This document shows positions 1-29,310 of a stretch of 29,310 nucleotides of DNA, piece after piece (within the stretch, counting starts at the first letter, position 1; every line of letters starts with the position of its first letter). The position numbers and the translations under genes are program-made. The stretch spans positions 1-29,310 of IMG/VR virus record IMGVR_UViG_3300007735_000581; one strand, given 5' to 3'. This DNA is from a virus. The notes under the pieces are model-generated. The model worked only from the letters and a program-made list of their open reading frames with translations. It made no database searches and was not told where the DNA came from.

Positions 1-310
1 TGACGTTGTTTTGAATTGCAAATGGTGTTTTTGCCATAATTTTCTCCTTGAGTTGTTGTCCTAAGGGGGTGGTGGGGGCGGGTTCCCACGTTTCGATTGC
101 GTTTTTGAGTGCTGACTGAAGATCAGGCATGACCGTTCCCTTTCTGTTTGTTCCTTGTAGTTTGTTAAGAATTTCTTTAGCTTCCAACGCACCCCCACTA
201 AGGGGACGCGTGTTCTTATGCAGGTCAGGCAGAGGTGCGCCATATAGACGACTCTCTACCTCGGCCTGAGACAGATACTTCTTGGGTGTAGCATGTCGAC
301 GGAATCGCAT
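1..310 (-). CDS. Hypothetical phage protein, 3' end cut by window edge
   Basis: An uninterrupted frame of 103 codons runs off the left edge. The ATG at 310 overlaps the stop of the preceding gene (TGATG), which suggests translational coupling. The product starts MRFRRHATPKKYLSQAEVES and is mixed and basic. Two in-frame ATG codons lie further in: Met61 (base 130, preceded by AAAGGGA) and Met92 (base 37, preceded by a strong AAGGAGA). The sequence around Met92 reads MAKTPFAIQNNV. The frame therefore encodes either one longer protein or a downstream gene whose start lies in the same open frame. I do not recognise the family. It is the last visible gene of the operon that begins at 3734. Confidence is good that the frame is coding and moderate for the exact start. 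Confidence 0.6.
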   Translation of the reverse strand, partial: MRFRRHATPKKYLSQAEVESRLYGAPLPDLHKNTRPLSGGALEAKEILNKLQGTNRKGTVMPDLQSALKNAIETWEPAPTTPLGQQLKEKIMAKTPFAIQNNV

Positions 311-468
311 CACACTTCCAAGCGTGGAACCTGACGTGCAACCAACCACTTGTCGCCAAGCCTACGGATAGAGCGTACCCATTGGCGTTGGTAACTGCGG
401 ATGGTTTCGGGTGGTGCATCGTATGTAGCAAAGATGCGACGAACATGTGTTAAGTATCTAGTGTTCAT
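310..468 (-). CDS. Small basic hypothetical protein (52 aa)
   Basis: A short gene reading MNTRYLTHVRRIFATYDAPP and ending RQVPRLEV. It starts at the ATG at 468, ten bases after the stop of the DUF3150-like gene, and a GAAAGG ribosome site overlaps that stop. It ends in TGATG, sharing bases with the next start at 310. The product is rich in Arg, Tyr and Trp with no Cys, so a nucleic-acid-binding or protein-contact role is possible but not shown. No family is recognised. Support comes from the Shine-Dalgarno site, the coupling at both ends and the fit into the operon. Longer frames on the same strand (225-446, 61-243) overlap it, lack such signals, and look like shadows. Confidence 0.6.
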   Translation of the reverse strand: MNTRYLTHVRRIFATYDAPPETIRSYQRQWVRSIRRLGDKWLVARQVPRLEV

Positions 469-477
469 GATTGCCTT

Positions 478-1362
478 TCAGAAATTGAACTTGTCGAGGA
501 TGGCGTCTACGTTTCTCTTGACGTCTTGACGGATAGCCTCGTTCTTTCGCAGATCCGTAGGCGTAACACCCACAAGCAACTGCTCTAACTGACTACGTGC
601 AGTCTCAAGGGCTACGTCATTGGTTACGTTCAATGCCTTGGTGAGATCACACAACTCCAACGCACCATCGACAAGCGTGTCGTGGAAGCGCCTTTGCTTA
701 GCCTCACCGCCTACATAGTCAGTAGTCAGTCTGTCTGACATACGTTTGAGGTGGGTGCTAAGTCTCTCACGCACATCTGCCATAGCAGAGTCGATGCGTT
801 CCTGTGTCAGAGATTCAAGGCGAGCCTTGAGTTCTGCCTGTGCTTGGTTGCCTACATCTACGCGGAAGTCACCCGATGATGGGACTGGCATGTAGTTAAC
901 GCGGAATGAGAACTTAGTCATCATCTCATTAGCAGATGGGTAGTCATCTCTCTTGAACATATCACCGAGAGCCAATGCCTGCGCAGTGATAAGCGTAGGG
1001 TAGATAACAACGAAAGCCTTGACCAATGTCTCCATCTCTTCCTCGAAGTCATTCATGCGCTCAGTGAACTTCATGAAGTTGACAGTAGGTAAGAGGCGCA
1101 GACCTGAGTCAGACCAAGGTGCTGTGTTGTCGTACACGAATTGACGTGCGCGACCGACCGCTTGTTGGATGATGTCCAACTCGGTGCGACCTGCGAGCAG
1201 GTGCTTGTTGACACGGGCGGCATCTTTAGCCCCCGCGTTCTTGCTTGCTACCACTTCGTTGGTGGTAGTCTTGTCTAGCTTACGTGCTGTCCACACAGAA
1301 GCGTTGAACTCCACAAGCATTGCGCATGTGTCGATGTTGAGGCGAGGTGTATTAGTTGTCAT
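478..1362 (-). CDS. DUF3150-like protein next to MoxR ATPase
   Basis: A 294-residue soluble protein, mostly helical and charged, with no signal peptide or membrane segment. The start is supported by AAGGAG eight bases before the ATG. The composition, the length, and the position directly downstream of a MoxR-like ATPase and a metallopeptidase/VWA gene match the DUF3150 proteins that accompany such pairs in phages and plasmids. That assignment is from memory of the family and its gene context, not from a profile search. No catalytic motif is evident. Residues about 165-235 look like a long helix pair. The likely role is as a substrate adaptor or structural partner of the ATPase/VWA complex (inference). 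Confidence 0.6.
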   Translation of the reverse strand: MTTNTPRLNIDTCAMLVEFNASVWTARKLDKTTTNEVVASKNAGAKDAARVNKHLLAGRTELDIIQQAVGRARQFVYDNTAPWSDSGLRLLPTVNFMKFTERMNDFEEEMETLVKAFVVIYPTLITAQALALGDMFKRDDYPSANEMMTKFSFRVNYMPVPSSGDFRVDVGNQAQAELKARLESLTQERIDSAMADVRERLSTHLKRMSDRLTTDYVGGEAKQRRFHDTLVDGALELCDLTKALNVTNDVALETARSQLEQLLVGVTPTDLRKNEAIRQDVKRNVDAILDKFNF

Positions 1363-1380
1363 GATAAGAACTCCTTGTGA

Positions 1381-2505
1381 TTACTTGGTTGAGAAAAAGA
1401 TTTTGTGCTCGGCTAACATGCGACCGAACTCATTGATCGTAGCGAACATAGCCACACGCTGACTTGTTGCTACTGTGTTGCAGAAGATTGACTGCATCTC
1501 TGCACGCATACGCCACACGTACTTGACGATGGCTTCTGCCTCTGTCCTGTCCGCTACGCGAGTAACGAACTGGAATACCTGAATCAACTGCGCCGTAGGG
1601 TTGTCAGACAGCGGTGCTGTGTCAGGTGATTTGATAACGCGAGAGTACTCGCAGATCTCACGACCGAAGCGAATGAACGATGACAATGCCTGTGCAGTAG
1701 TAGCACCGACAGTGCCAACGAGAGCCGCCTCAAGTGTGTCGTCATCGAGAACACCAAGACCCGCATCGAGGATGTCACTAGCGGCAACCAACGAGCGAGG
1801 TGTAGCGTATGCAAGTTGCATAGACTTGGGGTTGAAGATGAAGCCGTTGTCCTTGGACAAGTCCTTGCCCTCGAACATACCGCCCTTCTCGTAGTCAAGG
1901 AACGATTGCATAACGCGTGGCTCGTTGCTGACGAAAGCAATAATCATTGGGTTGACGCCATTGTCAGTAGCCCACTTGACCCACTCGTCAGCGCTAGGCT
2001 TACGCATCTTGACGAACACAAGACGATTGCGTAAGTGTGCTTGGATGGAATCACCAAGACCCTCGATGGATAGATTGGTAAAGCACACAACAACGCTACC
2101 CTCAGGCATGCTCAAATTACCGACCCTGCGCTCATAGATGATCGGAGCCAATACGTTCTTGATGAACTGCGGTGCCTTGGCGATCTCGTCCAGACCTACG
2201 AGGATAGGCTTGGAGTTGTTGACACCGAGTTGGTTGAACGCACTAACACCGAAGCGCTCATTGGGTAACTCACGAGACACGCCATTCTCACGATCGAGGT
2301 CAGGCATCCACACAGAGCCGTCAGACAACTGAGTGCAGTCAATAGGTTGCACAGCGATGTGGTCAGCAAACTTGGGTAGCTTGCGTAGCGCATGGAACAG
2401 GGCGGTCTTGCCGATGCCGTTCTCGCCCTCCACAATTACTGTGCGCTTGTCACCGACAGCGGCAACGAGGGAAACAACTTGTGATGCGGATAAGAATTGA
2501 TTCAT
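1381..2505 (-). CDS. MoxR/CobS-like AAA+ ATPase
   Basis: A 374-residue AAA+ ATPase. A Walker A motif GENGIGKT lies at residues 27-34, a Walker B ILVGLDEI at 101-108, a sensor-1-like VVVCFTN stretch follows, and there is a conserved RNRLVF element where the arginine finger is expected. MoxR-type ATPases work with VWA-domain partners to remodel proteins or insert metal, and the immediately upstream gene (2529-3734) encodes such a partner. I place the start at the ATG at 2505 because GGAG precedes it at good spacing; the longer frame from 2520 would need a TTG start. It lies 8 to 25 bases from the upstream gene depending on the start, and 18 bases from the next. It is a cytoplasmic early or middle gene. 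The phage substrate is unknown. Confidence 0.88.
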   Translation of the reverse strand: MNQFLSASQVVSLVAAVGDKRTVIVEGENGIGKTALFHALRKLPKFADHIAVQPIDCTQLSDGSVWMPDLDRENGVSRELPNERFGVSAFNQLGVNNSKPILVGLDEIAKAPQFIKNVLAPIIYERRVGNLSMPEGSVVVCFTNLSIEGLGDSIQAHLRNRLVFVKMRKPSADEWVKWATDNGVNPMIIAFVSNEPRVMQSFLDYEKGGMFEGKDLSKDNGFIFNPKSMQLAYATPRSLVAASDILDAGLGVLDDDTLEAALVGTVGATTAQALSSFIRFGREICEYSRVIKSPDTAPLSDNPTAQLIQVFQFVTRVADRTEAEAIVKYVWRMRAEMQSIFCNTVATSQRVAMFATINEFGRMLAEHKIFFSTK

Positions 2506-2528
2506 GATATAGATCTCCAAAGATTAAG

Positions 2529-3734
2529 TTAAACAGAAATGTGCAAGACTTTGCCATAGGTAGGAACGAATGACTCGTTCTCTACCACACCCCACAGAGA
2601 TGGCATTGGGGTATTCGGGGTATCGCAACCAAGGTAACCATCTGTCAACCAGACGATTGCCCGAGCGTCGATCTTGTGTTCCTTGATGTAGTCGACAACA
2701 ACATCAGGAGTAGTACCGCCACCGCCCTTGGGGTTCATGAGCGAAGCGATCTGTTCGTAGTCAGCAGGCTTGAAGGCTTGGTCACCGCATACGCTAGTGT
2801 CCCACCACAACACACGCACACCCGCAGGCTTGGTGATGTTGCAGATGCGAGCGATCTCACCGAACAGCAGACGATAGTACGGATACATAGAGCCCGAGGT
2901 ATCAACAGCGAGGATAAGCTCACCGACAGACTCGGTGAAGTGCGATGGCATAACGAAGCCCGATGCAAGCAAGCGTTTGTTGGGAGGACAGAAGCGAGAG
3001 TTGTCGTCGCCCGCAGAGATAGAACTAATCCATTCCTGAAGCGCTTGCTTCCAGTCAGTCATGCGTTCCTTGGCAGTGCCTAAGATGTCACGACCACCGC
3101 CCTCTTTACCCGCAAGCTTACGTGCAAGTATTTCGCCCTGACGATTGGCATCGTCGATCTGCTTGCCAAGTTTGTCTTGCTCGACGGGGTTGTCATCGAA
3201 CTCGCCATCCTCATGCGCATCGAGGGGCTCATCGAAGTCACCGCCATCACCATCGCCATCGCCCTCACCATCCTTGGGTTCCTTACGCCCGTTCTTGAGC
3301 ATGTCGTTGAGTACCTGAGGGAATGACCAACCGAAGTACTTGCGATCAATGCACAACGACTCAGTAGGACGCTCGACAAACTTGAAGTCGGGGTCAAGTT
3401 CCTCGATCAATGCGTTGACCACGTAGTCGTGTGCTATGTTGGTAAGCTTAGGCATCTTGCGTGTGTACTCTTTGAACAAGATGCAATGCTTCAGGGCAAC
3501 GTGAAAGTTCTCGTGCAGTACAAGGTAACGCATCTGCTTGCGGTTGAGTGGTGCAATGAAGTCAGCGCCATACTTCTTATCACGCCCATTGGTAGCGGCA
3601 GTACGTACCTTGGTAGACACCTCGCTCTTACCTAGCATGATGACGCCCGACAGCAAGGCGAACTTAGGGTGACGCATACAGTCAATGTTTGCGGCTTGGA
3701 CTCTCTGATTGAGAGTCATCTTCTCATAGCTCAT
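2529..3734 (-). CDS. Metallopeptidase-like/VWA fusion protein (MoxR partner)
   Basis: This 401-residue protein combines an N-terminal zincin-like domain with HENFH (HExxH) at residues 74-78, an Asp/Gly-rich acidic linker at about 150-185, and a C-terminal VWA domain. The VWA domain has a full MIDAS: DTSGSM at 278-283, a Thr in GGGGTTP at 337-343, and Asp in LTDGY at 363-367. It resembles the DUF2201-type 'VWA-like metallopeptidase' proteins encoded beside MoxR ATPases (family knowledge from memory). The intact HExxH suggests it may bind zinc and cut a protein, while the MIDAS suggests Mg-dependent partner binding. It is the first gene of the operon, 21-50 bases downstream of a strong promoter, with a CAGGAGA ribosome site before the ATG. 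Whether it is an active protease is not known. Confidence 0.85.
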   Translation of the reverse strand: MSYEKMTLNQRVQAANIDCMRHPKFALLSGVIMLGKSEVSTKVRTAATNGRDKKYGADFIAPLNRKQMRYLVLHENFHVALKHCILFKEYTRKMPKLTNIAHDYVVNALIEELDPDFKFVERPTESLCIDRKYFGWSFPQVLNDMLKNGRKEPKDGEGDGDGDGGDFDEPLDAHEDGEFDDNPVEQDKLGKQIDDANRQGEILARKLAGKEGGGRDILGTAKERMTDWKQALQEWISSISAGDDNSRFCPPNKRLLASGFVMPSHFTESVGELILAVDTSGSMYPYYRLLFGEIARICNITKPAGVRVLWWDTSVCGDQAFKPADYEQIASLMNPKGGGGTTPDVVVDYIKEHKIDARAIVWLTDGYLGCDTPNTPMPSLWGVVENESFVPTYGKVLHISV

Positions 3735-3761
3735 AGTGCTTCTCCTGTTTTGTTTAAAGAA

Positions 3762-3797
3762 ATTATAGCATAGGTTGTCAAAGACTTGACAACCTAT
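3762..3797 (-). promoter_or_regulatory. Extended -10 promoter inside a perfect 28-bp palindrome
   Basis: On the minus strand a perfect extended -10, TGCTATAAT (3770-3762), lies 28 bases before the start at 3734. Directly upstream is a perfect inverted repeat, 12-bp arms ATAGGTTGTCAA / TTGACAACCTAT around a 4-bp centre (3770-3797). It covers the whole -35 zone; a TTGTCA lies 19 bp from the -10. The palindrome fits an operator for a dimeric repressor or activator. It could also fold as an RNA hairpin ending the transcript of the gene at 3816, but no U-run follows at once. The promoter would drive the VWA/ATPase/DUF3150 operon. Confidence 0.7.
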
Positions 3798-3815
3798 CGG
3801 AAACCCTGAGGTAAC

Positions 3816-4796
3816 TCAAGTGTGAATATTAGAACGTGGGTATTCAGAATGTTTCGGGAATTGTTTCACCTCCTCTGGTTTCTTCATTGAGTTGCTACCA
3901 ACGTATTTGTGTATCCTGTCAAGGATGGCACGCCTGAACTCAGTCATCTCGATGGGCTTGGCTAGCTCGTCGACTGTGCTATTTTGATTACCATTCTGTC
4001 GGCTATACCAAGAGCCCCCGACTTGAAAGTCTGCCTGTTGCATACCGCGCTTGGATGCGATGATGTCGTAGGCTTTCTGGCACATCTCAAAGAACACGTC
4101 GATGTCCTGTTGTCGTGGCTCGGGGTCAGTCCACATCTCTTGTATCGCCATGTAGTATGCGCGGTTGTATCCCTCACCACCGAACTTCTGTCCGAGGCGG
4201 TAGTCAATGTTGCACTCCGCTTTGAACTCGGGCATACGCATCTGTGCAAGCATGATGTATGGCTCGAAGTGTGCGGCAACCTTAGCCTTGAACTTGCGGA
4301 CATCGGTGTCCGCGACTAGTCGGTAGTGTGGTGTGTGACGTGAGCGTGTGGGGTCTAGCACGCCATCGACAAACACAGCGTCCAAGCTGAACGGCACGCC
4401 CTCATCTTTCATGAAGTGCTCGGTGTAGATAGGCATGATGATCGACTCATCGCTGTACATGTCATCGCTATCACGTTGTCTGTTCGCACCAACGTCAACG
4501 CGTAGCGTGTGATACATGAACTGCTTACTGGTCTGCGATGAGTGACCCATGTATAGCCTACGCTCAACGCGCTTGCCGTCCTCTACCTTGGGCTCATAGA
4601 ACCGCGCCATGATTGTTTGATACAGCTTGATGTCGAAGTACTTGCCGTACTCGTTACTGCCCTCGATGAGTCTGTGGTGTGCCACAGGCTTGGGGTCTAG
4701 TGGTCGCTCGTTGGGTTGCCACTTGATACTGCGTACTGCACCTCGTTGTGCGAATGTACCCAATGCCTCGTCATAGTTTTTACATACGTATGCCAT
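3816..4796 (-). CDS. Conserved hypothetical phage protein (326 aa)
   Basis: A 326-residue soluble protein starting MAYVCKNYDEALGTF. The start has GGAG nine bases upstream. It has mixed alpha/beta character, is rich in Tyr, Met, Arg and Asp, and ends in a basic tail. No signal peptide, membrane segment, or nucleotide- or metal-binding motif is obvious. It is transcribed with 4802-6313 (5 bases after the preceding stop), so it shares their promoter, while the palindrome at 3770-3797 separates it from the next operon. I do not recognise the family. The HH and H-x-R residues scattered through the first half do not form a known motif. Confidence 0.8.
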   Translation of the reverse strand: MAYVCKNYDEALGTFAQRGAVRSIKWQPNERPLDPKPVAHHRLIEGSNEYGKYFDIKLYQTIMARFYEPKVEDGKRVERRLYMGHSSQTSKQFMYHTLRVDVGANRQRDSDDMYSDESIIMPIYTEHFMKDEGVPFSLDAVFVDGVLDPTRSRHTPHYRLVADTDVRKFKAKVAAHFEPYIMLAQMRMPEFKAECNIDYRLGQKFGGEGYNRAYYMAIQEMWTDPEPRQQDIDVFFEMCQKAYDIIASKRGMQQADFQVGGSWYSRQNGNQNSTVDELAKPIEMTEFRRAILDRIHKYVGSNSMKKPEEVKQFPKHSEYPRSNIHT

Positions 4797-4801
4797 GATA
4801 A

Positions 4802-5221
4802 TTACTCCTGTGTTGTTAAAGTTGATTCCACTGCGGGGATGGGTGGAAACGCTGTGTTTATCTCGTGCCTTGTAGTGATGTAGTCATACAAGTCACCATC
4901 GTTGTCGTCTTCATCGAAATCTTCAGCGCCATCCTCACCGACGCCTACGAACCTAAACCTCCCTCCTTTCTCTTCTCCATAAATTTCTACTGCCTCGCGC
5001 ATCAATGCGCGGTGCGCCTTCACGTCATCGAATGAGTCGTACCACTTCACATCCTCGGCCTCAAAGGTAATGATTGGGTCAAGCGTATACCCATATTCAC
5101 ACTCATTGATGGCCTCGGTTATGTGCTTGTCGTTCTTCGCAAGCATCAGCGTTACGAAGTTGTCTCGTGTCTCGATGTCATTGAACTTGATGACATACGC
5201 TACGTCTGATCTGTATCCCAT
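4802..5221 (-). CDS. Conserved small acidic phage protein (MGYRSDV family)
   Basis: A 139-residue protein that begins MGYRSDVAYVIKF, an N-terminus I recall from many unrelated phage hypothetical proteins. It has an alpha/beta ferredoxin-like pattern (VAYVIKF ... FVTLMLA ... RFRFVGVG) followed by a highly acidic stretch (residues about 103-112, DFDEDDNDGDLYDY) and a short tail. The start is preceded by GGAGGAATAATC. It is packed two bases from the upstream gene and five from the downstream one, so all are co-translated. Its biochemical role is unknown; the acidic region could mimic DNA or bind basic partners, but that is speculation. Confidence 0.78.
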   Translation of the reverse strand: MGYRSDVAYVIKFNDIETRDNFVTLMLAKNDKHITEAINECEYGYTLDPIITFEAEDVKWYDSFDDVKAHRALMREAVEIYGEEKGGRFRFVGVGEDGAEDFDEDDNDGDLYDYITTRHEINTAFPPIPAVESTLTTQE

Positions 5222-5223
5222 GA

Positions 5224-5883
5224 TTATTCCTCCTGTAAATATCCGTTGATGTCAAAGCGCCATCCGTTGATGTCGCACACTTCTTTAAAGCGTTCTTCGC
5301 TTGCGTACTCGTCGTACTCATCACGCAGTTGTGAGTAGATGTCGTTGGCATAGTTACGCGCCTCGTTCTCTACCCATTGATGTAGTTCATTTAGTCGTTC
5401 GTCCACACTGATGGAATTCATAAGCGCCTGCACACTCGCACCTTCAAGTATCCCTGCGTCTATGCATGAGTCGCCGTCCGCGTTGTAGAAGCTCTCGCTG
5501 ATGTCCTCCACTCGCATCGTACCGCTGTGGTTGTAGTAGAAGCCACTACGAGATACACCAACGTGTGTGTCTGTCCATCCCTCTTTGATGAGTTCGTTAA
5601 GCACAAAGTATTGCGTGTAGTCGTGGTTGTCAGGCTTGTTGTGGTACTCAATGAAGCGAGGTAGGCGCACCATACCTGTCCACGAAGCGCCATCACCTTG
5701 CGATGAGAAGCCCGACCATGCTACTTCTTCTATCTCAAAGCCCCTCTCGGGGCCGTCCTGTTTAGCACGAGCGATGATCTCATCTGCCCAGTCATCTGGC
5801 GCATCGTTGTACCGCGACATAGCGTTAGCTTTGCCGTAGGCGTTGAGTTCATCGAACGCAAGCAGTTGCGTTGTTGTGTCCAT
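5224..5883 (-). CDS. Conserved hypothetical phage protein with GFSSQGDGASW motif
   Basis: A 219-residue acidic protein. It opens with a short helix (LLAFDELNAYGKANAMSRY) and then the block WSGFSSQGDGASWTG at about residues 55-69. This block, with its paired aromatic and glycine residues, is shared by a widespread phage protein group that I recall as sometimes labelled 'antitoxin of TA stability system' without firm proof. The C-terminal half is helical and acidic. No catalytic motif can be named. The gene is spaced four bases from its upstream and two from its downstream neighbour. No toxin-like partner is visible beside it, so I do not call a toxin-antitoxin system. Confidence 0.78.
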   Translation of the reverse strand: MDTTTQLLAFDELNAYGKANAMSRYNDAPDDWADEIIARAKQDGPERGFEIEEVAWSGFSSQGDGASWTGMVRLPRFIEYHNKPDNHDYTQYFVLNELIKEGWTDTHVGVSRSGFYYNHSGTMRVEDISESFYNADGDSCIDAGILEGASVQALMNSISVDERLNELHQWVENEARNYANDIYSQLRDEYDEYASEERFKEVCDINGWRFDINGYLQEE

Positions 5884-5887
5884 AGTA

Positions 5888-6313
5888 TTAGTCCACGTTG
5901 ATGGTTGCGGTAAAGGTTATGTTGTCCTTGATGGACGCTGTGATGACATCTGTGAAGTCGAAGTCGTTGATCGCATCGTTGACTGCATCGCTGATCTGAC
6001 TGTCGAAGTCGTGATCTTCAACTGCGCTCACAGCCATGTCGTTGATAGCGTCCTCGCTGATGTGGTACTCAGCATCGTTGTGCTCACTAATCGCGCCCTC
6101 GACGACTGCTGTCGCGATCTCTTTGATCTGCTCTACGAAGCCATCGTCGATAACTCGCAGGGTGCGGTGACTCATGAGTATCTCGTTGACTTGCGCTGAC
6201 ACAATGTCTTTGATGTAGTTCTCAACGAGCGCCATGAGCGTGGTCATCAGCGCCGATGTTGGCATTGATGGTTGAGTGGTTTGAGTTGTTGTTTGAACTG
6301 TAGTTTGTTCCAT
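5888..6313 (-). CDS. Acidic hypothetical protein (141 aa)
   Basis: The frame is open to 6352, but I place the start at the ATG at 6313 (MEQTTVQTTTQTTQ) because TTTTGGAGATTTATC precedes it; the extra 13 residues of the longer version lie in an AT-rich leader. After a Thr/Gln-rich N-terminus comes a helix-rich acidic protein with repeated short units of the type 'D-A-I-N-D' (for example AINDMAVSAVEDHDF and AVNDAINDFDF at about residues 92-124). This suggests a small helical repeat, possibly an oligomer or a DNA mimic. No family is recognised. It heads the four-gene set 6313-3816. Confidence 0.72.
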   Translation of the reverse strand: MEQTTVQTTTQTTQPSMPTSALMTTLMALVENYIKDIVSAQVNEILMSHRTLRVIDDGFVEQIKEIATAVVEGAISEHNDAEYHISEDAINDMAVSAVEDHDFDSQISDAVNDAINDFDFTDVITASIKDNITFTATINVD

Positions 6314-6344
6314 GATAAATCTCCAAAAAATTAAAAAGAAAGAT

Positions 6345-6361
6345 GTGGACAATTTGTCCGC
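6345..6361. repeat. 17-bp palindrome, copy 1 of 4
   Basis: GTGGACAATTTGTCCGC is an imperfect palindrome of the consensus GCGGACA-nnT-TGTCCGC. With its right flank (6345-6367, ending GCGAGTTA) it matches copy 2 (7597-7619) at 20 of 23 bases. It lies in the leader of the gene at 6313 and is followed on the minus strand by a T-rich stretch. It is a candidate protein-binding site; the T-rich tail also leaves open a weak terminator. Confidence 0.65.
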
Positions 6362-6412
6362 GAGTTAAAAGCGTGGCGGGATGCCACAAAGAAAGAATGA
6401 CCGTTTCTTTTG

Positions 6413-6505
6413 TTACCCCCCTCTCCAGTAGAACAAGTCAAGGATTAAGACAATGATGGCCAGTAAGACCACCGCCCGTTCGAGTTTTTCCCATTTAGTC
6501 AGCAT
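6413..6505 (-). CDS. Single-pass membrane micropeptide (30 aa)
   Basis: A 31-codon frame encodes MLTKWEKLERAVVLLAIIVL and then ILDLFYWRGG. It has a short charged, amphipathic N-terminus, one hydrophobic helix (residues about 11-26) and an aromatic C-terminal end, typical of a single-span inner-membrane peptide. The ATG at 6505 overlaps the previous stop (TAATG), and a strong AAGGAG lies within the last codons of that gene, seven bases before the ATG. It is too short for standard length cut-offs. The role is unknown. A regulator of a host membrane complex, a superinfection factor or a small lysis-related peptide are all possible. Position away from late genes argues mildly against a holin. Confidence 0.68.
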   Translation of the reverse strand: MLTKWEKLERAVVLLAIIVLILDLFYWRGG

Positions 6506-7200
6506 TACTTCTCTCCTTTTAAATATGCCAATGATCTTGGCGGTACAAACTTGCTGTCTTTGTTCACTTGCGTGAACTCATCGCGGTATTTGATGAGCAT
6601 CGGGGTGCGGGATTGTTTGTATATAGGTGGCAGTGCCGCCCACATATCTCTTATCTTGGTGAACACCTCGGGCTCTATGTAGTCGTCCCACTCTGCGCTA
6701 GCAGGTCGGCGTGGGTGTAACGCGTGGCTGTACTCGGCGTATTCCTTTGCCCTTTTGAGCATCCCCATGTACTCGTGGTAGAACGTGGCCTTGTCCACGT
6801 AGCCCTTGCGCTTTGCATACATCCACGCATTACGGGCGCTGACGATCTCCCACTTGATGGGCGCTAATACATCGGCTAACTCGGCCTTCCATACCTTGAG
6901 CCACCGCTTACGGGCGGCTATGGCCTGCGCGTTGCGCTCATCTTGCGCTTGCTTTTCTCTGAGGTGTTTGGCTACAAGCACGTTCATGTCCCCCGTCTGA
7001 ACCTTGTTGTGTATCTCTTTGGCGCTGAGCTTGGTCGGGGGTTTGCGCTTGGGACGGCAGGCTTTGCAGTTCTTGGACTCGAGCGTCATGCGTACGTTGC
7101 CTGCTCTGCCCCATGCTTTTGACTGTGCATACGTAGCGAGATACGTGAAGTCGTTGAGGGGGCGCGACTCCCCACATTTAGCGCACGTTTTGATTTGCAT
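6505..7200 (-). CDS. Zinc-ribbon hypothetical protein (231 aa)
   Basis: This 231-residue basic protein begins with a probable zinc ribbon: CAKC at residues 6-9 and CKAC at 45-48. The spacing resembles the N-terminus of some phage HNH-type or recombination-associated proteins, but no HNH catalytic core is visible afterwards. The rest is helical, rich in Arg, Lys, Trp and Tyr, and includes a basic patch KRKPPTKLS after the second Cys pair, so DNA or RNA binding is likely (inference). The start has AAGGAG five bases upstream. It sits directly beside the 21-bp-spaced repeats at 7228-7277, so it could be the protein that binds them. Confidence 0.75.
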   Translation of the reverse strand: MQIKTCAKCGESRPLNDFTYLATYAQSKAWGRAGNVRMTLESKNCKACRPKRKPPTKLSAKEIHNKVQTGDMNVLVAKHLREKQAQDERNAQAIAARKRWLKVWKAELADVLAPIKWEIVSARNAWMYAKRKGYVDKATFYHEYMGMLKRAKEYAEYSHALHPRRPASAEWDDYIEPEVFTKIRDMWAALPPIYKQSRTPMLIKYRDEFTQVNKDSKFVPPRSLAYLKGEK

Positions 7201-7227
7201 ACTTTCTCCTTATAGTTTTGGGCTAAC

Positions 7228-7277
7228 TGGCCCACTTGGTTTTGTAACTGGCCCACCATTCAACACAGGTGGCCCAC
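7228..7277. repeat. Three TGGCCCAC repeats with exact 21-bp spacing
   Basis: TGGCCCAC begins at 7228, 7249 and 7270, each 21 bp apart, or two helical turns, so the sites face the same side of DNA. The flanks vary; copies 1 and 2 share a preceding AAC and copies 1 and 3 a following TTG. Such phasing is typical of iterons or cooperative regulator sites. The first copy is 28 bases from the ATG at 7200, so binding could also control that gene. Confidence 0.6.
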
Positions 7278-7295
7278 TTGTGGATGACGAGGTCA

Positions 7296-7327
7296 AACGT
7301 AGTATACACGCGGGTTTGCGCTCGATG
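7296..7327. repeat. Imperfect direct repeat, left copy
   Basis: This segment (AACGTAGTATACACGCGGG and onward to CGATG) matches 7472-7501 (AACGCTAGTATCCATGCGGG and onward to CGATG) with a few substitutions and small gaps. The two copies lie on either side of the AT-rich core. Confidence 0.5.
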
Positions 7328-7471
7328 TGACCAAAATACCCACCATTTTTCAAGAACACTAAGGCTAACTTGAAAACATGAACGACAAGACACACCCAGC
7401 AATACACAAATATATATATCTAAATGAAAATTGTATTTATATATATAGGTATTGTGGACGTGGACATTGCG

Positions 7472-7501
7472 AACGCTAGTATCCATGCGGGTTACGCGAT
7501 G
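7472..7501. repeat. Imperfect direct repeat, right copy
   Basis: Partner of 7296-7327 and in the same orientation. Both share AACG, TAGTAT, GCGGGTT and a final CGATG. Such paired repeats beside an AT-rich tract are common near origins and promoters. Confidence 0.5.
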
Positions 7502-7567
7502 CCCGTGTGTGTGTCCAGTCGTGTAAAGTGGTGGGTATGTGCGAAAATACAACACTTTTACCTCACT

Positions 7568-7589
7568 TCTCCACAATACGTTGTGGAGA
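7568..7589. other. Perfect 9-bp hairpin with UACG tetraloop
   Basis: Arms TCTCCACAA (7568-7576) and TTGTGGAGA (7581-7589) surround TACG, a UNCG-type loop that is very stable when read as RNA on the plus strand. It lies about 28 bases after the stop at 7617 on the minus strand. No U-run follows on either strand, so an RNA-stability or recognition element fits better than a simple terminator. Confidence 0.55.
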
Positions 7590-7596
7590 GATAGTT

Positions 7597-7613
7597 GCGG
7601 ACAGATTGTCCGC
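7597..7613. repeat. 17-bp palindrome, copy 2 of 4
   Basis: GCGGACAGATTGTCCGC has perfect 7-bp arms around GAT. It lies 3 bases beyond the stop codon of the gene at 7617-7823, and its flank GCGAGTTA includes that stop. It matches copy 1 over 23 bases (20 identical). Confidence 0.65.
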
Positions 7614-7616
7614 GAG

Positions 7617-7823
7617 TTAGAGGAGTCGCAGTTGCTTGGACTCGCGCTTGATGGATTCCCACTCGTCCATGGAATCCCGCGCTTGTTGTTCGCGCAGTTG
7701 TGCCTTGTGTTGCATGAGGGCTTTGTGGTTGCGCTTGCCTAGCTCGATCATCTCTACGTACTGTTGGCGTAGCTCTTTCATTTGAGAGAGGGCGTAGTGT
7801 TTGTTCTTAGATGATTTGCTCAT
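7617..7823 (-). CDS. Small coiled-coil hypothetical protein (68 aa)
   Basis: A 68-residue, highly charged helical protein (MSKSSKNKHYALSQMKELRQ) rich in Gln, Glu, Lys and Arg with no Cys, Gly or Pro. The heptad-like spacing of Leu, Met and Ile over residues 11-66 suggests a coiled coil. The start is preceded by a weak GCGAG, with the same ...TAATCATC ATG context as the upstream gene. No family is recognised. It follows a small membrane protein gene by five bases, so the two could act as a pair (inference). Confidence 0.55.
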   Translation of the reverse strand: MSKSSKNKHYALSQMKELRQQYVEMIELGKRNHKALMQHKAQLREQQARDSMDEWESIKRESKQLRLL

Positions 7824-7828
7824 GATGA

Positions 7829-7987
7829 TTACTCGCTTTCTGTGAATAGGAATAGAACACCGCCGAAGCAGAAGCCTGCAAGCACGAGTAGTGCTTGGCG
7901 TAAGTAGTAGCCGTCAGTATCAAAACCAATGGCTATGCCGATACAACCCATGAGGGTGAGTGCGTGGATTATGAATTTGTCGTGCAT
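7829..7987 (-). CDS. Small two-helix membrane protein (52 aa)
   Basis: I place the start at the ATG at 7987 (MHDKFIIHALTLMGCIGIAI) because CGGAG lies ten bases upstream; the longer frame to 8020 would place that site inside the gene. There are two hydrophobic segments, residues about 5-19 and 28-47, joined by a short polar loop (FDTDGYYLRQ), and the protein ends FTESE. It is probably an inner-membrane hairpin. A holin-like function cannot be excluded from size and topology, but its place in the leftward, probably early module makes that less likely. No family is recognised. Confidence 0.6.
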   Translation of the reverse strand: MHDKFIIHALTLMGCIGIAIGFDTDGYYLRQALLVLAGFCFGGVLFLFTESE

Positions 7988-8009
7988 GATGATTACTCCG
8001 ATTGACATG

Positions 8010-8044
8010 AAAAGAAACAACGCAAGGGGCTCGCTCTCTTGCGT
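8010..8044 (-). terminator. Probable leftward terminator
   Basis: Arms ACGCAAG (8020-8026) and CTTGCGT (8038-8044) form a 7-bp stem with an 11-base loop. On the minus strand the stem is followed by TGTTTCTTTT (8019-8010). It lies 32 bases beyond the stop at 8076 and would end or reduce transcription from the promoter at 8547. Confidence 0.5.
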
Positions 8045-8057
8045 CTACGAAAAACTC

Positions 8058-8074
8058 ACGGACAAGTTGTCCGC
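8058..8074. repeat. 17-bp palindrome, copy 3 of 4
   Basis: ACGGACAAGTTGTCCGC lies directly after the stop codon at 8076. With flanks (8051-8078) it matches the in-gene copy 4 (8397-8424) at 24 of 28 bases in the same orientation. Confidence 0.65.
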
Positions 8075-8075
8075 A

Positions 8076-8468
8076 TCAGGCTTTCAGTTGCAGGGTTGTG
8101 AAACGGCGCTTCTCACCAGCGCTGAGTGCTTGCCACTTCTTGAACAATGCCGCGACTGGATCAACCTTGTTGGCAGTAGCTTTGGGAGTCTTAGGCTTGG
8201 GCGCATCAGCCTTGGGGTAACACACTTCCAACACGCGGTTCATAGCACGCTCAGCGTTAGTGTCGCGCTTCACGAACGTCATACCGCGTTGTCCCTGCTT
8301 GATAGGTTCGTTGTCGTGCTTCTTAGAAGCCCACTCCATTGCGAATGGCTTAGCCTCAGCACGCGATGCGATGCCTAACTCCATCAGCCTCACAGCGAAA
8401 CTGGCGGACGAGTTGTCCGCATCATTGAACACAGCGAACACAGCTACACGATTGAATGACTTAGTCAT
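8076..8468 (-). CDS. Basic hypothetical protein, first gene of leftward module (130 aa)
   Basis: I choose the ATG at 8468 (MTKSFNRVAVFAVFNDADNS) because GGAGAG lies six bases upstream; the longer frame to 8624 would run through a promoter and hairpins. The 130-residue protein is basic, with an alpha/beta N-terminus, a Pro/Lys/Ala-rich hinge (residues about 88-101, PKADAPKPKTPKAT) and a helical C-terminus. No family is recognised. As the first gene after a controlled leader, a regulatory or host-takeover role is plausible (inference). The fourth 17-bp palindrome lies inside the coding sequence, encoding residues D-N-S-S-A. Confidence 0.68.
   Translation of the reverse strand: MTKSFNRVAVFAVFNDADNSSASFAVRLMELGIASRAEAKPFAMEWASKKHDNEPIKQGQRGMTFVKRDTNAERAMNRVLEVCYPKADAPKPKTPKATANKVDPVAALFKKWQALSAGEKRRFTTLQLKA
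8404..8420. repeat. 17-bp palindrome, copy 4 of 4 (inside a gene)
   Basis: GCGGACGAGTTGTCCGC has 6-bp perfect arms GCGGAC/GTCCGC. It is within the gene at 8076-8468, about 50-65 bases from its start. Its flanks match copy 3 (24 of 28 bases). Confidence 0.6.
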
Positions 8469-8480
8469 AGATAACTCTCC

Positions 8481-8510
8481 AAAAGAAAAAGCCTCGCAGA
8501 CGGGCGAGGC
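8481..8510 (-). terminator. Hairpin plus U-tract in the leader of the first leftward gene
   Basis: Arms GCCTCGC (8491-8497) and GCGAGGC (8504-8510) give a 7-bp GC-rich stem with a 6-base loop. On the minus strand it is followed by TTTTTCTTTT (8490-8481) and then at once by the ribosome site GGAGAG. It therefore lies between the promoter at 8547 and the first gene. It is a textbook terminator shape placed as an attenuator, or a site needing antitermination. Confidence 0.65.
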
Positions 8511-8517
8511 AACCTCT

Positions 8518-8538
8518 CGGTTGGGCAACCCCCAACCG
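8518..8538 (-). promoter_or_regulatory. First leader hairpin at the transcript 5' end
   Basis: Arms CGGTTGGG (8518-8525) and CCCAACCG (8531-8538) form a perfect 8-bp stem with a 5-base loop. It begins within a few bases of the expected start of transcription at about 8540 and precedes the terminator-like hairpin at 8491-8510 by 7 bases. Confidence 0.6.
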
Positions 8539-8570
8539 ATGCATCTATTATACCACAAGGGGTTGCCAAA
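8521..8570 (-). promoter_or_regulatory. Extended -10 promoter flanked by a 12-bp dyad
   Basis: On the minus strand TGGTATAAT (8555-8547) is a perfect extended -10; no good -35 is seen at 16-18 bp. A 12-bp inverted repeat with one mismatch (TTGGGCAACCCC 8521-8532; GGGGTTGCCAAA 8559-8570) is centred on the -10, with arm centres 38 bp apart. This fits a repressor operator. The promoter would start the leftward module. Confidence 0.65.
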
Positions 8571-8652
8571 TACACTTGACAGTCCCGTATGCCTGTGAGC
8601 CGAACCCCACCCTACCCCCACCAAGCCCTATTGAGCCGTGCCGTGGCGTCAT

Positions 8653-8674
8653 GGTGTGAACACTGTTTCGCACC
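8653..8674. promoter_or_regulatory. Imperfect dyad, possible operator
   Basis: GGTGTGAA (8653-8660) and TTCGCACC (8667-8674) are inverted repeats with one mismatch around CACTGT. It lies between the two transcription units, about 100 bp upstream of the leftward promoter. This is a weak candidate for a regulator site. Confidence 0.35.
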
Positions 8675-8684
8675 CGCAAATCAA

Positions 8685-8712
8685 TTTTTAAAAAACCCGA
8701 CTAACCTATACT
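8685..8712 (+). promoter_or_regulatory. Weak candidate rightward promoter
   Basis: TATACT (8707-8712) follows an AT-rich TTTTTA at 16 bp spacing (8685-8690). The match to a sigma-70 promoter is poor, so late transcription may instead use a phage-controlled promoter or readthrough. No better rightward promoter is visible before 8908. Confidence 0.22.
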
Positions 8713-8769
8713 GTACAAAAACACAGCACCCCTAAAAAATTTTATAAAAATTTGGAAAAACCTCAAGGC

Positions 8770-8803
8770 AAAAAAAAGCCCCACCAGCGTCAACTAGTGG
8801 GGC
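8770..8803 (-). terminator. Leftward rho-independent terminator
   Basis: Arms GCCCCAC (8778-8784) and GTGGGGC (8797-8803) form a 7-bp stem, followed on the minus strand by eight T residues (8777-8770). It faces leftward although the genes to its right read rightward. It would stop antisense transcripts from the structural module before the leftward promoter. Confidence 0.7.
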
Positions 8804-8907
8804 AAAGATGGCAACAATCCATCAAGGAGAAGCAAGGACTTGCGTCGATGCCGAAAAGAAGTGTACACTCTCGCCAACGAGGAAGCAACTGAAAAGGATT
8901 CCTACGC

Positions 8908-9510
8908 ATGTTAGATCACTTGGTGCATTTCGAACCTGAGGTCACCTCTCGGGATGGTTTGATGAAACTGGACGACGCGACGCCCAGTGATACTCTGTCG
9001 GCGCAAGTTGCTACAGAGCAGTGGTTAGCTGAGATGGGCGTGGATGACGACGAAGTAGTCGCTAACCAACAACAGACACAGGCTGCGCGAAAAGCGTTCA
9101 ACGCTGTGACAACCGACGCCACCACCACGGAACAAAAAGCTAGCCTAGCAGAACTAAAAACCCCAGCGGCTGTAAGACATCTGACGGGCATGTTGGCTGC
9201 GTACGACTGGCAGTTTATAGACATGGCGCAGGAAATCAGGGGCTACACGGTAGCTAAACTGGTTGAAGAAACAAAATCCCCCAACGCCAACATCCGCCTT
9301 AAAGCTTTGATCGCTCTAGGCAAGGTTACAGAAGTGGGGCTCTTTACTGAGCAAATTGAGGTCAAGAAAGTTGAGATGACGGACGCTCAAGTTGAGCAGC
9401 GCATCAAAGATAAGTTGGCCAAGTTCATGGGAGTGATAGACGTGGTGGACGTTTCCGAGCGCCCAGACGATAGTCCAGCAGAGAAGAATGATGGGCCAGA
9501 TGGACTTTGA
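8908..9510 (+). CDS. Terminase small subunit
   Basis: A 200-residue acidic protein upstream of, and overlapping, the large terminase gene. Residues about 107-165 (IRGYTVAKLVEETKSPNANI, then RLKALIALGKVTEVGLFTEQ) match the pattern of the C-terminal helical and beta region of P22/Nu1-like small terminases as I recall it. The N-terminal part is acidic and variable. It recognises phage DNA for packaging and hands it to the ATPase/nuclease subunit. The start has AAAAGG eight bases upstream. It overlaps the next gene by 23 bases, so the two are probably translated together. A 14-codon frame (8848-8892) ends just before the ribosome site and could be a leader peptide. Confidence 0.78.
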   Translation: MLDHLVHFEPEVTSRDGLMKLDDATPSDTLSAQVATEQWLAEMGVDDDEVVANQQQTQAARKAFNAVTTDATTTEQKASLAELKTPAAVRHLTGMLAAYDWQFIDMAQEIRGYTVAKLVEETKSPNANIRLKALIALGKVTEVGLFTEQIEVKKVEMTDAQVEQRIKDKLAKFMGVIDVVDVSERPDDSPAEKNDGPDGL

Positions 9511-11041
9511 GCAGTTCACATCCATCAGCAAGGTGGAGATTGAAGCGATTAAAAAAGCGCTTCCCTATATGTCGTTGAGCGACAAGATTGAGCTTCTTGA
9601 CGATATAGAGATCCGCGAACGTCGCGCTAGCCTGACAGCCGCTAAGACGAACATGTTGGGCTTTGCTACATCTGTGTACCCCGGCTTTAAAATTGGCCCC
9701 CATCACAGGAAGCTGGCTAAGATCTTTACGGACGTGGTCGAGGGCAGGAAGAAGCGTGTGATTATCAACATCGCGCCGCGTATGGGTAAGTCTGAGTTCT
9801 CCTCTTACTTGTTCCCCGCATATTTCCTTGGCAAGTACCCCAACAAGAAGATCATCATGGGCACGCACACTGCGGGTCTGTCTGAAGACTTCGGGCGGCG
9901 CGTACGTAACTTGATTGACTCTGATGAATACCGTGATGTCTTTCCTCAAACGCTGGTTGCTGATGACCAAAAGGCTGCTGGTAAATGGTCTACAAGCGCT
10001 GGCGGTCAGTATTATGCTGCTGGTGTCGGGGGCGCTCTTGCTGGTCGTGGTGCTGATCTGTTCGTTATTGACGATCCTCATTCCGAGCAGGACGTTAAGA
10101 TCAATTCGAGACTGGCTTTTGATACCGCATGGTCGTGGTTCCAGACCGGGCCGCTCCAACGTCTGATGCCGGGGGGCGCGATCATTATTGTGATGACGCG
10201 TTGGTCGCTGTTAGACCTGACTGGGCGCTTAATTGACTACCAAGCGAAGAATCCGGACTCGATTCCATGGGAGATTGTGGAGCTTCCGGCCATTTTGAAC
10301 GAGGATGAGGACAACGAGAAGTCGCTTTGGCCCGAACAGTGGCCTCTTGAAAGCTTAAAAGCTACAAAAGCGTCGATTGACCCACGATATTGGAACGCGC
10401 AGTACATGCAGCAGCCCACATCGGAGAACTCTGCCATCGTGAGCCGTAAGATGTGGCGTATTTGGGAGCCGGATGACCCGCCGAGGTGTGAATACATCAT
10501 CCAGTCTTGGGATACGGCGTTTGAAACCAAGAATACATCCGACTATTCCGCGTGTACAACGTGGGGTATCTTCTACAACGAGGAAGAAAATGACTCCCCC
10601 CAGCTTATCCTTCTGGATGCGTTTAAAGATCGCATGGCTTTCCCTGAACTTAAGGTGGTGGCGCTTAAACAATACAAAGAGTGGGAACCCGACGCGTTCA
10701 TTGTGGAGAAAAAGGCATCTGGGGGGCCGTTGATTCAGGAACTCCGGGCATTGGGAATTCCGGTTCAGGAGTTCAGCCCCAGTCGCGGTAACGACAAGAT
10801 GGTGCGTGTCAACGCTGTTGCGGATTTGTTCAGTTCAGGTAAAGTCTGGGCACCCGACACACGCTGGGCAAGAGAAGTGATTGAAGAGTTGGCCGCGTTC
10901 CCAGTTGGGGAGCACGACGACTTCGTGGATACGACAACACAGGCGCTGCTACGCTTTAGGCAAGGTGGCTTTATCAGTTTAGACACGGACGAGAAAGACG
11001 ACCTTGCGCTCTTTCACCGTAAAAAATACGAATACTACTAG
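9488..11041 (+). CDS. Terminase large subunit (packaging ATPase/nuclease)
   Basis: A 517-residue large terminase. The ATPase domain has Walker A APRMGKS at residues 96-102, Walker B LFVIDDP at 191-197 and a coupling motif MTRWS at 236-240. The RNase-H-like nuclease domain has WDTAFE (341-346), a conserved Glu in VEKKASG (406-412) and HDDFVD (476-481), giving the expected acidic cluster. It pumps DNA into the prohead through the portal and cuts it. The length is normal for the family. The start could be Met1, Met2 or Met5, all preceded by GAGAAG. It is followed after nine bases by the portal gene, the usual arrangement. Confidence 0.97.
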   Translation: MMGQMDFEQFTSISKVEIEAIKKALPYMSLSDKIELLDDIEIRERRASLTAAKTNMLGFATSVYPGFKIGPHHRKLAKIFTDVVEGRKKRVIINIAPRMGKSEFSSYLFPAYFLGKYPNKKIIMGTHTAGLSEDFGRRVRNLIDSDEYRDVFPQTLVADDQKAAGKWSTSAGGQYYAAGVGGALAGRGADLFVIDDPHSEQDVKINSRLAFDTAWSWFQTGPLQRLMPGGAIIIVMTRWSLLDLTGRLIDYQAKNPDSIPWEIVELPAILNEDEDNEKSLWPEQWPLESLKATKASIDPRYWNAQYMQQPTSENSAIVSRKMWRIWEPDDPPRCEYIIQSWDTAFETKNTSDYSACTTWGIFYNEEENDSPQLILLDAFKDRMAFPELKVVALKQYKEWEPDAFIVEKKASGGPLIQELRALGIPVQEFSPSRGNDKMVRVNAVADLFSSGKVWAPDTRWAREVIEELAAFPVGEHDDFVDTTTQALLRFRQGGFISLDTDEKDDLALFHRKKYEYY

Positions 11042-11049
11042 GACTACAC

Positions 11050-13545
11050 ATGGCAACGAACATTGACAAAGCGCTGTACCAACAACCAATGGGCATTGAC
11101 GCGCTGGGCGAACAAGAATCACCACTAGAGATTGAGATTGTTGATCCCGAAGAAGTCACCATTGGCATGGACGGGGTGGAGATCACCATCACGCCCGGAG
11201 AAGATGACGGCGAAGAAGGGTTCAGTGATAACTTGGCCGAGTACATAAAAGACGGTGCCTTGCAGTCGCTGGCTGGGGACTTGGTGTCTGACATTGACAA
11301 CGACAAGAATGGCCGCAAGGATTGGGAGAAGACATACGTTGATGGTCTGAAGCTGCTTGGCTTGCAGATTGAGGAAAGAACGGAACCTTGGAACGGCGCA
11401 TGCGGCGTGTTCCATCCCATGATTACAGAAGCGGTTGTGCGCTTCCAAGCAGAGACAATCACTGAGACGTTCCCAGCCCAAGGGCCTGTGCGTAGCAAAC
11501 TCATCGGCAAAGAAACGCCAGAGATGAAAGAGATTGCGATCAATGTCGAAGACGACATGAATTACGAGTTGACGGAAGTCATGACGGAGTACCGCGCTGA
11601 ACACGAGCGCATGCTCTGGTCACTGCCAGCCACAGGCTCAGCATTTAAGAAGGTCTACTACGATCCCAATTTGGGACGTCAGGTGTCGATGTTTATTCCT
11701 GCGGAAGATATGTACCTACCGTACGGCACAACGGACTTAGACACTTGCTACCGCATCACGCACGTCATGCGCAAGACCAAGAACGAGATCATCAAACTAC
11801 AGCAGGCGGGCTTCTACCTTGACATCGAGTTGCCCGACTCACCGAAAGAGTTGACCGACATTCAGAAAGCCAAGGACAAAGAGACTGGCTTTAGTGACTT
11901 GAACGACGACCGCTACACACTGTATGAGTGCCATGTGGACTTGAACCTTGAAGGTTACGAAGACAAGGACGACTCTGGCGAAGATACCGGCATCATGTTG
12001 CCGTACGTTGTCACGTTGATTAAAGGCACTAACAACATCTTGTCAATCCGCCGCAACTGGAACGAAGACGATGACCTCCGACTTAAACGCCAGCACTTTG
12101 TGCACTACCAATATATCCCGGGTTTTGGAGCTTACGGCTTCGGGCTTTTCCATCTTATCGGAGGCTTTGCTAAATCCGCTACATCCCTCATGCGACAACT
12201 TGTCGATGCAGGAACCCTATCTAATTTGCCCGGCGGACTCAAGACACGGGGCCTGCGCATCAAAGGTGACGACACACCAATCGCACCCGGAGAGTTCCGT
12301 GACGTAGACGTTGGCTCGGGCACGATCCGCGACAACATCTTGCCGCTGCCATACAAAGAGCCAAGCGCTACGCTGTTTAACTTGATGCAGACCATCGTTG
12401 ATGAAGGCCGCCGCTTTGCTGCGACTGCTGACATGAAGGTGTCTGACATGTCTGCGCAGGCCCCCGTGGGTACGACGTTGGCACTGCTTGAGCGTCAGTT
12501 AAAAGTGATGACGGCTGTTCAGGCGCGTGTGCACTTCGCATTGAAGCAAGAGTTCAAACTCTTGAAGAACATCATCCGCGACTACACCGACGCTGACTAC
12601 ACATACACACCCGAGTACGGCACTCGCAAAGCTAAGAAAGCCGACTATGACTTGGTGGACATCATCCCCGTGTCAGACCCCAACGCTGCGACCATGTCTC
12701 AGCGCGTTATCCAGTACCAAGCCGTCATTCAGATGGCGCAGATGGCTCCGGACATTTACAACTTGCCCGAACTTCATCGCGGTATGTTGAACGTGTTGGG
12801 TATCAAGAACGCTGAGAAGCTGGTGCCAATTGAGGACGATCAGAAACCGATTGATCCCGTGCAGGAAAACCAGAACGCACTTAAAGGCAAACCCCTCAAA
12901 GCGTTCTTGCATCAAGATCACGCTTCTCACATTCAAGTGCACATGATGCTGCTTCAAGACCCGATGATGCAGCAGTTCATTGGCCAGAACCCACAAGCTC
13001 CCAAGATCATGGGTGCTATTACGGCGCACATTGCAGAGCACGTTGGTTACCAGATGCGCCAGCAAATTGAGCAGCAGTTGGGTATGCCACTGCCTCCCGA
13101 AGACGAGAAATTGCCACCAGAGATTGAGATTGCTCTGTCCGGCATGATGGCTCAAGCGGCCAATCAGGTAATGATGCAGAACAAAGCCAAGGCTGCGCAG
13201 ATGCAGGCACAGCAACAAATGCAAGACCCCGTGTTGCAGTTGCAGATGCAGGAGCTTCAACTCAAAGGCCAAGAGCTGGAGTTGAAGAAACAGAAGATCA
13301 TGATGGACGCTGCTGCCAAGGCCGACGCACAGGCTTTGAAAGAGCAAGAAGTCAGCGGCAAACTGGAGTTGGAAGCTCTTCGCACAGGTGCGCAAATCAA
13401 AGAGAGCGAATTTAAGCAACAGTTTGAACAAGAACGTGCTGGCATCCAAATAGGTGCTGACATCGCAAAGAGTAAAGCCCAGATGGACTTACAAGCGCGC
13501 ACTGCTGCGCTCCCAAATAGCAGGAACCAAGGTTCTAGAAAATGA
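11050..13545 (+). CDS. Portal protein (P22-like, 831 aa)
   Basis: An 831-residue protein directly after the large terminase. After an acidic N-terminus (residues 24-60) comes a portal core with conserved features such as EPWNGACGVFHPMITEAVV (about 117-135), PAEDMYLPYG (217-226) and AQAPVGTTLALLE (472-484). The C-terminal 170 residues are rich in Gln, Met, Ala and Lys and form a long coiled-coil barrel like that of the P22 portal (established for that family). Twelve copies form the ring at one capsid vertex through which DNA passes. Its size, greater than the usual 500-residue portals, favours the P22-like group. Its stop overlaps the next start (ATGATCC / TGA). Confidence 0.93.
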   Translation: MATNIDKALYQQPMGIDALGEQESPLEIEIVDPEEVTIGMDGVEITITPGEDDGEEGFSDNLAEYIKDGALQSLAGDLVSDIDNDKNGRKDWEKTYVDGLKLLGLQIEERTEPWNGACGVFHPMITEAVVRFQAETITETFPAQGPVRSKLIGKETPEMKEIAINVEDDMNYELTEVMTEYRAEHERMLWSLPATGSAFKKVYYDPNLGRQVSMFIPAEDMYLPYGTTDLDTCYRITHVMRKTKNEIIKLQQAGFYLDIELPDSPKELTDIQKAKDKETGFSDLNDDRYTLYECHVDLNLEGYEDKDDSGEDTGIMLPYVVTLIKGTNNILSIRRNWNEDDDLRLKRQHFVHYQYIPGFGAYGFGLFHLIGGFAKSATSLMRQLVDAGTLSNLPGGLKTRGLRIKGDDTPIAPGEFRDVDVGSGTIRDNILPLPYKEPSATLFNLMQTIVDEGRRFAATADMKVSDMSAQAPVGTTLALLERQLKVMTAVQARVHFALKQEFKLLKNIIRDYTDADYTYTPEYGTRKAKKADYDLVDIIPVSDPNAATMSQRVIQYQAVIQMAQMAPDIYNLPELHRGMLNVLGIKNAEKLVPIEDDQKPIDPVQENQNALKGKPLKAFLHQDHASHIQVHMMLLQDPMMQQFIGQNPQAPKIMGAITAHIAEHVGYQMRQQIEQQLGMPLPPEDEKLPPEIEIALSGMMAQAANQVMMQNKAKAAQMQAQQQMQDPVLQLQMQELQLKGQELELKKQKIMMDAAAKADAQALKEQEVSGKLELEALRTGAQIKESEFKQQFEQERAGIQIGADIAKSKAQMDLQARTAALPNSRNQGSRK

Positions 13546-13736
13546 TCCAAGACTTCGTACGCGTATTACGTGAAAAAATACGCACTGACATGAACAACTA
13601 TGCCGACGACTTGGCTGGCGGTTCGTGCCGTACTTTTGAAGAGTACCAAAAACTCTGCGGGATTATTCAGGGTCTAGCCCTCGCAGAGCGTTATTTACTT
13701 GACCTTGCACAGAAAGTTGAAGAATCCAATGAGTGA
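13542..13736 (+). CDS. Small conserved portal-adjacent protein (64 aa)
   Basis: A 64-residue helical protein (MIQDFVRVLREKIRTDMNNY). It overlaps the portal gene by four bases (ATGA) and overlaps the next gene by eight. A conserved look (LAGGSCRTFEEYQKLCGIIQ, GLALAERYLLDL) suggests a small head-associated or assembly factor. I recall similar small genes after portal genes in other phages but cannot name a function. It has two Cys residues at 29 and 39. Confidence 0.75.
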   Translation: MIQDFVRVLREKIRTDMNNYADDLAGGSCRTFEEYQKLCGIIQGLALAERYLLDLAQKVEESNE

Positions 13737-14166
13737 CATTGATCTCTCCCCCGGTGCTTTTGCACTGCCTGAACCCATCCAGCCTCTGGATGCGCCTGAA
13801 ACTGAAGCTAACGATGAGCAGAAGGCCACGCAACTTCCTATCCCAACGGGTTGGAAGATTCTTTGCGCGGTGCCCGACATCTCTGAACGAGTGGATGGTA
13901 CAAGTTTGGACTTAGTCCGACCCATTGAAAGCATGCGCCAAGAAGAAACAGCAACCACTGTGTTGTTTGTTTTGAAGGTTGGCCCCGATGCGTACAACGA
14001 CACCGCCAAGTTTCCCAACGGAGCATGGTGTAAAGAGGGCGACTTCGTGTTAGTACGTACTTACTCCGGCACAAGATTCAAGATCTTTGGCAAGGAGTTC
14101 CGTCTCATCAACGACGACCAAGTTGATGCTGTTGTGCAAGACCCTCGCGGCTTAACCCGCGCTTGA
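13729..14166 (+). CDS. GroES-like co-chaperonin (head assembly)
   Basis: I take the ATG at 13729 (MSDIDLSPGAFALPEPIQPL) because it overlaps the preceding stop; an in-frame earlier start at 13699 would lie well inside the upstream gene. After a 38-residue Pro/Glu-rich leader, residues about 40-135 follow the GroES pattern: GWKILCAVPD like the DRV/I strand, a mobile-loop region (residues about 55-73), FVLKVGPDAY like the 'VLAVGNG' turn, CKEGDFVLVRTYSGTRFKIF like 'VKVGDIVIF', and LINDDQVDAVV at the end. Phage GroES-like proteins (T4 gp31 is the known case) replace host GroES so that GroEL can fold the capsid protein. The position between portal and scaffold supports this. It lacks strong identity, so I call it by pattern only. 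Confidence 0.62.
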   Translation: MSDIDLSPGAFALPEPIQPLDAPETEANDEQKATQLPIPTGWKILCAVPDISERVDGTSLDLVRPIESMRQEETATTVLFVLKVGPDAYNDTAKFPNGAWCKEGDFVLVRTYSGTRFKIFGKEFRLINDDQVDAVVQDPRGLTRA

Positions 14167-14176
14167 AAGGAAGAAT

Positions 14177-15127
14177 ATGGCTGAACAGTACAAGTTCCCC
14201 GACGAAATTGAAGACAAGAAAACCAATGAGGTTGAGTTTGAAATTGAAGGGGCTGAAGAAGTAGAGATTGAAATTGAAGACGACACGCCCGAGCGCGACA
14301 GAGGCCGCAAGCCCCTTGACCGTGAAGTGCTTGATCCGACCGATGAAGAAATCGAGTCCTATTCTGACAAAGTCAAGGGACGCATTAAAGAGTTGACCCA
14401 CGCCCGTCATGACGAGCGCCGTGTCAAAGAAGCCACAATGCGTGAGAAGCAGGAGCTTGAGCGTCTTGCACAGCAGTTGATTGAGGAGAACAAACGCCTC
14501 AAGCAAAACGTCTACACAGGACAGGAAGCTGTCATTGAGGGCGCTAAAGGCAAAGCTGAGTTTGAGTTAAAAGAAGCTCGCGCTAAGCTTAAGGCTGCAC
14601 AAGAATCTTTTGACACGGATGCCATCATTGAAGCCCAAGAAGCTGTGATGGACGCAAAGATTCGTGCAGAACAAGTAAAGAATTTTCGTCCTACCCCTTT
14701 ACAGGAAGAAAATTTTGAGGTACAAACACAACAAACCCAGCCTTCAAGGGCTGAACCGGACGAAAAAACTCTGCGCTGGCAGGCAAAAAACCAGTGGTTC
14801 GGACAGCAAGGGTTTGAGGAATACACCAGCTACGCACTAGGGCTGCACCAAAAGCTAGTCACAAACGGAGTGGATCCCCGCTCTGCTGAATATTTCGACC
14901 AAATTGATGGTCGCATGAAGTCAACGTTTCCTGATCTGTTTGGTCGGAGCGAAGACAAGCCAAGGTCTGGTGAGGCTCAAAAGCGACCTACGACAGTGGT
15001 TGCCTCTGTATCTCGTTCTACGAGTGCAGGAAAAATTAAGCTGACTCAAACGCAAGTAGCGTTAGCGAAAAAATTTGGTTTAACCCCGCAGCAATATGCT
15101 GCACAAGTAGCGAAACTGGAGAACTGA
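14177..15127 (+). CDS. Capsid scaffolding protein
   Basis: A 316-residue acidic protein with a Glu-rich N-terminus (residues 10-50), then a long charged coiled coil (about 58-165), a Gln/Pro linker, and a basic C-terminus (KIKLTQTQVALAKKFGLTPQ) with the helix-turn-helix look typical of scaffold capsid-binding ends. It is in the standard position between portal and major capsid genes. It would guide assembly of the prohead and then leave or be cut. A GAAAGGAAG ribosome site lies before the ATG. No protease gene is visible nearby, which suggests scaffold exit without cleavage as in P22 (inference). Confidence 0.8.
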   Translation: MAEQYKFPDEIEDKKTNEVEFEIEGAEEVEIEIEDDTPERDRGRKPLDREVLDPTDEEIESYSDKVKGRIKELTHARHDERRVKEATMREKQELERLAQQLIEENKRLKQNVYTGQEAVIEGAKGKAEFELKEARAKLKAAQESFDTDAIIEAQEAVMDAKIRAEQVKNFRPTPLQEENFEVQTQQTQPSRAEPDEKTLRWQAKNQWFGQQGFEEYTSYALGLHQKLVTNGVDPRSAEYFDQIDGRMKSTFPDLFGRSEDKPRSGEAQKRPTTVVASVSRSTSAGKIKLTQTQVALAKKFGLTPQQYAAQVAKLEN

Positions 15128-15128
15128 A

Positions 15129-15587
15129 ATGGCTGAAACAATTGACCGCTCAAATCGTGACACTAAGTCACGCGATAAATCTGTTCGTGCAGTATACGTA
15201 CCGCCGAGCAACCTGCCCGATCCGACACCTGATCCAGATTACACGTTTCGCTGGGTAGCGACTCATGTGCTAGGTCAGCCATTAGCCAACAACGTGTCCT
15301 TACAGATGCGCGATGGTTATGAGCCGGTGAAAGCAGTGGATCATCCGGAATTGGCTTTGTTTGGTAACAACGCAAACGGTAATGTGGAAATTGGTGGGCT
15401 GATGCTTTGCAAGGCTCCCAAGGAACGTGTTCAAGCGCGCGCTGATTATTACAACAATCAATCTCAAAACCAGATGGATTCAGTTGACAATCATTTCATG
15501 CGAAATAACGACCCTCGGATGCCCTTGTTTGCTGACCGCAAGTCATCATCAAGTCGCGGACAAGGATTTGGTTCTGGTTCTAAATAA
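15129..15587 (+). CDS. Conserved head-module protein (152 aa)
   Basis: A 152-residue protein starting one base after the scaffold stop. The N-terminus is basic (MAETIDRSNRDTKSRDKSVR). A core reads DPDYTFRWVATHVLGQPLAN and RMRDGYEP-like segments with RADYYNNQSQNQM, followed by a Ser/Gly-rich tail ending GFGSGSK. No signal, membrane or catalytic motif is seen. The position between scaffold and capsid genes suggests a minor capsid or assembly protein, for instance one bound to the inner shell. I do not recognise a named family. Confidence 0.78.
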   Translation: MAETIDRSNRDTKSRDKSVRAVYVPPSNLPDPTPDPDYTFRWVATHVLGQPLANNVSLQMRDGYEPVKAVDHPELALFGNNANGNVEIGGLMLCKAPKERVQARADYYNNQSQNQMDSVDNHFMRNNDPRMPLFADRKSSSSRGQGFGSGSK

Positions 15588-15603
15588 TTTTTAGGAGTCC
15601 TTT

Positions 15604-16461
15604 ATGGCTTATCCCATCATCGACGCCCCCTACGGCGTCAAGCCGGTCAATCTGATCGGTGGTCAGGTATTTGCTGGTTCTACCCGCAATCTACCTATTT
15701 CTTACAACTATGCCACGCCCATTTATTATGGTGACTTGGTTACGTTGGGTACAACTGGTTCTGACGCTGGCTACATTACTGTTACCAACGTAAGCACTAG
15801 TCTGACAACTAAAAATACCGTTGGTGTTTTCTTGGGTTGCTATTACACAAACCCAACTACAAAGCAACGTCAGTACGCTCAGTACTATCCCGGCAATGTT
15901 CTTGCTGGCGACATTACTGCAATTGTTGCTGATGATCCTGACCAAGTGTTCAAGATGGCTGTGGTAACTGCTGCTTCCACTGCAACTATCTCTTCAATGC
16001 CCTCAGCAATGGTTGGCTTGAATGCTGCACTGAACACACCTGTTGGTAGCGCTGCTACTGGCAACTCTGGTGCTGGTATCGTTGCTGCTAACACAACTTT
16101 GGCAGTTGGCTCTGGTGGTGCTTTCCGTATCTTGAACTTGGTTCCTGATACACAGATCAGCACTTCTGCAGTCTTTGTAAGCACTACTACGACATCGTTC
16201 GTTGTGTCTGGCCTTACTGTTGGTCAAGTCATTCCTAAAGGTACTGACGTGTTCCAATTGGTTAATGGTCAATTGCAGCAATTGGGTGTTGGCGCAAGCT
16301 TGTCCGCCGCGACTACTGTGACCACAACCGGTAACACTACACTGACTATCAGTGCAGCCGTGACCACTACACCCACTGCTGGTGCAACGATCGCTTTGGT
16401 TCAATCTCCAGAAGTTCTGGTTAAGTTGAACTTTGGTGTTCACAACTACTACGCTGCTTAA
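15604..16461 (+). CDS. Probable head decoration/structural protein (285 aa)
   Basis: A 285-residue beta-rich protein, very rich in Thr, Val, Ala, Gly and Ser. It starts MAYPIIDAPYGVKPVNLIGG, with AGGAGTCCTTT before the ATG, and is followed 13 bases later by the major capsid gene. The position before the capsid gene and the threonine-rich beta character suit a capsid-stabilising or decoration protein. The central part (residues about 140-250) has several VxTTxTTxTT-type strands, compatible with an Ig-like or jelly-roll fold, which I cannot determine by eye. Few charged residues and two Cys residues are present. Confidence 0.65.
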   Translation: MAYPIIDAPYGVKPVNLIGGQVFAGSTRNLPISYNYATPIYYGDLVTLGTTGSDAGYITVTNVSTSLTTKNTVGVFLGCYYTNPTTKQRQYAQYYPGNVLAGDITAIVADDPDQVFKMAVVTAASTATISSMPSAMVGLNAALNTPVGSAATGNSGAGIVAANTTLAVGSGGAFRILNLVPDTQISTSAVFVSTTTTSFVVSGLTVGQVIPKGTDVFQLVNGQLQQLGVGASLSAATTVTTTGNTTLTISAAVTTTPTAGATIALVQSPEVLVKLNFGVHNYYAA

Positions 16462-16474
16462 GGAGTAACTTACC

Positions 16475-17386
16475 ATGGCAATTTCACGCGCACAACTACT
16501 TAAAGAACTGCTCCCGGGCCTCAACGCCTTGTTTGGTTTGCAGTATGCCACCTACGGCGAAGAGCACAAAGAAATCTACGAAACAGAGAAATCTGAGCGT
16601 AGCTTCGAAGAAGAGACAAAACTGTCTGGCTTCTCTGCTGCTCCAGTCAAGAACGAGGGTTCAGCCATTGCTTATGACAATGCGCAAGAAGCGTTCACGG
16701 CTCGCTATAACCACGAAACCATCGCCTTGGGTTTCTCAATCACTGAAGAAGCGGTTGAAGATAACTTGTACGACAGCTTGTCTGCTCGCTACACCAAGGG
16801 CTTGGCTCGTGCTATGGCATACACCAAGCAGGTTAAAGCTGCATCCGTCTTGAACAACGGTTTCAGTGCATCCTATCCCGGTGGTGATGGTGTTGCTCTG
16901 TTCTCTACAGCGCACCCATTGGTGTCTGGTGGCACTAACAGCAATCGCCCTTCAACCAATGCTGACTTGAACGAAACATCGTTGGAAAACGCTGTGATTC
17001 AGATCGCTGCTTGGACTGATGAGCGTGGTCTGTTGATCGCTGCTAAGCCTAAGAAATTGATCGTGCCTCCAGCACTTCAGTTCGTTGCTACTCGTTTGCT
17101 CGAAACCAGCCTTCGCGTTGGTACAACAGACAACGACATCAATGCGTTGAAGAACAACGGCTCGATTCCTGACGGCTACACAATCAACCACTACCTGACC
17201 GACACAACCGGCTGGTTCTTGACAACTGACGTACCTAACGGCTTGAAGCACTTCGAGCGTATGGCATTGTCTACGTCAATGGATGGAGACTTCGACACTG
17301 GGAACGTTCGTTACAAGGCTCGTGAGCGTTATAGCTTCGGCTGGTCTGATCCATTGGGCGTCTTTGGCTCCCCCGGTTCAGTCTAA
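16475..17386 (+). CDS. Major capsid protein (HK97-fold, Mu gpT-like)
   Basis: A 303-residue protein with features of the Mu-gpT-like major capsid family: LLPGLNALFG (residues 12-21) at the N-terminus, ALGFSITEEAVEDNLYD (84-100) in the spine region, YTKQVKAASVLNNGF (116-130), and a segment with PPALQFVATRLLETSLRVGT (198-217) in the axial domain. The end YSFGWSDPLGVFGSPGSV matches the family C-terminus as I recall it. It has AAGGAGTAA before the start and is closed by a strong terminator, so it may be the most highly expressed gene. The family's short, unprocessed form fits the absence of a prohead protease. Confidence 0.87.
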   Translation: MAISRAQLLKELLPGLNALFGLQYATYGEEHKEIYETEKSERSFEEETKLSGFSAAPVKNEGSAIAYDNAQEAFTARYNHETIALGFSITEEAVEDNLYDSLSARYTKGLARAMAYTKQVKAASVLNNGFSASYPGGDGVALFSTAHPLVSGGTNSNRPSTNADLNETSLENAVIQIAAWTDERGLLIAAKPKKLIVPPALQFVATRLLETSLRVGTTDNDINALKNNGSIPDGYTINHYLTDTTGWFLTTDVPNGLKHFERMALSTSMDGDFDTGNVRYKARERYSFGWSDPLGVFGSPGSV

Positions 17387-17404
17387 TATTTCTTCGGAAA
17401 TATT
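17385..17404 (+). other. UUCG-capped hairpin at the end of the capsid gene
   Basis: AATATTTC (17385-17392) and GAAATATT (17397-17404) pair perfectly around TTCG. The cUUCGg loop is an exceptionally stable RNA tetraloop. It overlaps the last base of the capsid stop codon and lies directly before the terminator hairpin. It probably protects the 3' end of the capsid mRNA. Confidence 0.7.
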
Positions 17405-17405
17405 T

Positions 17406-17434
17406 AAAAGGGGCCTTGTGCCCCTTTTTCTTTT
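17406..17434 (+). terminator. Rho-independent terminator after major capsid gene
   Basis: AAAAGGGGC (17406-17414) pairs with GCCCC plus the start of the U-tract (17420-17429) around CTTGT; TTTTTCTTTT (17425-17434) follows. This is a strong intrinsic terminator, 20 bases after the capsid stop. Readthrough or a new promoter is needed for the genes from 17533. Confidence 0.87.
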
Positions 17435-17532
17435 GGTGTATATTGACTTCAATCCGGGCTTTCCGGTGCATCAAACAGTCCCGGCTGACGACATACAGAT
17501 TGATGCACTTAACTTGTATGTAAGGAAACATC
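17435..17532 (+). promoter_or_regulatory. Leader with potential pseudoknot
   Basis: Between the terminator and the next gene lie a TTGACT (17443-17448, a -35-like site with no convincing -10 at 17 bp) and a set of pairings. CCGGG (17454-17458) can pair with CCCGG (17480-17484), and GTGCATCAA (17466-17474), which lies in that loop, can pair with TTGATGCAC (17500-17508). This makes an H-type pseudoknot possible. The ribosome site AAGGAAA is at 17522-17528. Confidence 0.4.
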
Positions 17533-17997
17533 ATGGGATTCGCAACTCACCTTGGCCCTTGGCTGCTCGGCACTGTTAAAAACACTACTGGCACCACTGC
17601 TGGCACGATCCGCAATATGGGAGCTACCATCGTTGCACAAACAGCCACTATTTCTCAAACTGATTCTGGCGCAACCACAGCTTTTGTGTTGCCCGCTGGT
17701 GCGTTGATTACTGCTGTTCAGTTGATTACCCCAACTACTGCGTTCTCTTCAGGAACAATCACCATTACTGTTGCTGGTACAACTTTTGTTAACGGTGCCT
17801 CATTGCCAACCGCATTGGGTGTATCTGCTTTGACAATCGCTACAACAGGCGCTACTGTTGCCAATAATGTTGGCTCTACAGATGCTATTGTTTCTTACAC
17901 ACTGGGCACTCCAGTTGGTTCTGGCGCTCAGAGTACGTTGGTTATTGCGTACGTTATGCGTGAATCTAGCGGCTCCGCTAACCCCAGCCAATCTTAA
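17533..17997 (+). CDS. Probable structural/decoration protein (154 aa)
   Basis: A 154-residue protein rich in Thr, Ala, Gly and Val with hardly any charged residues. It starts MGFATHLGPWLLGTVKNTTG and continues in a Thr-rich beta pattern with VLPAGALITAVQLITP, a motif I recall from other phage head-surface proteins. The ATG is preceded by AAGGAAACATC. It has its own leader after the capsid terminator and a hairpin after its end, so it forms a separately controlled, probably highly expressed unit. A decoration protein or capsid-bound fibre is likely. An exposed role is inferred from composition only. Confidence 0.62.
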   Translation: MGFATHLGPWLLGTVKNTTGTTAGTIRNMGATIVAQTATISQTDSGATTAFVLPAGALITAVQLITPTTAFSSGTITITVAGTTFVNGASLPTALGVSALTIATTGATVANNVGSTDAIVSYTLGTPVGSGAQSTLVIAYVMRESSGSANPSQS

Positions 17998-18005
17998 TTG
18001 ATCTA

Positions 18006-18021
18006 GGGGGCTTCGGCCCCC
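18006..18021 (+). terminator. UUCG hairpin after 17533-17997, partial terminator
   Basis: GGGGGC (18006-18011) and GCCCCC (18016-18021) pair perfectly around TTCG, followed only by GTTTAT. The stable stem with a weak U-tract suggests a leaky terminator or a 3'-end stabiliser. The next ribosome site (AAGGAG, 18028-18033) follows directly. Confidence 0.6.
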
Positions 18022-18040
18022 GTTTATAAGGAGATTGATT

Positions 18041-18334
18041 ATGACGATGCAAACAGACGTTAAGTCGCTATTGGTTGCTGCGGGGAATACTCCCGGGGCG
18101 CTTTCTGTTAGCGGGCGTTCTCGCTTAAAAGCAATTACGATTGTTTATGGTGCTACGTTGGGTACAGTTGTTATTACCGACGGAACCGCTACAGGTAACA
18201 CCCTGTTTTCGTTTCCGGCCCCCGGCGTAGCAGGCACTATTCACGTTTTGATGCCCGGCGAAGGTATTTTGGCTCAGACCGGTTTGTACGTTTTAACGGG
18301 CACAAACGCAACGGCGGTTGTTTATTATGGCTAA
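18041..18334 (+). CDS. Small beta-rich structural protein (97 aa)
   Basis: I take the ATG at 18041 (MTMQTDVKSLLVAAGNTPGA), seven bases after AAGGAG; a TTG at 18035 would be the other choice. It is a small protein of about seven beta strands (VTDG-type turns, SFPAPGVAGTIHVLMPGEGI, LAQTGLYV) with hardly any helix. Such small proteins recur beside capsid decoration genes in phages; I have no named family. Its stop overlaps the next gene by eight bases. Confidence 0.72.
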   Translation: MTMQTDVKSLLVAAGNTPGALSVSGRSRLKAITIVYGATLGTVVITDGTATGNTLFSFPAPGVAGTIHVLMPGEGILAQTGLYVLTGTNATAVVYYG

Positions 18335-18650
18335 GAGCCCAGCATGGCAGCGCAAAGAGGGAAAGTCCGAGAAGGGCGGCTTGAACGCCAAAGGACGGGC
18401 TTCTTACAATGCAGCCAATCCCGGCAAGCCGGGGCTGAAGCGTCCTCAACCCGAGGGCGGCTCACGGCGCGACTCCTTCTGCGCAAGGATGAGTGGGATG
18501 AAGAAAAAGCTGACCAGCGCAAAGACAGCCAACGATCCGGATTCACGGATCAATAAGTCTTTGAGGGCGTGGAACTGTAAGGATGGCGGCTATGTAACTG
18601 CGGCTGATGGTTGCGCTACAAAAGGCAAGACAAAAGGGCGGATGGTATGA
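18327..18650 (+). CDS. Small basic phage protein with C-terminal KGKTKG tag (107 aa)
   Basis: A 107-residue protein starting MAKSPAWQRKEGKSEKGGLN, rich in Lys, Arg and Gly. The core reads GGLNAKGRASYNAANPGKPG and GSRRDSFCARMSGM, a pattern shared by many phage small proteins I recall as DUF5872- or DUF6321-type (uncertain). Residues 94-107 (DGCATKGKTKGRMV) end the protein and recur in two other genes nearby (19239 and 19687). It overlaps the gene before it by eight bases and the gene after it by four. A DNA-bound virion protein or an internal head component are plausible roles; neither is shown. Confidence 0.75.
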   Translation: MAKSPAWQRKEGKSEKGGLNAKGRASYNAANPGKPGLKRPQPEGGSRRDSFCARMSGMKKKLTSAKTANDPDSRINKSLRAWNCKDGGYVTAADGCATKGKTKGRMV

Positions 18651-18895
18651 CTGACGATGCTATTCAGACAGCTAGAGAGTTGGCCACGCATGCGTCCGAC
18701 ATTAAGCATTTGCAAGATGACATGGACAAGATGTTGGAAAACATGAAGGCCATGCAAGCAACGCTGACCGCTATTGACAAAACATTGTCTGAAGCTAAAG
18801 GCGGCTGGAAGGTTTTAATGCTTGTTGGTGGTGCTAGTAGTGTTGTAGGCGCAGGTTTGGTTCAGCTTATTAACTGGTACGCAGGGGGCAAGTGA
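18647..18895 (+). CDS. Coiled-coil membrane-anchored protein (XhlA/holin-like, 82 aa)
   Basis: I take the ATG at 18647 (MTDDAIQTARELATHASDIK), which overlaps the previous stop (ATGA). Residues 5-48 form an amphipathic coiled coil with heptad-spaced Leu/Met/Ile. Residues 53-76 form one membrane helix (VLMLVGGASSVVGAGLVQLI), ending with a short positive tail (WYAGGK). This is the layout of XhlA/BhlA-type lysis-associated proteins. Whether it is a holin partner, a spanin-like protein or a virion ejection protein cannot be told. It is located in the middle of the structural region, not near a visible endolysin. Confidence 0.7.
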   Translation: MTDDAIQTARELATHASDIKHLQDDMDKMLENMKAMQATLTAIDKTLSEAKGGWKVLMLVGGASSVVGAGLVQLINWYAGGK

Positions 18896-19239
18896 TGCCG
18901 TCGACGAGTAAGAAGCAACACAATTTCATGGCAGCGATTGCAAATTCGCCATCGTTTGCTAAGAAAGTAGGAGTCCCACAGTCTGTGGGCAAGGATTTTA
19001 CAACTGCGGACAAGGGTCGCAAATTTTCAAAAGGTGGTGATACTATGGCTTCCAAAATGAATCCCGGCTTCATGGCAATGATGGCTAAGAAAAAAGGCGC
19101 TCCTGCTAAGAAAATGGCTGGTGGCGGTATGGCAATGGGCAAAGTTAAAACAGCAGCCCCTAGCAAAGACGGTATTGCTACCAAGGGTAAAACCAAGGGA
19201 ACAATGATTAAGATGAACAAGGGCGGCAAAGCCTGCTAA
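18895..19239 (+). CDS. Small basic protein with KGKTKG tag, possibly two products (114 aa)
   Basis: A 114-residue protein. The N-terminal half (MPSTSKKQHNFMAAIANSPS, then VGVPQSVGKDFTTADKGRKF) resembles small phage proteins of the DUF3008 kind as I recall. The second half starts at an internal ATG at 19045 (MASKMNPGFMAMMAKKKGAP) preceded by AGGTGG, a strong ribosome site, and is rich in Met, Lys and Gly with KKMAGGGMAMGKV. Residues 91-105 carry the tag KDGIATKGKTKGTMI, followed by nine more residues (KMNKGGKAC). It may be two fused modules or one gene with a second start. The ATG at 18895 shares a base with the previous stop (TGATG). Confidence 0.72.
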   Translation: MPSTSKKQHNFMAAIANSPSFAKKVGVPQSVGKDFTTADKGRKFSKGGDTMASKMNPGFMAMMAKKKGAPAKKMAGGGMAMGKVKTAAPSKDGIATKGKTKGTMIKMNKGGKAC

Positions 19240-19249
19240 GGAGCTGATT

Positions 19250-19687
19250 ATGGCTACTAGTGAATTTGGTAAAGCGTTCCGTGAAGCCCGTGCTTCGGGC
19301 GACAAAACTTTTACTTTCAAGGGTAAAAAGTACACCACTGATTTGGCTCCTGCAGAACAAAAATCTATAGGCACTAAATCTAAGATGGGTGAGTACGTCC
19401 CGCGTGATTCTGATACGCGCAAGGGCGAGATCATGACGTCTAAGAATGCGGTAGGACGTGACAATTACGTTCGCAGTGGCCAGAAGTCTTTTGACACCGA
19501 GCGTGAGCCAGAAGCGTTGGCGGAACCAAACAAGCCCGGCACTAACGTCCGCTATGAAAACACAGACGTTTCTGATATGAGTATGAAGCGTGGTGGCGCA
19601 GTCAAGAAGATGGCCAATGGCGGCTCTGCTTCTTCTCGCGCTGACGGCTGCTGTATCAAAGGCAAGACTCGCGGAAAGATGGTGTAA
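19250..19687 (+). CDS. Protein with phage 'F-x-x-AF...GKKY' domain and KGKTRG tag (145 aa)
   Basis: A 145-residue protein with AAGGAGCTGATT before the ATG. Residues 5-31 (EFGKAFREARASGDKTFTFK) match a short domain I recall at the ends of many phage virion and peptidoglycan-hydrolase proteins (AF..AR..G...F.W.GK.Y.T). A polar middle part follows. The end has KKMANGGSAS and then ADGCCIKGKTRGKMV (131-145), the shared tag. The repeated tag and the earlier domain indicate a virion-associated protein. The role is unknown. Three bases separate it from the next gene. Confidence 0.72.
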   Translation: MATSEFGKAFREARASGDKTFTFKGKKYTTDLAPAEQKSIGTKSKMGEYVPRDSDTRKGEIMTSKNAVGRDNYVRSGQKSFDTEREPEALAEPNKPGTNVRYENTDVSDMSMKRGGAVKKMANGGSASSRADGCCIKGKTRGKMV

Positions 19688-19689
19688 CT

Positions 19690-19965
19690 ATGATGGCCAG
19701 TCGCGGTATGGGGGACATCTCCCCCTCTAAAATGCCCAAGGGCGTCAAGAAAGCCCGGCGGGACGACACTGACTTCACGCAGTACGCTGAAGGCGGTAAA
19801 GTGAATGCGGCTGGCAATTACACGAAGCCTAGTCTGCGCAAGCGGATTGTGTCTCAGGTGAAGTCAGCCGCCACGCAGGGTACTGGTGCAGGTCAGTGGT
19901 CAGCGCGTAAAGCTCAGCTTGTTGCCAAGAAGTACAAGGCGGCTGGCGGGGGTTACCGAGATTGA
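19690..19965 (+). CDS. Small basic phage protein (91 aa, YAEGGKVN ... SARKAQ family)
   Basis: A 91-residue basic protein. Residues 32-49 read YAEGGKVNAAGNYTKPSL and the end reads GQWSARKAQLVAKKYKAAGG, both shared with a widespread group of small proteins near the neck genes of aquatic phages (recalled, not searched). It starts with a double ATG; either 19690 or 19693 could be used. The helical C-terminus is strongly positive, compatible with DNA contact. It overlaps the next start by four bases (TTGA). Confidence 0.76.
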   Translation: MMASRGMGDISPSKMPKGVKKARRDDTDFTQYAEGGKVNAAGNYTKPSLRKRIVSQVKSAATQGTGAGQWSARKAQLVAKKYKAAGGGYRD

Positions 19966-20195
19966 AAGCGCCCCAAAAATCATTGAAGGATTGGGGCGAC
20001 CAAAAATGGAGAACCAAAAGTGGTAAAAAATCTTCTGACACGGGCGAGCGATACCTTCCTAGTGCTGCGATTAAAAGCCTCAGCCCTGCTGAGTACGCTG
20101 CGACAACGCGTGCGAAACGTGCTGGCAAAAAAGCCGGAAAACAATTCGTAGCGCAACCCAAAACGATTGCAAAGAAAACGGCAGGCTTTAGATGA
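19962..20195 (+). CDS. Small basic phage protein, DUF5872-like (77 aa, TTG start)
   Basis: A 77-residue, very basic protein. Residues 7-34 (SLKDWGDQKWRTKSGKKSSD and then GERYLPSAAI) form a conserved block I recall as DUF5872, and the helical end ATTRAKRAGKKAGKQF is strongly positive. The only start that includes the whole block is TTG at 19962, which overlaps the previous stop (TTGA); translation there probably depends on coupling. It overlaps the neck gene at 20192 by ATGA. Its partner could be DNA or the portal/neck. The function is unknown. Confidence 0.75.
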   Translation: MKAPQKSLKDWGDQKWRTKSGKKSSDTGERYLPSAAIKSLSPAEYAATTRAKRAGKKAGKQFVAQPKTIAKKTAGFR

Positions 20196-21121
20196 CCACT
20201 TCAGGAACCGCAGCGTTTAATCTTGACCTCAACGAGTTGGTTGAGGAAGCGTTTGAACGCGCCGGTTCGGAGTTGCGTACGGGCTACGACTTGCGTACAG
20301 CCCGTCGTTCATTGAATTTGATGTTTGCTGATTGGGCAAACCGTGGTGTCAACATGTGGACGTTTGAGCAGGGTACGATTAACCTGACTCCGGGTCTGAA
20401 CACCTACGCACTGCCCGTAGATACAGTGGATCTACTTGAGCATGTGATTCGCACGGGCGCGGGTAGCTCATCCACGCAGGCTGATCTGACCATCACGCGT
20501 ATCAGTGTTTCTACTTACGCCACGATCCCCAACAAACTGCAACAAGCCCGTCCAATTCAGGTGTGGTATCAGCGTTTGGATGGCCAGACTTCGTCCATTG
20601 GCACCACACTTAATGGCGGGATTACAGCCACGGCAACCACGATTACGTTGACTTCCACTGCGGGCTTGCCTGCTACTGGGTTTTTGTTGATTGAAAACGA
20701 GACTATCCAGTACGGCTACATCTCTGGCAACGTACTTAACAACTGCTTCCGTGGTCAGAATGGCACAACCGCCACAGCGCACTCAACCGCCGCCTCTGTT
20801 TACGTACAAAACTTGCCCTCTGTAACTGTCTGGCCGACCCCAGACAACAGCACAACGTATCAGTTTGTTTACTGGCGCATGCGCCGTATTGATGATGCTG
20901 GTGGCGGTATACGCACGATGGATGTGCCTTTTCGCTTCCTGCCTTGTATGGTGGCAGGTTTGGCTTATTACTTGGCTCTTAAGATTGAAGGGGGCGCTGA
21001 GCGCTTACCCGTCTTGAAACAACAGTACGATGAAGCTTGGCAGTTGGCGGCTGATGAAGATCGTGAAAAGGCTTCGGTTCGTTTTGTTCCGAGGCAAATG
21101 TTTATTGGTAGCGGTACGTAA
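20192..21121 (+). CDS. Neck/head-tail adaptor protein with inserted beta domain
   Basis: A 309-residue protein. The helical N-terminus (LDLNELVEEAFERAGSELRT, ARRSLNLMFADWANRGVNMW) and the C-terminal helices (GLAYYLALKIEGGAERLPVL, QQYDEAWQLAADEDREKASV) match the phage adaptor family that closes the portal (P22 gp4-like connectors, pattern only). Between them residues about 136-206 form an inserted beta domain (GITATATTITLTSTAGLPAT ... CFRGQNGTTATAH), similar to small beta modules in many virion proteins. It would attach the tail to the filled head. It starts by ATGA overlap, and the next gene begins immediately after its stop. Confidence 0.8.
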   Translation: MTTSGTAAFNLDLNELVEEAFERAGSELRTGYDLRTARRSLNLMFADWANRGVNMWTFEQGTINLTPGLNTYALPVDTVDLLEHVIRTGAGSSSTQADLTITRISVSTYATIPNKLQQARPIQVWYQRLDGQTSSIGTTLNGGITATATTITLTSTAGLPATGFLLIENETIQYGYISGNVLNNCFRGQNGTTATAHSTAASVYVQNLPSVTVWPTPDNSTTYQFVYWRMRRIDDAGGGIRTMDVPFRFLPCMVAGLAYYLALKIEGGAERLPVLKQQYDEAWQLAADEDREKASVRFVPRQMFIGSGT

Positions 21122-21511
21122 ATGGGCAATAGGTTTGCTTCTGGTAAGAACAGTATCGCTATGTGCGATAGATGTGGCCAACAGTTCAAATTAACGGCAC
21201 TGCGTAAAGAGATACAGAAAACTAAGATTTACAATCTGCTTGTGTGCGGTGCGTGTTGGGATCCAGATCAGCCGCAGTTATTGTTGGGTATGTACCCAGT
21301 TGATGATCCGCAGGCGGTGCGTAACCCACGCAAGGACACAACGTACGTGACGGCAGGGGTTAGTGCTACTGGCAGTTTGACTGGCGGTTCACGAGATTTG
21401 CAGTGGGGCTGGAACCCAGTTGGTGGGGCCAGTAATTTTGATGCGGCGTTGACCCCAAACTACTTGGTGGCAACGACATTTGTTGGTACAGTTACGGTAA
21501 CAGTTACATAG
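21122..21511 (+). CDS. Zinc-ribbon neck-region protein (129 aa)
   Basis: A 129-residue protein. Its first half carries a four-Cys zinc ribbon: CDRC at residues 15-18 and CGAC at 42-45. It continues with DPDQPQLLLGMYPVDDPQAV, a pattern I recall in phage proteins encoded between neck genes. The C-terminal third is Gly/Thr/Ala-rich and beta-like. It has no spacer from the upstream neck gene. The zinc ribbon probably stabilises a small virion or assembly protein. Confidence 0.77.
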   Translation: MGNRFASGKNSIAMCDRCGQQFKLTALRKEIQKTKIYNLLVCGACWDPDQPQLLLGMYPVDDPQAVRNPRKDTTYVTAGVSATGSLTGGSRDLQWGWNPVGGASNFDAALTPNYLVATTFVGTVTVTVT

Positions 21512-21520
21512 GAGTCTAAT

Positions 21521-21700
21521 ATGGACAAGAAAGATTTAGCCCAAGACAAGAAGATGATTAAATCTGCTGTCGGCAAGCACGAGAAAAATATGCACCCCGG
21601 TAAGCCAATGACTAAGCTCAAAAAGGGTGGCCCTACAACCGATGATCGTATGCGTTTGGGACGTAACCTGTCTCGCGCTAAAAACCAAACCACAGGTTAA
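21521..21700 (+). CDS. Very small basic phage protein (59 aa)
   Basis: A 59-residue gene: MDKKDLAQDKKMIKSAVGKH at the start, then KLKKGGPTTDDRMRLGRNLS and RAKNQTTG at the end. AGGAG lies six bases before the ATG. Strong Lys/Arg content, the conserved look of GGPTTDDRM, and its position between other small basic neck-region genes support it. Longer frames over this stretch (including one on the plus strand from 21627) are shadows. The role is unknown. Possibilities include an internal head protein or a regulator of packaging. Confidence 0.75.
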   Translation: MDKKDLAQDKKMIKSAVGKHEKNMHPGKPMTKLKKGGPTTDDRMRLGRNLSRAKNQTTG

Positions 21701-21704
21701 TATC

Positions 21705-21950
21705 ATGGCCAAGATTAACAATCTACCCGCTTCTGCATACGCCAAGCCCCACACAATGAGTGGTAAGCCTGTAGGTATATCTGAGAACCCCGGCACTCCT
21801 CCAAACCGCAGCAAGCTTGACAACTTTGATGTAAGCGTTGGTAACATCAGCAAATCTGCTGGTAACGAACCTACTAAGACGTCCGGTATTAAGATGCGTG
21901 GTACAGGCGCAGCTACTAAAGGCTTGATGTCTAGAGGCCCAATGGCATGA
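21705..21950 (+). CDS. Small basic phage protein (81 aa, ATKG...RGPMA end)
   Basis: I take the ATG at 21705 (MAKINNLPASAYAKPHTMSG), four bases after the previous stop; the longer frame to 21627 overlaps the preceding gene. The protein is polar, Lys/Gly/Asn-rich and probably unstructured. It ends in KMRGTGAATKGLMSRGPMA, which echoes the G-x-A-T-K-G part of the tags at 18606-18647 and 19172-19210. It overlaps the adaptor gene by ATGA. Its function is unknown; it belongs to the same cluster of tiny basic proteins. Confidence 0.72.
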   Translation: MAKINNLPASAYAKPHTMSGKPVGISENPGTPPNRSKLDNFDVSVGNISKSAGNEPTKTSGIKMRGTGAATKGLMSRGPMA

Positions 21951-22618
21951 ATTACACGCAACTCAGCAACGCGATCCAAGCGTACACGGAAAACACGGAA
22001 GCAGATTTCGTGGCTAATATCCCTGTGTTCGTTACGCAGGCTGAGCAGCGTATTTATAACTCGGTTCAGTTCCCGTCTATTCGTAAGAACGTGACGGGTG
22101 TGACCACGGTAAACAACAAGTATTTGCAGTGCCCGTTGGATTTCTTGGCGGTTTACTCTATGGCGGTCATTGACGCCAGCGGCAACTACGAGTATTTGCT
22201 GAACAAAGACGTCAACTTTATTCGCCAAGCATACCCCCAGCCAACAGACACGGCTATTCCAAAATACTACGCTCTGTTTGGCCCTGCTGTATCGGGCGTC
22301 ACTATTTCAGATGAACTGTCTTTTATTCTTGGCCCTACGCCAGATTCATCGTACAGCGTAGAGTTGCATTATTACTATTACCCTGAGTCAATCACGGTTG
22401 CGGCAGACGGTCAAACATGGCTGGGCGATAACTTTGACTCTGTGCTTTTGTACGGCTCGTTGGTTGAGGCTTATACCTACATGAAGGGTGAGCCAGATAT
22501 GATGACTTTGTACAACCAGAAGTTTATGGAAGCTTTGGCACTTGCAAAACGTTTGGGCGATGGTATGGAGCGTCAAGACGCTTATCGTTCTGGTCAGTTC
22601 CGTCAGAAGGTAACTTGA
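21947..22618 (+). CDS. Phage adaptor/head-completion protein (223 aa)
   Basis: A 223-residue protein: MNYTQLSNAIQAYTENTEAD, then FVTQAEQRIYNSVQFPSIRK, with a beta core (VTGVTTVNNKYLQCPLDFLA) and helical end (LLYGSLVEAYTYMKGEPDMM ... LALAKRLGD). This pattern matches the short phage adaptor family that joins head and tail (recalled by pattern). It is the second neck component with the gene at 20192. It starts by ATGA overlap and ends one base before the next gene. Confidence 0.82.
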   Translation: MNYTQLSNAIQAYTENTEADFVANIPVFVTQAEQRIYNSVQFPSIRKNVTGVTTVNNKYLQCPLDFLAVYSMAVIDASGNYEYLLNKDVNFIRQAYPQPTDTAIPKYYALFGPAVSGVTISDELSFILGPTPDSSYSVELHYYYYPESITVAADGQTWLGDNFDSVLLYGSLVEAYTYMKGEPDMMTLYNQKFMEALALAKRLGDGMERQDAYRSGQFRQKVT

Positions 22619-22619
22619 T

Positions 22620-23039
22620 ATGTCGATTATCCAGACCCAGACCACCAGCTTTAAGGCGCAGTTGTACCAAGGTATTCATGACCTGACGACTGACGTGATT
22701 AAGATTGCTTTGTACACGGCTAATGCTAATCTGAACGAAGATACAACTGTATATAGCACGACCAATGAAGTGCCCGCTACAGGTACATATTCTCTTGGTG
22801 GGGCGCAATTGACCCCAATCACAGTCAGCACTTCTGGATACACAGCCTATGTGGGCTTCCCAAACATCTCATGGACAGGCGCGATCACAGCAAGGTGCGC
22901 GTTAATCTATAACGAGACTCAAGGCAATAAGTCCGTTGCTGTTTTAGACTTTGGGTCTGACAAGACTTCTACAACCACGTTTACCATCACCATGCCGACC
23001 AACGGCCCCACCACTTCGTTAATTCGTTCTTCTAACTAG
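22620..23039 (+). CDS. Probable tail/neck structural protein (139 aa)
   Basis: A 139-residue beta-rich protein. It has IKIALYTANANLNEDTTVYS followed by TTNEVPATGTYSLGGAQL, a motif I recall in structural proteins encoded beside tail genes of several aquatic phages. A second part (ISWTGAITARCALIYNETQG, VAVLDFGSD) is a run of strands. It has no Trp-rich boxes, membrane segment or signal. It could be a tail or collar component. It is placed one base from the adaptor gene and has a good start context. Confidence 0.7.
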   Translation: MSIIQTQTTSFKAQLYQGIHDLTTDVIKIALYTANANLNEDTTVYSTTNEVPATGTYSLGGAQLTPITVSTSGYTAYVGFPNISWTGAITARCALIYNETQGNKSVAVLDFGSDKTSTTTFTITMPTNGPTTSLIRSSN

Positions 23040-23047
23040 GAGTTACC

Positions 23048-23626
23048 ATGTCTTTTGATAAAATTTCAGCCGCAGATAAGTGCGAAGCATCTTGCAGCTA
23101 CAACACAACCCCCTCCGACACGGCAACTATTGAAGGCCACTACGTCGCTGTTTGCTATGACAAAGATGGCAACGTGAAGTGGGAAGACGCCATTGAGAAC
23201 TTGGTCACAACTGTGGGCAAGAACCTGACGCTGGACACCATCCTTGGTAACTCAGCCGCTGGCGCAGTTGTGATGGGACTTAAAGGTACTGGCGCAGCCG
23301 CTATTACCGATACACAGCCAACGCATCCAACATGGAATGAAGTGGGTTTGGCCAACGCGCCTACATATTCTGGCAATCGCAAAACTCCAGTATTTAGTGC
23401 TGCTGCTTTTGTATCCGGCACAACTTGCACAAAGTCAACTTCTTCCGCTTCCTCGTTCTCTATTACCTCATCAGGTACTGTGGCGGGATGCTTCATTAAC
23501 ATTGGCGGCTCTGCAACAATTGACAACACCACAGGCACTTTGTTCTCTGCTGGTGACTTTAGTAGCTCTAAAGCAGTTGTTTCAGGTGACACAATCGCAG
23601 TTTCGTACTCCTGCTCACTGACGTAA
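23048..23626 (+). CDS. Probable tail structural protein (192 aa)
   Basis: A 192-residue beta-rich protein with AGGAGTTACC before the ATG. It has a conserved-looking core NLVTTVGKNLTLDTILGNSA, then VVMGLKGTGA and PTWNEVGLANAPTYSGNRKT. The end is Ser/Thr-rich with LFSAGDFSSSKAVVSGDTIA. I recall the core from phage tail-associated proteins. Four Cys residues in the first half and end (11, 15, 37 and later) are unusual for its neighbours. It could be part of the tail tip or fibre base. It precedes the fibre gene by one base. Confidence 0.68.
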   Translation: MSFDKISAADKCEASCSYNTTPSDTATIEGHYVAVCYDKDGNVKWEDAIENLVTTVGKNLTLDTILGNSAAGAVVMGLKGTGAAAITDTQPTHPTWNEVGLANAPTYSGNRKTPVFSAAAFVSGTTCTKSTSSASSFSITSSGTVAGCFINIGGSATIDNTTGTLFSAGDFSSSKAVVSGDTIAVSYSCSLT

Positions 23627-23627
23627 A

Positions 23628-24443
23628 ATGGCTTACGCATGGGGCGACGGCGCTTGGGGTGATGCTGGCTGGGGCGGTATAACTGCCTTTACCGATAGCG
23701 TTTCCGAGTCCGTTGCCACAGCTACATCTGAAGAACCAAATGCCATATTTCCTGTCAGCGTCGCGGAGTCGATTACTTCAGTCAGCGCTTGGGGTGAGGG
23801 GGCTTGGGGGGATTTAAGTTGGGGCGGGATTGGCTCAATATCTGATTCTCAGACAGTTGAAGCCGGTTTTGCGTTTACGGTTGCCGAGAATGTTGCCATT
23901 AGTGAGACTAATGAAGCGATTACAAGTTATACGGCGAATGTAACGGATACGTCAGCCACGAGTACGGTAGAGGCGGTTGCAGCAACTTTTGCCCAGTCAG
24001 TTAGTGAATCGGCAACTACGGCAACAAGCGAAACTGTAGCGGCGACACTTGCTGGAACTGTAGATGAGTCAGCGGCTACCTCGACAGATCAAATAGTTGG
24101 AACGTACTTTAACGCAGATGTGGATGAGACTACAGTAACCTCTACGTCAGAGACAGCGGCAACAGATTACTTTGGGCTTGTTGTAAATGAGACAACGGCA
24201 ACCTCGACAGTTGAGACAGGCGCAGCAACGTTTGCCAAGTTTTTGGACGAACTTATTGGGGCGGCTACATCTTCGGAATCAGCGGCCACAACTTATAGGC
24301 CAACTGTGACGGAGACAGCGGCTATTACTTCGAGTGAATCGGTAAGAAAAACTTGGGAAATAATAGATGACACGCAGAACGCAAACTGGCAAAATATCAG
24401 CAACACGCAAACGGCAGGTTGGACTGCTATTGCAACGACTTAG
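23628..24443 (+). CDS. Tail-fibre-like protein with WG boxes and 20-residue repeats
   Basis: A 271-residue Thr/Ala/Ser-rich protein. Two Trp/Gly boxes, WGDGAWGDAGWGG (residues 5-17) and WGEGAWGDLSWGG (55-67), recur as in fibre proteins of aquatic phages. From residue 25 an exact 20-residue period is visible: the short word V-(S/D/A/T)-E-(S/T) starts at 25, 45, 85, 105, 125, 145, 165, then 186, 206 and 227, each followed by T-x-T-S-E. The C-terminus WEIIDDTQNANWQNISNTQT is of the type that binds a partner fibre. This suits a trimeric or elongated fibre shaft. It is not similar to the fibre at 24454 by eye. Confidence 0.72.
   Translation: MAYAWGDGAWGDAGWGGITAFTDSVSESVATATSEEPNAIFPVSVAESITSVSAWGEGAWGDLSWGGIGSISDSQTVEAGFAFTVAENVAISETNEAITSYTANVTDTSATSTVEAVAATFAQSVSESATTATSETVAATLAGTVDESAATSTDQIVGTYFNADVDETTVTSTSETAATDYFGLVVNETTATSTVETGAATFAKFLDELIGAATSSESAATTYRPTVTETAAITSSESVRKTWEIIDDTQNANWQNISNTQTAGWTAIATT
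23700..24320 (+). repeat. Degenerate 60-base tandem repeat inside the fibre gene
   Basis: The 20-residue units of the fibre protein correspond to 60-base tandem units (about 10), divergent at the base level. The unit spacing shifts to 61-63 bases in the last three, where one extra residue is present. Recombination between units could change the length of the fibre. Confidence 0.6.
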
Positions 24444-24453
24444 GAGCATTTAA

Positions 24454-25347
24454 ATGGCCGCAACGACAACTCTTTTGGGTTTAGTTACCCCCACACAGGG
24501 AACACTCTCGGGTACGTGGGGTGATACAGTCAACTACGGTATTTCCGACTACGTGGACATTTCCATCGCGGGCACACTATCTTTTGCAGGTGACGGCGCT
24601 ATTACGTTGGCAAACACCACAGGTAGCGCATCAGGAAACAACATTGGGTCAACTACAGCCCAGTACATGGTGATTCGCATCACCGGCACGCAGACTGTTA
24701 CCAAAGTCATTACAGGCCCCAGCTACAGCAAACTGTACATGGTGGATCACGCAGGTGCTACCAGCGCAGTAACATTCAAAGCCGCCGGTCAATCCGGTGT
24801 TTCCGTTGCTGTGGGCGAGAAGTGTTTTGTTTATTACAACGGCACAGACTACATAAAGATTGCTTCTAGTGTTACCAGCGCATCAAGTATTACAGGTACT
24901 GTTGCCCCGGCCAACGGCGGCACGGGCGTAGCAAACAACGCGGCCAGCACACTGACAATTTCAGGCAATTTCCCAACAACACTTACTGTTGGCGCATCTA
25001 CAAGCGTCACTTTGCCAGCATCTGGCTCGTTAGGCTATCTAAACATTCCTCAGTCTGGCGCGGCTAAGACCACTAGCTACACCCTTGCCGTAGGGGACAT
25101 TGGTGAATTTATTCAAGTAGGCGCTAGTGGGTCAATCGTAGTTCCTGATGCTACTTTCTCTGCTGGCGATGCTGTTGTGATTTTTAATAACACTTCAGGC
25201 GCAATTACACTGACCATGTCAATTACTACGGCATATATTGGCGGTACGGATGCTGATAAAGCTACAATTTCGTTGGCAACACGCGGCATTTGCAACGTGT
25301 TGTTTATTTCTGGTACTGTTTGTGTTGTCACAGGAAACGTAACATGA
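24454..25347 (+). CDS. Tail fibre protein (297 aa)
   Basis: A 297-residue Thr/Gly/Ala-rich, beta-helix-like protein. The start (MAATTTLLGLVTPTQGTLSG and TWGDTVNYGISDYVD) is typical of the baseplate or tail-attachment end of phage fibres. A central NGGTGVANNAAS (residues about 154-165) is a frequent fibre repeat word. The C-terminal half (SYTLAVGDIGEFIQVGASGS ... AVVIFNNTSGAITLT) is a beta-rich tip. It has AGGAGCATTTAA before its ATG and ends overlapping the adhesin gene (ATGA), so it probably forms the shaft that carries the adhesin. Confidence 0.82.
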   Translation: MAATTTLLGLVTPTQGTLSGTWGDTVNYGISDYVDISIAGTLSFAGDGAITLANTTGSASGNNIGSTTAQYMVIRITGTQTVTKVITGPSYSKLYMVDHAGATSAVTFKAAGQSGVSVAVGEKCFVYYNGTDYIKIASSVTSASSITGTVAPANGGTGVANNAASTLTISGNFPTTLTVGASTSVTLPASGSLGYLNIPQSGAAKTTSYTLAVGDIGEFIQVGASGSIVVPDATFSAGDAVVIFNNTSGAITLTMSITTAYIGGTDADKATISLATRGICNVLFISGTVCVVTGNVT

Positions 25348-26759
25348 GTGGAATCTTGATGATGGCTGTGGGGAACTCCTATGGGAGCGCCCCCGTAAAT
25401 ACTGTAGCTCCGGCAGTCACAGGCACAGCTACATTTGGTTCCACGCTTACAACCACAAACGGAACGTGGACAGGCGCACCAGCACCGACATTCACTTACC
25501 AATGGTTTAGAAGTCCAAGTACATCTATTAGTGGCGCAACTTCTTCAACGTACGTGCTTGTTGCGGCAGATGTCGGGTTTGGCATTTTCTGTCAAGTAAC
25601 AGCTACCAACTCAGTTGCGCCCTCTGGTGTTACAGCTAACTCTAATACAACAGCAACAGTGGCGGCAGTGGTTCCCGGAGCGCCTACGATTGGTACTGCC
25701 ACTATTTCAGGTGTGGTTGCATCTGTGCCGTTTACCGCACCGGCAAGTGATGGCGGGTCTACGATTACGTCGTATACAGCTACATCAACGCCCGGAGGAA
25801 TTACAGGTACATTGAGCCAAGCAGGTTCAGGCACTGTTACTGTTAGCGGTTTGACGGGCGGTACATCCTATACGTTTAAAGTCAAGGCAACTAACGCTAT
25901 TGGCACAGGGCCGGAAAGCGCCGCATCTAACAGCGTAACAGCGGCAGTTATTGGGCAGACAGCCTACACATCTTCTTCTGGTACTTTTACTTTTGTAGTC
26001 CCGTCTGGAGTAACTTCTATTTCTGTTGTTGCTGTTGGAGCAGGAAGCGTGGGCGGGTGCACCTCCGGCGGCGGCGGTGGCGGCGGTTCATTAGCGTATA
26101 AAAACAATATTTCCGTTACATCAGGTGCATCAATAACAGTCAAAGTTGGAGCGCCTCAATTTTTTCAACCATGTACTAATAGTCAAATTACCTCTTCTTC
26201 TGTTGTGTACGCTTTAGCAAGGGGTGCTTGTGGAAAAAATGGAGGAGTTAGATGCTCCAGTAGTTCCGATGGCGGCGGTAATGGTGGTACTGGAGCTTCT
26301 GGAACTCCTTGGGCTGGCGCTGGAGGCGCAGGGGGTTACGCTGGTAATGGCGGCAATGGTTCTGGATGTTGCGTAACTAACGGAAGTGCTGGTTCTGGCG
26401 GCGGTGGCGGTGGTGGTGGAACTAGGGGCGGTAATGGCAGAGTTGGCGGCGGTGGCGGCGGTGTTGGTTTGTTAGGCCAAGGTTCTAGCGGTGCTGGCGG
26501 TGTTTCATCACCTAATACTGGGGGAGTCACTAACAACACCAGCGGTCGCGGTGGTTCTGGCGGCGATCAAGGCGGTTGCTCAAATGTTTGTACGACTTGT
26601 TCATATGTGTACAACTACGCCGCCCCCGGTGGCCTGTACGGAGGTGGTGGTGGAAGATCACAATTTGGCTCTAATGGTTTTGGAGCGCGAGGTGCTGTCA
26701 GAATCATTTGGCCGGGCAACACCCGTAGCTTCCCATCAACTTGCACAGGCAATCTTTAA
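25344..26759 (+). CDS. Receptor-binding adhesin: Ig-like, FnIII-like and polyglycine domains
   Basis: I start at the ATG at 25344 (MSGILMMAVGNSYGSAPVNT), which overlaps the previous stop by four bases; the longer frame to 25290 begins in the upstream gene. The 471-residue protein has an Ig-like domain (residues about 17-108, with FTYQWFRS), an FnIII-like domain (about 110-205, ending TSYTFKVKATNAIGTGPESA), then a glycine-rich domain beginning FTFVVPSGVTSISVVAVGAG and filled with runs of 4-8 glycines to the end. The polyglycine segments resemble the T-even gp38 adhesin tip (known structure in S16). Cys residues cluster in the presumed variable loops. It should bind the host receptor. Confidence 0.83.
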   Translation: MSGILMMAVGNSYGSAPVNTVAPAVTGTATFGSTLTTTNGTWTGAPAPTFTYQWFRSPSTSISGATSSTYVLVAADVGFGIFCQVTATNSVAPSGVTANSNTTATVAAVVPGAPTIGTATISGVVASVPFTAPASDGGSTITSYTATSTPGGITGTLSQAGSGTVTVSGLTGGTSYTFKVKATNAIGTGPESAASNSVTAAVIGQTAYTSSSGTFTFVVPSGVTSISVVAVGAGSVGGCTSGGGGGGGSLAYKNNISVTSGASITVKVGAPQFFQPCTNSQITSSSVVYALARGACGKNGGVRCSSSSDGGGNGGTGASGTPWAGAGGAGGYAGNGGNGSGCCVTNGSAGSGGGGGGGGTRGGNGRVGGGGGGVGLLGQGSSGAGGVSSPNTGGVTNNTSGRGGSGGDQGGCSNVCTTCSYVYNYAAPGGLYGGGGGRSQFGSNGFGARGAVRIIWPGNTRSFPSTCTGNL

Positions 26760-26771
26760 TTAGGAGATAAC

Positions 26772-27257
26772 ATGAACCTTTATATTGAAACTGAAAACGG
26801 CGTAACCAAAAACCATCCGGCTTTTGAAGACAATCTTCTTCAAGCGTTTGGTTCAATCCCTGAACATTGGGAGCCGTTTATCCGTGTCGAGCGTCCTGTA
26901 CCCGGTGTTTATCAGGTTTTGGAAAGCCAAGAACCTACTTATGAAAAAATAGATGGTGTTTGGACTGATGTTTGGACGGTGCGTGAAATGACTACGGAAG
27001 AAAAAACTGCCAAACAGCAAACCATCCGTGATATGTTTGCAGCCCGTGATCAAGCAGAGAATTGGTCAGCTTGGACTTTGGATGAAGCTACTTGCGAAAT
27101 GGTTCCTCCAATCCCCCGCCCTGCTCCAGTTGAAGGTATAACCATGTTGTGGTGCGGCGCAGACAACAACTGGAAAGAGGCACCCGTCCGTCCCGTTGAC
27201 GGTAATCAATATAAGTTCGATTTCCTTGCTTGGCAGTGGGTTCAGGTTGTAAACTGA
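26772..27257 (+). CDS. Fibre-associated protein (161 aa), likely assembly helper
   Basis: A 161-residue protein with NHPAFEDNLLQAFGSIPEHW near the start and EPTYEKIDGVWTDVWTVREM in the middle. Its Trp/Glu/Pro-rich style and position directly after the adhesin fit the small proteins that follow fibre genes and help fibre trimerisation or attachment in many phages (T4 gp38, Tfa-like roles; family analogy only). AGGAGATAAC precedes the ATG. A helical segment TTEEKTAKQQTIRDMFAARD (about 75-94) could be the contact region. It might instead be a virion component. Confidence 0.65.
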   Translation: MNLYIETENGVTKNHPAFEDNLLQAFGSIPEHWEPFIRVERPVPGVYQVLESQEPTYEKIDGVWTDVWTVREMTTEEKTAKQQTIRDMFAARDQAENWSAWTLDEATCEMVPPIPRPAPVEGITMLWCGADNNWKEAPVRPVDGNQYKFDFLAWQWVQVVN

Positions 27258-27282
27258 TAGCCCAACCAACAAGGAGAGAACC

Positions 27283-27999
27283 ATGGCAAAGACCGCCACT
27301 AAGAAGTCAAAACAAAAAGTATGCAAAGCTGCTGAGTCAGTGGCTCAAGTTGTGCAAAACACACAGCTTCAAGTTGCGTACCATTTCCCCTGCCCAATCT
27401 ATTTGATTGAGCGTCCTGACTTTTTGGAGGTGGTTAACACTGTCTCTGAAGAAGTCTTAGAAGTCCAGCGTAAAGAGCGTGACTTAAATGAAATCTATCC
27501 TGTCTACATGACGGGCAATTACTTTGGCGACCCACGCATGGCAGGCTTCTCTGAGTTTGTCGGCGCAACTGCTTGGAACATTCTCAATGAGCAGGGCTAT
27601 GCCATGCAGGACAAAGCGGTGCAGTTCACAGAGATGTGGACACAAGAGCACCACAAGCATTCTGCAATGGACGCACACGTTCACGGGTTTGGTTCACAGA
27701 TAGTTGGCTTTTACTTCTTGGAAACACCAGAAGGTGGCTCTAACGTAGTGTTCCATGACCCCCGTGCGGCTAAAGTTCAAATTGATCTGCCCGAGCAAGA
27801 CATGAGCGCGGCAACGCCTGCAAGCAAAATGATTAACTTCACGCCCAAACCCGGCATGATGATCTTTGCCAATTCATGGTTGATGCACTCGTTTACACGC
27901 CATGCGGCTGACCTGCCAATTAAGTTTGTGCATTTCAATTTAACCGTGATTCAACAACCCCAAGCTTGTGCGTTGCCACCAGCCGCAGAAATTGTATGA
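27283..27999 (+). CDS. 2-oxoglutarate/Fe(II)-dependent oxygenase (Oxy_5-like)
   Basis: A 238-residue protein. The probable Fe site is H132 and H134 (HVHGF), D159 (VVFHDPR) and H202 (LMHSF), with K214 (PIKFVHFNLT) at the place of the 2-oxoglutarate-binding Arg/Lys. Strands such as GSQIVGFYFLETPEG (137-151) and PGMMIFANSWLMH (190-202) match the double-stranded beta-helix fold of phage 2OG oxygenases of the 'Oxy_5' group. The N-terminus is a lysine-rich extension. Phage members hydroxylate host or phage proteins, or small molecules; the substrate is unknown. AAGGAGAGAACC precedes the ATG. It sits between fibre genes and the small late module, and overlaps the next gene by ATGA. Confidence 0.82.
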   Translation: MAKTATKKSKQKVCKAAESVAQVVQNTQLQVAYHFPCPIYLIERPDFLEVVNTVSEEVLEVQRKERDLNEIYPVYMTGNYFGDPRMAGFSEFVGATAWNILNEQGYAMQDKAVQFTEMWTQEHHKHSAMDAHVHGFGSQIVGFYFLETPEGGSNVVFHDPRAAKVQIDLPEQDMSAATPASKMINFTPKPGMMIFANSWLMHSFTRHAADLPIKFVHFNLTVIQQPQACALPPAAEIV

Positions 28000-28256
28000 A
28001 CACGTACCAAATTCGGTTTAACAAGTCTAGAGGCCAAGAAGGCCGTGGCACGATGGATCACGTTTGGCGCGTGTTTGAAAACGGCAAGGAATTTTTGTTT
28101 AAGAACCTTGACATCGCAGTACCCATAAAAAGCGAAAAAGATGCTAACGGGATAGACTACAACATCACTTGCCAAGGTTATCTGACAATTGATCGAGACA
28201 CATCGACAGCCGTCATAACAGCCAAGGTCAAAAAGAAAATACCTGAGTTAGCATGA
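27996..28256 (+). CDS. Conserved small protein (86 aa)
   Basis: I start at the ATG at 27996 (MNTYQIRFNKSRGQEGRGTM), overlapping the previous stop by ATGA. It is an 86-residue beta-rich protein with WRVFENGKEFLFKNLDIAVP and DYNITCQGYLTIDRDTS. It has no membrane segment or catalytic motif. I recall similar small proteins following the 2OG oxygenase gene in other phages, so the two may work together, for example as substrate or regulator (inference). Confidence 0.72.
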   Translation: MNTYQIRFNKSRGQEGRGTMDHVWRVFENGKEFLFKNLDIAVPIKSEKDANGIDYNITCQGYLTIDRDTSTAVITAKVKKKIPELA

Positions 28257-28259
28257 TGT

Positions 28260-28547
28260 ATGCGCTGGCTCCTTCTGTTACTGCTGTTGGGGCTAGTTGG
28301 AGCCGTAGCCAAGAATGGCTGTCATGTACGCGAGTTCTATGGGATTGGCTACACAATCCACGATCCGACCGAACGGCACAGGGAGATGATGGCGTGGTTA
28401 GACAAGAACGCAGGTCATTGCAAGTCAACAGAATACGTGGTTATTTGGAACAACCTGTCCGAATGGGCGGGCGCAGCCGATTCCACATGGCTACGTAACA
28501 AAGTTGTTCATGGATACAAAGATGCACTTGAGCGTGAAAAGAAATGA
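28260..28547 (+). CDS. Small secreted or lipidated protein with signal peptide (95 aa)
   Basis: I take the ATG at 28260 (MRWLLLLLLLGLVGAVAKNG). A positively charged residue and a seven-Leu core, then GAVA-K, form a signal peptide with a likely cleavage after Ala17; a Cys follows at residue 21. The mature part (HVREFYGIGYTIHDPTERHR ... LSEWAGAADSTWLRN) is soluble and conserved-looking but of unknown function, with Cys at 54 able to pair with C21. Periplasmic location is likely. It precedes a coiled-coil and a two-helix membrane protein, so a lysis or superinfection role is possible. Confidence 0.7.
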   Translation: MRWLLLLLLLGLVGAVAKNGCHVREFYGIGYTIHDPTERHREMMAWLDKNAGHCKSTEYVVIWNNLSEWAGAADSTWLRNKVVHGYKDALEREKK

Positions 28548-28783
28548 TTCCGCCCATACACAAGTGGTATCCCATGCTTGGGGTAGCCGACTACCCGACT
28601 AAAACGGATGCACTAGAACGCAGAACTGAGCGACTTGAAGAAGAGTACAAGCAGGCGCTGAAGATGAAAAAGGTTAAAAACAAAATTGACGATCTTGAGT
28701 TTGAGTTGTATGTGAAGAAGGCGGAACAGAACCAACTTAGACTTGAGATTTTTACAAACCGCAAATTGGACATACTTGTATGA
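28544..28783 (+). CDS. Small coiled-coil protein (79 aa)
   Basis: A 79-residue protein beginning MIPPIHKWYPMLGVADYPTK and then a long charged coiled coil (residues about 21-69, with ALERRTERLEEEYKQALKMK). It overlaps both neighbours by ATGA. No membrane segment or known motif. It may bridge or oligomerise with the neighbouring membrane proteins. Confidence 0.65.
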   Translation: MIPPIHKWYPMLGVADYPTKTDALERRTERLEEEYKQALKMKKVKNKIDDLEFELYVKKAEQNQLRLEIFTNRKLDILV

Positions 28784-29040
28784 ACCAGAACCCAGACGTA
28801 GTAGGTAGATTGACGTACTCTGTAACCCTCATGGTAGCCTCCACGCTTTGCCTGTCGGTATTGGGTATGGTTGCGGCATTCTTGCTCGGTTTATGGGCCA
28901 AGGAAGTGGACAACGCAGAGATCTTCAGTATGCTTCACCCGGCTTTCCAAACCATTATTGGTGGCTTTATTGGCCTCTTGGCGGGGGTCAAGCTATCGCA
29001 TGGTGACTCACACCATAAATGTAAACACTGCGGAGAATAA
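28780..29040 (+). CDS. Two-helix membrane protein with C-terminal metal motif (holin-like, 86 aa)
   Basis: An 86-residue protein with two membrane helices, residues about 14-38 (VTLMVASTLCLSVLGMVAAF) and 54-71 (PAFQTIIGGFIGLLAGVKL), a charged loop between them (WAKEVDNAEIFSM), and a tail with HHKCKHCGE, a possible metal-binding end. Size and two-helix topology fit a class II holin, and the position near the expected lysis genes supports this, but the Cys/His tail is unusual. The start overlaps the upstream stop by ATGA. Confidence 0.6.
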   Translation: MNQNPDVVGRLTYSVTLMVASTLCLSVLGMVAAFLLGLWAKEVDNAEIFSMLHPAFQTIIGGFIGLLAGVKLSHGDSHHKCKHCGE

Positions 29041-29042
29041 CT

Positions 29043-29310
29043 ATGTTTGAACTACTTGGCGGCGGTATTTTGGGTTCTGTGCTTGGTGGAGTGTTTCGCC
29101 TTGCTCCCGAAGTTTTAAAATATTTTGATAAAAAGAATGAACGTCAACATGAGCTTAGTATGTTTGCTCGGCAGTGTGAGTTGGAAACGCTCCGTGGGCA
29201 ACAGAAGTTGGCTGAAATAGGGGCGCAACGTGAGGCGGCTGTAGATGTGGGCGTGATGGATGCGTTTAATGCGGCAATCAACCAACAAGCTGAAATGGTC
29301 AAGGCGGCTG
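29043..29310 (+). CDS. Membrane-anchored coiled-coil protein, 3' end cut by window edge
   Basis: A start at 29043 (MFELLGGGILGSVLGGVFRL) follows the previous stop by two bases. The first 20 residues are glycine-rich and hydrophobic, a possible glycine-zipper membrane segment. The rest, to the window end, is a charged coiled coil (KKNERQHELSMFARQCELET ... AEIGAQREAAVDVG). The topology is that of a small anchored helical protein such as a spanin-type or ejection protein. It runs off the right edge after 89 codons, so the full length is not known. Confidence 0.68.
   Translation, partial: MFELLGGGILGSVLGGVFRLAPEVLKYFDKKNERQHELSMFARQCELETLRGQQKLAEIGAQREAAVDVGVMDAFNAAINQQAEMVKAA

Follow-up and report, generated by a model that had tools for sequence, protein, structure and literature searches.

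How a phage expresses a gene block that begins directly behind an apparent transcription terminator is the question raised by this locus. The window analysed here is the whole of IMG/VR virus record IMGVR_UViG_3300007735_000581 (29,310 bases, positions 1 to 29,310), in which the minus strand codes the left arm, the plus strand codes the right arm (terminase and downstream genes), and the two diverge around 8480-8900. The original prediction placed a leader ahead of the first leftward gene and proposed it to be an attenuator or a put-like antitermination element. An extended -10, two hairpins, a U-tract, GGAGAG and the first gene are indeed present where they had been placed (Table 1). The attenuator part stood, as promoter, 5'-terminal hairpin and terminator shape recur in relatives, and the put-like part did not. 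The leader is of an ordinary kind, though its setting is unusual, and the more interesting result is that palindromes dispersed in the arm covary with ORF1, the first gene.

Table 1. Features of the leftward arm, in order of leftward transcription
Feature	Position	Strand	Basis
Leftward promoter: TGTCAAG upstream element, 23-nt spacing, extended -10 TGG-TATAAT (8555-8547)	8547..8581	minus	pattern matches; 47 distinct leaders
Predicted transcription start, 7 nt past the -10 hexamer	8540	minus	promoter geometry
Hairpin 1, 9 bp, begins at about +1/+2; stem CGGTTGGG/CCCAACCG (8538-8518), additional pair 8539/8517	8517..8539	minus	
Hairpin 2, 7 bp with 6 GC, -12.4 kcal/mol; arms GCCTCGC/GCGAGGC	8491..8510	minus	
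U-tract UUUUUCUUUU (DNA TTTTTCTTTT); with hairpin 2 has intrinsic-terminator form	8481..8490	minus	
Shine-Dalgarno GGAGAG	8475..8480	minus	
ORF1, 130 aa, ATG at 8468; variable N-terminal domain and conserved C-terminal ~30 aa; proposed palindrome-binding protein	8076..8468	minus	
Imperfect palindrome GCGGACGAGTTGTCCGC within ORF1, differing from the type at one position	8404..8420		
Dispersed palindrome just past the ORF1 stop, then GAGTTTTT leftward; terminator-like in a loose scan	8058..8074		
Dispersed palindrome GCGGACAGATTGTCCGC after ORF2, switched in relatives	7597..7613		
Dispersed palindrome copy, core GGACAATTTGTCC at 6347-6359	6345..6361		

The window belongs to a lineage of uncultivated tailed phages with a terminase resembling those of Pelagibacter phage HTVC027P and phage DSL-LC04. 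When ORF1 was compared by tblastn with 50,697 phage records, named phages gave zero matches at E <= 1, and ORF1 relatives came from contigs of uncultivated viruses (the protein at 29 loci and an alignment at 41, the sets overlapping). Terminase-based relatives were taken from the best 80 of 598 loci, and among these a comparable leader, judged by eye, precedes the first leftward gene at 49 loci with room for one. The promoter pattern is present in 49 stretches, and TGTCAA followed after 20-26 nt by a -10 is common to 47 distinct promoter-leader sequences. Merging sequences on their first 40 nt gave 74 distinct leaders for comparison. Of these, 32 came from the promoter pattern, and for the remaining 42 the hairpin was taken into account when the -10 was picked, either automatically by hairpin energy or by hand, such that hairpin statistics from them are biased. 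Of 20 long records searched with a covariance model of the leader, 19 gave a match, a presence that is circular because the records were picked for containing the leader or its neighbours. In two of the 20 long records, the same model found a hairpin 1-like hairpin followed immediately by a terminator after a capsid-like gene (L206, 247-310 plus; L207, 557-620 minus; G020 and G002), and the window has a different terminator at the corresponding place (17406-17428). An Rfam search of the window returned zero matches at gathering score and 12 below threshold, 8 of them on the region 8859-8763.

Two other features near the start were considered and rejected. The extended -10 had been described as the centre of a 12-bp dyad (8521-8532/8559-8570), and the dyad is present in the window; its conservation, however, is absent among the 47 leaders. 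The window alone reaches 11 of 12 arm matches, the next best leader reaches 9, and arms mixed between different leaders reach 11 in 27 of 2000 draws. With 10 or more of 12 matches in only 1 of the 47 distinct leaders, an operator over the -10 was discarded. A leader peptide was also discarded, as the window's ATG lies just before +1 with no visible Shine-Dalgarno, and an ATG is, by eye, absent from several leaders.

Compensatory stem changes in related phages had been proposed as a check, and both hairpins do keep pairing through such changes in 26 aligned leaders. The leaders were hand-picked from 41 distinct ones plus L029, with L104 and L028 (without hairpin 2) and near copies excluded, and some distant rows were misplaced by the aligner. 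Standard pairs fill 91.1% of cells, compared with 48.1% or less when the partner is slid by 1-3 columns and 85.5 +- 0.6% when the 3' letters are dealt anew. The covariation score was 0.288 (shuffles, 0.213 +- 0.013) and changes on both sides occurred in 25 cells (shuffle mean, 8.3), and for each measure 0 of 500 shuffles scored as high. In the same 26 leaders, neither the count of double-change pairs (6 versus 4.3, 60 of 500 shuffles as high) nor that of further pair types (17 versus 18.2, 466 of 500 as high) rose above shuffles.

Folding of hairpin 1 was scored on a 34-nt segment from the 5th base after the -10 hexamer against dinucleotide shuffles, and z had a median of -3.16, falling below -2 in 62 of 74 leaders (60 of 74 in a rerun), between -2 and 0 in 12, and above 0 in none. 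In the leaders defined by the promoter pattern only, z was below -2 in 25 of 32 (median, -3.24), and segments of equal length reached that level in 0 of 32 at each of 45, 85 and 125 nt upstream, in 3 of 32 at 85 nt downstream and in 10 of 32 at 125 nt downstream. The first paired base lies 5-8 nt past the hexamer in 68 of 74 leaders and in 29 of 32 of the pattern-only set (5 being the minimum that the segment allows), which puts the base of the stem at the predicted +1 or beside it, as in 5'-terminal stabilising stem-loops. The apex is semi-conserved: in 49 distinct apices, GGG/CYC accounts for most closing pairs, at 0.8-1.3 bits per position, and the loop (GGTTG in the window, AUUCG in some relatives) starts with A or G in 47 and ends with G in 34. 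Such semi-conservation exceeds what pure end protection needs and counts against our main reading. Hairpin 1 appears to be the older and more widespread part of the leader, and its role is most likely protection of the 5' end, or else that of a target for a binding factor.

What occupies the second hairpin slot differs among relatives. By score, the 74 distinct leaders comprise 34 with a terminator, 26 with a hairpin that lacks a U-tract and 14 with nothing; L057 and L066, although scored as terminators, resemble palindrome copies with loose U content, and the stricter terminator count is 32. Hairpin 1 is also found in the 40 leaders that score as terminator-free, and in 38 of these the choice of -10 took the hairpin into account. 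Of the 26 leaders with a hairpin 2 and no U-tract, 25 have as that hairpin a copy of the palindrome dispersed in the same arm, where it recurs 1-6 times downstream. The arm of hairpin 2 recurs as a palindrome in 4 of the 34 scored terminators, two being L057 and L066, and the leaders of L156 and L159 carry both a palindrome and a terminator.

In the window, hairpin 2 has the shape of an intrinsic terminator, with its GC-rich stem followed by 9 U of 10, and a pattern scanner listed it among 28 terminator-like sites in positions 1-15000 (shuffles, 14.2 +- 3.9). Under a strict criterion (at or below -9 kcal/mol and at least 6 U of 8), it is the sole coding-strand site of the window's 8.6-kb arm, with 1 site on the other strand; a loose scan finds more terminator-like sites, including the palindrome after ORF1 at 8075-8057. 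Of three related stretches, L210 has 1 strict terminator, in the leader, and L211 has 2, one in the leader and one at the palindrome after ORF1. L209, the leader of which has no terminator, has 5 on the arm's strand, and by our reckoning one of the 5 is a palindrome with a U-tract inside a short arm piece and the rest lie upstream of the leader. The palindrome after ORF1 may itself terminate transcription in some relatives.

A classical attenuator, in which terminator and antiterminator are mutually exclusive, was rejected. Hairpins 1 and 2 coexist in all 34 terminator-scored leaders, with median pair probabilities of 0.95 and 0.99 and lowest means of 0.74 and 0.85, and thus a conserved alternative antiterminator fold is absent from these 34. 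Before its 3' arm is made, the 5' arm of hairpin 2 is paired with a probability of 0.58 in the window and 0.67 in L033 (median, 0.17), which we read as an unconserved alternative of 4 bp, GAGG/CCTC.

The palindromes that enter the leader slot are dispersed in the left arm. A dominant short palindrome occurs in the left arms of 70 of the 71 distinct contigs having an arm of 2.5 kb or more; the exception, L104, has the promoter, and a recurrent palindrome was not found in its 2.8 kb of arm. Within 5 kb of left arm the top palindrome is counted 2-7 times in the 70 contigs and at least 3 times in 68, compared with once in 58 and twice in one of the 59 right sides available, and once in 69 and never in one of the 70 shuffled left arms. 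Sites of a contig's own type, one mismatch allowed, number 321 in 366 kb of left arm and 2 in 330 kb of right side, a contrast that is partly built in because the type was chosen on the left arm, and the top-count comparison is the fairer control. Exact copies of clearly different types were found 5 times in 852 contig-by-type tests, versus 258 of the own type. Sites fall in gaps between open reading frames in 154 of 321 cases and gaps make up 13.6% of the arm, both figures using non-overlapping frames, as overlapping mechanical frames overstated the coding overlap.

Spacing and position within the arms suggest what the palindromes are. Most types have a constant spacer, among them GTGGAGA (2 in 38 of 38), CGGGTCA (3 in 28 of 28) and GATTCAG (1 in 9 of 9); it is 3 in 124 of 135 and otherwise spaced in 11 of 135 GCGGACA sites, and is mixed in the three types GGGGAGA, GGGGAAA and GTGGGACA. 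Of 70 contigs, 62 have a site between -150 and +170 relative to the leader promoter (28 of 29 of the GCGGACA type), and 18 own-type sites, one mismatch allowed, lie in the 150 nt upstream of that promoter. Copies upstream of the promoter occur in GTGGAGA contigs and in most of the GTGGTCA contigs listed. Short spacers and copies upstream of the promoter would suit DNA operators better than RNA hairpins.

The window also contains palindromes of other kinds. One at 4296 was not accepted as a copy of the window's type and was treated as chance, being located within a gene and present also in L064, a contig of another type. A 28-nt palindrome, ATAGGTTGTCAAGTCTTTGACAACCTAT, stands directly before GCTATAAT (3797-3762 minus) upstream of the reading frame starting at 3734, and recurs, the same or nearly so, in L006, L016 and L024.

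A candidate partner gene for the palindromes is suggested by their covariation with ORF1. First-gene families lack detectable N-terminal similarity to one another, and at least two of them have a common C-terminal stretch of about 30 aa. The set comprised 70 distinct contigs and 2415 pairs after arms under 2.5 kb, duplicates and L104 were excluded; ORF1 N-terminal domains were called related if blastp aligned 50 or more of the first 88 residues at E < 1e-6; and 16 palindrome types, 7 of them in one contig each, were labelled by hand before pairs were counted, with GCGGACA, GTGGACA and GGGGACA taken as different. Pairs with unrelated ORF1 N-terminal domains shared a palindrome type in 0 of 1729 cases, and pairs with related ones did so in 476 of 686, the other 210 being related yet of different type. 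The split held among close relatives: where right flanks are 92-100% identical, the type is shared in 0 of 6 unrelated and 18 of 18 related pairs, and at 85-92% identity in 0 of 88 unrelated and 72 of 83 related pairs. A quick tree of right flanks from 67 of the 70 contigs requires at least 17 changes of ORF1 family and 24 of palindrome type, and 8 independent contig pairs on supported branches that differ in membership of family A all differ in palindrome type; as types are never shared between families, all that the tree contributes is a count of independent events.

Alternatively, ORF1 and the palindromes could covary through joint exchange of arm pieces, with another arm gene as the true partner or the palindromes as passive repeats. 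Contig pairs are not independent, and leaders too differ more between ORF1 families: the median leader identity is 0.83 in unrelated-ORF1 pairs versus 0.92 in related ones, and identity of at least 0.9 is reached in 3 of 94 versus 55 of 101. The leader nonetheless tracks ORF1 less strictly than the palindromes do, and L177 and L197 have an identical leader with unrelated ORF1. Against joint exchange, arms remain alignable in 82 of the 94 unrelated-ORF1 pairs with right identity >=85% (median, 77.9%), compared with 83.8% in related same-type pairs (86 of 90 alignable) and 78.9% in 11 related pairs of different type. Moreover, L157 and L004 are 97.4% identical on the right side and 87.8% over 3322 nt of arm, and both the ORF1 N-terminal domain and the palindromes differ. 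Finally, at the site after ORF2, the window has GCGGACAATCTGTCCGC, L190 has TGTGGAGAATTCTCCACA and L063 and L064 have TGTGGTCAAATGACCACA, with flanks conserved on both sides; this syntenic comparison covered 16 contigs, 4 of them without the second-site marker, and L039, L157 and L187 have a different upstream flank. The rest of the arm is not exchanged wholesale with the ORF1 domain. We consider the alternative of joint exchange unlikely. Beside the switched site lies a second palindrome, TCTCCACAA-N4-TTGTGGAGA (7568-7589), which is unchanged across ORF1 families in 12 of the 16 contigs.

Because palindrome type follows the ORF1 N-terminal domain while the rest of the arm is kept, ORF1 is the best candidate for a palindrome-binding protein, and it most likely acts as an autoregulator. 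The window leader is itself without a palindrome, and ORF1 control there would therefore rest on the imperfect site inside ORF1. Database comparisons of the protein were largely silent: Pfam searches with 17 ORF1 members matched only two families, one member each, with a best E of 0.028, and ORF1 had no match in PHROGs, against which 10 window proteins were scanned. Two AF2 models of ORF1 (mean pLDDT, 70.6 and 75.6) have the order helix-helix-helix-beta hairpin-helix, which we take to be winged-helix-like as an order of elements, and we claim no fold. The models gave zero Foldseek matches at E <= 0.001 and no VIA-align Z of 5 or more.

How the leader and ORF1 might act together can be outlined. 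Polymerase, probably that of the host, would start near 8540, and the leader RNA would fold a hairpin at or within a few nucleotides of its first base. Hairpin 1 may shield the 5' end of the RNA, since RppH and RNase E are described as depending on single-stranded 5' ends, which explains mRNA stabilisation by 5' structure (PMC3997798). At about +31 to +60 polymerase would meet the intrinsic terminator, and a share of transcripts would stop at 8490-8481 as a short leader, with the remainder reading through into ORF1 and the leftward gene block. The terminator would be a clade-specific attenuator that lowers expression, and ORF1 made by read-through would bind palindromes of the arm, and those near its own promoter, to limit the gene block. 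The brake in the leader would be a palindrome in sister clades, a terminator in the window's clade, and both in L156 and L159. A promoter-proximal attenuator behind a 5'-terminal hairpin, coupled to ORF1-palindrome autoregulation, is our preferred reading of the window, and we give it an even chance of being right. The sequences themselves display the architecture, the pairing, the exchange of elements in the slot, the dispersed palindromes and the covariation, whereas the start site, termination, 5' protection, binding by ORF1 and repression are predictions made from them. More tentatively, and with a little less than even confidence, we propose that the lineage as a whole has swappable control, in which an exchangeable specificity domain of the first gene and 2-7 matching arm palindromes switch together as in immunity groups, and the leader slot takes a palindrome or a terminator as interchangeable brakes behind a widespread 5' hairpin. 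In such a system many of the palindromes would lie at gene boundaries, and each phage would mostly have one close to its own promoter or leader.

Other readings of the leader suppose that the terminator is overcome by antitermination. Nascent hairpins might bind RNA polymerase and render it resistant to this and later terminators without a protein, as for the HK022 put RNAs, which are described as about 70 nt long with two stem-loops, needing no dedicated protein and acting on terminators at least 10 kb away (PMC9378689). Like putL and putR, of which putL sits just downstream of its promoter, the leader forms RNA structure right behind an early phage promoter and ahead of a terminator (PMC9378689), and hairpin 1 is conserved with a semi-conserved apex. 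Unlike put, however, in which neither stem-loop is a terminator, the second hairpin here carries a U-tract and scores as one, and membership of the put class was rejected on that ground. Moreover, hairpin 1 alone is about 23 nt, it also occurs in terminator-free leaders, and the window's single strict coding-strand terminator would leave a processive antitermination system with little to act on in that arm. A put-like element is therefore very unlikely. Instead, a phage or host factor on hairpin 1 or at the promoter, LoaP-like or a TGTCAAG loader, could let polymerase pass the terminator. The order of hairpin then intrinsic terminator is that of the dfn 5' leader (PMC12691694), the apex is semi-conserved, TGTCAAG is conserved upstream of the extended -10, and palindrome-plus-U-tract terminators after ORF1 in L211 and L209 could be further targets. 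The dfn leader, however, is described as 417 nt long and as requiring the NusG paralogue LoaP and a UNCG hairpin (PMC12691694), whereas the window leader is about 70 nt with hairpin 1 at about +1. The 10 window proteins compared with PHROGs gave zero matches to antiterminator families, and hairpin 1 is present where the leader terminator is not, and we regard protein-dependent antitermination as improbable.

The short leader RNA could instead be the product, a small RNA of about 60 nt with a hairpin at each end, the downstream gene being expressed by read-through. A 5'-terminal hairpin and a 3' terminator would yield a compact RNA, and the greA leader RNA GraL is reportedly a comparable case. 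The single-stranded linker, however, is the only candidate seed and varies in sequence and length, and 40 of 74 leaders score without a terminator; such a product seems quite improbable. Alternatively, hairpin 2 and the U-tract might serve translation, as spacing or as a U-rich enhancer before GGAG, instead of termination. The U-tract does abut the ribosome site, but the 14 leaders without hairpin 2 show no comparable U-tract there, and the exact shape of hairpin then U is terminator-like. We give the translational role hardly any credence, and an attenuating terminator behind hairpin 1 remains our preferred reading of the leader.

The intergenic region upstream of the leader contains further signals. 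A perfect palindrome, AGTGTACACT (AGTATATACT in some relatives), is conserved upstream of the terminase block at 8860-8869 and reads as a -10 both ways, with TTGC boxes 17-18 nt off on either side (TTGCGT, 8840-8845 plus; TTGCTT, 8888-8883 minus), and it may be a bidirectional promoter. A leftward terminator at 8803-8778 minus lies between the two promoters, and in 35 of 47 relatives a terminator with changing stem sequence is found 191-275 nt before the leader promoter. RNA running from the palindrome to the 8803-8778 terminator would amount to a small RNA about 80 nt long, and Rfam small-RNA matches around the 8803-8778 region were all below threshold. We note that a G-rich GGTGGGGGTAGGGTGGGG and a conserved GAAACAGTGTTCA block lie between the genes at 8605-8622 and 8657-8669 minus, and that some relatives have the G-rich element in an inverted form, CCCCCAC..GTGGGG.

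Known systems resemble parts of this arrangement. Hairpin 1 is like the 5'-terminal mRNA-stabilising stem-loops, whose stem starts on the first nucleotide or close to it (PMC3997798); it differs in being spread across a phage lineage with a semi-conserved apex. The leader further suggests that sister phages can fill one slot either with an operator-like palindrome or with a terminator close to the promoter. Cluster O mycobacteriophages have 17-bp palindromes, TGTTCGG-N3-CCGAACA, with 34 in Corndog, and PMC4351075 describes their function as unknown. Alike are the 7-bp arms, the free 3-bp centre, the many copies and the intergenic ones being mostly in the leftward operon, but Cluster O is described as having a single sequence in five phages (PMC4351075), whereas 16 types track the arm's first gene here. 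The stoperators of Cluster A mycobacteriophages are likewise many dispersed sites per genome, with motif distances that correlate with repressor distances (PMC6550527; PMC9283540), and in the window's lineage site sequence would similarly covary with one regulator gene if ORF1 is the regulator. Stoperators, however, are described as asymmetric and mostly in one orientation (PMC6550527), and the sites here are palindromic with a candidate regulator. We take the palindrome-ORF1 link to be new, judged within open-licence papers. If true, it would extend multi-site phage regulation with co-evolving specificity beyond mycobacteriophages, to palindromic instead of asymmetric sites, and would provide a natural setting in which to test how numerous scattered sites come to change in concert. 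Ultimately, a partner gene that can be named would make questions such as the function of Corndog's palindromes (PMC4351075) testable.
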